Source: Coffea arabica
Taxonomy: Eukaryota > Streptophyta > Magnoliopsida > Gentianales > Rubiaceae
Length of the DNA stretch: 64,000 bases
Direction of reading: 5' to 3'
Assembly: GCF_036785885.1 (NCBI RefSeq)
Contig: NC_092326.1
Coordinates: 43,114,287 to 43,178,286 of the forward strand
The position numbers and the translations under genes are program-made. A model generated the notes under the pieces. The model saw only the letters and a list, made by a program, of their open reading frames with translations. It did no database searches and was not told the origin of the DNA. This document shows positions 1 to 64,000 of this stretch, piece by piece (position 1 is the first letter of the stretch; each line of letters starts with the position of its first letter).

Positions 1-913
1 TTGTTCTTTCTATGGACAGAGACATCACTACCACATTCCCAAGTTTTGTATTTCATTCTCAAGTTGATGATACGTGATCCAGATTTGTTCAGTCAGTCCA
101 TTGGTGTGGTTTGCTGCTGTACACAGTCTTGCAGTTCTGTGCGTAGAGGTTGACAAGGATGCTTATTGGCTGATGTGCCACGGGGAGAAAATGCCCAAAA
201 TGGGATTCTCAAATGTGTCCTTGTTCAAGGACTAGCAGCTTCTCTTTCGTTCTTATTGGCGTTCTTCATCGCCACGCTCTCTGTTATTTTTCTTTTTGAA
301 ATATAAAAATTTTGATTTTTTTTTGGGGGGGAGTATGAATTGTTGTTTTGGAATGCCAAGAAGCGGAGGGCAGTTTGTCTCATAGACATTTGTGTAATTT
401 GGAAAGATGCATGGTGTGATTATTTATGTCCACCTTCTTTCTGCTGCAGCGCGTTGTATGAGTTGAAATACCGGCCAGAGTGGATTAGGGATTGCAAATA
501 ACACCAACAGATTAAGCGCACGCGCATGTCCTTGTACAACTTTACAGTCAGCTTACAATAGAATGCAATTCAGCAACGCCCGCCCCCATTTCAGACTTGA
601 ATTCAGGCTTGTTGGGTCCTTTGCTTCTAAATTAAACTGTCTTTGTTATGGTGATGATGACAATGCAGTGCAGTTTAGGTGGTACCTATGACCGATTCCA
701 GTTTAGAGTTGAATTGATAGTGGGGGGTATGCGGAGTTATGCTATTAATCTTCCCATTTTGTGCTTTTTTTGAGTTTAAAGTGATTGAAAGGCTCTCCAC
801 TTTAAGGTTAACAAAATAAATTCCTTCTGCTGCGTCAGTTCATCTGAAAAAGGGAATCAACGCAAAAGTAACACTGCATGTACAGGGGCATTCGTTCGTT
901 AACATATCTAATT

Positions 914-950
<37 letters not shown>

Positions 951-1853
951 TTACTGTCCCTTATAATTATATACTTTTTTTATTTAATCTTATTTATCCT
1001 TTTTTATTTTTATTTTTTTCTAATTAATTTTATATTATAAAAAAATATAACATCTAAAATATATATATATTAAGGAGTGCTCAGAAGACTTCTTTAGATA
1101 GACCCGTGTATATGCATAGAAGACTAGGGAAAAAATGTAGAAATTAAAGACAAGAAGGTGACTGCAAATTGGTGAAAGAGGAATATTTTGTACACCTGTA
1201 CGTAGACCAAAGTCCAAATATCAGGCAGTGCCCATTAACCCACCCGGCCTCTGCCAAATATCAATAATTCTCCATTTCTTCTGGGAGATCAAAGTAACTG
1301 CCGTCGTCCTCCTCCTCCCGCTGCCGCTGCTGCTGAAAGAGCTTTGCGCTTCTGTGCTTGCTTCCATTGTGTATTTTCGCTTTCTGTCCATTTCACATTG
1401 CAATTTCTCCTATAGTTAGTTACTGATGGAAAGACTAAATAATAATTCAGTACTAGTAAAAAGAATGCTCCTTCCTCCACTCCTCCCTTATATTTCTATC
1501 AACATTTAACATTCACATAATTGAATTACCATAAAAGTTCCATTCACCCGTGACTATGATCCATATTGTCTGTAATGCTAATATTAGGCTTTTCCTCCTG
1601 CTTAATTATTTGTTTCATTCCATAAATCAATGCCACTACTACTGCTACTCTTTAATGTTTGTCCATTTGTTCTTCTCCTCCTCCGTAGGACCCTATGGCA
1701 TACTCCATTTTCTACCCTCCATTGCGTGGCTACAACTTCCCCCCGGCCCCGGCCCCGGCCCCCCTCCTCTTTCTTTTTCTTTTTTTTTTTTTTTTTTTTT
1801 TTGAGTAATCTTTCCCTCTTGTTAGCAGACTAATCCGTTGCAGTCAGAAAGAG
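1..1853. other. Intergenic region upstream of NRPD4-like gene
   Basis: I recognise no gene here. It holds a (TA)n microsatellite at about 917-946 inside an AT-rich stretch to about 1075, a GC-rich proline-type simple run (ccccggccccgg) at 1740-1765, and a long poly-T run at about 1771-1802 that lies just upstream of the start codon of the next gene. The short open frames on both strands show no family motifs. Confidence 0.5.
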
Positions 1854-4800
1854 ATGGCGGAGAAAGGAGGAAAGGGGTTTTCGCTTCCCAAAGGTGCAAC
1901 CTTTTTTTCTCTCTTTCTCTCCACTTATACTAAATTTGTTTTGCTGCTAGATTTCATCTCCTGGTCTTACAAATTCCCCGGAGATTTTTCACTTCCCAAG
2001 TCCAATTGTCTTGTTTTGTTCTAACTTATAACTCACATTTCATATAAATTTCGGAAAGGCTTCATCTTTTAACTACTTGTTGCTACGTAAGCTATTTGTG
2101 ATCAGATTCAGGTAATTTGGAATCACCATTTCATAGTAAAATTTTAGTGCTGATATAATCCCAATTCCAAGAAAGAATCAAAGGTTACTTCATATAATGC
2201 TGACAATTGCATCGACTACATCTAGGAGTCTTGTTCTGCTCATGCCACAACATTTGAAGGTTATAATTTCTTGATTTTGTTCCTTCATCAACTGGTGATG
2301 TGCAAAGCAGACGTGCCTTAAATTCATTAATTACACTCCATAAATGCTTGTGATTGCGTTGAGCATTGTGCACAACTGAAACCTCTTACACACTTGTTGC
2401 TTTGCGGGTCTTTGGAGATCTATGCCACTTAGGATTAATATCCCAAGGCAATGTACCTGCATCTTTAAAGATGGTCAAAAGGCAAAAAGAGAAAAAATTA
2501 AAACAAAGTACTTATTGGAGAAGGTTGAGAGTTAAAGTGGATGCTTTCGTTAGCTATTGTTGCATTGGGTGATACAGTATGCATATAGGACAAGGTCTTG
2601 GAATTGTCCCCTTTTTTCACGTAATTTCAGGATAATTGCTTTATCGTGGCATGGAGGGCGAAAACTAAGTGCAATGTCCTTTGAAGTGTATAGTACATCA
2701 AGAGGCATGTATTGTGGGAGGAGTGATTTGTTAAAGAGGAGGGAGCTCTCATTGAACTTGGCAATGACAACTTAGGTAGTACCTTAAAAGTGTTCAGGCA
2801 AATAAATGCCTTTGATTCATGTTCTTGTGTTCGTTATTTTCATTGGAGATGGTCTGCTAAGTTCTATTTGAGATTTCATATTCACAATGCCTCTGATTTT
2901 GTGTATGGCATGTGAACTTGTTGGATATCTTTTTGTCCTTCATATTTCATATTAAGAAGAAAGAGACCATTTTTTGTCTCAAATTTTGCTGGCTGAGCAT
3001 CCTGATAAAATAAGACGCTAGGGATTTCTTATAATCGAATCCACATTATTCGGAACTGAATTCTAAATTCTACTTTGGTTTGTCTTGTAAGCATTAAAAA
3101 TCCTAGTAAAAAGGGGTCGGGCTTGCAAATCCACCTGTGCTATTGACTCTGCAATGGCTCATCAGAAGGATAACCACAACTCTTTAGTTGTTGCCTCTTA
3201 TATTTTCTTCATAATTTTCTTATAGGTTCTCTGAAAGGTAAGGATGATAACTCAGCAAAGTCAAAACAGGGAAGGAAGGTCCAGATCGACTTTGAAGGTT
3301 AAGTTTTTGATAAGATTCAGAAAAATCCGTTGAAAATTCCTCTATATTTAGTGCTTCTGATGTGCTAAACTTCTGTCAGCCTGTCTGGTGATGCCTGGTG
3401 CTTACTCTGATTCTAACTGTTCTAGATGTTTCAGATCCATTGGAACCTAATTCACCAAAGACCAATGGGAAGGTTAATACACCAATTTCCAAAGGTTTGA
3501 CCTCCATGATCTTTCCCTCCCTACCTTTTGATATGCTATTTCATGTCTGGTTAAAATCATGGATAGAATCCGTTTGGTAATCATCATTACCAATCTCTAA
3601 AGCTCTAAAATGGTTGTAAAGGTGACTCGGGCAAAGGTGGGAAAGCAAGTAAGGCTGCAAGTGGTGGTAAGAATTCCGTGACAAAAGCACCTTCTCCGGA
3701 GTTCAAAATTGAGGAAGGTTGGTGTTTAATTGGTCCTCCCCACCCCTTGGCTATCTGTTCTAGATTGAAATTGAACTCATCCAGCTTTATTTGTTATTCT
3801 TAGTTGATTTTGCCTTTGCTGTTTTTCCAGTTATTTCATGCATGATGTAAAGCAATTTCTTTTATTGAATACCCAAGACATGTTAATGGGGATAACTTTA
3901 TGTTTGAAACAAGAACACACTATGGCTGGATGATTGCAAAGGTCATAAAGATGCCAGCAGCACTAAAGTGGCAAAAGAGAAACAAAAAACGAGTGGGTTT
4001 TATCTCCACCAAACTTTTCATTCACTACACATGATTCTTGTATCACCATACCACCAGTTGTTTCTTCATCTCTTATATGCACTGAAAGTGGAGAGCAGGC
4101 ATCATACCAAATCAGGCAAAAGAGACCCAAGACATTCTGCATGTAGAAAAGAGTGGACTAAAGTCACTGATGAGAGGACCGTTAGTTATCTTCCTTTGTG
4201 AAATTAAAAGCACCTAAAGAAAAAGGAAAGCACGAGAGCATTTGATTGCTAGAGGCGCAAAAAATGGAGTTGATGAATCCTTTTTGTCATTGCCTCATCT
4301 AGAATTCCCTTTTCTTAGCATTATAGAATAGTTTAGTAGTTAATACCTCTTATTGGATTTGGCATTAGATGATCAGAGATATTTATTTATTTGAGATAGC
4401 TATTGGCCAATATCTTTGTCAGCTTGTTTTGTGAACTGTAGATATTCTGTCAGGGTGTTTAAGTTGTTGTTCTTTGTGTGCTAATATCTTCATTGATGCT
4501 TCTGCAGAACTTCCCAAGAATGTAAAATGCTTAATGGACTGTGAAGCTGCAGAGATCTTGCAAGGAATTCAAGATAGGATGGTAGTAATATCAGCTGATC
4601 CATCCATAAAAATTCCCATGTAAGCTGCATGTATTAAGTTTTCTGAGTACTTTGACCACAAGATAAGAGTCAGTGTGTACTGTACTGCTTATTACCCTTT
4701 CATCTGCTTTTGAACTCTAATTTACTTTTATTCAGTCCTCAACTCTCATCCTTTGTTAGCAGTTCATTTGACAGTGGCCTGACATATGCCAAGAGGGGTG

Positions 4801-5928
4801 GCACTTTTTCTAATCCACAGTCTGTTCGAAAAATACTTGAGTATCCTTTTTGATGATTTATGTGCATCTATTTATATGTGTTATGTTTTCTTGAGGACAC
4901 TACCCATGTATAATTGTGGAAAGTTTCATCCAATAAGCATTGGTAGCTGTTAACTTAACTCAGACTAGGCCTCTTATCAAATACGGTGTTTCTGAGGGCG
5001 AGGTATGGTCTCTATGGATCACAACCTTTTGCTTTATGCTCTTTTGTTTTGTTGTTAGCCATTTGATATCATATTTGCTTTATAACAGATGTGCATGGTT
5101 GCCAATCTAAAAGTAGAATCTGATGATGAAGTTTTTGCTCTTGTGCCCTCACTGAAGGTATGATACTGAAATTTGCATAAGCTGAACGTTTTTGGTTACT
5201 TGCTTTTCTAGGTGTTACGTTTTATTGCTATTCTAAATGCTGGTAAACTAAAAATCATCCAATCTGTTTTGTTGCTATTTTAAATGCTGACTAAAAATCG
5301 TCTCGTCCTTCCATAAACATGTAGTTGAACTTAGAATTTATGTGATTCAACCAAAATAACTAAAATATTAAAGACAAAAGCTGGTTGCCTATGTAAATTA
5401 TTTTGATTCTCATATATTTGGATGGTAACCAGTAAAAATTTCACTGAAAGTTGTTAGGAGGAGGCACTAGTCACCTATGACTTCATAAAGCGATATTGAC
5501 CATATTTTTCTGTGACGGGAAGTTAATTTGCTTGCTTTCCCATTGTTTCTGTCGATTTTTGTCTAGGCAATTCTGAAGTGAAAGATTGGTAGATTTCTTC
5601 AATTTAACTGTCTGGCTCTTTTTCCTGCTTCATACGTGTCTTGCTTGCTCGTCACATATGCAGAGGTTTGGTGAATCTTAAGATTGGAGTTTATCGCCAT
5701 GCTGTATTAGGGGAGGACTAGGTTACTTGGTCTTAAGGGAGGACAAATGCCATTAGTTGCTGATAGATCAACTTTTGGACTGTAGTATTGTTTGCTACAC
5801 AGTTTTTAATTGAACCTGTGACAGCTTGTGTTATTTTTGCATTTTTTCTTTAGAGTGAAGAGGGCAAGCTGAGAGACCCCCTCAAAACTGCTTTGAATGA
5901 ACTAGCCAAGATCCAAAGCTCGGTGTAA
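1854..5928 (+). CDS. NRPD4: DNA-directed RNA polymerases IV and V subunit 4 (RPB4-like)
   Basis: Fourth subunit shared by plant Pol IV and Pol V, which act in RNA-directed DNA methylation in the nucleus. Coding exons read as 1854-1893, 3226-3297, 3426-3494, 3622-3717, 4508-4619, 4736-4840, 4969-5002, 5089-5157 and 5854-5928. All introns are GT-AG, the joined frame stays open, and the product is 223 aa. The start MAEKGGKG resembles the Arabidopsis protein (MSEKGGKG, from memory). Residues about 15-90 are a Lys/Ser-rich, low-complexity linker. The RPB4 core follows: LPKNVKCLMDCEAAEIL, DPSIKIP, NPQSVRKILEPLIKYGVSEGE and a C-terminal DPLKTALNELAKIQ helix. The linker and the Pol IV/V-type motifs argue against the Pol II subunit RPB4. 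An additional possible exon near 3942-3990 (reading HKDASSTKVAKEKQK) may be alternatively included. Exon edges are read by eye. Confidence 0.9.
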
Positions 5929-7442
5929 GGTCTTGATACACCAGTTGATGGTAATATCCCACATTCATCATGTTGCATTTGCTTTTGGATTCTGATACTT
6001 TGAGCTTGTTAATTTGTTTCACTGAGTTTGATTCTCAAGCCGTTCTTTGGTCCATTTTACAGCTCTTGATTGCTAGTCATTTAATTTTTGTTCTTATTCG
6101 CAGCTATTGCTTAATTTCTGGGGCTTTACGGATGTGAATACAGGCTCCATTTTTGAAGTAGCTCAGGCAGATTACCTTGCTGAAGATAATTTTCCCTATT
6201 TCTTATCGTTGCATAACTTGTATGCATAGCATTAACAATGAAATGCTTGTATAAGGCAGTTTGAAACTGTTACCTGGTAGTGGAAGCAAAAAAATGATGT
6301 CGCATATCAGGTCACTGGTTAGATGGATCTCATTATGTAATCGGAAAGGTGAGACTATTTCTGGAAACAAGAATCGTGGAGGGACTTGTGAGAGGATTAG
6401 AGGATATGCTAAATTAAAGAACTAACGAGCAGCAAGAATCAACTGAAAACATCTACCTCAAGAGATGATGTTCTTAATTGTCATGTTATTCCGTATGCCA
6501 TAGGATCTACTCCAATATATAATGGTTGTGCATTATCCTGATCGAGAATTTGCGAGTTTAGACATTGTAGGGATAGCAGTTGCTTAACTTGGTCATTATT
6601 TCGATGCTTTGTTAATGAAATATTTATTAATCGTTTGGTAATATATATATATATAGTAGGGATACCAAAGGACTACTCTATCATTAACATACAACCAAAA
6701 ATTCGGAGAGGCGTGTCTGCAGGGCGTAGCTAAAAATGCAGTTCAGTGGAAGCAAATAGCTACCCTATTAACTATGGGAGCAAAATTATGAATTGTTGTT
6801 CATATAATTTATAGATTATGGCATCTCCGTCCCTGCGGAAGCAAATAGCTTCCTGCTTGAATGGTAAAGAATAAAGTTTCCAGGAGGAATCGGACTCTCT
6901 ACACCATACCACATATCATGCTTCATGATCCTAATCTGAAGCCGGGGTCCGGTCGAAGGAGGAACTGTTTGAAAATGGAGGACTTGTCATTCTCATCACA
7001 CAGGTCCGCCTCAATGTCCCATAGAGATCTCTGGCTTTAGGACGGACCTCGATGAATTGAATGGGTAAGAGTAAGGCAAAGAAGGATGACAAGTTCAAAC
7101 TTCTGAAATGCAACTTGGTACAAATGTCGACAAAGTGAAAGACTTGATGATAACACAAGTCTTCCATTCCACCATCATCCCCCCTTCAAAGTTAGAGGCT
7201 CCGGGACCGGGGCTTCTCTTTCATTTTGACAGACATTTGGGCCAGCAACTTGTGTAATAATGCTGAGGTCAAAAAAAGGAGCCGGAAGCAAACAAATCTT
7301 ACGCCACCTTTATCCATTTCCTTTGAAGCTTCTGCATGTGAACCCAAGAAAGTTTCGCCAACTTAAACCGTGTACTAATCTTTTTTTTGGGTTGCTGGGT
7401 GGGGTGAGGAAGGGGTTGGGGGTGTTGTGTGGTTTTGAAACT
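5929..7442. other. 3' region of NRPD4-like gene and intergenic DNA
   Basis: The first few hundred bases are presumably the 3' UTR of the preceding gene. A short (TA)n run lies at 6642-6655. Open frames on either strand (for example 6931-7167 minus) show no recognisable domain. I see no gene in this stretch. Confidence 0.45.
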
Positions 7443-7446
7443 CCAC

Positions 7447-7454
7447 TATAAGTA
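7447..7454 (+). promoter_or_regulatory. Putative TATA box of the cysteine-rich peptide gene
   Basis: TATAAGTA lies about 100 bases upstream of the ATG at 7548. An in-frame upstream ATG at 7473 is only about 20 bases from the box, so transcription would be expected to start at or after it. This favours 7548 as the true start. Motif-based only. Confidence 0.35.
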
Positions 7455-7547
7455 TGAGGAAAGAGGAGGAAGATGAGTGTACCTTCGATTCCATTGTCTC
7501 TACAACGACTGTTGAAAGAGGGACTGCACACTGAACTGATCATCAAA

Positions 7548-7891
7548 ATGGTCCGAAAGGGAAATGCAGTGATAGCTTTGGCAATATGGCTGCTTACAGT
7601 GGCTGCATGTGTCGTCGCTTGCGCAGCTGCTCGACTGCAAACTTCTGAGCAGACAGTTCATCCTCAAGGTGGGATTACTTCCGTTTGCTAACTCGTACGC
7701 AAGTGATTGATATCAAATTAATTTCATTTTAGATTGGCAAATGAGTGTTTTTTTTCTTCCTTCCCCTTTTCTGTATCGAGTTTTAACAAAGGATCGATCT
7801 TCTCTCATGTGAAGGTTGTCGATGCTGCACTTTCGAGTGGCAGCCCCTGATACGCTGCATAAGAGTTTGTTGCGGCGATGATTGTTGCTAG
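7548..7891 (+). CDS. Small secreted cysteine-rich peptide precursor (65 aa), function unknown
   Basis: Two exons, 7548-7668 and 7815-7891, joined by a GT-AG intron in phase 1. The 65-residue product starts MVRKGN and has a hydrophobic stretch (residues about 7-28, AVIALAIWLLTVAACVVA) that looks like a signal peptide or signal anchor. It ends in a compact cysteine module of pattern C-x-CC-x9-C-x3-CC-x3-CC, with acidic residues between the last cysteine pairs and the stop directly after the final CC. Eight cysteines in 24 residues suggest an extracellular disulfide-rich or metal-binding peptide. I have an unverified memory of similar short unnamed plant proteins, but it is not a RALF, defensin, thionin, PSK or EPF that I can recognise. 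A 25-residue N-terminal extension from the in-frame ATG at 7473 is possible but would bury the signal peptide. Confidence 0.75.
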
Positions 7892-8472
7892 GGCACTTCT
7901 CATCAATCCCAACCATCATCATGGATATGATTTACCAAGAGTTCTACCAGAAGAAATAAGCCAAGCTTGTTCAGACGGTGTTTTGAAGAAACATCTACGA
8001 ACAAATGTAATAAAATTCTGGGAACTCCTTAATATATGCTCCAGCAACTGAGCTAGTATAACCTTTCTAACTCGTCAAACTAGCTTCATACCAACGAAAT
8101 ATCCACCATTTGCCAATTTCAAGCATTGCTCAACAGACCGCTGATGCCATATTTGCTTGAACTAACGGCAATAGACACATCATTTTGCAGGGAAAAAGAA
8201 AATAGAAAAAAAAAAAAAAAAAAAAGGACAGCGCGGATGTAAAGAGATCAAGTTTACACCAAATAAGAGACGGCAAAACTCCAATATAGACAAGTAAACG
8301 GCTAAATGTGTACATAGTATGCATATCCGCAAAATCTCGAGCATTACTAATACTAATAGTCCACCTGACTACAAGTTTCTGTAAAGCTAAAACTTATATC
8401 CTCCACCTTTTGATAGCTATAAATTTCAGAAGAGGGAACTGGAAAACCCCACTTTAAGAACTGTTTAATTTA
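7892..8472. other. Gap between convergent peptide and GH17 genes
   Basis: The peptide gene and the GH17 gene point towards each other, so this stretch should be mostly 3' UTRs. It holds a poly-A run at about 8204-8224. No other feature is seen. Confidence 0.5.
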
Positions 8473-11400
8473 CTACACAAGATAAATGTAACTCACCCAA
8501 AATATCAGCGAAAGAACTATGACTAACCTACCATCCAAACAAATTCCTGAAGATTTCCCATCCGTGATCCCTACTAGAAATCTGCAATCACCAACTGAAG
8601 GATCCAAGAATGTCACCACCCCAAGCCCATCAAAATCGCAGCTTTGGACATTCTGTTTCAGTAGCTGATAGTAACTGTTAAATGCATAAGAAATATTTCC
8701 CTTGGCCCCAATGTCATTACATGATCCCCCATAGTTGAGCGTTGTGCAATCAGCATAGCTGCAAGCAAGTTTGAAGTGGTTAGCCACTGTCGACAGGTCC
8801 TTGGATGGATCTGCCACACACCATCTGAATGGAAGATACTCAACATCTTTTGCATTCTTTAATAATCCATTGCCAAGGTTCAGCTTGTACTTTGCCTGGC
8901 CATCGAAAGAGAAAATTCCCCAATGCCTCTCAAAATTTCCCGGAAGTGTGCTTTTAGCCCCTTCATCTAAAAGACTGAAGAGATATATATCCATAGGAGG
9001 CACACCAGGCCTCAGGGGGGTTCCTTTGTTGCTTAAAACATGATTTATGAGGCCTTGATTAAAAGCCCTCGCAGCAGAAAGATTAGCACTGACGACCCCG
9101 TCAGTTGGCCACCCCACCTCTCCTATGATGATTGGCATCTGGCCGTATCCAATTTTACTGAGGGCAGCAACTAATGTATCAAAGTTCCCATCAAATGCAT
9201 TATTATAAACATTTGGTCCATCTATCACAGAATGTGTTGTCCCATCAAAGAACGCATAGTCCTGAGGGAAATCAGAACTTCCATACAGACTGAGGAATGG
9301 GTAGATATTGACTATGAAAGGTGAGCCATTAGAGTTCAGGAATGAAACAAGTTGAGTCATTATTTGGTTGAGTTCAGGTCGGAATGCCCCTTGTGAAGGA
9401 AGGGATGACTCATAAGCATCAGCGTTGCAGGGCACGACCAGCTTTATGATACCTGCAAGATTTGCTTTTGCCAAGGACTGTTGTAAGTTCGTCAATGCTG
9501 GGACAACATAAGACTGATATTGACCAGAATAACTTGTAAGGAAAGGTTCATTTCCTACAGCAACATACCTGCAAATGCATAACCAATAGTCAATAGTCAG
9601 TGCTAAGCAAACAATCTGAACGCCATGCGTATTAGGATTCTCAATCTCAACTTTATTTTCAAATGCAATATCTTTATCTATGCCATTCTAATAAGCGTGG
9701 TAAAAGTTTTTCATATACATGCTACAGTGTAATACATCTATAATGCAATAAATCTATAGTTACAAGTTTTTCAAGCAGGGTCTTATTTTTTGGTGGCAGT
9801 GGTGGTTGGCAGTGGCAGTGGAGGGAGGAGGGGAGTGGTAGGTGGTGGTGGTGGCTGGTAGTGTGTGATGGTGGTGGTGGGTGGAAGAAAGAAGGTAGTC
9901 GGATTTTTTTTTTTTTCTTCTCTGTTTTTGTAAGTTGTATTTGAGATTGTATGAATTAGGTATTTTTGGTGGTGTTTTTGGCAAGTGTTACTGTAGCATT
10001 GTCTACGAAAAAACCCTGGATCTGCTGCCCCCCCTTAAAAATGCCCCAATAAATTATTAAATTTTAAAAACACCCCGAAATACATCTATAGTGACAAGTT
10101 TTTCATATACAATGCTACAATGTAATGTTTCAAAAACACCTCTAAAAACACCCCATCTATACAAAGCCTAAAATATTTCATTTCCAAGTATCATGATCAT
10201 AGCCATGTATAACAAAACTCTCATCTACATTCCTACCAGTTCAGCTATCAAACATGAAATTTCCCTCTCAATTGAGAAAATAAATGATGTCAGACTTGTA
10301 TCAGTTTTCATTTTGTTCAAGTATTAATGGTGATGTTGTCCTGAAGGGACTTGAAGGCTACGTTCACAGCTCTTTTTTGACAATATCGGGAAACTACTGC
10401 CCTCAGACCTTCAGTTTTGTACTCCACAGAATCCTCACGTTCTCAAATACTTTCATCCATCTAAAGGAGAAAATACATTAGTTTAGTTGTCCTGTTAATC
10501 ATCTGCCGCAGCAACTGTGCACCTTGTTGGGACATTAAATGTTCTGATATATCACGTTGTAGATTTCATCATCATGGAAACGATAAGATAGTGCAAAATA
10601 GCAGTATGGTCTAAGAAAATTTTCCTTTGGCACTTCCACTTGACGATCACTTGAGCATTATTAGGTTAACTTCTTATTGTCAGTCTCCAAGGATATATTA
10701 TAATTAAAACCTTAAAAAGTCCATATTGAAAAACAAGGAGTTTAGACAGTACATGTCTAAAATTTGACAAAAATTCCACAACCCAAAGAAAAATATTTTA
10801 AGCTATCATTTGTCTATTAACTTTTAAAGGCTACTATTATTACAAACTTACTACTAAAGAAGGAGCTTTGGCTTTCATTCAGAGTAGGAAATAAGCTGTA
10901 AAGGTTGATGATTTACATCAGTTTCAGGACTAACAAAACCAGATATTATTGAGGATTTTCTGAAACCAAATGGTCCATATGCATAAATTACTGACTGAAT
11001 ATAATTTGTAAGAAACTTCTGTGGATATGTAAAGGACTCCCAGTCACATTTATCAACAAAATATGTACCACTAACATTGAACTCAGCTTGTAAATGCATT
11101 GACCATCAGAGTTGATCTTAGTCATGCTGCCTGACCTGCTTTAAATCCACAAGATTCATAAATGTCCACCCATACCAAGAAAAAACCTACATATCTTATG
11201 AGAAAGATTTTCTCTTGACCTCGGCAACTATTAAGAGTAGTATCTCTTACATGATGATGATGTCAAGTCAGGTCAATATCTCACTTCAACACACACAGGC
11301 GTCTGTTCTGCTCAGTGCTCAATATAGTCCAAAAAGTATCTCATCTTAATTTGTAAAACAAAATTCCGTGTCCACGATATATGTGTCAACCTTTGGTATC

Positions 11401-12362
11401 GGGAAGCCAATTTACCTAACAAAGTCTCCTGGCTATTTTTTACTGGCCTTTTCCCCAGATTAATTTCCATTAACGTAGTTGCGGACGTGAGTCAGGTCTA
11501 CTATATACGCTGCAGTACTTATAATCCAGGCAAAATCAATGACTTGACACAGTTGTTCATAATTAAATAGAAAGAACGCCACACTGTTGTAGGCTCTATA
11601 AGAACAGAATAGCATACAGAGTGAACGCTTAGTGTGGCTTCCATGTAGCATAGGGGTCTAAAACACACCGACCATTAGAACTGCCAAACAAAAAAGTTAA
11701 ACAAAAAAACAAACATTAGTATAAACCAGTTTCCTGGAAATTTACATGTATCCCCAACCAGAGATCTCGATCAAGCAGACATTGACAGTTGGGTTGCAAA
11801 GCATACTGGAAAGGACTTACCAATTTAGTTTTGGGAGAGTTCATGCATTTAAACCAGAAACACAAGATGTGAGGGATTTTTAAGCATCTGGGCTTTCAAG
11901 TGCACAGCAAACCAGAACCTTGTGTTTATGCTGTCCATGGAATGTGAATTATCGTCATTTATTCATTGTCCACAAATACTTAAAATTGATTAATAATCTA
12001 ACTTGGTGATCAGGCTCATTTCAAAATTGTAATCTTTTGGTATTTGTTTTCCCCTTCTTGAAGACTGACACTTTTCTGATACTGCACTAATGAGCGTGCA
12101 AACTGGGGGGTGCAGAATCCTCTTAGAATGCGAAATGTTTGCTTGCCATCAAAATTAAAAGGGGGGAAAAAAGGAAACTTTCTTTCGAATCTTGGAAGAA
12201 TTTTTGAAAAGTTCTCACTAAAAAATCTGAATGCATCCCATGTTTGTGTTTTATCATCTAAAACTTCTTAATGTTCAGCCAACCAATTGATAGAATAAAT
12301 GCAAATGAGAATCACAAGTAGGAATACCAGTAACAAAGGACGAGATTTTTTTTTTTAAAAAA

Positions 12363-12393
<31 letters not shown>

Positions 12394-12808
12394 AGGAAGC
12401 AAAGGCCTACTTGATATTAACACCGTTCTTGACCATGTATCTGGATACATTCTGGGAGACCCACGAATCGGAAGCAGTAGGGGAAGAGCTAAGCAGAGAC
12501 AACATGTCATTTGGGATCCCAACCATGACCTCAATCCCGGAGCCCATGAGAGCTTTCAACGAATCTGGGTCGGCATCGAACAGCTTCACCTTGTCTATCT
12601 TGTTGTCCTTGAGAAGATTCACCACAGTGTGGGGAGACAGCCTGTGTAGAGTGACGGTGCCCCAATTGACTCCTATTCCGGACTCCACCACCACCACCAT
12701 ACCTGATGACCCAACCACCACCACCACCGCTAGGATGGACAAAAGAACTCTACTACCAATATTACATTTACTCCCGGTAGCACCGTCTTTAGGGAAAAAG
12801 GGGGACAT
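8473..12808 (-). CDS. GPI-anchored glucan endo-1,3-beta-glucosidase (GH17 + X8/CBM43)
   Basis: Hydrolyses or binds beta-1,3-glucan (callose) at the plasma membrane, wall or plasmodesmata. Two exons on the minus strand, 12808-12411 and 9568-8473, separated by a 2.8-kb intron; the product is 497 aa. A hydrophobic signal segment (about residues 24-42) precedes the GH17 start GIGVNWGT. The fold carries VAVGNEPF (acid/base Glu140) and IIIGEVGWPTDG (nucleophile Glu283), so both glutamates expected of an active enzyme are present. An X8 domain starts at WCVADPS (Trp382) with the family's spaced cysteines, and the last 16 or so residues are a hydrophobic GPI-signal tail. The sequence resembles the Arabidopsis clade of glucanases 5, 6 and 8 (the ZERZAUST clade), judged from memory. 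The start ATG at 12806-12808 is the first in frame before the signal sequence. Confidence 0.9.
9690..10165. repeat. Repeat element in GH17 intron with a GGTGGT-rich core
   Basis: Near-identical stretches reading aagtttttcatatac(a)atgctaca occur at about 9705-9735 and 10098-10130. A second pair, atctatagt(t/g)acaag, lies beside them. They enclose a (GGT/GTG)n-rich core (about 9790-9890). The mix of short flanking repeats and a low-complexity core suggests a non-autonomous transposable element, but I cannot define its termini. Confidence 0.45.
12363..12393. repeat. (AG)n microsatellite next to GH17 splice donor
   Basis: A poly-A then (AG)n tract sits about 15 bases inside the GH17 intron, just past its exon-1 donor on the minus strand. 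On the transcript it is a (CU)n tract close to the 5' splice site. Confidence 0.8.
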
Positions 12809-13118
12809 TTTTTCTTCCCTTTCTCGGAATGTTTTGGAGGGGACAGGTCCTCAGAGCTGCTTACAAGATCGGTCATTCACTCTCGGACAGAGTCTGTGTG
12901 CGCCGTAGTCGGCATGCACACAGCCACCAGGCCACCACCCCTCTTCTGTGAGAGCTGAGCAAACCAACTGCCGAGACTGAGACTGAGAGGACAGAGACAG
13001 AGAAAGAAGGAGAAGGGATATTATATTGTCGAGTATGAAAGTTGAAACTGCAAAAAGCCTCTTGCTTTTCTTTGAAAAAAGGTACTGCCACTCCTGTCCT
13101 TTTCATCATGTGCTACGT

Positions 13119-13128
13119 GTATATATGT
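13119..13128 (-). promoter_or_regulatory. Possible TATA box of the GH17 gene
   Basis: Reads acatatatac on the minus strand about 310 bases upstream of the GH17 ATG. The distance would give a leader of roughly 280 bases. Motif only; other AT-rich runs are nearby. Confidence 0.25.
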
Positions 13129-13170
13129 AGGGCAGAGGATGAAACAGCTTAACCGACCTCAATTAATTAT

Positions 13171-13252
13171 GGTATCATCTGCTAGTGCTATAGCTGATTA
13201 CTGTCTACTGCGGTATCATCTGCTAGTGCTATAGCTGATTACTGTCTACTGC
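13171..13252. repeat. Perfect 41-bp tandem duplication upstream of GH17
   Basis: The 41-base unit beginning ggtatcatctgctagtg is repeated head to tail at 13171-13211 and 13212-13252 with no difference seen. It lies 360-445 bases upstream of the GH17 start codon, probably in its promoter. Confidence 0.9.
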
Positions 13253-14429
13253 TAGTAGTAGCTTTTCGATTAAACTTTTGACTGCAGTGGAAGAATCACC
13301 CCACCAGCCACGGTAGTGTGATTCCTTGAAAATTTGCAGCAATTATCATGGAATGGAAACTAAGGGAACTTGCTTTGGGGAGTTGCAACCAAGATAACAT
13401 TTTTTTTTTTTTGGTTTTCTTTGAGGATAGACGCGACAAGACGAGCCGAAAAGGTCAGGCGCATTTTTTGAAGGCCGAGATATTTTTATGGATAATCCCC
13501 CGAGAGAGAGAAGAGAAGAAAATGAATTCTCTGGTCTGACAAAATGATGGGTTGGGCAAATGGTCGAAAAGTGTCGGTGGTAAGCAAGAAAGAAAAAGAG
13601 GGTGCAGGTAATTTAAGTGGATGGCTGGAATGATGCAGTGAGTGGGAGTGGAATAATGGATGCTTTGCTTTCAGGAGAGAATCATTTATTATTGTATATC
13701 GATAATCATAACAAAAAGTTACGCACAAATTGATTTACCATCTTCAACTTTTTACTCTCTCTCGATCGTTCGTTCATTCATTCAGACAGTGAACTGTGGA
13801 GGAGGAGCCGGTGGAGCAGGAGGATCATGGAATATAATCGAGTAGACGATAATGGCCGACAGGTGAAGGAATATCAGCATCAATCCGTCAAACTTATCTT
13901 AACTAGACACACGTAAATAAAATGTCTTTTGGACGCTTGAAGACAGCTCCCAAATCACCGGATTGTGACGCAGATGCAACCGCAATCACCAGCAGCAGCT
14001 CATACTCACAAAATGATCACTTTATTTAATTAGAGAGAAGAAGACATGATGGGGGTATGTTGCCAAGCCATGGGTACAAACTAGTCTATAAAGGAAATAA
14101 AAATGCCAACCCCTATAAGAATTAAGAGGTTTGTTGCCTTCAATTCATTACACGAAGGAGTGAGTGACAACTGACAAGCCATCACCCGTGCTTTACTGAA
14201 CTGGAGGCACGAACAGGTGAATCGCATCCCAACAATTTTACTCAATTCAACAACCCCTATTTATTCAAAATCCCCTAATTAATGTACAAGATTAGAATAG
14301 GAGTATGAGTTGAAGACTTTAAAAAAAAAAAAAAAAAAAAAAATTCCCCCGTAAAGGGAAATAGCTTGCAAGTAGTGCTGCAAGATTTTATCAAATGCGC
14401 TCTTGATAGATGATGGAGATACATAAGAG
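13253..14429. other. Intergenic region between GH17 and PFK genes
   Basis: GH17 and PFK lie on the same strand, so this stretch holds the distal GH17 promoter and the PFK 3' UTR. A 24-base poly-A run (about 14320-14343) lies just past the PFK stop. No other gene is recognised. Confidence 0.45.
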
Positions 14430-16160
14430 TCAGGTCCGCCTAAAATCAGGTTGATTGTTAACGGATCGAACCCAAGCCCACTTATGATCATTCGTGTCGA
14501 CCACATTGTTGGCCCCCGCCACCTCTTCAACCGGAATATACCCATAATTCCCATTGATCGGCCCGCACACAAACCCAGTGTAGCCGGCCATTGCTCCGTG
14601 CATGGCTGCGTGCGCCAATAGAGTGCAGTACAAATTATCCGTTGCATTCGCCGCCACCGCACGGATCGTGTACGTAGGATCTATGTACTTGACGGTGAAC
14701 AGCTCCTCCTCCGGGTGATCCCTCCCCCACCACTTCTTCAACTCCGATTTCAACCACCCACCAATATCCAACAACACCGCGTTCCCGGATTCATCCTTCC
14801 CCGCCTGTCCTTCAGCAGCTTCTTTACTTCTGGGTATTAGACGTTGTCCAGCTCCCTCTGCTACCACCAACACTGCATGCCCATTCTGTTTCAGCCGGCT
14901 TTCCAGGAACTCAAACAGCCCTCCTTTCCCTTCCAAGTAAAACTCAATTTCAGGGATTAAACAGCAATCCACGTCCCGGCTACTTAGAGTTGCGTGGAGT
15001 GCAATGTGCCCTGTGCTGCGCCCCATCAGCTTCACCAACCCTACGCCGTTAACTGCGCTCTCTGCCTCCACATGAGCTGCGCTGATTGCTTGCTGGGCCA
15101 TCTCTACCGCCGTCTGAAACCCAAACGATCTGTCAATCACCCCGACATCATTGTCCACTGTTTTAGGAATTCCAGCAACTGCTATCTTCAATTTCCGCCG
15201 CTTTATTTCCTCAAATATTTTTACTGCCCCACGCATTGTGCCATCTCCACCGATAATGTAAACCTGTGTCATTCTTGATCATGGAATGAGAAGGTGCAAT
15301 ATACTCATTTCTTTTTTTATAGAAAAAAAAAACTTCCTAGTAATATATGTATAGGATTAAGATCCCACCAAGTACACAAGGCATTCAAACCAGCTACAGC
15401 CTTGCCAATCTTTCGCTAATTGCATGCATGACACAATTGTTTTCTTAATTTATTTTTGTGTGCAAGTGTATCAAATGATTCTGACCTGATTATATCCACG
15501 ATTTTCAATGGCATTGACAATGAGACGAAGATCAAAACCACCCCTGGAGGTCTCCAGCAGCGTGCCACCCCTCTTGTGCAAGTCGTGAACCATCTTGGGA
15601 CAGAGTGGGACGGGATCAGTAGAAGCGGAATAAAAGCCCCGATACCCGGATTTAATACCAAAGATGTGGCGGACCCCATACAGGTCCCAGAGCCCGACCA
15701 CCAACTCCCTGATGACGGTGTTCATTCCGGGACACAGGCCTCCGCAAGTGACGATGGCGGCGCGGACGTGGGAGTGATCGAAGTAGATGTGCTTACGGGG
15801 GCCGGCTCTGTGGTAGGAGTCCAGCCGCTGCAGGTGGTGGGTTGCTGAGCCTGAGGTCCCAGCAGAGACAGAGAGGTCGAAGAGGATGTTGCGAAAGATG
15901 ACGTCGGTTGGGGAAAGGTAGAAGCCGGAGATTGGGTGAAAGAAGGGGATGGAGTCCAAGGGGTTAACGTGGGTTTGGAGGTGAGGAAGGTAATCGGTGA
16001 GGTGGGTGAGGCTATGGAGATTGATGACGCTGTTGTTATTAAAGCAGGTAATATTGGAGGATGTAACGGGCGGTTGTTGCTGCTGCTGCTGCTGGTGGGC
16101 GTCGTTGCGCAGGTTGGCTGCTGCTGCTGCTGCTGAGATATCCTCTTCCCCAGCCTCCAT
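14430..16160 (-). CDS. PFK2: ATP-dependent 6-phosphofructokinase, cytosolic PFK2-like
   Basis: Phosphorylates fructose 6-phosphate to fructose 1,6-bisphosphate in glycolysis. Two exons on the minus strand, 16160-15486 and 15263-14430, split exactly between codons; the product is 502 aa. Conserved signatures are visible: [10 protein letters not shown] (residues 138-147, nucleotide-binding glycines), [11 protein letters not shown] (228-238), IPKTVDNDV (257-265, catalytic aspartates), [10 protein letters not shown] (304-313) and [20 protein letters not shown] and the near-complete similarity of exon 2 point to the plant PFK2 type. No clear chloroplast transit peptide is seen. The N-terminus (about 65 residues) is longer than I recall for Arabidopsis PFK2 and holds poly-Ala and a seven-Gln run. 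The gene is divergently arranged with the GAUT4-like gene. Confidence 0.94.
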
Positions 16161-16255
16161 TACGGCTAGCTGCTGCTATTAATGCTATCTAGTAGTATGC
16201 GTTAGTACTATTTCATCAATTAGTACTACTCGCACCTGTAAGGTAATAGTGCATA

Positions 16256-16268
16256 TATATTATATAGA
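16256..16268 (-). promoter_or_regulatory. Putative TATA box of the PFK gene
   Basis: Reads ctatataata on the minus strand about 100 bases upstream of the PFK ATG, a normal spacing for a leader of about 70 bases. It sits in a longer TA-rich stretch, so the exact box is uncertain. Confidence 0.4.
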
Positions 16269-17224
16269 GATATAAAACAAAAGAAATCAGACATGGCCGG
16301 CGGTGGGAGGTTTCGCCAGCGGCAAGCGTACAGCCGGGGATCGAGATTAGAAATGAGCGTTGAAAAGAGAGAGAGAGAAAGATTGACTGATGAGAATACG
16401 TGGCAGACTGTTGGGAGATGACGTGCCCAGGCTTACAATCCACGCGGTGTTCTCTGGCCTTTGTCGGGGACTTTTGGTGGGACACGTCCTACCAAAGCAA
16501 ACCCTTTCACTTTTTTGGGGGGAAAAAAAATTAAAACTAGTAGGAGTCCAGAATACCAAGGGACGTTCGAGAAAGTAGACAATTTTTTGCCTAAATCACA
16601 AGGTTCATTTTTCGTAATATGGTCAAATTTCAGGAGAGATTCGTGTAATTAATCCAATTTTGTTATTACTAAAGTTTCGTTTGATAAGACTAAAATTCAA
16701 AACCTAAATTTTAAAGTCCGAAAATTGAATCTTGAAAGTATTAAGTCGTTGATTTGATAAAACTAAATTTGTTTTATTTAAGCTCTGATTTAAAATATCG
16801 AACAAATATGATAACTTTAAATGAAAAAAATTTGCCTTTATTGGTGCACTAGAGAAGAAAAACAAAATTCCCACTTGGTTTTGGACAACTAAATTTGTTT
16901 GGACAACTTGGTTTTGGAAACAAAATTTCAGATTTTGTTTTGCTTGCATCATACACACAATTCCCAATCAACTTTTTATCTCACATACATCACATCACAA
17001 AAAGTGCTACAGTAACTGAATCAAATAAATCATCCAAATAAATTCTTATCCAAATGAGTTTGTGTATGTGCATTATAGGAATAGTAATTAAACAAATTAG
17101 TTCCGATATCACTTTATTTGCTATGTAGGCAGGCGTTTGGGCTGAATGGATGACCAAGGCTTTGGGCCACTCCCGTCAAAGTGGCAGGGATGGTGCGAGA
17201 ACCAGACTAGTGTTCCTTGCAATA

Positions 17225-17499
17225 AGTAAATCAATCCCCTCTTTGTTTTTTTTTTTTTTTTTTTTGTTGGCCTATTATCACCATTAACACCTACTTCTTC
17301 TCTTATTCCAACGGGATCATGGGAAATCGACGGAAATTAAATCATCATCGGATCATACGGATCCAACAATCATCCATGTGAATTTAAGAGAAGCCACGTT
17401 AAGTGACAATATTTTGATGAGAGGTAAGGTTTGAACCCTTGACCTCATACGATGGTCAATTACTTTAGAAGTAGTTGGTTGAGTAAATCGATCCTCTCT
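17225..17499 (-). mobile_element. tRNA-derived SINE with poly(A) tail and 18-bp target duplication
   Basis: On the minus strand the element ends in a poly-A tract (poly-T at about 17246-17265). It is flanked by agtaaatcaatcccctct (17225-17242) and agtaaatcgatcctctct (17482-17499), matching at 16 of 18 bases. Close to its 5' end it carries a Pol III B-box-like ggttcaaacc (complement of about 17429-17438). Orientation, tail and duplication agree with a SINE of about 240 bp. I cannot place the A box with certainty. Confidence 0.65.
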
Positions 17500-17617
17500 C
17501 TTGACTGGGTTTTTATTTATTTTTCCTTCCAAACCGCTCTCTCTCTCTCTCTTTCGGCTAATTATCTAATTATTACGTCATATTTGTTTATAGTATGGAG
17601 AATTTGAACATAAAGTT

Positions 17618-17655
<38 letters not shown>

Positions 17656-18667
17656 CACGCGCATGCACCACAATTAATTAGCAGGGGATGTCTGTGTGTT
17701 GCACACAAAAGTATGAGTGACGTGTGTATGTGACACTGCAGGAAGCTCATTGGAACCAGATACTTCAACAAGGCCTGTAATAAGGCGGTTGGGAAGCAGC
17801 TGAATCCGTAATTAGCAATACTAGCTATAACGAATTACAATTATTTAGTTAGAGCACTATTTGATAATTAAAATTCATTATTATGATTTTAAATAAGCTA
17901 TGACGAATTACGATTATAGTTAGACCAATTTTTTGATAATTAAAATCTATTATGATTTTAAATACCTTTAGTACTTAAAACTTTTAATGCGTAATTGGTC
18001 CACAACTCATGGGGGCAAATTTTGGTTAGCACTAAGGGTATTAAAGTCATTTCAGCCAAAAAATTTTGGGTGCACGTGACTTGTGAGTTGTGAGCTGTGA
18101 CCGCCAAATAAAATAAATATTACTACCAGCTAGCCCCAAGTCCCGTTGTCAGCATCGAGTATATTATTTTGTCATTTTAGTTGCCGACGCTGCTCTCTGT
18201 CTCTGTCTCTCTCTCTAGAAGCTGGGGAAGTCGGGTTTCGTCGGACCCTAACGTCCCTAATTCGGAGTCTTTGGTTTAATTCCCCCCCACCCCCCCAAAA
18301 AAAAAAATTCAATCAATCAACCAATCAATCCTTAATTTCCGTTTTTCACCATTTTCTTCTTCTTCTTGGGTCTCCTTGCTTCTTCATTTTTATCCTGGTT
18401 GGTGCATTGTTACTGTATACAAGTACAAGATCAGTGTGTAGTGGGGGGCTTTGGTCCGGAAATTTGATGATCTTGGGCGAAAAAGAATATCTGTCCATTT
18501 TTTACGTTCATTATCAGAGAGATTTGGTGGGATTAAAGGTTTATATTGGCCATCTGTGGTAGGCCCCAGTGCGAGGGGTTACCGTCGCCGGAGAAAGTCA
18601 AAAGAAAAAGGAAAGATAAACAGAAATCGCCGCTGGTCATAGGGTGGTTGAGGCCGGGGGAGGGAGG

Positions 18668-21600
18668 ATGAAGCCTAGAAAGGCTGCGTTGTTGTTGCTG
18701 TTGGTATCCACGGTTCTTGCCCCTATTGTCCTCTACACTGAAACTCTCGGCATTTATCTTCCGTCTTCTGCTACTTCTTCTTCTTCTTCTTGTAAGTAAC
18801 AGGATGACCAATTACTCCACTTTTTAAATAATTTCTGCAACGTTTATTTTCAGTTTGCTCTTTTAACTAGAGCATACTGTGTAGTTATATTGCTTTTGGT
18901 TTTTCACTTTCTAATTTGCTTATTTCAGCTGGGAATGACTTTATTGTTGAAGAAGCTTCTACCTTTGTAAGTTTTATCCTAATAATTTTGCCTCATCCAT
19001 TTTCTTGGCTCGTTTAATTATTACTACTTGTTCTGTAACTTTAGACAAATTTAAATCTTTTTCTTTCCCGTGTTAATTTCCTCAATGAATTCTTTATTTT
19101 GATGATTGTAGACCTTTGGAGGTGACATCAGGCCACTCAATATACTGCCCCAAGTATGTCGTTTAATTGCTTTCCCCATTTCTGCTCTTGCTCTGTTTGT
19201 CCGTTTTCCCTTTTCTAATGTTTCTTGTACCCAAAAAAAAAAAAAAAAAAAAAAAAAAGATCTTTTGCTCTTCCGCTTCATCCATTTCAATCTTAATTGA
19301 CAGGAATCAACTACCATTCTGAAAGAGCCGTTGGGCTTTGTTTATTCAGAAAATTCTACCCAATCTCTTGCTGTTAATGTTTCTGATGCCTCCGCCAATG
19401 ACAATGCTCGCATAACAAGACAGCTAACTGAAGGTTGTTTTTAATAAATTTTCTTCTTATATTGAGCAGCCATTCTGTACACACATGACTTGCATCCATG
19501 ATACCATACTTCCAGTTTATGCCTGTTTTAGATGCCTGACTTCATTTCTAAACTCTATTTTTTTTTGCAGATTCTCTGCAGCATCAAGCCACTGTCTTAT
19601 CTGTCCTGAGCGGAGGCCGCACTGGAGATGCTTTTGAAAATCCCATCAGGCAGGTCACCACCACCGAAGAGCTGAAAGCTCAGTCTAAGGATGGAGAAGA
19701 GTTACATTCTCAGGAAACTGAATTCAAGACTATACATACTGATTCAACTAAAGAAATGAGTAGAACCAGTTCTGAGAAGTCAGACAGTGCCTTTGGGAAA
19801 ATGGTATATGTTCTATGCTTTTCAGTCTGTTTTCTTTTCGCTGCTAAATGCATGGCTTGGTGTTTCAGTAATGTGGAAGCTGGGATTTAGCATTTGGTCA
19901 CATGAACTTGCTTGATTGAAAGCTTTTTAAAGCTGCCTTCTACTATTGATCTTAAATAGTGAGATAAGTACCTCATGGAGGTTCATTTTGTTACCCTAAA
20001 ACAAGGTTATCTTCCAGTTCCCTGAGCATTTTGGTTTCCAATCAGTGGTAAACTTTTTAAGATGGATGAAGTTTTTCTATTTATTGAACTTCTGCAGACC
20101 TTCTTAAAGCAGATTATAACAACGAATTATTTCTCACTGTGAGCATGTCTGATGTCTTTATTGTTTTTTCATAATTTCCGCTGAAATACAATTTGGAGTT
20201 TGATTGTCGCAAATTAATGTGAGAGTTTGTTTTACTAATTTGATAGATATGGGATTATAGGAGCTTTATAGTGGTACTGAACTTATGGAACCTCTATCTT
20301 TCTAGCAAACAAATGTTGAGCATCACACTTCCAGAAACTCTGGTAGAAATGGTGCTAGAGAACAAATGGATGCCCAAAATGATAAGCAGAAAGAACAAGC
20401 AGCTCTGCCAGATGCTCGTGTTAGCCAACTAAAGGATCAGCTCATTAGGGGAAAAGTTTATCTCTCCCTCTCAGCAACTAGAAATAATCCCCACTTTATA
20501 AGGGAGCTCCGATCGCGTATGAAGGAAGTTCAACGAGTGCTTGGGGATGTCACCAAAGATTCTGACCTACCCAGGAAGTAAGTTTTCGAATTAGGGGGGG
20601 GGGGTTGGATGATTAGTTAACAATTAATTGAGTCCAGCTTTAAAGTTTTATGAAAGACATTTATGAATTAACCCCATCCAATGTTGATCCCATTTTTTAA
20701 TTTTGCAGTAGATTTGTTCACTGTGGCTGATAGCACATGGAGTTACTTCTTCATTTGTTTGCTGAGGGGGTTAAATGGGTTTTATTCCTGTTCGAGGGTT
20801 GAAATGCAACTCTGATAGTTAGGGTTGGTGTGTCTATGTTTTAAGTTCATGTAATTTCCTTTCTTTCAGATTGCAAGATATGTTTGGAATAATTAATTAA
20901 AAATGAGTTGCCGAATTTATTGTTTGTGCCTTAACGGTTGCAACATGCTTGTTGGGGGTACAACGTTTGTATTTCTTCTCTACCCTTCACTAATGGTGCC
21001 CATCATGGACATTATTCTCTCTTCCAAATGATTCTTCTACAATCTCATTTTTAACTCGTATGATACATTAGTAAGGATTAGATTGCATGAAATAGTGACT
21101 AGATAAGTTTTTGGTCTTCTTTTTCAGTTTATTGTCTCCTGTCTCTGTGTTTGTGTGTGTGCGGATTGATTTATTGATTGACTTTGATGGTGTCCAATTC
21201 CATTGCAGTGCCTTTGAGAAGTTGAAAGCCATGGAGCAAACCCTAACTAAAGGCAAGCAAATTCAAGATGATTGTGCTGCAGTGGTAAAGAAGCTTCGAG
21301 CCATGCTTCACTCCACTGAAGAACAGCTTCGGGTCCACAAGAAGCAGACCTTATTCTTGACTCATTTAACCGCCAAAACTCTTCCTAAAGGACTTCATTG
21401 TCTTCCGTTGCGTCTTTCAACTGAGTACTTCATGCTAAATTCTTCCCAACAACAATTTCCAGGTCAAGATAAATTGGAAGACTCCAGGCTCTACCACTAT
21501 GCACTGTTCTCAGATAATGTACTGGCAGCTGCTGTTGTTGTAAACTCAACTATCTCTCACGCAAAGGTAAGTGGTATTATCCTCTCATTAATGTGCATGG

Positions 21601-22961
21601 GTTTCCTTTTAGCTCAAAAAAGGTACTGATTAATGTGATGATGTACGGACTATTTGTGTTTTCTTGATTTTGTATCAATCTAGGTGATGATGTCCATTTG
21701 CATTTGTTGTGGATATCAGTTGCTGTAATCTTTTGTCATAACAAATTTCAATGTCAGCAGGACACTTCAAGGCATGTTTTCCACATCGTCACGGACAGGC
21801 TAAATTATGCTGCAATGAGGATGTGGTTTTTGGCAAATCCACCCAGCAATGCCACGATACAGGTCCAGAATGTCGAGGAATTTTCTTGGTTAAATCCAAG
21901 TTACAGTCCTGTTCTCAAGCAGCTGGGTTCTCCCTCCATGATTGATTACTACTTCAAGACTCGCCGTGCTGAATCTGATTCAAATTTGAAGTTCAGGAAC
22001 CCGAAATACCTGTCAATAATGAATCATCTACGTTTTTACCTGCCAGAAATTTTCCCCAAGCTAGGCAAGGTTCTGTTCTTAGATGATGATATTGTGGTGC
22101 GGAAGGATCTAACTAAGCTGTGGTCCCTTAATCTGAAGGGAAAGGTGATTGGTGTGGTTGAGACTTGTGGAGAAAGCTTTCATCGGTTTGATCGTTACCT
22201 AAACTTTTCAAATCCTCTGATTTCCAAAAAATTTGACCCTCGTGCTTGTGGTTGGGCGTTTGGAATGAATATTGTTGACTTGGATGAGTGGAAGAGGCAA
22301 AACATAACAGAAGTCTACCACTCATGGCAAAATCTGGTAAGGGATTTGGCTGGAGAAGTACATTGGTTCCTGATTCTTCAATAGGCATTGTTCCTTTCAT
22401 CAATCCAAATGCATGTGTTGACCAAAATCAGTGAAATATTTCCCCTTGCTGCTTGAAATAAACAAGTACTGTGACATCTTGCATTTATGATTACTAATAT
22501 GTGTCACTACAGGCATGCTTATTTCTATTTTTTGCTGTGTTAATAATCCAGCTTTGATGCTTATTTGGATTACTGGCAAGTTGTCCTTTGTGTTCATGTC
22601 ATTAGATTACTCATTTCAGTAGTGTTAGTCTGAATCTGCTTCAATTCTGAAGGCTTACTAGTGTAAGGTATTGGTGCTGTTACAGAACCATGATAGGCAG
22701 TTGTGGAAATTGGGGACACTGCCACCTGGATTGATAACATTTTGGAATCGCACGTATGCCCTTGATCGATACTGGCATGTGCTGGGCCTTGGTTACAATC
22801 CAAATATAAGCCCGAAGGAGATTGATCGAGCAGCGGTTGTACATTACAATGGCAACTTAAAACCATGGCTTGAGATTGGCATACCCAAGTATCGAAGTTA
22901 CTGGGCTAAATACGTTGACTATGATCAGATGTATTTGAGGGAGTGCAACATCAACCCCTAA
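18668..22961 (+). CDS. GAUT4: Polygalacturonate 4-alpha-galacturonosyltransferase (GAUT4-like, GT8)
   Basis: Golgi type II membrane enzyme that transfers galacturonic acid from UDP-GalA to homogalacturonan (pectin). Nine exons: 18668-18791, 18929-18966, 19112-19153, 19304-19433, 19571-19803, 20306-20577, 21209-21566, 21761-22336 and 22686-22961. The joined frame is open for 682 aa. Residues about 7-23 form the membrane anchor, followed by a variable Ser-rich stem of about 230 residues. The conserved part begins at PDARVSQLKDQLIRGKVYLSL. GT8 features are the metal-binding DDD (507-509 in VLFLDDDIVV), SFHRFDRYLNFS, and HYNGNLKPW (644-652), ending RECNINP. The stem is longer than I recall for Arabidopsis GAUT4 (616 aa). 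Exon 8 has a tandem cag-cag acceptor at 21755-21760. Confidence 0.94.
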
Positions 22962-25541
22962 AAGTCTGCTGACAATTTCTGCTGTGTAGAGGTCCTCCAG
23001 TCCTGGATGATGCTGGTCCGCTTAATGCATGCTCTATGAAGTTGGCTGAGTAGGGATTATTTTGTTCACTTGTGAAAGGAGAGCTGTTTAGGTGTAGAAA
23101 TTGCTTGCGGAGTTTTCTACGAAGTAGTTGTAGCGATTGCCGAGACATTTGTTCTAGTCATCCATTACTCTGGAGCTGGAGGTTGCAGATAAAATGTGTG
23201 GATGGTTGGAAAGATGTTCCCCTACTCCCTGCAACTTTGTTTTCCTTCGATTCTTTTGGGATGTTACTTCCTTGTAAGGTATGTATATCATTCGTTCATT
23301 TTACTTTGATAGGCGGTAGTATATTTCCTACATGTGTAGCTTCCCACAAGTGATTTCCGTTTGATTGGGAATATGACTGCATCTTTGTAACCGACAGAAG
23401 TTTGTTATTCCATTAGCTTTGATGACAAAAAGTTTATGGTCAATTTGCAGCAAACGCTCGGAATGGTGTGCTTTGTTCTATGTTTTGTCTTGTCCCCATG
23501 GGGAGCTATGGTTTTTGAGATTAACCACAATCCAAGTGCATATATGTGCACACGGTAGTGTATGTTTGCTTCTTTGCATGTCCTGAACCACAATCGAAGC
23601 GAACGGTGATAATCGACCCTAGGCCGTGCCATGTTGTTGTCAAGTGGAAAACTCAAAAATAAAAGTGTGCTATTGACTGGGTATTCCTGGAATCATTTTC
23701 ACACGGGGCTTTGAAAGAAAGAAAGAAAGATGAGGAGGGGAAATACACTACTAGTACTTGCTACTTTTGCGCACAGTCGAGTGGGTGGGGTAGCATCGTA
23801 TCGCTGGTTTTGATGTCCTTGTGTGCTGCCGACAGCAGTGTTTGTTTGATATTGGGCGTTTTTTCCTTTTTACCCTTTCAATCAAACCACCATTTTATGG
23901 AGTATCGCGCAATTACTGTGGAGTATTAATTTAACATATATTTTTTTTGGGAGTAAACTTCATTCATGGTTACGTTAAATTAAATCGAATCTCCATCAAT
24001 GCAACAACAATTCTGTGCGAGTGTCCATGTAATAATATGCTTGCTTGAAACGACAGCTGGGGCTTGGGACCCAGCAATCCCCTCTCGTGTTGTGATGAGA
24101 ATTTGAGCACTGACAGAGATGAGGTGGACTGGGCGTCCGCTTGTATATAACAATCCGCTAGGGAGCCAGGCCCACTTAGATTATATTATTGTTTGTTTGA
24201 CATATATGTATGCATGATTTATATTTTCTATTAGAAAAACATCAACAATAATGTAAGAATAAAAAAAAAAGGATGGCGAATATAGATTCAACCTCATGGC
24301 AGTAGAGTGTTTCTCTTTAGGATTTGCTAATTGGAAACATTAGCATGAAGCAGTCCCAAGTTCAAAACTAACTGAAAATGATTCTAGCAAATACAAGTAC
24401 ATAGAAAAGTATAATAATAGCATGATGCCAACAGTGGCATTGGGAAGAAACAACTCATTCAACTCGCAACTCAAAAAAAAAAAAAAAAAAAAAAGAAAAA
24501 GACACGCACACGAACACAAGTTTACCTGCGGTGTGATGGTCCATTCCTCGTACAGGACAGGTCTCTTTAACCTCCTCTCCAATAGAGCATTTATCTTAGA
24601 TTAGATAATTGTTGTTGTTCGTTGCAATAGAATAAGGGTAGATTAAACAATTGGCATCGCAATCCATATAAAAAGGGGGATATTGGGCCTTGCTTGCAGG
24701 CCGAAGGACATCGGAACTGGAATCAGAGAGATGGTGTGTGTCATTCCTTGTTTCACTTCTTTCGAGGGGACCATGACCGTAGTATATACATGGAGTACAT
24801 AGTATGTATATATCTGCCCCGCAAAAATCCATACTGCGAAAAGCCCTTTGCTTTCCGTTCCCTTGCATTCTCGTCATCAGAAGAGAAAAATGTGAAAGCG
24901 GGGATGCTCAAGATTGACAGACTAATCTAAAGTGCTGCAAGTCTTGTCGTCAAAAATCAAAATGCTTCTTCACCTTTTTGGAGCAACTCTCTTTATTATT
25001 GAAAGAAAACACAGTACTACTACTGTTTTGACTGGCTCATCTTTAATAAGTATTGGTGCTTTCGCTGAAGCGTGGCCGTTATTAAAAACATGTGTGTATT
25101 GCTAGCTAGCTAGTGGGTGTGAATTTATTAGCAATCACTCGAAATATGGTACTAGTATTAGATAGGAGTAATAATATGAATAGTATTTTACTACTGCTAC
25201 CACTGCACAAATACTATTTCTCCAGCTTCATGCCCGGCGGAGCAGTTAATAGTAGCAAGACTTTCAAGAATGTTTTGTCCCGGGACTTGGGAGTGCGAGT
25301 TACTGCACATAAATACAGTACACGTAACTTTGAGAAATGCTTGCACTAGCTAGGTATCATTTGAATTGAGACACTTTTTCAAATTTTTTTTTTTTTTTTA
25401 TCCTTACCATGGTAGTGCTAAAATTTTGTTACGATGGGCCCGGACCAACAAACTAAGCAGAAAAATACTCAGAACCCAGCTGATTTTAGGAATTACTACT
25501 ACAAGTTTAATTTGTATGTGTACCGGCGGGAATGTGCTTTG

Positions 25542-25621
25542 AAAAGCGCAGTTGTGTTGTTGTTCCTTTCCTTCCAAAGAAAAGAAAAAAAAAAAAAAGA
25601 AAAAAAGCGCAGTTGTGTTGT
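25542..25621 (+). repeat. 19-bp direct repeat flanking a poly(A)-ended 42-bp insert
   Basis: aaaagcgcagttgtgttgt occurs at 25542-25560 and again at 25603-25621. The 42 bases between them end in an A-rich tract. This has the form of a target-site duplication around a tiny retroposed fragment; replication slippage is an alternative. Confidence 0.6.
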
Positions 25622-26518
25622 CAGCATCACCGACGGTCGCTACAAGTTGGTACTTTTTTCTTTTCTTTACTAGTAACACATCAAGTACTTTGTGTTGTGC
25701 GTGAATATAAACATTTTAGACATACTAAATTTTTTATAATATTTTTTTGATTGTTAACATAATATTATCGAAGAAAACGTTTATTGCATGTAAGCATTTG
25801 CAATACAGTCTAACGTACAAAAATTTTCAAGATCGGAGCATTATATTAAATTAATTATCATCACATATCAAATTAGAGCTTTGTCTTCGATTTTTCTTTT
25901 TTAAGCATATCGCTTTTTCCCTTTTCAAATTTTGTGCATCTCACTTGCCATTTTCTTTTTCTGTAAGAGTAAAACAAAGGGCTAGCAGGTGGGGAGTTCT
26001 GATATTTTTTTTCACTCCAAGTAGATAGAGTTCGAATCTTCAATCTATAGTTCAAAGGGAGATGTAATCTTTTTTCAATAGTCACTGAGCGAAAGTAGTC
26101 CGTAGGTTTCTAAATCTCCACATTTAAAATATCAAAATTGTGATACTTTTTAAATGATAACAGTAAAATAGACAAGAGAATATTTTTTACCTTGGCGTGC
26201 TCTGAGTGTAATTTAGTTTTTCTTCTGTAAATGCTTATTGTTGAAAAAAAAAAAAAAGATAGATAGAGAATAGCGGCATAATAGATTTTTCCCTATCACT
26301 ACTAAGTGCTGTACGTATGGCGTGGACAAAAAGAAGCAGACCACACTCGAGGCAGGTATTCCGCGCTCGCGCTCAAAACATTTAGATCCATCTGCAAAAA
26401 GGAAACGAAAAATAAAAGGGGGGCAGCGTTGTGGGCCCCGCTTCCCCTTCCGAGGCGGGGTCCCCTCTGCCGGCTCCAGGTGGGGGTGACGCGCCAGAAA
26501 ATGGATACCACCACCATG

Positions 26519-26542
26519 CTGCTGCTGCTGCTGCTGCTGCTG
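26519..26542. repeat. (CTG)n trinucleotide repeat
   Basis: Eight uninterrupted ctg units, about 380 bases upstream of the RING gene start codon. It is not in a supported coding frame. Confidence 0.8.
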
Positions 26543-26917
26543 CAGTAGTTAAAAGTCCAAACAGAAGAACACCACAACAAAAAAGTAAGAGCGCTTGCGC
26601 TTACGCTTAGCAGCAAAACTGGCAACTACTGTAGTGCTGCTGCTCCTTAGATGAGATTACTGGTAGTAGTTAGCGCTTAGCACTCGGCTAAGCCAACCAC
26701 GCAGCAGCAATTGGTTTCCAGAAACGGCAGCAATTGCAACTTCTACTGCTCCATTTCAGGATGCAATTCAGAAGTTAAAGTTGCTCAATTATCTGGATTT
26801 CTTATGGCTTTTCTTGGCAAAGATCCATCATCCCAAGCTAATCAGACAGAGAGACGAGAGACAGAGAGACGAAAAGCTAATTCTTGTAGTATTTTGAATT
26901 GAAGCAGAGAAGTTGAA

Positions 26918-29900
26918 ATGGTGGGAGGAGGAGGAGGAGGAGGAGGAGCATCTCGGAAATTGAAGAAGGCCGCCAAGAAGATACTTTCCCAAACATGCGC
27001 CTCCTTTTCCTGGACCACCACTTCTAATACCAGTACAAACCAAACCTCCCATGTCAATGTCCTCCCCGACACCCCCTCCAATGCTCTCCATGTGAGTCTT
27101 CTCTCTCTCTCTCTCGCCCCCTTAAATTTCTCATTGCTCAATCTCTCAAGTTCAACAAAATTGATACTGCTGCATGTACAATAACAGCAATCCCGCACCA
27201 TCATATATTTCTAGTGCAAATGAATAACAGGATGTTAACTCGTGTGGGTTAGATGTTCTTGCTCTCCTTCTTCTTCTTGTGTACTCGTTGTGTCAATAAA
27301 ATTACATGTTTGCATTTTATAGCGAAGCGTCTATTCCAGAATGAAATGAAATTTTCGTTTACCCAATCTTACCCCTCCTCCTATCTCTCCGTCTCCAGTG
27401 TGGTCTAACTTTCGTTCCTTCACCTCAATAATTGTTTCATTTGTTTTGCCCATTTGCTGAAGCAGGTATCTTCCGATTCAACCTGCTGCTACCTTTGTAA
27501 GCCCTCAATTACCTCTCCGCGCCCAATCTGCTCCAATGGGACCTCAGACCAAGCAGTTTCCACCACCAACACTACTATTTCTGCTAGTAAGGTGCTTGCA
27601 CTAATTAATGTCACCAACACTACTATCTATCTTCTTCTCCGTTGAGCAAAAACTTATCATTACTACTCAAGTGGTTATTGTAACATTCATTAACAGTGCC
27701 CTGACATATAATATTGCTTTCTTGTGCCCCCGCATCCCTAATCTCATTACTAAACAGCACTAACAAATTTGCCCGCAAACTTCGTTTTCCTTGCACTCAT
27801 TACTTGGGCGATTTTCCTGCAATTCCACATGTCCCAGTCATGCGTCCGACTTTATAGTCCTTCCCCCTTATTTATTAACTTGTTTTGTCGCACTTCATAC
27901 TTCACCTAATCTACTTATCTGTAGATGAAGGTATAGCCCAGCCAAGCCCAAAAAACTAAATATTTTTCTGTTTAATGACCCCACCCAGAGTCTCCGCTGG
28001 TGAACTAAGATATGCTGCTTGTATATGTGAGAGAGGGGTTACAGTATTGGATTTGGGATCTCTTCCATGAAATTTGAAGAAAGAGTGATGATGATTTCGT
28101 GTTACTTACATTGCGAAATTCTACTTGTAGTCAAATAAAAGCCATCTCATTCCTTCCTAAAAGTCCTACTTACTTAAAAATTGATTCTTGGATCAAGCTC
28201 TTGAACTGAACTTTTTCTTTTTATTGTAATTCAAATTTCTTGAATTTTGGAGGAGACGATAGCAAATATTTTAGGTTCAACACTGTTGGAAGAATTTGTG
28301 AGATAGACTCTTCAAGTTTCTCAATGAAAGGCCACTAAGAGAGACTACCTAAATCTCCACATCATCATCATCATGTTTCCGAAAAAGAAGATAATGGAAT
28401 TCTTTGGTAGGTTGTTTTTCGAATTTGAGTTGCCATTCCAACTACTTGGGTAGAAAGACAGTACGCGGATTATCGAAATTTAATCTGGCTGGGAATTTGA
28501 GTTACAATGCAGGTGTCTTTTTGCATTATGGATTTAGGATTCGGAGAAAGAGCTTGTTTACTCTCACCTATTGAAACTGTCGAAATCGATTCATTTCTTT
28601 TATTATAAATGCAGAATTCATTCCCCTTCCAGTTTTGGCATAATTCACTATATTATTCTGGTTTTGCTGTCTTAGGCTTTATGACAAGGTTTTTTTTTTT
28701 TTCCCCTTTTTTCCTTTTTCTGGCAGAGCATTTGTACGATCTGTCTGGATCCTTTGAATTGCAGCTCAGGCAGCAACCCGTGCCCAGCTATATTCACCGC
28801 ACAATGCTCTCATGCATTTCACTTTGCCTGCATCTCTTCCAATGTTTGCCATGGTAGCATGACCTGCCCAATTTGCCGTGCCCATTGGACACAGCTTCCT
28901 CGTAATTTAGATTCACATTGCTCCCTCCAAAGCAACCAGTCTGATCCCATTCTCCAGATCCTTGATGACTCTATTGCTAGTTTTCGGGTTCACAGACGCT
29001 CCTTTCTACTCTCTGCTCACTATGATGACGATGATCCAGTAGAGCCTGACCATGCATCAGACCATCAGCGTCTCCACATCTCTTTGTTACCTTTCCATCT
29101 AGCTCATCCTGACATTCACTTGTGCGCACATACGAATTCTGGGGTTAGTGTAGGTCATTCTCGTGATATTTCATTACAGCATCAATTGACTAGTCCCTCA
29201 CATTTGATGGTACAATCATCAGTTGTACCAGCAGAGCATCCTGCCACAGCTGGACAGTACCCTTTTGCTTGTACTTCAACAAGAGCTTATCTTTGTGTAA
29301 GATTAGAACATCAACCAGCAACTGATTTGGTCTTAGTTGCCAGCCCCAACGGGCCACACCTGAGGCTAATGAAACAAGCCATGGCATTGGTGATCTTCTC
29401 ACTGCGAGCCGTGGACCGTTTGGCCATTGTCACCTACTCTTCTGCAGCTGCACGCATGTTTCCCCTCAAGCGCATGACTTCCTATGGGAAAAGAACAGCA
29501 TTACAAGTCATTGATCGGCTTTTTCATACAGGACCTGCAAATCCAATTGTAGGCCTAAAGAAAGGGGTGAAAGTACTCAGTGATCGTGTCTACAGAAACC
29601 CGGAGTCTTGTATTCTGCACCTCTCGGATGGTCCGACCAGGTCCTACCATAGCTTCAGCACAGAAGTTCCCGTGAGAATATATCGCTTTCATGTAGGGTT
29701 TGGTTTCGGCACTTTGAATGGATTTGTCATGCACGAGTTTGAGGAATTTCTTGCCAGAATGCTGGGCGGGGCAATCAAGGAGATACGGCTAAAAATCAAG
29801 GAGGATGCTCGGGTTATAAAGCTTGGAGAACTAAGGGGCGGTGAAGAAAGAAGGATACCACTAATATTGCGAAAATGTGGGCATGTCTGCGTGGAATATA

Positions 29901-30124
29901 GCTACGTTGACAGTGGAATTGATGAATGCAGCAAGACTGGGGAAATTGTAGTCGGGATTCCAGATCAAAGTGAAAGGAATGACGGCTTAGATTCTGTTGC
30001 GAGCATGGGTGGGAGGACAAGCAGTGCGGAGAGCTGGGACTACCATGACTCTTTCATGGCTAGAAGATGGGCAAAGCATTTGCACGGAAACAGGCCACTG
30101 TATCCTACCATATATTCATCATAG
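26918..30124 (+). CDS. WAV3/EDA40-like E3 ubiquitin ligase (RING-H2 + vWA-like)
   Basis: Predicted RING E3 of the WAV3 family, whose Arabidopsis members act in root gravitropism and growth-direction control. Exons 26918-27091, 27466-27591 and 28727-30124 give 565 aa. A Gly-rich start leads into a basic helix (RKLKKAAKKIL, about 13-23). The RING-H2 finger is at 103-150: Cys103, Cys106, Cys127, His129, His132, Cys135, Cys147, Cys150. A vWA-like domain begins near residue 300 (DLVLV), but the metal site expected as DxSxS reads ASPNG, so the MIDAS is degenerate. Later motifs are DRLAIVTYSSAAARMFPL, MTSYGKRTALQVIDRL and CILHLSDGP. The exon-2 donor aag|gtgctt is weak but is the only one that keeps the frame. 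The N-terminal region and the degenerate MIDAS suit the EDA40 branch best. Confidence 0.88.
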
Positions 30125-30398
30125 CTTCAAACCCCACAGTCAATCCAAGTATCAAACTCAAAACATTTTCATTTGCGGATTCATTCTCTTGTTTGGCCAG
30201 CTAAGAGTATTATCAAACCGTCAAGTATTACTCCTTTAATGGGGCCTGTTGACATGTTGCCTGCATGGGGCGAGTGGGATGACAAGCAGAGAATAGGTGT
30301 TGAGGAACAGCTGAAACACTTGCTTGCTTTCGACCAACATGCATTTTCCATATACATATATTTATTTTTGTAAGAAGGGAATTGCTACCATTTAAGTT

Positions 30399-31449
30399 GG
30401 GTTAATAGCATTAAAGCCCTTCAACCTTTTTTTTTTGGAGTGATTTACACTTTGCCCCCTAACGTTATTTTGTAAGCACTTTACCCACTCTTTCTTTCAA
30501 AATCATGTTTGACTATTAAATGATAGATGAAGTTCCAATATCGCCCTCATTTTCAATACAAAGAAAATTGTTCATTTGCAGTTTACCTAATGAATTATGA
30601 TCCTTTTGTCTCCTAAAGCATTTTTTAAGCATTTTGCCCATGCTATTTTAGTTATTCTTTCCTCTTGTTTTCGTCTTTCATTTTTTTCTCTCTCTCTCTC
30701 TCTCTTATTTATTCCCATAACCTCTTGTCACTTCTAATCTATTTTATCACTATTACTAATTGATTAATCAAAAGTTCTAAATTTTACATCCACATCTAAA
30801 TATTTTTAATTTTTGATATCTTTGTAAACAACCAATAAACTAAAGGGAAAAAGAAAAGATGAGGATGGATAAAATATTAGTGGAAATTTTATAGGTTAAT
30901 TGTTTTAAATTTCTATTCTAACTTTACCTCCTAACTTTTTTTTGGGCGTCACTTTGTCCCCAAAGAACAAAAAATTACCCCTCCAAGATTGTTATCTTAT
31001 GTCTTTTTCTTTTTCTTTTCTCTATTCTTGTTTTCCCTCCTTCCATCTTTGTCACATCGACATCTTTACTCCAAAGCCCCTAACTTCTTTAGATTTCTAA
31101 TGTTTTAAAAAAAACTGTTATATACTATTGATAAAGTTATATACTATTAATAAAATAATAGAGGGAAGCACTGTTTCAATTGAAACAAATAGAAAGGAAA
31201 TACAAAGGCCCCATCTTCTGGGGCATGGGAATAGAGCCTACAAAGAGAGTTGAAAAGGAATTCAATCCTCGTCCTCTACACTTTGTAGTGGAGTGCAAAC
31301 GAGTCCAGTTTAATCGAGTAGCTCATGAGTTTATTCGATCAAAATTCAACTTCGAGTTCAAGCAACTTGAGATGCTAGATGAGTTCAAGTTTGACCTTAA
31401 TATGTGAAGCTTGAAAGTTCATCGAGTTTAATCGAGCTCCATCGAACTT

Positions 31450-31486
<37 letters not shown>

Positions 31487-32103
31487 TTTCATTTATTAGT
31501 ATGAATTGTCTGTCTTGTCCCTTGTTTAAAATTATATACAATATAAATTTCTATTACTTAAACTTGATTGGACTCGATTGAGCTCGATTGGATTTGATTT
31601 GATCGAGTTTGAGTTCAAACTCAAGTAAAGCAAAACAAATTTGAGTTTGAGTTTGGTCTCAATTCAAATGTTGTTGTCCTTATGCCGTTGAGAGATGGCA
31701 ACAACCCATCAAATCCATCCTTACATTTTTTTTAATTGGATAGTCAAGAGTGAGAGTAAATAGATTTATGGCTATAGCAGCAGGTTGGAAGAAAAGATGA
31801 GAATGAAAATGGTAGATTTGATTTTTTTGAAAAAAAAAAACATATATTAGCCTTGAAATATTTGTGTTGAAATTATTTGTTAGAATGAGGGAATGAAGGG
31901 ACAATAGAAAAAATAAAGAAGAGAAAATAGAAAATGATAGGAAGAAAAAAGAAAGGAAAATAGAAAATAGAGAAGAAATGAAAAGGCCAAAATGGTAGAA
32001 TAATAGAGGGATAGTTTAGGTTTAAAGGGATTAAGTGATAAAAAATTTTTATGAGATATAATAAGAATTAGTATGCACCTTAGGGACTTAATGTAATTAA
32101 CCC
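30399..32103. mobile_element. Candidate non-autonomous DNA transposon with imperfect terminal inverted repeats
   Basis: The left end reads gggttaatagcattaaagcc (30399 on), and the reverse complement of the right end (to 32103) reads gggttaattacattaagtcc; about 18 of 23 terminal bases match. The 1.7-kb interior is AT-rich, with a (CT)n run near 30690, an (AT)n run at 31452-31482 and inverted cgagttcaa/cgagtttgag-type repeats at 31310-31440 and 31560-31640. No transposase frame and no clear target duplication are seen. Confidence 0.45.
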
Positions 32104-32600
32104 TAATTTTATCTTTAAAGATAAATTAAGTATAAAATTCTATGGATGATAAAGTGCAACTAGAGTCATAATTCATATGGATAAATTGGAATTGTTAAGG
32201 TATTTATCATATGGATAAAATTGTTTAGATAATCGGATAATTTTATGCAGGATTTCTTACTGTGCTTGTGCTAATAGTAACTTCAAATTCTGTTTGATAG
32301 GTGGTAGGAAGCTCAGTCACTCAGGATCCTCTATTCTTGAGGGCTTACTTAAGACAGCAATCCCATGGCAGCCTCCTCTTCTCTATCACTGATGCTAGAG
32401 ATCATAAAGACGATTTTTGGTTTCTTGAAGACCCAATGTATAGCTGTCTATTACTCACCGCTCCTTCGAGTTCAGTATCGAGGTTGAAATCGGGACTGTT
32501 GGATTCAATGTTTGCAACTATTTCTTAACTTGGTTAACATCCTCTTTTCTGATTTGTTTAAAGGAGTCACTAAAGTATTGAATGGACTCATTTGTGCTTG
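32104..32600 (+). other. Unassigned stretch before the Helitron region
   Basis: An open frame at 32301-32528 follows a plausible acceptor (tttgatag) but matches no family I recognise. I do not call it a gene. Confidence 0.3.
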
Positions 32601-35600
32601 TCTACATAACTAACATAACATACAACGCACCAAAGGGTTTCGTCGTCGTCACGTGCGACTCATGTGAGCTGTGTAATGTTCTGCTTCTCCGGGTGCTCCG
32701 TTCGAATGGATCGGGTAATTGGGTCGCCCATGGGTTTTCTGCTTTGGAATTAATTGCTGTACCAGCTCCTTTCCATTTCCGGCTCTCACAGCTACATTGG
32801 AAGGAGCTAACAGGCGACCTTGCTCAAGAATGACAATTGGCATGCTTCATCATGGCTGTGTCTTCCGAAATTGTCCGAATTCCAACACGGTTTGGTTGTG
32901 GCCTTTTTGTCTTAGGGTTTTCTCATCTGATTTCTCATTTCCATTTTCACAGATTTGTTGTGCCCTTCAACCCGTTCCCCTCGCCGACTTCTTTGGCCAG
33001 CTTGAGCTTGGTTACATCTTCTTCGTTTGTTTTAATCTCGGCCTCACGGAGCTTCTCTTACTGGCTCGTCTGAATCGTAACTGTGGTTCCTCCTCGTTTT
33101 TTTCCCGTATGGTTTTTTTAATCCTTGTCTTGGCTTTAATCCTTGTCTTGTTTTTAATGGTATTTGAATGTTATATCTCGCCATTATTCTTACTGCTCAG
33201 ACTTCATATGACAGCAATTTCTTTTCTTTTTGAAAATAATTGGTAAGGGAGTAATCCTACCCTTAATTATAAAGACCTCTGTGGAATTGTGAACTTACCA
33301 ACAGCGCAAGGAAATTTTTTTTGCGGATTTCCTTGCTATTTTTCCTTAGGTTTTTCTTTCTTTTTTTCATTAACCTTCTTGTTCTGTACATGTTTCTCCT
33401 TTCCGTGATGTGCATATATCTTTGCTTCTTACGTTTTTATTTACTTATATTGGCATTGCTAGATACAAATGAATTCTTTGACTGGTAGAAATGGCTGTTA
33501 GGGCTATTTTTTCAATTTTTACCTGTTTCTCTGGCCGTTTTAACGTTTAGTGGGAGAAAGTTTCTAAGAAATCCATCTGAGTGAGTTAACTTTTGTGTGG
33601 TTGTGAATATGATTTTTGCCCAGAATGATTTTTGTGTAAATGAGTTGATCTTTTGTGCCTTGAGTGTGATTTTTTCTCAGTGCATTTCCTTGCTGTTTTC
33701 CTTGAGTTCTTCTTACATTTTTCATTAGCCTTGCTGTGTTATGCATGTGTCATTGCTTCTTACATTTTTATTAGCCTTGCTGATTACAAAAGATTTCCTT
33801 GGCTGATATTTTGTTCCTATCTTTTTTTCATGGCCTCTAAGAAATGGCTATTGGGACTTCGCATATCCCAAGTTGATAAGTCTGCATTTGATTGGACTGT
33901 ACTGGTTCAAGTTATCGAAGCTGATTGTGTGAAGATTGCTCGGGATGGGGATTTACCCAGGTTTCTTCATCGATTTGCGTTTGGTGACTTGCAGGTTTGT
34001 GACACCGAAATTGATTGTTCTTATGCACCTTCTATTCTGCTGATTATCTTTTTGTCTTATGAATTGAATCTATTGAGTTTTTTCCCCCGTGGATAGGGTA
34101 TCAAGATCTCTGCAGTTGTCTTTGATGATGACATTGCTATTGTCCATGGCCGTCTTTTGCCATTTAGGAAGTATTACATATCAAATGCAGAGGTCCGTGA
34201 CATTCCTGAACTTGTGGGAACTGGCCTGTATTCATTTTATTGGGTTATCGACAAGGGAACTATTATCCAAGCAGCTGTTGGTTCAGGGGAGTTGGCCCTT
34301 CCTTTCTATCTTGAACTGCGCTCTTTTCACTACTTTCACTTTGTGGTTGACACAGATATTTTCATAAGATAGTATCTTTATTGATATGTTTGCATTATTT
34401 TCTTGTTTGGCATTTGATTGTTCCTGATTGTGTACGTGTGTGCTTTTTTTACTTAGATGTCATGAAAGTTGTTATCCATGCGTTGCCTCCATGGGACGTG
34501 TATTTTGAAGGAAGTGAGGGATATGGAACTATGGAAGGGATTAGATTATAGTGGACCAGAGGTGAATTTTTTTCCTTTTAAAACAGGACCTTTTATTTGT
34601 TTAAGATTGTTTTCCTTTGAAACAGGACCTTTCCATAGGATAACTTGTCGTTGCTTGTTTTAAGATTGTTCTACTTCTGTGTATGATGAATACAATAGAC
34701 GTCCAGTGATCTGGACTTCTGTGGAATGATTATGAGGCTATTGAGGGTCGTGTTATTGAGGAATCGATTATTATTGCTATGAGGGTCAGGGTCACCAAGC
34801 AGAATTGTATGGTTCCTTGTCAACTCCATGTTTTTCTCCCTATGTGGTTTCTTTGCTTATGCATGTCTTTTTGCTCTATTTTTTTAGACCTGCCGCTATC
34901 AACTCAACCATCATCTATTGGTCTTGCAATTTTTTTTTTTACTTTTCCTTTTTTTGCTGATTGGGATAAGTTACTTGACAGTCATTGCTGTATTTATTTT
35001 GCAATGAAATTTATACGGCTGTCAGAAATGATAAAAGCTTCTCTGGTCTTGTTCAAAACAAGTCATACACCAATTATAGTCCCAGAATGTTTTATGATCG
35101 AAACCACAAAATTACCTCACTTGTGGATATTACGCCAGCTCAAAAGGTCATGACTTGTTTACTGCTAGATTCACTTCTTTAAACGATACAACTATGTTAT
35201 TTTTCCGATCTATTTATATATGTATATACACTTAGATGTTCTTGTAATCTGTTTTAATTTCTACAGGTGTCATGGGTTAAGACTTGCTTTTCTTTTGAGC
35301 ATATTCTGCAAAAGATTGGTATGTGTCTTGTGTCAAATGTTTTCGAATGACATCAGCAAACTATGATTCTGTTTATACATGCAACCACTGCAACGAGAAA
35401 CAGAGAGCTGTACTAAGGTAATTGACGCTTTGTTCATGAATGTCATTGTTCTATAGTTATCGCATAGCACTAATTTTCTTGAATTTACTAACTTATCTCT
35501 AGAATACATATTGATACAGAAGTCGTTTTGATGTTGATTTCACTGATAAAACTGACACAGTCACAGCTTCAATATTTGGCTAGCTAGCCAAATAGCTGCT

Positions 35601-36883
35601 TAAATTCACTGCACTCCAAGCAAGGAAGTACTATAACAAGGTCAGAATTACAAATAGCTTTGAGTAACTCTGTATTAGATGCATATACTATGCCTGCTAA
35701 TCCAAGTTTATGAATTTACTTAACAGAATGAAGAACTTCCACTTGAAAAAGTGCATAGAGAGAAAAAAGATGTTCATTGTCCAACTGAAACTAGGAAATA
35801 CCAGGGATGGTAGTAGAAATGACCGTTACACGATTGCTTATTACTTTGAAAAAAATGCAGCAACGTCTTCTTTCAACAAAGATTCCCATATCAGTGTTGA
35901 GAATCAATTTCTCCAAGCTAAAGAACAGAACTCAGAAACTGGTTCTTCAAGCCATTTTTTTTAATAATTTTGTTTTCCATTCCTCTTATTCAATTTATTA
36001 ACATTGCACACTCCTTCATTTTAGAAGGACAACGGTCTTCTTTAAAAGTGGGAGTTCGTCTCAGAAGAAGGTTTAGAAATGCTAGAGAGATAGAAAAGGA
36101 AGCTACATGAGTTGATGACTCTGGCAACGGCAAGAAAAAACAAAACTTTTCTGATCTTTCCTCATCCATGCTACTCTTTCAAGTTGCATTAATGATGTTG
36201 GAAATCTTTTGGATACTGTCGAGAATAGACAAGCTCGAACAGATGCAAAACTTACGTTTTGATGAATTTATATATATGCCTTAAGTTCCATTTAGATGTT
36301 TTTGCTTGGAACCTATGCTCCAGTTATCACAACTGACGTATTCTGCATTGTTGTCACCAACAGGTTTTATACCATGTAACTTCTAGATGCTTATCGTATA
36401 TTTATCCGTTTGTCTATCAGAGCACCTGACTTTTGGAACTAAGTAGTACTTGTCTGCTTATTAATTAAATTAATGCATGCAGATTGATTGCCATGATTCT
36501 ATACGTGTAATAAGATCAAAAATGAGAGAATTTGCATGTCCAGCTTTGTTTACATACAAATTGACAGCTACAAATACTGTAAAACAAACACGTTTTGTTT
36601 AAAGCAATCTCTTCATTATCTACTACACCAGCAAATTTCAGAATTGCAACCAATTAGACCACATTTACACTTAATGCTCATTGCTGTATTTTTCCTTCAG
36701 TAACACATCAAGCTTTCCCCTTTTCTTCGTGCTTCCTTACAGTAATCGATTTTGAGATGTGTTGTGCTCTTAATATTTAATCCAATCACACTATCACTAT
36801 TCGTATAAACCCTTTTTAACCTCATCTAAATTGGCATACATGTTGGTTATTCCACCGCGCAACGCCGCGGTTATACCTCCTAG
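32601..36883 (+). mobile_element. Helitron (H1) containing a broken RPA1-like gene; 5' end approximate
   Basis: The 3' terminus is convincing: a short GC hairpin (ccgcg-caacgc-cgcgg, 36854-36869) is followed by ttatacctcctag and then T, the plant Helitron pattern of hairpin plus CTRR before a T. The 5' end is not resolved; I place it near 32601 because caaagggtttcgtcgtcgtc at about 32630 recurs just after the H1 3' end as caaagggtttcgtcgt, as if it were a shared 5' subterminal motif. RPA1-like genes are common cargo of plant Helitrons. No Rep/helicase frame is seen, so H1 is non-autonomous or deleted. Confidence 0.6.
33830..35965 (+). pseudogene. RPA1-like OB-fold (replication protein A large subunit) pseudogene
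   Basis: Single-stranded-DNA-binding replication protein A-like gene of the type carried by Helitrons. Homologous blocks: 33830-33994 (MASKKWLLGLRISQVDKS, DWTVLVQVIEADCV); 34097-34371 (GIKISAVVFDDDI, LLPFRKYYISNAEV, YSFYWVIDKGT); about 34690-34800 (NDYEAIEGRVIEE); about 35010-35147 (FSGLVQNKSYTNYSPRM, ITSLVDITPAQK); 35268-35320; 35360-35418 (YTCNHCNEKQRAV, half of a zinc ribbon); 35530-35640 (DVDFTDKTDTVTASIFG); and about 35730-35965 (RYTIAYYFEK). It is broken by a stop at 34370-34372 unless spliced, a frameshift near 34715-34722, in-frame TAGs at 35581-35583 and 35593-35595, and another frameshift near 35770. Confidence 0.8.
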
Positions 36884-37267
36884 TAAGTAATAAAAGTGCA
36901 AAGGGTTTCGTCGTTCTGCACGTGATTTCGTCGTCCTCACGTGATCTTCACTGGTATCTGTTTAGCGCATCGCGCGACGCCTAGGTCAGACTAAAACACC
37001 GCCAGTCTTCTCTTCCTTTTCTTCTCGATTTTTTTCCTCTCTCTCTTCTCATCGACCTCTCTCACTGCCTTTCCTCCATCGATCTCCACTCCCTCGTCCT
37101 TTACTTTTATTTTGAAAGTTTTTGCTCCACTTTTTTTCCCTAGGTGAAATATCAATATCAGGGAGTATTTCAATGTTTTTGGCTTTTCTGCTTTTAACCT
37201 ATCTCCCCGTTTACGGGCAAAGATGTATTTTTTTTTTATGCATTGTTCTTACCCTTTATTTTTATAG

Positions 37268-37684
37268 GGCTCTCACATCAAACGGATCAAGCAAGTCTTG
37301 AAGAGGCTTTTCAAAACTATGGAGAAGTTATTAAAGGTAATGGTTCTCACAGAGCAAGAATGGCCATTGAATTCCTCATATTTTGATAGTTTGTGAAGAA
37401 TTATTCTTGTTGGTTGAACCGCATATTTGGGCTGGCATATGCAAATCCATTCTTCTTGCATGGGCTCAAATTGCAGAAATTTTTTTTTTTGGCTATTGTA
37501 ATTCCTTTTAGATTTTTGCCCGCACAAGGTTTGATTACCTCTCTCAACAAATACCATTGACATATTTGGCTATTTGCTGCCTTGTTTATAGGTTTATTTT
37601 CTGTTCAATTATTTGACATTGATATATTTGTCTGAGTTCGTTTTGCCACTCTGCAGCAAGAGTTATTACTTGTACTACGTTCAG
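37268..37684 (+). pseudogene. Captured RRM (glycine-rich RNA-binding protein) fragment
   Basis: Exon-like segment 37268-37336 encodes LSHQTDQASLEEAFQNYG followed by EVIK, the first part of an RRM as in plant glycine-rich RNA-binding proteins, and ends in a GT donor in phase 1. The next piece, 37657-37684, follows a cag acceptor and in the matching phase gives ARVIT, continuing the expected GEVIKARVI. The rest of the RRM, including RNP1, is not found, so only a fragment with its intron was retained. Confidence 0.65.
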
Positions 37685-37861
37685 GTTATTAACAATTTAA
37701 CATCTTTTTTTATTTGATCGCCGTCTCCTTTTGTTTATGACGGTATTCATCTCTGCCCCCACCCCCTCTCTCTACCTCTTCTGCGTGGTCATAGCAAAAT
37801 TCACGATTGGGCAATTAAGTTTTGATGCATGTTTGATTGATGTTGTGTTGCTTGTCTGCAG

Positions 37862-38130
37862 TTGGGCTGCTGTAGTCCACCAAAACGTTGTGATTTTCTG
37901 CAAAGAAATGAAAGCTTCTGGGATATCCCAGAATCCGGGTTTGCTTCCCAGAACGAGGAATGCCAAATGTGGGCAAACAACAGCAACAAAGGAGGGTGCT
38001 ATGATTGTGACTCATGCAAAACAGGTTACTTAGCCAAATTCTAGATGGACTGGCAGGCTGATAAGGTACTATTCGTGGCCATCCTTCTCATCCTCATAGT
38101 TAGTACCTCCCTCGCCTTCTGGACCTTCAG
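37862..38130 (+). pseudogene. Captured tetraspanin fragment with premature stop
   Basis: After a ctgcag acceptor the frame reads GCCSPPKRCDF, then CQMWANNSNKGGCYDCDSCK and TGYLAKF. This is the second extracellular loop of a plant tetraspanin, with its GCC motif and spaced cysteines. An in-frame TAG (38042-38044) interrupts it before MDWQADKVLFVAILLILIVS, the start of the fourth membrane segment. The frame is otherwise kept, which suggests fairly recent capture. Upstream exons of the tetraspanin are absent. Confidence 0.75.
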
Positions 38131-38843
38131 TTTCAGGGATGAAAGCGAACATGCCCGTGAACAAAGGAATTACAGGAACATGGTTAATGCTTGTTGCGCT
38201 AGTGTGCCAATTTCAATTTTGTTCCCTTTTGTCGTGGCTGAATCGTTCACTGTAGAATATAGATACCAACCAACTTTGGAGGAGTTCAATTTGGGCAATG
38301 TTCGTCATATTTGATGCAATTGCCTCTGAATTTGGTAGCTTTGCTACAGTAGATTGTAAGTACATGTGTACCAGAATCACTTCTCTCACCCTATCCTATA
38401 GCAATAGAGGTGCATTTACGAAATTTAGGCTTAGTGATTGAGAGCTTTTATTGTTTTACAGAGGAGTGTTTATTGTTGTCTAGATTCTATATTTCTGTGT
38501 CCATTCAGGCTGCATTAGGCCTGGGGTTTCTCAAATCATCCTTTGCTCTAAAATATCAGAAAAGGGGGGGAAAGAAAAGAAAACAACAGCAATACAATGC
38601 TGTTCTGAAATAGCACACTTCTCCATGTATACCATTTTTGAAGTGCTTATGCATTTTTAATTTTAAATCGTTGGGGTGACCAGAGAGGCCCGACTTGGAC
38701 ACAAGTATTACTCAATTCTTCAACGACTCCATCTATGATTTGTCTTTAGTGAATGGTGTGATGGTAGCGTAAAGTGTGTAGGTAGTCAAGATAAAAGGAT
38801 AACCTCTCTGTGTCTGTTAATGACTCACCGTCTCTGGCTCGTG

Positions 38844-39176
38844 ATAGGAACCCCAGCTCTCACTTCTAGAGGATTTGCTGAAGAAGATTTTGTCAAAGTG
38901 GGTGAGTTCTTTGATGTAGCCGTGAAACTGGCTCTGAATCATATGTTACTTTGACTCATCTTTTTTTAGATCCTCTGGCGCTTAATAAGCTGGCAGGGTG
39001 TTCAAATAGCTCTAGCTTTGCTTTTGTTCAGGTACTAAATTGAAGGACTTTGTGGCAACAATGAAGGATGCTAACTTAAATCTGGGATTACTAAGCTACG
39101 GCATGAGGTTGAAGGGTATGCCAAACAAATTCCAACAATTGGGTTCAAGAAAGAAACAATGAAATACAAGGACTGA
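38844..39176 (+). pseudogene. Captured serine hydroxymethyltransferase C-terminal fragment
   Basis: Segment 38844-38939 reads [20 protein letters not shown] then [12 protein letters not shown], the conserved C-terminal part of plant SHMT. After an intron and a cag acceptor, 39032-39176 continues [16 protein letters not shown] and, after a frame change near 39090-39097, [18 protein letters not shown] and KKETMKYKD before the native-position stop. The frameshift shows it is not a working exon set; the catalytic PLP-lysine part is absent. Confidence 0.8.
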
Positions 39177-40760
39177 ACAAGGTTCCCCACATTGTAAGGT
39201 AAATCTGCAGCTTGTTGACTGCTGATCAAATGCTAATTCATTGATTTTTAAGTAAGAATAGATAGTAGGACCATAATCTTCATAGCAGATTACTTAAGCT
39301 GTTGATTTTTCTGAGTCACTGCAGCCCAATCCTCTTGAAAACTGTTTTTTTGACTATTGTATTGCTAATGTTTTAGGTTCTACTTCTACGTAGAGATTTA
39401 TATTCCATGTCTACCTCAATATATGTACGAAATTAAATGCTGGCACTTGTGCAATTTACTGGTTGATTTGTAAATGCAATACCTTCACATCATTTGACGA
39501 TTACATTCATTTTGCCCCAGAGTTTTGTTGATGGCATTAAATGGAGCCTCGGGGAGGAGTTGATGACTTGAGCTGTATGTGATTTAGAAGGCTTCTTCTC
39601 GGGTATTCATCTGCAAGGACGGGCCAATTTGAGATGGGATTACATCATTACTAAATTTTGTATAAAACATTTTAAACCCTAGCAATGTATGAAACTTCCA
39701 AGGTTTCAAGAACATTTGGGATCAACATCTTTCTTGAACATGAGAGAATAATTAAAATGCCCTGCGTGGTGGTGGACTTCGAGGCACTTTCTGAACTCTT
39801 CTTGTTAGATACTCTCTCTAATCAGCAGTTAAGAGCATGGAGCATGAATTTAGATGAGGTTGTACAATCAAATCATTATCTTTTCAATTGAAGTGGAAAA
39901 ATATAACCATGTGAACTTTCATATATCTTTTCTATTGAAGGCAGCAAATGAAACAATAAACATTACCTTCTCATTGAACGGTGCAAACTAGGTATGATCA
40001 AAATTGGAGAGTTTATAATTGTTTTTTAGTATTATACTCACCAGTGAAATTTGCGGTTAGAAGGTGAAAGAAATGTTATTGAACCTCTAGATTAAATATT
40101 GTTAAATATTTAAAATTTAAATTATTATGTTTTAGTAAGAGATTTTTTAAACAAAATACGGGGATGCAAGAGAAAAATGTCGCTTCCCTATAAACTTCAG
40201 CTGACCGATCAAAGCCAGCCACATCATGACTAAGGTTGCAATGATCCAAGGAGGAGCTGACCATCTGACTCATATAGAAAATGAGTGTGTTTTTGTTTGT
40301 TTTGTAATATTATTAATAAAATTAATATTAATTAAAAATTCTGCATATTATTAATTAAAAATCAGAGCCATATTTCATTTACAAGAATAGCTCATCCAAT
40401 CTAAATTTTGTCTTTGTTATCTTGCAACTACTATCAAAATCTTGGTAAAAGTGTAACTTAGTAATTTGAAGTTTCAAATAAATATACACAAAAGAAGATC
40501 TTAAAATGCAAGTAAAAAGATAAATTGGCTCAAAGAGGAAATAGAAAACAAGTGCATCTTTCCGTTGTTATAATTTCGCTTGTATAGGAGTTAAAGTGTA
40601 AACACTTAATTATGAATTAAAGGCTTTTATTAATTACTGAAGAGACTGATCTCCACAAATTACATATTTAAGGATCCATCCTTCCAGAGTTTACTAATAA
40701 TCAACATACTTTTTCTACATAAATTACTATTTTTATTACTTCAAAACTGAGCAAGGCATT
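39177..40760 (+). other. 3' part of Helitron H2, no gene seen
   Basis: AT-rich sequence between the SHMT fragment and the H2 terminus. The first part may be captured SHMT 3' UTR. Frames such as 39685-39891 have no recognisable motif. Confidence 0.4.
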
Positions 40761-40799
40761 TTATATTTCAATCGTGCGAAGCGCGCTTATGCCTCCTAG

Positions 40800-43384
40800 T
40801 GGGAGCAACAGTGCCATGGTCTGTAGTGTCTGTACTGGGGAAGGGTAAGGAAGGGAAGGGAGGAGGTGGGAAAATGGCGAGGAGGAAGGAAAGAGGAGAA
40901 GAAAAAAGGGGAAGTGGTCGGTGGTCAGTGTTAAGTAGTGGTCGTTGTGGATAGAAAAAGAAAACACGGTAGGGTATATTTTTTATTTTATTTTATTTTA
41001 TTTTTAGATATTTTTGTATGTTATATTTGAGATTATGGATAAGTTATATTTGATATTTTTGTAAGTTATATTTTTGTATTTGAATTTGAAATTCAACTTT
41101 TACACACATATAACAAATTAAACGGTGATAGTGTATATACTGTCAGTGTATATAAGATTTATTCATACCAAAATAGTTTTGAAAAAACAGTTAGAGGCTG
41201 AGAAAGAAAGAAGGAAGAGAGTCTTGGGTAAGGTGTTCGACAAACTTGTTCTCCTGAATAAGGATGTTACATAAAGCATTCGAATGGGGCACTCTCTCAT
41301 CAGTCGGTGTTACCACACACAAAAAGGAAGCAAACACCAACTAGAGAGACCGTTTCCTTGAGAAAAAGCAATTCTTTGAAGTGATTGATCCTTGGGTAAA
41401 AGTCAAGAACGAACAAGGGTAAGCACCCAAGTCACGGCGGAGCAAAATACGCTCAAAGGTAGGCAATTGCCCCTCCCCCTTCAAGTTTGCTAAAATTATA
41501 TAATTGGCTATGAAGTTTTCAAAAACTTTAACATTACTCGATATTTGCATTCCTTGAATTATGTAAAAGTCCTTGCTTTATTTACATTGCCCCCTCCTAC
41601 CCCCCTTTCCTATCCAATTTCCCTTCAAATTTCTTCTCTGTCTAATTTTTTTCTTTATTTCTATTGACCTTCTATATAAATAAAATTTGTATAGTCATGA
41701 CTTATGACCATTAACAAAATTACTGGACCTACTTCAAATTAAATATTGAAATTATTTTAAATGGGTTAAAAAGGTTTCAACAATATATAATACATCTAAG
41801 AGAACAATTTGAGTGTACCAGATATACAATAAAAATAGTGAAATGGATCATGTAAATTTTGTTTACAATTGTTCTTTATAGTGTCTATTCTATATCTACT
41901 TCCACTCTTTACTAAGAGAGAGGGAATTGGCCCAAATGGACTAAGAGAGAACTCGGAGGAGATTGAATTATCATCGTACCAAATTAGTGCTTCTGCAACC
42001 CATTGATGAAACATTTAAGAATTCTGGAGATGAATGCAAGTCCACGAAGAATCTTAAAACTCTTTCTAGTGACCAATTGGTTTTACAATTGTCCTTTGCA
42101 CCTATTAGGTTTGGCTCCAACAATAACTCAAAGGGTCAAGTGCATGGACTAATTACTCATCGCCTCAGTTCTTCGGTTCAATTGCAAGAGTTCGCATTAG
42201 GCCCGTTGTTTCAAAGTATAGCTAAAAACCAAATCATGCTATTACCTATTATTTAGGTTTGTCCTAAAGTATGCATTCTTTTGGTGATTTATCTGTTTTT
42301 TTAGTGTATGGCACATTTCACTTATATTCCTCTCTCTATGCCATCCAACTCATTCCCTGTCTTCCCCGCCTGTGATGATTTACTTAAATAGTAAATATAT
42401 GGGAGGTCAATCTAATTTTTCAAAATTGAAGAGAACCACCTGCAATTGTTATAAATCTCGTAGGAGGTTTGTTAAATAATCTCTTATTCACATGCAAAGC
42501 TCGATTTTAAGCCAATCTATTAAATTTAGGCACTGCTTGAGAACTTAATTCAACATTTAAATCTAATAGATTTAGATCTTAACATGTTCAAATGCGTTTG
42601 ATAACAAAAAATTGAACATTTGAATTAGTTAAATGATATTGAATTTTCTAAGTAGAATTTGATCTAAAAAATAAGTGATAAACTATTCACATATAATGTG
42701 ATATACATTCAAATGCATTACATTTAATATTTAATAATTTAATGAATTCAAACTTTAATTTTGATTTCATTTCAATTTTTATATTTCAGTTTGTAGATTT
42801 GTGTGCCGCGTTACTCAGCACACTCATCAGCCAAAGACTTTGTGTTTGGATTGTATTTTTCATAATTTTTCATGAAAAATTACTGTAACGATTTAATATA
42901 TGTGAGAAAAAAAGGTAATAGAAAAATGTGATTACGAAAAATGACGTAATTTTTCGATGGAAAACAGCAATCCAAACGAGACCAATATACCATGTCAATT
43001 TCGATTACTACCACACGAAAAGAGAAAGTCTAGTACTAGCAATAATAATGTCGTTGCATCGTAATCACAAAACAGCTAGTAGTTAGTACTAGTACTGTAT
43101 TTAAGCTGACTCCACTGCTATAGCCCTAAACATATATTTACTAGCATGACTTTAATTTTTCCTTTGATTTTTTTTTTGTCTTTTTGGCTGAGCTTTTAAC
43201 TTTTGAGAAAGGCATCCCTAGATTTTGGTATCTGATTCATTAATTCATTCATTTTGGAAGTGAAAAAATCTCAAAACATTTTTCCAATTGGTTCCGTTCC
43301 ATATCTCCTCCTCTTGGTCCTCGGCGGTGGGTGGTTTTCAGTTGCTGTTGAAAGGAAGGAGAAGGGGGAGGAAGGACGGAGCAG
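40800..43384. other. Repeat-rich intergenic region before the MYB-CC gene
   Basis: Holds a GGA-rich low-complexity run (40835-40920), (ttatt)n at about 40980-41005, AT-rich anonymous sequence and a MITE-like element (separate entry). The last roughly 150 bases are the likely leader of the MYB-CC gene. No protein gene is recognised. Confidence 0.45.
42844..42977. mobile_element. MITE-like element with 10-bp terminal inverted repeats
   Basis: gtttggattg (42844-42853) is matched by caatccaaac (42968-42977), and the inverted similarity continues imperfectly inward (tatttttcat against tgttttccat). The 134-bp body is a near-palindrome rich in aaaaatta. No target duplication could be confirmed. Confidence 0.6.
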
Positions 43385-46300
43385 ATGCTGCCGAGATTGA
43401 TCCAGCCAAGGGAAGGCGTAATAATCCAGGAAGAGCATATCAATAACAGTAGCAGCAATAGGACTACTGCTGGAGTAGGGATTGGGGCAATTGGGGTTGG
43501 GTTAGGAGACCCCTGTCTCGTCTTAACTTCCGATCCCAAGCCTCGCCTTCGATGGACAGCTGACCTTCACGATCGCTTTGTTGATGCCGTTGCTCAACTT
43601 GGCGGCCCAACCAGTTAAGTCTTTTCCTTCCCCTTTTTCTCTTCATTTTTTTTTGCTTTTACCAAAAAATTTTCACTGCTACTAGTGACATAAATTAATA
43701 AAATTTGACTGCTTATTCGCTGTTATTTTTATTTTTATTTTAGTTACTAGGGGGAATGCCGCGCTAAGCGTGGGAGTTTTAACCTATGTGATAATTGGTT
43801 TAATTAGAGCTGCATGGTAATTGGTTTAATTGAATCAGTTGAAGTGCATGACATTATAAGTAAATTGGCCAAATCAGCAAACTTATAAAGGAAAACAAAT
43901 TTGTAAGTAAAAGAAATAGGATTATAGTGGATAATCACACCATACCACAACAACAATAGCAAAAATATCATTACCTTTGTTCCTATACCATTATAATACA
44001 ATCATAGCCATATCTAATCAACAATTAATATGCATAAATTATAAGGCTAGATTTAGATCCTACCTTGGTCATGAAATTGCAGTCAATAGATAATCTTTAG
44101 TCGCAGTTTAACCACCTGCAGCCACGAACATCAGATTTTAGAAATATAGTTAGAAAATGTAAAAAGGTTCCTATGGATATTCATATGTATGTATCATGTA
44201 TTCTATAATGAAATTTCCATATTCACACAATAGCTATTGAGAAAATATTGCAGTAGAAAACTCACGGTTTTTATTATATCAGCTAAACATCCAAAACTCC
44301 AAAAAGAGAGAAAGTAAATGAGCATGCTTGTCTAAATACCCACAACAAAAAATTGAGCACATGCACTTGAAGCAACATTCTTCAGTATTAAAAGCCTCCA
44401 TTATTGTTAAGTTGAAGAACACTTCAATTATACTTGTAACGGATTGGAAATATGAACCAAAACCAATCATGTTCATTATTAAGTGCTTCCTGAACCAATC
44501 ATCTTTAGCATTAAGACCCTCTATTATTGTAGTTATAAAAGCTACCCAGCAATTATAAAAGAAGATAAAGAGCATTGCAATTACATTTGTAAGTGGTTTA
44601 AACACCACTTAAAAGTTTGATAATCACGTGGAATATAAGCCAATTGCAAATGGGATGGCACCAAAGTCAAATCCAACTCAACTATACATTATAATGTTGC
44701 ACATTTGGCTTAATCACTTGCATTTGATTTTATTCCCTACCTAAATTATCCCCAAAGATGACATATGAAAATTTTCCAACAATCACCTACAAACTCCTTT
44801 ATATATATATAGGATGCTATGTGTTTGTACCACCAATAAAATTAGCGAGAGCACTATGATTGTCCATTTAATTCAGATTAATATTTGTCCCATCTTCCAA
44901 TATGCTCTCTATGGTTTCATCAATCATTCACCACCACTGCCCTTATCCCTACTGTGGGCATTCTTTATTGTGTTGCAGTCTGGGATACTAATCTTTTGAA
45001 TAGTTGTGAAAAAAAGGTCTGAAACTCTTTAAGAGGTACTGCTTTCAGTGATCAATTAGCCCAACTGCAGAATCCTTCAAACTTCTCTTACTTGTTTTAG
45101 GACATTAACATAGCGGGGTCAATTTTTTTAAGCCTTTATCCCCTATTACTCTATTCTTCCAAAAGCCCACTCTTTTCACGCCACTAGTTTAATTATGTTA
45201 AACTTTTTTTTCTGTAGTAGTAGGCATGGCCACGGTTCCAGAACCGCCGGTTCTGGTTCTTCAAAGAGGTAGAACCAGAACCGCACCATATAAGATGGTT
45301 CTGGTTCTGGTTCCAGAACCGCCGGTTCTAGTTCTTCAAAGAGGTAGAACCAGAACCGCATAGTTCTGATTTCGGTTCCTTATGGTTCTGGTTCTGGTTC
45401 CGTATGGCACCCTATAATTTTATTTAATTCTTTATCCTTACCAATTTTAATACGAATATAACAATATATTTAAAATTTCAAATAGAATTTACAAAAATAA
45501 ATACAAAATAAAGATCATATTTTAATTTTATTATTATTCTACAAAGTAAGAAGTAATAAATAGACAATACAAATTTTATGAAAAGTACATTACATTGTCA
45601 AATTAAAAAATACATTACACTATCAAATGGTTGGCATGTGTTGACTTTCTTGAGTTGGGCAATCATCAATGTTGAAGATTTCATTTGAAGAAATATTGCA
45701 AAAAATGTTTTTTTGCTTGCTTGATTTTGAAGATGAGCTACTACCATCAAAACTTGCCATTGTTTGATAGCAAATAAGCAAAAAAAAAAGTAATAATTTA
45801 ATACTTACAAATTATAATGATAGATATTAGACGAAAAAAATAATTAAATAATTAATAAAATATATAGAAAGTCCATAAATTTTAAACTTTCTTAAAACCT
45901 ATTAAACACAACTAATTTTTTTGAATTATCTCACTACTTATATTAATTATTTTTAACGGTTCTGGAACCGGCGGTTCTGGTTCTGGTTCTATTTTTAAGA
46001 GAACCAGAACCGGAACCTTTATCCAAGGTTCTGCCACGGTTCTGGTTCCATGGTTCTGGTCCGGTTCCAAATGGTCCGGGTCCGGTCCAGTTCCCAGTTC
46101 CAAATGGAACCATGGCCATGCCTATGTAGTAGTATTGTACGTCATTGGCCTTCTCCCTGACTCTTTTGCATAATTAAGATGTACGATTCTACATTAAAAT
46201 CCAGAGAACTGCCAAATTTAAGATGAAAACCATTTGAGCTCTTCTTGTAATTTTTTTTTGGTCAAAATTGTTGACCGCCATATCAATATAACATCTGATT

Positions 46301-49300
46301 GACATTTGGAAGACATCAGATGAGCTTAGACTACTGTATAGGCTTGCTTGGTAGACAGTTGACAGATAATCCTGAGATTTGGTTTACTTATTCATGTGTT
46401 AGTGTTACCGTTGATTGACAATTTGCCAAAAAACTAGCAATGGCCATGCTTCTGTGAAGGGGAGGAACAGAAGCGGATAAACCAAGGTTTCTTACCAGAT
46501 TTGGATCTGTTTGAAGATGTTAATGACATCAAAGCTACAATTCTGATTTAAACATCCCTCTGACTCACTTGTACCATACCACTTCACCTTCAGTTCAGAG
46601 ATTTTCTATACAGCAGTACAAGGATGTGGAAAAAGTTGAACCCCATTAGACCTTAGCCAAAATGAATGAGCTGCGTTTCTGAGTGTTGTTCAAGTCTTAT
46701 ATTTGGGCTCAAATGATTGACTTGATCTTTTGTTACTTTGTGATAACCTATTAGTTTGAGATCTTATATACTGCAAGGTTGTTGGTCTGTTTTCACTTTT
46801 ATCAAAACTAGTGTAGGGATATGTGCACTGCACATTTATTTTTGGTAATTTTTGCATAGATATCTTGATCTGAAGAATGAATCTTTTCTCATGATAGTCC
46901 AAGAAGATGAAGTTCACAAATCTAAAGAATTAAATAACACATGCTATCGCTACTAATTTCAACTGCTTGTGTTTTATGTCCTTTAGAGTTATTTTTTAAT
47001 TCTCTTTGAATGTTTTTTCAATTACAATCTTTTGACCTGTATAGTGTCAGAGTTTTTTAATAAAGATAAAAAATGGCCATGTGAAAAGTATTAACTTTGA
47101 AGAAGATAAAGGACTGTGACGCAGCACGAACACTTGGTGGGCACAACAGTGTTGTAGAAGGGCTTATATATTGAATATCACCGAACTTAAAATAGCAACT
47201 TGAAATAGGCTGGCAGATTATGCTTAAGAAGGTAAAACTGGTTGGTAGTTCTAGGAATCACTCCTAGGAATCTTTAGGCCTCACACCTAAAGTTGGGATG
47301 CATCACACTGCCCTAAGGGAGACATAAAGTCTGCAGGAATATTTTATTAAATGACCAAACTGCCTTCTCTTTGTGGAGAAGTTGATATTTATAGACACTA
47401 GGACAAATCCCTTTCCAATCCTAATTAGGATTCCTAACTAGAATAGAATTATGACTAGAAAGCTAGAAGGCTAAGCTTTCTTATTCCCTATAACAACCAA
47501 CTTCCTAATTACCAAGAATAACTACTAAACAAAAATTACTGTAAACATAAAATTCCTGCAGCTAATTCAAATTACTAAAATACCCCTGCTGACAGAAATC
47601 AGAAAATAAACTCCATAGAATTCAGGCCAACTCCCAAGTTGGTTCCTTGTCATCAAAAGCATGCCAAATCAATGCCTGGGCATTCAACATATCCTTCCCA
47701 CGTCTCCTATAAACCTTAGTGGACTTTTGCCACTTATCGCTATCAGACTGTATGGTAATTTTCTGCAGTGTATTGTCAATCGAGAAACCTAAGCTGAAAA
47801 ACTACAAGTGCTTCAATTATGAAGTGACGCATTTAAAACTATACTCATTGTTTGAGGGGGGGGGGGGGTAAAGACAGAATACCTGTAAATACTCTTTTAA
47901 GGGTAAATAGATCATACTTGATGGATATTTGTATATCACTTGCATGAATCTATCATGAAATTACTTTCCTAAAAGCTTTTTGACCTTTTGGTTCAACAAA
48001 TGGTCTATGGTTATTGATGCTGGGGGGGGGGGAGGCATAATGAGTGCATGATAACTTAGACATAGGTTTGGAATTTGTCCATATCTAACACAAACCCATA
48101 ATTGTTTTTATGAGCATTAACCTAAAATTGCAAATCTAGACCCAGACTGTGCAAGATATTCGTGGGTTTGCATTGTCTAAATTCATATACTCAATACCCA
48201 CATCCAAACCTGGACCAAACTCTATCTAGACCCATGATTAAGTGATAATATTTTGAACAAATATAATTAGTTAGTTGTGTATCATGCTTTTAGTTAATTC
48301 TTGCATGCGACATTCTTGAATGTTAATTTTGTTATTTTAAAATGGCAATTGTATAATGTTCATTTCATCTTTGATATCCATGTCTGTTATTATTTTTTAA
48401 GTTTTTTTTGTATACACATTACCAAAATACATATGGATATCTATCAGGTATCCATGTATACATCAGGTATCCATACTCATGTGCGGGCAACTCCGGGTCT
48501 TTGGTTAGTCTAGGTCCACATCTGGGTATGAATAAATATAGTGCATTTGGGTCCGGATTTAGTAGATTTGACACTACTCTACCTATTGACACGCATATAT
48601 ATGTCAGCTTGCGCAAATTTTATGGTGAAGGTTGAATAATGATCTTACCTGTTAGAAGGGTTATATAAAATATTCACCAAAATTATAGACTAACCAAAAT
48701 GACAGCCTTAGTAGGTAGATCTCTGAAACCCATGCCATTACCATCGAATTGAGTGACTTCTCTTTCTTTCAGTCCAACGTTAGAGTATATAACAATTGCC
48801 CTTCTCCAGACTTTTTCCCCGTTATTATATAATAATAATTACCAAAGCCCATGTGAAGAAATTTTGCTTTGATTTTTTAATAAAAAAATCCCATAAATAT
48901 TTCATTCTGAAAGGAAATAAATGGACGTTTTTCCCATGACATCTTAATTAATATAATTTTATTTAATAAGTTCCATATTAATCCCAAAACTTTCATCGGC
49001 CAATGCCTCTGGATTGTATACATGGAAAATGTTCAAGATGCTAGATATGCCACTGTTACATTTTTTTTCTTTTTCTTTTATTGCGAAATGTATAGTATAT
49101 AAAAATTGTTTGTCTTCTATCCTTGTCTGGAAAAATTATTCAACCACAGCTTCTTGCATATTGTGTTTTGCTGTTGGTTTTTATGCCTTAAATTTGTTCA
49201 TCATCCCATGTTCATCTTAGATTCTGCACAGCTATTTTTCAGGTTGCTTTTGTTCCAATCTTGGACTAAAGATAGGGCAAAACCCGCAAGACATTGTCTC

Positions 49301-51637
49301 GAGGAAATACTTGACAATAGATTCTTTTGAACCTCTATAACTCGAAACCATGCTTAGTGTCTTTTTTTTCAATAGAATTGTTAAAGTAATCTCATTCCAA
49401 ATCTGATTCTGATTGCAATTCATCCATGTTTACTTTCCTTTTTCTTGTAGAGATTAACATTCATAATCCAAACCGAAATATATTTCTTCAGAAATTACAG
49501 AAATACCCCCAATAATGTTATAATGGCATCCTAATTTAGAATGATAACATGGTTTAATTATTCTATAGCAAGGGTAGTATTGGAAAGAGAAAACTAAAAC
49601 ACCAAATCACCACATCCAACTTTCTCTTTTAATATATAGTATAGATTTGAACTATACTGCAGTGTCAAGTGTGTTGTTCAACACCATGATTTGATTAGCT
49701 GACAATATACGGCGTCTTGTACTCTGTGAATCTATGTTGTGGATTTTTGCTAGTCTATTTTTACATGTAAATGAAACTGATGGCTATAATGAGCATTTTA
49801 CAACAACAACATATGGAGCTCTTATAGGCATCTCTTTTCATATTTGGGCCTATAGGTAAGCAATGAGAGTAGTTGCTGGCTAGTGATGACCTTAGCATGA
49901 AGCTGCATCTTTTGTCTGTTCTATACCTTGAAAATTTGTACTTGGATGTTGAATGCAACTATCCCTTTCAATTGAAATGTGAACCATAATTTCATTACTC
50001 TGACTAAGTTACTTGAAAGCCACTTGCAGAAGCTACTCCAAAGGCTATAATGAGGACAATGGGTGTAAAGGGACTCACTCTTTTCCATTTGAAAAGTCAC
50101 CTCCAGGTTTGTCTTAATGTTCATGTTGAAGTGATTTTTGGGAGCTAGCAACTCTGTAAATTCTCTTGAAGTTCTTTGACGGAAATGTTCACTGCATGTT
50201 GTTACAGAAATACAGACTAGGTAAGCAATCTGGGAAAGATTTGGTTGAGGCTTCGAAAGATGGTAGGTTTAGGTATTTCTTTATTAAGTTATATTCTGTT
50301 ATGTAGTGTTCTGTGCCTGTTGCTCTAATTTCTCGCTAAAGACATGACTTCTAGTTGAGCCTTAGATTAAGAGCCCACCTTGCGTATGAATTCTCCTACA
50401 TCAGGTTTGCTTATGGACGGGGGGCACTCGTCAATGTGCACCATGTCTTCCCCATTAGAGACAAAACCCTTTTGCTCTGGGCATATGCTAAACTTAAATG
50501 AAAAGGTAAAACCAGAAGTAACTGTGAATCTTCAATTCTTTCGAGTAAGTGGCGGTGGGTAGGTGTCTGTGTGGCTCTGTCTCATACTCGAGTGAAGATA
50601 AGAACATAGGTGCACCATGGCTAATTATACTCCATGGAAGATTCCTTTGAATACTATCTCAATTAATGCATCGTTGGATATGCTGGCTTTTAATTGAATT
50701 AGTTATCAAATGGCAGGACTTGCTGCTGCTTATCTTTTAGAGAGTCCTCATGCGAATAAGTCTCCGCAAAGCTTGCCAGACTCTGACATGAACGAGTAAG
50801 AGTCCTCGTTTTCTTTCTGAAATCAAGGAATGTGTTCATATCCTGATTGCAGTACTATAAGAGGTCGTGAACACTATGTCTAGGGGTTATGAGGTGAAGG
50901 AGGCATTGAGGGTTCAGATGGAAGTCCAAAGTAAACTGCACTTGCAAGTTGAAGTAAGCTGCCCTATTAAATTGTCTTGCTTTTGGTTTTCTTCAAGATT
51001 GTGAGTTAGAATACTATAATTCAATCTCAATAAAGCATCTAATTCTGTTTTTTCAGGATATGAAAAGCATAACTGTTGGCTTCGTTTATTTGCATATTTT
51101 ACTTGGGTTTATCGCATGCAGACAATTGTCATCCCTGGAAATTGATGAAACGTCCAAGTAGTTACTGTTTATGCCAAGGCTATCAATGTACTAGAGCTCT
51201 TACTGTAACCAGTTTCTAAGCAAGTTATTATCTATGAAATGCAGGCAGAAAAGCACCTGCTTATTCGCCAGGATGCTGAGCAGAGGTATATGGCCATGTT
51301 GGAGAGGGCTTGCAAAATGCTAGCAGAACAAATTGTTGGATGTACAATTAGGGGCCCTGACAGAGAGGATTATCAAGGATTGGGAACAAAGACACAGATT
51401 GGTGCATCACATAATGCTTATGGACTGCAACCCTCAGAATCTGCTGAGGTTAGAAGAATCCATAGTCCTGAAGAAGTGCTTCGACAGATCAAGCAGTGTG
51501 CTGATTGCTCCACTGAAAGCTGCTTAACTTCACGTGATAACCCTGCAGGATTGTGTCCAGGAGGGTCGCCATCACCTGGAGGAAAGAAACGCTTTTTAAG
51601 CATGGATTCAGCATCTGCTTCCTTTATATATGGGTGA
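43385..51637 (+). CDS. MYB-CC (PHR1-like) transcription factor with Helitron in intron 1
   Basis: GARP/MYB-CC DNA-binding protein; relatives include PHR1 and PHL factors of phosphate signalling. Exons 43385-43613, 50030-50106, 50208-50262, 50717-50795, 50884-50953 and 51245-51637 join in frame to 300 aa. The MYB-like domain spans about 52-107: KPRLRWTADLHDRFVDAVAQ, then KATPKAIMRTMGVKGLTLFH and LKSHLQKYR. The coiled coil (about 147-200) reads EGYEVKEALRVQMEVQSKLH then EAEKHLLIRQDAEQRYMAML. A Ser/Pro-rich C-terminus follows. An optional exon 50405-50554 would add 50 residues in frame (donor gtgggt). Intron 1 is 6.4 kb because a Helitron sits in it. Which PHL member this is cannot be told from the sequence alone. 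Confidence 0.88.
44290..44610. repeat. Degenerate internal duplication in Helitron H3
   Basis: Two similar stretches, about 44388-44450 and 44508-44600, share attaaaagcctccattattg / attaagaccctctattattg and aattatacttgtaacggatt / aattacatttgtaagtggtt. They may be an old tandem duplication or a fragment of another repeat. Confidence 0.4.
45213..46132 (-). mobile_element. hAT-family element, 904 bp, with perfect 8-bp target duplication
   Basis: The element spans 45221-46124. Its ends are taggcatggccacggttcc and, as reverse complement, taggcatggccatggttcc (18 of 19 identical). TGTAGTAG flanks it exactly at 45213-45220 and 46125-46132, the 8-bp duplication of hAT transposons. Subterminal regions are dense in ggttctgg/ccagaacc motifs on both sides. 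On the minus strand a short frame (complement of about 45760-45615) reads MASFDGSSSS then KQKNIFCNISSNEI, probably a transposase remnant. No complete transposase remains, so it depends on another element. Confidence 0.9.
47190..47716 (-). mobile_element. Ty3/gypsy-like LTR and end-of-pol remnant in Helitron H3
   Basis: On the minus strand, 47714-47622 reads YRRRGKDMLNAQALIWHAF then DDKEPTWELA and a stop, like the chromodomain-type end of a Ty3/gypsy polyprotein (RRR..., EATWE). The following roughly 430 bases look like LTR sequence, with a TATA-like ctataaata (complement of 47386-47394) and an AATAAA signal near 47343. No matching 5' LTR is seen. The assignment rests on the short protein motif and the layout. 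Confidence 0.45.
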
Positions 51638-52097
51638 TCCAAACTTGAGAAGATCCAATGTGTGTTATAGTTTAGTTCTCAAGGAATCACTGGAGTTGGT
51701 GTATCATGACACAACGTAGTTTATGGTCTTTAGGTGGCTGTGATCATAGTTAGATATGTTTAGATATTCTTTCATCAAAATATAACACACTAATGTGGGG
51801 TCTTTTCTGCAATATGTGGATGAAACAGGAACAGGCCTGATTTCTGAGGGTGACTTCTGACTCTGTTCATGCTGTAAATTAGTGCTAGTGCAGTTCTAAT
51901 ATTGCAAGTCAGGAACCTAAATTTTATGTTTTCTTTAATTTCCAACGATACTTTTCTATCCTTTTTTGTATAAATACCATTCTCGATTTGTCGCTTTAAC
52001 TGCTTTTGTCTTTTCTAGTGGAGTCAGTTTGCTGTAGAAGTATTTGCGGTACATACGGTTGGATTTTGCTGCTTGGGATCAGGGGCTAGACGTGTCT

Positions 52098-52099
<2 letters not shown>

Positions 52100-52149
<50 letters not shown>
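52100..52149. repeat. (AT)n microsatellite
   Basis: About 25 uninterrupted AT/TA units downstream of the MYB-CC gene, the longest dinucleotide run in the window. Smaller runs lie at 917-946, 17622-17649, 31452-31482 and 57460-57480, the last continuing into (GA)n. Confidence 0.95.
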
Positions 52150-52151
<2 letters not shown>

Positions 52152-52794
52152 TTAACTAAATTATACTAAATCAAAAACTAATTATATATTCTAACTTATG
52201 AAATTTATGTATTTTGTTCATTCACGTAAATTACTTTGAATGTTAAGCAAACTTAGAACAAGGTTTTGTGGACCATACATGGCATTAAAAACATGTACGT
52301 GATCTGTGTCCTGCATTTGTTTTTTAACTAATCTTACCCTCATACCTTCAGAAACGGTTATTAACAGTTTATCCCTAATTTTATTTTCCAAGAAAGTTAC
52401 CCTAACTGGTCTACCTTTTCAGCGTTTCTTGGATCCTTTACTTTAAACTCTTTTGTTCATTAATTAGCAATTACATATGTCCAATCTTGCGGCCAATTTC
52501 TTCATATGTGATACCAAAAAAAAAAGTCATCCCCTCAAGGAGATTGTTTTGGAGCAATTCCTACACGACGGAGAGTCACACTCTTGAAAATTAAGAACAG
52601 GTGGTCACCGTTAACTGACCTCAACACCTATCCTCCGACACCCCTTCTCTCCCAGAAATCATCAGAGAGAGAGAGGAATGCCTCAAAGGACGGGCATGTC
52701 GTACAGCTCTATATTGTAATGTCTACTTGAGCGTCTTATCCAAGAGAAAATACCAAGTATGACAGTGAAATTCTGTCTTCTAATGTAGCAAGTC

Positions 52795-52971
52795 AGTCAG
52801 ACATTGCTTGCTTGTTCAGTTACCAATTGACTGAACAGTATTTTCTAGTAGATCCCCCTTAAATTAGTCTTTGACTCAATTTAACGATGACTCATGAGTA
52901 TTTCTAATCTAATTGGGTGTGTTAATTTTTGTTTCCGGAAAAAAAAAAAAAAAAAAGTCAGACATTGCTTG
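52795..52971 (+). mobile_element. SINE-like retroposon with perfect 16-bp target duplication
   Basis: agtcagacattgcttg occurs at 52795-52810 and again at 52956-52971. The 145 bases between end in an 18-base poly-A run directly before the second copy. This is the structure of an LINE-mobilised short retroposon. I see no clear tRNA-like A or B box, so its source is unknown. Confidence 0.75.
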
Positions 52972-53401
52972 ACTATATTGTCGACCTTCCCTTGATTTTT
53001 TGATGTATTTTCGAGAAATTACTAATTTTAACAAAAGATGACTCGGGCCAAAGAGTTAGCAAGTAGATCAGCGTGAGATCATGAATTATCAAACTACCTC
53101 GCAATACAGATGCGCCAACCTCTCCGCAAAAATTAACTGCAACCAGCAGCGAATACTGCATACATGATATGTCAGAGTGGCAAATATTGTTCTCCCTCTC
53201 AATTACTTGGTTCTTAGGAAGAAAAGCAAACAGCACTGTGCAATTACTTTGAGCTACTTAATAAAAACAGGGAGTATATACATACATTGTTACCAATGAA
53301 ATACAAAGTTCTTGTAAAGATGAACGAATGATAGGCGGCCACTAACACAGCTACAAAGAAAGGAAAATAATGAAGATTTGCATTATACACCTACCACGTG
53401 G

Positions 53402-56400
53402 TTATGAGGAGCAGTGTCTCTTATGATTAACTCTCTTCAGAATGCAGAGACGAAGACGTTGGCTTAGAGCCTCCAGCTTTTCAAACTTGTCACGTTTGGA
53501 TTTCTTTTTTGTTGTTGAAACCGCCTTCTTATTCTTTTCATCATGTGTTGTACCTATTGCTGTCTGTCGGACGCTTCGAACAGGTGTAGCAAGCACCTTT
53601 AGAGTCCTCTGAAATGACTTAAAATCATCAGAAGGTTTAGTTTGCCCTCTATGACACTGATCAAGCGCCATTCACAAGCCAATGTCATCATGCACCCCCA
53701 CCCCCAACCCCCCCCCCCCCCTCCTCCCAAAAAAAAAAAAAAGAAAGATATGCAAACACATTATCTTCTAGCTTGCAGTGCTAAGTCCTCTGAAAGACAA
53801 CTTCGGCAAGATAGACATGTTAATTGTTGTCCAGAGTCCCGCCTGGTTTTTTTTTTTTTTTTTTTTTTTGTGGGGTGGGCCCGCACGGCCCGGGGGTGGG
53901 GGTGGGAAGAGAGGGGGAAGCAAGGGTGAAGAAGATACCTGATCACTTACATCATCTGTACAATCCAAGCAAGGTTCATCATCACTGCCAAGAGATGAGC
54001 ATCTTCCCCAACTTTCCCTATTTGAACTGGTGAATGAGCAAGACTCCTCATTCTGGCCACTGGGCTTGTCCTGACAAATCAGGGTTGCATATCCACCATT
54101 TAGCAAGCTTAAGGAGCATTTCTTAATGCGTCCAAAACGGGATCACTTTTGGCGTCAAGGTTAAAACATGCCAGCCATACAATTATACTAGATTAGGAAA
54201 ATGCTTAATAGTGTATGACAAAAGACCTTGATTTTTGAAATGAAGCGGATACAGAAATCCAGAAAATAAAGATGATAGGAAATTGATGAATCAATGAGCA
54301 AGACACAAGCACCCATGCAAGCATATTAATATTCAGGGACAAACACCAATTAATGATAAAAATTCCCAGTTCTCGTGAAATTCAGTTATTAGTATGACTA
54401 GGAATGCGATACTGGCACTCCCACTTAACTTTATACCCCCGTCAAATGACTCAAACAGCCACAGTTTCCCGCATCCTCTCCAGCCGTCTTACCCAATTCC
54501 CCAGTCCAACCACACTCGAGGGCCATGACCCTTCCTCAAACTTAGTAGTTAACAATTTCCTGCTATGATAGTCTAGAACCTGATCCATCCATTTACACCT
54601 GCATACCTTTTTTGAGATTCCATGAGTTGAATACCACTATAAAAGGCATAGACTACAAAAGGAGACAGTAGACATGGACGCACATTAAATTTGCACATTA
54701 GAAAATCTTTTGTACCCAATTTCCTCCTCCCTCCACTACCATTCCAGTGGTTAAAGCCACCAATTGTTTGCGTTTCTGTTCGAATGTTCAATTCCTTTGG
54801 GAGGACGATGAGATTTTTTGATGAAGAGAGCAATGAAGGGAGATAATGGGTTTGGAGAAACACAAAAGCTGAGCAGGTATTGGTTCTTTATTGATCAACA
54901 ACTGTTCTGAGGAAAGGAAAACAGGTTATATTTTTCCCCTTTGTTTGGGGGGGGGGGGGGGGGGGGGACAGAGGATTTCAGGCAGAATGCTAGAACAAGG
55001 TGGGAATATTTGAGTCATTTAACCAGGGTTATAAATTAATCCTCAACAACTTGGGCCGTGTCAATATACTACTAGTATAACTGGTGCTTTTTTCCCTTTC
55101 CTATTCTGGATAACTATAATTACTCCAAGAAGCAAAAGGCACAAGTCAGATTTCACTGTCCCATACAATAATCTGTATTGCCTCCCAGTTAGTATTTAAA
55201 AAATGAAAATAAACAAAATTATCTGTCAGTAAGAAACTCATATTCTCTGATCCAGAAGTATACTTTTCCAAATCCAATTACCCTTTCACAATGCTCATCT
55301 CCTACTTTCAAGCTTAGAATCAATAATGTCCTATTGGCCACGAAAAATAACAAAGAGCATCAAGATAAAGATAATTTACACCCAATAATTTTTTTCTTAC
55401 ACTGGAATACACATTTATTCTAAGACATAAAACCACTGTCTCATTGTAGTCTTCAGATTAAATAATTACCTCCTGTAATTTAGTGAATCCTGTAAATGAG
55501 GACTAAAAGACAGAATCCCTAGTTATACAAAGTGATGACAAAGCAATACAAATATATACAGGCTACAGCCTTTATATTTTTTCTCATATCTTCATGTTTC
55601 TAATACTACCACATAGACAATCTTCTCACTTTTGAACTAAAACTTTCTTTCTTTCCTTAGGCTTGGAGATGTCCATTATATGCATATTAATGATGATGTT
55701 TTACAAACATCTAAGAGACCATAAAGAAAAAATGCAAATTAAGATGGTTACATCAAATGCTGAAAAACACCATATATTGTGATCCAGGACCAGCAGTGTC
55801 GATTAATAATTTCTGATTATGTGTTTAAGTTGTGTTAAGAGTGGTTTAAATCAGTGTTTTAGTTTATAGTCCTCTTTTCTGCTTATTATTGAGGATAAGG
55901 ATTAGAATTTTATAAAACAGTATGATACAGTAGGACTTAAGGCTTGGTTAGCGTTTCTCCATAACATAGTACTTGGTTGTAAGTTGTTACCAAATTTATA
56001 TTCTTTTTCAGAAAATTAGAGCTAGCTTTCTCTATTGCCAAGTTTGGTAGTGCAAGAGGGAATAGAAAAGAAACGAAAAGAAAAAAACAGAAGAGATAGG
56101 GTAACTACTCTCTTCCATGTTGTTCGTGAGTAGTTGAAGAGAATTGAAGGGGAAAAGATGATTAACATGTGTAGTTTACACATTCGCCCTCAAACTTAAA
56201 CTCGTTGGTTTTGTTTTGATAGGCAAATGTGACAATTTGTGGGCTTCAAATGGCCCATTCACTTCCCAATTGCCTCCAATTTCAGAGAGAGTATCCTTTA
56301 GTTTCCATCCTCCCATTTCTCTCTACTTATAACTCCCATGCGAAAAGATACCAATATCTCTTTCTTTACCTTCTCTCACACCATTTCCTTCCATCCAAAA

Positions 56401-57458
56401 GGAAAGCATCTGTTTTGCATCATCATTCTCCCCTAATTATCTTTTGTTCAGAATCCATCTTTTTTCTTCCCTAGGATTATTTCTTTCAAGATCCGATTAT
56501 CCTTGCTACAATGAATTTGGTATTAGGAGTTAAAGGTTTGAGATGCCACCACATGCAAGAGCCCAAAGCTTAACCAATAGCAAGGTTAGATGATGGAGAT
56601 GTAGTATATCACATAATAGCTCATGCTACAGGTTCAAAAGCTAGAGTGTAGGGATTGTGCAGAAGCTAGAGCAAGGTTACCAGTAGGTGACAGGAACCCT
56701 TGAACCTATAAAAAAGAGGCAACAAGGAAGAAGACTGATGATGAGAAGAGCATCAACCATTTCATTGTCCTGCAGATATCAACATCTGGATTGCAGTAGA
56801 CTTGAAGAATGGTTGGGAAGAGCTCTGGATTTAAATTCTGAAGGAGTTAAAATTGTAGTTCCAAACTTTAACAGAAGCATGGATGCAGAAGATTTCCTTC
56901 ATTCTAAGTCTTGTGCGAAGGACCAATTTGACTCGAAGCCCACAGCTGAAGATTGCAGAATTTTGGTTGAGAAGGGCGACATTGGAAAAGGGAACAGGGA
57001 CATGACTACCCTTGTCTACAGCAGCAAGTTCACTTGGACGATGTTTTGGAGGATGGAGACTATGAAGAATGGTAATCTGAGCTTCCTAATTATGATCAAT
57101 ATGGTGATGAAGAGCAAGGGCACCTTGTTTGTAGGGATAATGCCAGCACCATATTGATGGCCTTACCCTTTTAGTCAAGTCCCTTACCAAAACCTAACAG
57201 GCAACCTTAACGGTTTATATCCCATTATCAAACTTGCCTGCTATCGGTTTTGGATTAACCACCTATACCCTGTACCACCTAATTAAACCTGTCAAATCCT
57301 TTATGAAACCAAAATACACGCATCTAAATGGTTTGAAATATCTCAAAACTAACTTTTGAGATTGAGACTTGAGAGGATGAGTGTTAATCTCATGATTTGA
57401 CTACATAAATTTATTGTGATTGAGTCTTGCTATAAAAGTTGCCAGCCTACACAACAAT

Positions 57459-57503
<45 letters not shown>

Positions 57504-60500
57504 GGAGGGAGGGAGGGAGAGAGAGAATATCGAATATCGGGAGTCGGATATAAGGACCTCTTAGCAAACCCTCGGATAACTTGTTGGCAACCCCTAGTCA
57601 AATAAGTTACCTGTCAGTCATACATACCATCGGATTAATCATCAGGCCATGTACCTGCAGGTATTGGGTTTTGCAATCCATAGTCAAATTCTCTATGCTG
57701 GGAAATTTAAGATTTGTGGACATGGCTATAGTTATTCATCCAGAATGGAGGTGAAAACTATGAGGGTCATGGTATAATTTACAAATAATATACGGGCAGA
57801 ACCATTAGTACAATAAAAGCTGTGTGGAACTTTTATAAGTTCTTCAAAGATTTGTGGGTTTATTATGCAAAAACAAGCTTTGGTACAAAGAAAAAACCCT
57901 ACAGCAGCCTCACATCTCTTCAACTCCTCTAGCCATCAACCAACCTTTCTTTTCTATCCAGAACATTCCAAAAAATGCAACAGCCACCAGCAATTTCTCT
58001 GGTGGTCAATCTTCACCATGCAGCCATTGCAACAATATTAACATCATTCGTTTCCTCTTGCCAAGTAGATCTGGTTGAATGATAAGTGATATTTTCTCTA
58101 TCTCTATGTCATCTCTATCTTCTCCATTTTCACCTCCAGAGACACCAGCTAACCTACCTACAGCTTGCATCCGTAACCATGTCTTATCGTGTCGATATGG
58201 GTATGATAAGGCAAACTGACAAGTCCATGTAACATTGCAACGCGGTAAACAAAGTAATTGGTTCTTTTCATTCAATACCATTCAATAGAATACAAACCCA
58301 TAGTCATGTGGGCTCACTAGAGGTGCTGCATGATACACTTCAATCATGTCCATATGTGCATGCCATTACTTGCGAGGGTCAATGAGACATTTTCAAGTGC
58401 TGGTTCCTATCAATTTTCATATGAAAGGATAGAATGGGATTTGTGAAGCTTCACCAGCAAACTCATATTTTAATGAACCCAAACAACTAAGAAAGCTAAA
58501 GGCTTAGATAATGGAAAAAGTGAAGATGAATTTGGTGACTTAAATTTGATGCGGGCAGCCAAAAGGGTTTGACCTTCAAAGAAAAGTAACTCCAGCAAAA
58601 AAACTACAATCCCTGATATTGCCTTAGCTACCTAGACTTTTTGATCCCATATTTGTCAGTTCTCACTTATTCAGCATATACTGAAAGAGCATTTCAATGC
58701 CCTTAAAATTATATTTCTATTGGAACAAAAAGCTATTACTCATACAACAAAATAACCTACATAAGACCAACTTTGTCAAAATATTCCAGCATTGTCTGAA
58801 TTGTCCAAACATCTTTACAACACCTCCATGCATTTTTCATTAATGTGTTAACTAAGCGGCTTTGACAGGAGAAGCTTACACTTTCTTGACTCGAGCTTTC
58901 TTAACCTACCAAAGTAGTTCTGACTCCTCAAGGCAATAAAAAATTATACAAAGGCCTCAAACATGAACAAGGACACCCCTTTTTCAGCGCAAGATCATTA
59001 AATGTTGTTTGGATCAATCATAGGAAACATGTCAGAACACAGGCAGCAAGTTTTGTTGTAAAGGGGATCATAATACTGTAAATAGATACCAACCAAAATT
59101 ATTTATGCTTGGATTTAGAACACAAAAAGATGATAGAAGATGGGCAGAGTCAATGGTGGACTGATGCTTGTAAACGAGGTCTAAAAATGCAACAAGTGTT
59201 TTTCCTGGAGAGTAGATTTCAGTTCAGTCCAAAAATATGGTTGAATTGGTAAAGGTACAAGGAATTTACAAAGTCTCTTCATGTCCTTTGATGAAGAAGG
59301 ATGCAATGGCAATGACATGCTACGAGGAACTCAATACAGAATGAAAGAAAACTAAGCACGGAAGGGGAAAATGCAATTAGCTTCAAAAAGTAGAGAAAAT
59401 CCAAAGGGTGTAGAGAGAGAGAGGACTAGAGCTTGACTTAGGGTTTGTACTAGGTATATAGACCGCAAGTTTCCAGTTTGTAGACATATATGGAAAACAG
59501 GCTTAAAGATTGAACCACCTCTATAAATTTTCAAGTGATATCAATTGACGCATGCAGGAGGATGAAGGGTTGGGACTTTAAGTATCTACTAGTTTCTGTT
59601 TATGACTTCTCAAGATTTACTTGCTTTGCCTCATGATGAAAGAACAGTGTATACTATGTGCTCATGTTCAAGGTAAAAAATCAGTTTCATATACCAGCTC
59701 GTATTTGTATTGATAAAGTAAAAAATAAATTTCCAACCCATTCAACACTTTTACAGAAAAGTGTTGCATACAGAAAAGTTTGTCTTCAAACTCCACCTAA
59801 AAAAATGGAGTTGCTAAAACAAAAATGCCTTCTTGTTGCATATATATGTGCAAAAACAGTTTTGGGGGGAATGCTATTCTAACTGCATGTTGTCTAATGA
59901 TACCATGCCTGGTCAATGACATCATGAGGAAGAAACAAATTAGTCAACTCAAAACCAAATGACAGTGACTGGAGTTACCTGAAATCTCTCTCAACTTGCT
60001 TGGAAATCCCTAGGAAACTGATGTGGAATTAAGACTCCCTCCGAACTCCAGGAGGATTGAAGAACAAAAAATGCAAATCACAGCTCTAATACCATGTCAA
60101 GGTAGTTTTGGAGAACGAAGAGTCTACATAATGTGGCTAACTTAGTAGCATCTATGGCAGTAGCATTTGGTTGTAATTACGATGATACCTTTACTTTAAC
60201 TCTCAACAACATCCACACCCACTCTCAGCTTTGACTTTCCTCGAGATCATATTACCCAAAAAACAAGAAAAATGGATGAATAATGCAAGTACGAAACCAG
60301 GGAAACCAACAGAGCTTCAGTATAAAGTAGCTTAGAATTTGATGTGGGTATATGTGCGTCAAAGAGAAATTTAAAGCTCAGTTATTTTTTTACCACATCA
60401 TGTAGCATTAGACAACTCAGAAAATTGATATCACACAGGTATGCAATAATAGAAATAAAAACACACCAAAAGATTTCGAACAGCCAACAATACCTGTGCA

Positions 60501-62631
60501 TGTGATGAATCAGCACAATTCACTAGGTTGTCCTCAATGACCAGTGAATCCTGCAATCAGTTAAAGAACTAACATCTGCAATCAATGAACTTAAAAACAA
60601 TTTTCACGTTCATCAATCTATGCTCCAATAAATATGAATAACTTTCTCATTCAAGAAAACAAGAACTAAAACAACAGAGGAAATATTCATACAAGTACAC
60701 TCACAACTGGAGCAATCTCAGAAAGAAGTTCGCCCACTGACTTTGCTGTTGAAATGCCAGGGGGAGCAGACGATGAACTAGAAGCATCCGCGCCAACACT
60801 TTGAAGACCAGCTATGATCTCATATAACAGATTCTAAAGGGAAAAACAAATCTTACCATCAGCTCACATTGAAAGAATAATCAGAGACCCACAAACATCA
60901 GGTTAACCACAAGCAGCAAGCAGAGTGCTTAGTGGCTACAAGCTTGATGTTATAACCAAAGATACATAGTCAGCTGTCTATTGAATTGCAAAATTAGTAC
61001 AGTAAAATGAGAAGGCATTACCCAGAATTAACCCATTCTTTCTAGTTTTGATATAGATTATGCCACAATCAATCAACTCCAACCCCCTCCCCCCACTAGC
61101 AGCATAAACAAATAATACATACAAGCAGACAAAATTCCATTCAGGTATATCAGGATGACACCTTTCCCAATTCACATAAATAACAAAATCTAGAGATTAA
61201 TTGGAATTTGAGTTAATTAAACAGGGGATTGAAGCTGAGGAGACCTCGGTCTAGTGGCTAAGCTTGAGGCCCTAGGAATTAAAGGTCCTGGTTTTGAGTC
61301 CCCTTCCCCCTTCCCGCTTCTTAAATCCTACCTCTCCCCTGCCTAAAAAAATAGCAAAAAAACAGGGGATTAAAAATGCCTCCTAATCATTGAACACATT
61401 TAAGCAAATTGAGGTCCAGCAATGATATAATGTAAAGTTCACTGCCCATATTCACACGGTATGAAGTTTCAACAGTTTACGAGAAACCAAAGTTCACTAA
61501 CTTTTAGTATCTAGGATATGGTTTGTATCAATGAACATCCACCACCTCTTGTCTTCTTGCCACCCAAACAGCAAAAGAATATAGACAAGCACTATTGAAT
61601 CACAAATGACAATATGATAAGTAGAAGTTACCTCATCTGGATCATCACTGACCTTGAGGTCCCCCAAATCAGAGTATTTCTCTTTTTTACTTGTATGGGC
61701 AGGTGTAAGTTGAGGAGGGTGAAGAACATTATAGAAGAATATTGTTACTGAGTCATAATAAAACTGAGGTCGAGAGGAATTGTGGTCGCCATCAAACTTG
61801 ATCATATTCTTATCACCCTGTCAAAGAACAACACTGAGAACTACACAACCATGATACATATATAGTGTGCATCATATACATAAAAGAAATGATCTCACAA
61901 TAGAATCTATACCGCATAAGACCCAAAAATTAGATCTGAGTGGTGAGGCTGAATAAATTTGTCATTTTTAGCATGCCCAAACAAAGCAGGAATAAATGTT
62001 CTGGGCGCAACCTGCAGGTGGAGTGAAAAAAGAAATGCAATACAATGATGAACCACAGAATCAACACCAAGCCTCCTCAAGATGAAAAAAGACAAGGAGG
62101 CTAACATGCAGGCAAGTTACCAGAAAAGAGAAAGAAAACAAACAAACAAACATGCTGGCCACTTGTGCAGATTACAATGATTTTCTTCTAACCTTTGCTT
62201 TCAAAGATAGGGACCGTCAAACATGCATTAGCTTTTGTAACAGCTGCTTAAACAAGATATTATGAAGTCTGTTTGAAAATCTACAAGGTACTATTGGAGT
62301 TATAAGAATTTAAAAGCAACGTCATTGTCAAAAGCTCCACAACAGGCACTTCAGGTTTTTCAGTTTAAAATGGTTATTCAAAATCATTATGTCAACAGCA
62401 ACTAAGAACACCTCAAATACCTATTAAGTTCAAAAAATGTAAATTAACTTTGCTGAAGCAAATGAAATAGGCCGATAGTCTAGAAGCCATGGAGATTTTA
62501 TGCATGCACCCAAGTTTATCATTTTAAAGAATCATATGAGTTATCAAAACCTGTACGCCGTCGAGGTTCATAATATCAAATTTGGCCTTCTTCTGAATCA
62601 CTCGCCGCATGTATTGAAGAGCCACCTTAAC
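53402..62631 (-). CDS. Alpha/beta-hydrolase (S33-like), C-terminal part; gene runs past right edge
   Basis: Plant alpha/beta-hydrolase of unknown substrate. Seven exons are in the window, all in phase 0: 62631-62551, 62011-61913, 61817-61632, 60833-60705, 60550-60494, 54070-53951 and 53656-53402 (308 aa to the stop). The visible fold part has VKVALQYMRRVIQKKAKFDI, FIPALFGHAKNDKFIQPHH (the acidic triad residue in the NDKF turn) and NMIKFDGDHNSSRPQ (triad His). The nucleophile serine elbow should be upstream of position 64000. The tail is Ser/Asp-rich (SCSFTSSNRESWGRCSS), then Lys-rich, ending ILKRVNHKRH. This layout fits Arabidopsis At4g14290/At3g23540-type proteins as I recall them. The intron 60493-54071 is 6.4 kb and contains retrotransposon debris. 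Confidence 0.87.
54943..54967. repeat. Poly-G run in hydrolase intron
   Basis: About 19 consecutive G residues, unusual in this AT-rich DNA. Shorter poly-G runs lie at about 47857-47868 and 48022-48031, and a C-rich run at about 53707-53722 beside poly-A. These are likely slippage tracts, and assembly error is possible. Confidence 0.7.
55800..57160 (+). mobile_element. Degenerate Ty3/gypsy fragment (LTR end, PBS, gag) in hydrolase intron
   Basis: ttggtattaggagttaaag (56517-56535) resembles a primer-binding site for initiator Met-tRNA (TTGGTATCAGAGC). It is followed at 56543 by a gag-like start, MPPHARAQSLT, and a stop. Farther on, RALDLNSEGVKIVVPNFNR then SMDAEDFLH matches the gypsy gag pattern (V-K-x-x-x-P-x-F-x-G-x-x-x-x-x-x-F). 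A last piece near 57040-57130 reads LPNYDQYGDEEQGHLVC. The LTR would lie upstream (about 55800-56510), but its start is not defined. It lies antisense to the host gene and is clearly dead. Confidence 0.6.
57460..57526. repeat. Compound (TA)n(GA)n(GGGA)n microsatellite
   Basis: A (TA)n run passes into (GA)n and then (GGGA)n, within the long hydrolase intron. Confidence 0.9.
61219..61371 (+). mobile_element. tRNA-derived SINE with perfect 12-bp target duplication
   Basis: The body, 61231-61359, carries an A-box-like ctagtggctaagc and a B-box-like ggttttgagtccc spaced as in a tRNA promoter, then a C/T-rich part and an A-rich tail. aaacaggggatt flanks it at 61219-61230 and 61360-61371. It sits in the intron between hydrolase exons 60833 and 61632, antisense to that gene. 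It is too diverged and lacks a foldable 3' half to be a working tRNA gene. Confidence 0.85.
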
Positions 62632-64000
62632 CTGGAGACAGAGGGAAGTCTCAGTGCATTAAAAGAACCAAGTTAGGAGGCTATTTGACTCCATTTTCTT
62701 TTTTAGAATTTAAAAAATGTTGTATCTTGAAAGATTTCTACAATGGTGGTACAGTGGCTTCTAATGAGATTCACCTATTGATTCCTACATGACAATTTCA
62801 TTTCCTTTCTTTTCCACCCTTTCCAGCTGTCTTCCATCCCCTTTTTCCTTCTTTCTTTGCACCTTCTGTTTCCCTCTTCAGTCTTCCCACTCCCAGCTCT
62901 TGCCCTTCCCCTGGTCCCTCCCCTCTCCTACCTCCCTCCCCACATCTTTATCCAGTGCATCCCTTTTCCCCCTCCCAGCTCCTTTAAACTCCCTCAGCCC
63001 TTCCCCATCCCTCTCCCTTCTCCCTCCGCTCACAAAAGCATAAACATCAATGGGTGGTCAAAAGTGTTATTAAGGGGTATTCATCTTCTCATACTTACGG
63101 CAATCAAAATCAAATATGATGTCACTGACTAGCTGAAAAATAAAAGTAGAATGGGGAGGGGCTTGAATGGAATTCTTCAGAAGAAACTTGTCCAAAGAGC
63201 GGCAAAGACCTAGAGTAAAATTGTTGCACAGCATGAAGTCAGGAAAATCAGCATAATGCTGCCCTCAAGTGGCGCTATTGCAGCAAGAGAAATGCAGATT
63301 ACTAGGAGAAAGAGAAAATCAGACAAGATGACTGAGGTATATGAAAAGAAGGATTGCAGCAGTGAAGTCAATTTCCTTTTGGTAATAAAAGGGGGAAATA
63401 AACAGGCCAAAAAAATGGTAGAGAAGAAAAGAAAGGAGAAGAAAGGAGGAAAAGAGAAGATGAGGAAAAAGCACAGTAACTACAAACAGTAATGCCTCAG
63501 CATTTCTTTGAATCATTTGAAAGATAATAAAAAATGTCTCTTAAATTAAGAAAGAATATGAAAATAGTCAATAATAAACATTTACTGAGTGCCATTCTCT
63601 TTTGTTTAAATGAAAAAATTTCGAACGTGTTCAAACAGTGGCAGCTTTCGTGTATTGATTTGCATGCACTCCCGCCGTTGCAGTGGCAGCTTTCGTATAT
63701 TGGCAAGCATCTTATTTGCATGCACTCCCGCCGTTGCAGTGGCAGCTTTCGTATATTGGCAAGCATCTTATTTGCATGCACTCCCACCATAGCATATCGA
63801 TAGGCCTACTCTTACTTTCACACAACACTTTTATTATTGTATTTATTACTCCAACTAGAATAATTTTTTATTAATGGAGTAGTATATTTCTTAACAAAGA
63901 TGTACATTAAATGGGGCATATTAGTAAATTAATGACCATTTTAAAAAGGAAATAGACCTATAATTTGCCAGGAAATCAAATCATGAACCATGTAAGTTTG
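62632..64000 (-). other. Intron or upstream part of the hydrolase gene
   Basis: The first visible hydrolase exon has an acceptor at 62632-62633, so upstream sequence is intron. I searched the minus strand for the expected preceding exon (family motif DSAFSNL) and did not find it. The stretch includes a CCCT-rich run (62810-63030), an A/G-rich run (63415-63475) and a tandem repeat at 63640-63790. Confidence 0.55.
63636..63790. repeat. 56-bp tandem repeat, about 2.7 copies
   Basis: The unit starting gcagtggcagctttcgtata occurs at 63680-63735 and 63736-63790, preceded by a shortened copy (63636-63679) that lacks the ggcaagcatctta part. Copies are nearly identical, so the expansion is young. Confidence 0.9.

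Follow-up and report, generated by a model that had tools for sequence, protein, structure and literature searches.

A non-autonomous Helitron of Coffea arabica carrying joined pieces of three host genes, with a second Helitron nested in its 5' end

How parts of three genes, for an RRM protein, a tetraspanin and an SHMT, came to lie back to back in front of a Helitron-type end is the question raised by this locus, which belongs to a window of 64,000 nucleotides (the whole stretch of DNA analysed, C17:43114287-43178286) in a genome of 1.198 Gb and 131 contigs that was searched for related copies. Positions 32601-40799 of the window are a non-autonomous plant Helitron, termed B, with a second Helitron, termed A, nested in its 5' end. 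B is composed of ends common to other copies and of joined RRM, tetraspanin and SHMT pieces, whose matching loci are on three further chromosome pairs. As the window and C18 are colinear (20 blocks longer than 200 bp, with identities of 77.6-98.7%), C17 and C18 were taken as the two haplotypes; B is present on both and A on one. The whole is very probably best explained by a single-origin capture of three genes by template switching within Helitron B, later decay, and the nesting of A.

The 3' region of B (40276-40799, + strand) ends, as the original prediction had proposed, in a Helitron hairpin and CTAG-T: the hairpin CGTGC-GAA-GCGCG at 40773-40785 has five pairs, one of them G.T, and CTAG occupies 40796-40799. 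A hairpin shortly 5' of CTAG with a T after it is expected of a Helitron 3' end, and the 3' ends of kin were compared side by side. When the genome was searched for copies with the same ends, as had been suggested, 18 of 54 matches (the window and the C18 copy excluded) were found to reach within three bases of the 3' end of B, at 70-85% identity. The 5' ends of this type read TCTACATAAGTAATAAAAG, a pattern found with at most one mismatch at 52 places in the genome, 25 of them exact; since a reversed control gave 48, this number is no proof, and copies were counted only where they had been read in context. Twenty-two of the 25 exact places were read, several of which are allele pairs and so not all independent; 21 of the 22 continue into family sequence as judged by eye, L045 only partly. 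The base that precedes TCTACA in the 22 copies is A in 17, T in four and G in one, and at B itself the junction is A|TCTACA on the C18 allele and G|TCTACA on C17.

The insertion behaviour of the family is clearest in a 6968-bp relative, C15:51606081-51613048, of which the two ends as well as the empty site could be read. Its filled site is ...CTTA|TCTACATAAG...CGCGCGAAGCGCGTTCATGCCTCCTAG|TTTGG, with CTCCTAG at the 3' end, and its empty site, ...CTTA|TTTGG, is found on C16 and in three duplicated C15 segments; this is a canonical A|T insertion with TC...CTAG termini and no target duplication. An empty site for B was not found, because both haplotypes hold B. Calreticulin exons (E 2.6e-10 and 3.5e-16) are present in the C15 relative, and a protein-kinase exon (E 1.2e-9) lies in a stretch of C14 that has the same 3' family end and in which no 5' end was identified. 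In the genome searched, no helicase-bearing element with exactly the ends of B was identified. Strings resembling a terminus can arise by chance, as CCTCCTAGT with one mismatch occurs 13 times in the window against 8.7 expected, and 10 of 100 shuffles reach 13; nevertheless, the probability that the locus consists of unrelated pseudogene fragments beside chance Helitron-like ends is negligible, because these ends and internal regions are found again in kin and the relative has an exact empty site. The captured pieces are themselves flanked by 5' and 3' regions that kin also possess.

The segment had been predicted to start at 36884, but this is the position after the end of Helitron A, and the true 5' end of B is at 32601. 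On C18, which lacks the insert, the 5' end of B reads GTGCTTA|TCTACA|TAAGTAAT, whereas C17 reads GTGCTTG|TCTACATAA, followed by about 4.27 kb that ends in a hairpin (36855-36870) and CTCCTAG (CTAG at 36880-36883), and then by TAAGTAAT. The first nine bases of B (TCTACATAA, 32601-32609, + strand) are thus severed from the rest, and the corresponding sequence is unbroken on the C18 haplotype and in kin. The left edge of A was set by comparison: A-type 5' ends read TCAACATAAC, here CTAACATAAC, and all four of the A kin that were read begin with TCAACATAA after the base A, so the first bases of B were assigned to 32601-32609 and A, on the + strand, to approximately 32610 (where TC reads CT) through 36883. 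Two other readings of TCTACA were rejected: as a lost first hexamer of B, by the empty site of the C15 relative and by the A-type 5' ends; and as a host target motif, by the C16 empty site, which has no TCTACA, and by the same A-type ends, from which it follows that TCTACA belongs to B and that A starts behind it. A is flanked on either side by TAA, a 3-bp repeat that departs from duplication-free Helitron insertion.

The two halves of A that meet at its base 2319 lie apart in its kin, by 10.3-10.7 kb at four loci and by 19 kb and 47 kb at one locus each, and between them an A-type relative on C3 encodes a helicase of the PIF1 type (E 3.4e-63); the Rep stretch beside this helicase had no Pfam match. 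In view of these widely separated halves and the PIF1 interior, A may most simply be read as an internal-deletion derivative of a helicase-bearing Helitron. An RPA-like reading of the open frames of A was dropped, as these frames had no Pfam match. Being present on only one haplotype, A shows how the apparent 5' end of an element can be displaced.

Downstream of A, B continues on the + strand with its own CT-rich 5' region (36884-37251), which is partly common to kin (alignments to L018-L021, L024 and L025), and then with the three gene pieces, all in the one orientation that had been predicted, back to back in 37252-40231. The RRM-gene piece (37252-37669) comprises the exon at 37267-37335, its intron and the start of the next exon; its spliced translation of 33 amino acids matches Pfam RRM_1 at E 9e-4, just under the curated cut-off, and its DNA is 88-92% identical to C7/C8, where the corresponding C7 exon matches RRM_1 at E 9.2e-10 and has a glycine-rich frame behind it. 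The tetraspanin-gene piece (37665-38845) comprises an exon end, an intron, the last coding exon from 37862 and a downstream part. By itself it reaches only a suggestive Pfam E of 0.61, and 37841-38041 had no PDB match up to E 5, but its DNA is 90.6% and 86.4% identical to C13 and C14, two joined exons of the C13 locus match Pfam Tetraspanin at E 5.3e-10, above the cut-off, and the last exon is open up to a stop at both loci. The SHMT-gene piece (38845-40231) comprises the last coding exons, the natural stop (39174-39176) and about 1.05 kb downstream of it. Translations of 38739-38951 and 39075-39173 match the plant mitochondrial SHMT2 structure 6smn at E 1.6e-9 and 2.2e-8, the latter at the extreme C-terminus and up to the last residue; the DNA is 84.0% and 85.9% identical to C19 and C20 in the main blocks and 69% and 79% in the last blocks. 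At C19 the exon 5' of the captured part matches SHMT at E 7.7e-15, and the frame of the last exon stays open as far as the stop.

Each of the three donor pairs is allele-like, with identities of 97.6% between C7 and C8 and 97.4% between C19 and C20 (longest blocks each) and 90.9% between C13 and C14. By sequence match, C7/C8, C13/C14 and C19/C20 are the putative donor loci of the host gene fragments of B, elsewhere in the same genome, where the original prediction had advised that donors be sought. Its identification of the RRM, tetraspanin and SHMT C-terminal fragments was upheld by these matches, as was its proposal of a multi-capture Helitron. The 44 bp between the SHMT piece and the family 3' region (40232-40275, + strand) are of unassigned origin, with no match in the fetched donor loci and only 2 bp, at the right edge, in kin. 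When Pfam was run on ten open pieces of the window, SHMT was reported at E 7e-4, below its cut-off; 38045-38311 matched four families below threshold (E 0.058 to 0.12), which were set aside, and the other eight pieces had no match. The two top-ranked BURRH matches, which add up repeats that are sub-threshold, were disregarded, and so were the OspA matches. Rfam (at gathering scores) and tRNA scans of the window gave no matches, and no report of Helitron capture of SHMT was found in a literature search.

The pieces abut without spacers at both joints. At the RRM|tetraspanin joint there are 5 bp of microhomology (ATTAC, present in both donors), and at least 5 bp are shared in 0.7% of 200,000 random joins of the RRM and tetraspanin loci. 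The tetraspanin|SHMT joint has 1 bp of microhomology as joined; the donors have GTGATTT in common there, which requires a later loss of 2 bp. Identical joints are found in the C18 haplotype and in a truncated copy on C11 (C11:13941397-13943378), which corresponds to 37556-39480 of the window at 92% identity with the pieces in the same order. The C17, C18 and C11 copies also have in common, against both donor alleles, 17 substitutions in the tetraspanin part and 29 in the SHMT part, together with a 1-bp deletion in SHMT. Since three copies have the same joints, substitutions and deletion, the chimera was formed once, and the joined unit has one origin, which is older than the separation of the two haplotypes and of the C11 copy.

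This C11 copy raises the alternative that the three-gene chimera was built elsewhere, for example by break repair at the C11 locus, and was taken up by B whole. It has the same joints, and the surrounding 9 kb yielded no family 5' motif and no hairpin-CTAG end; it also retains 33 bp of SHMT that are missing from B. However, in its present form the C11 piece is ruled out as the source, because B extends further on both outer sides (RRM 37252-37555 and SHMT 39481-40231), contiguously as in the donors. C11 is therefore better read as a probable truncated relative of the B chimera than as its source, and uptake of a ready-made chimera is quite improbable. On C12, the allele of C11, only the part corresponding to 37556-37737 is present in the stretches read.

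Capture by template switching within B would proceed as follows. The RepHel protein of an autonomous relative would move B by rolling-circle replication; during such replication, or while a break within B was being repaired, the growing strand would switch template between genes with the help of short shared sequences, leaving gene pieces inside B; and the pieces would then decay, gathering the excess of C-to-T changes that is expected where DNA is methylated and silenced. The alternative is read-through, in which the transposase passes its own 3' terminator, takes up downstream gene DNA and stops at another terminator, stepwise. Read-through capture has been shown experimentally in Helraiser (PMC4778049), and stepwise capture has been proposed in maize (PMC3288121). 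Bypass of a terminator predicts, from what is set out in PMC4778049, that captured DNA lies past the old end and that a relict terminator is left, but in B the captured pieces are internal and the family 3' region lies beyond them. A hairpin-CTAG scan found no terminator between the pieces, with a sensitivity limited by the fact that it also missed the end of B itself. This result and the 5 bp of microhomology at the RRM|tetraspanin joint favour template switching, against which the single base at the tetraspanin|SHMT joint must be counted. On balance the structure of B would seem to favour internal template switching over terminator bypass, and read-through is an unlikely explanation. Capture may also have been stepwise, as proposed for maize; no intermediates came to light, but they may exist.

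The captured frames are broken in one or more copies. The TAG at 38042-38044 in the tetraspanin piece, which had been taken as a sign of recent capture, does not bear this meaning: it is private to C17, with CAG in C18, C11, C13 and C14, and identity of the captured DNA to the donor loci is mostly 84-92%. On C18 the tetraspanin part is interrupted by two other stops and its acceptor reads AA instead of AG, and on C11 this part has a frameshift. The SHMT exons are in two frames owing to the 1-bp deletion, and a 33-bp deletion in both haplotypes has removed what is probably the splice donor of the first SHMT exon. The expectation that intron borders had been kept therefore holds for several splice sites, but not for this SHMT donor or for the C18 tetraspanin acceptor. 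Changes of C>T/G>A type make up 12 of 18 private tetraspanin changes on C17 and 18 of 30 on C18, and 10 of 13 private SHMT changes on C18; the excess is weak in the SHMT part of C17, where they make up 6 of 15 and four are in the opposite direction. Compared with the C13 tetraspanin exon, the window has a dN of 0.040 and a dS of 0.099, from 10 and 6 changes, which are too few to show constraint. In the C18 copy, the 5' region of B contains an LTR-type element with 3.5-kb direct repeats that are 99.86% identical. The sense orientation of the pieces, the several splice sites and the inclusion of the SHMT stop and downstream part might suggest a working new gene, transcribed and spliced over all three pieces. 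The stop private to C17, the two stops and lost acceptor of C18, the frameshift of C11, the SHMT deletion in all three copies and the loss of the likely SHMT donor from both haplotypes make such a gene extremely improbable, and these broken frames and splice sites would speak against a conserved chimeric product.

The site at which A entered B may have been used by other elements. The junction CTCCTAG|TAAGTAATAA is found exactly at three places in the genome, among 245 places with at most two mismatches; as this number is not above the 249 of a control, only exact matches read in context were used. All three exact junctions (that on C17, C18:8231681 and C2:25767699) run on into B-type 5' sequence, so that at three loci the CTAG of another Helitron adjoins the same point, six bases into a B-family 5' end. 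The C18:8231681 junction lies behind an A-type element and the C2:25767699 junction behind an end that does not match A, which suggests that at least two invading families are involved. The left side was read at two junctions, with three repeated bases on C17 and two on C18; in the C18 case an A-type left end lies 51 kb upstream (TCTACATA|TCAACA), and the repeat is of 2 bp if this is the same element. Three of five one-mismatch junctions were read and none had a blast match to the 5' region of B; one, on C9, is a genuine Helitron terminus with TAAGAAATAAAAG after it. Another candidate joint marker, CTCCTAGTCTACATAAG (2084 places with at most two mismatches, against 147 in a control), was rejected: four of the five places read have no hairpin and are, by eye, an LTR-type repeat, and the fifth is a Helitron array. 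It is a tentative and somewhat doubtful proposal that the first A^T in the B-family 5' end (TCTACA^TAAG) is a recurrent landing site, at which the 3' ends of invaders are placed exactly and a target repeat of 2-3 bp is left at their 5' ends. As a rule, Helitrons leave no target duplication. If the proposal is true, the 2-3 bp repeat runs counter to this rule, and Helitrons stack on one another's front ends, displacing the 5' end of the neighbour. These CTAG joints inside the B-family 5' end are the most unusual additional observation at the locus and merit a genome-wide count.

Capture of several genes by Helitrons is best described in maize. Maize Helitrons carry fragments of several genes (PMC2267711, PMC3288121), and such multi-fragment elements also appear in a 2026 review (PMC13317346). 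As far as the maize elements are described in these two reports, B resembles them in its CTAG ends, in insertion that is usually at AT, in the fragments of several genes per element and in presence/absence differences between genotypes; it belongs to a different genome and family, and it differs from that set in that, for one chimera, both haplotypes could be compared with a truncated second copy and with the donor loci. Because all copies and donors (the captured unit, its second haplotype, the truncated third copy and three donor loci) are in one assembly, the joints and the decay that followed can be traced at single-base resolution. Helraiser, in the account given in PMC4778049, likewise captures foreign DNA and has a hairpin that acts as terminator, but its captures lie downstream of a bypassed end whereas those of B are internal, which makes B a worked case that would lean to internal template switching rather than terminator bypass. 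Head-to-tail Helitron neighbours are known in maize (PMC2267711) and are similar to A and B in that two Helitrons are directly joined and genotypes differ by one of them; the joint described there is CTAG|TC, whereas here CTAG lies six bases inside the 5' end of B and the first bases of B are found across the insert. Helitron gene shuffling is already well known in plants, and B is a real, well-resolved and ordinary example of it with an unusual nested insertion.

The ends of the gene-carrying Helitron B recur elsewhere in the assembly that holds the window (G000, with chromosomes numbered C). A complete Helitron of the same family, 6968 bp long and carrying calreticulin exons, lies at C15:51606081-51613048 (stretches L021 and L072), and C16 holds the matching empty site. 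The family's 3' end is also present in L026 (C14:2655500-2661000) and L028 (C3:30665500-30671500), which are ~95% identical to each other; L026 includes a protein-kinase exon.

Helitron head-to-tail joints, each consisting of a hairpin and CTCCTAG/TCAACATAAG, were located at C9:51048755, 51056510 and 51064265 and at C22:53971662 and 53979417 (L071, L073-L076). The spacing from joint to joint is exactly 7755 bp on both chromosomes, and the 401-bp stretches surrounding the joints are identical in all five cases. Judged from the joints, both series look like putative recent rolling-circle tandem arrays. The motif CTCCTAGTCTACGTAAG was found with its variants (up to two mismatches) at 2084 places in G000, frequently paired with ~10-17 kb between them (for example, C9:9190338 and C9:9200225); four of the places read look like an abundant LTR-type repeat.

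On C18, the second haplotype of this region of C17, the 5' region of the Helitron B copy contains an LTR-type element (C18:40194413-40210492; L031, L032) with direct repeats of 3.5 kb that are 99.86% identical.

Within the window, host-gene open frames encode a GH17 protein with an X8 domain (8473-9687, minus strand), a phosphofructokinase (14430-15278, minus), a GT8 glycosyltransferase (21668-22384, plus), and a protein with VWA and RING matches slightly below cut-offs (28685-30124, plus). Perfect tandem repeats occupy 13171-13252 (41 bp, 2 copies) and 63658-63785 (56 bp, 2.3 copies).

The haplotypes differ in several other places. C18 has ~4.7 kb at window 42077-42136 that C17 is without, and two C17 segments, 47118-47745 (~0.63 kb) and 45223-46124 (~0.9 kb), are missing from C18. 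The latter is composed in part of GGTTC...GAACC palindromic repeats, and the C18 blocks flanking it overlap by ~10 bp, as target duplication would give.
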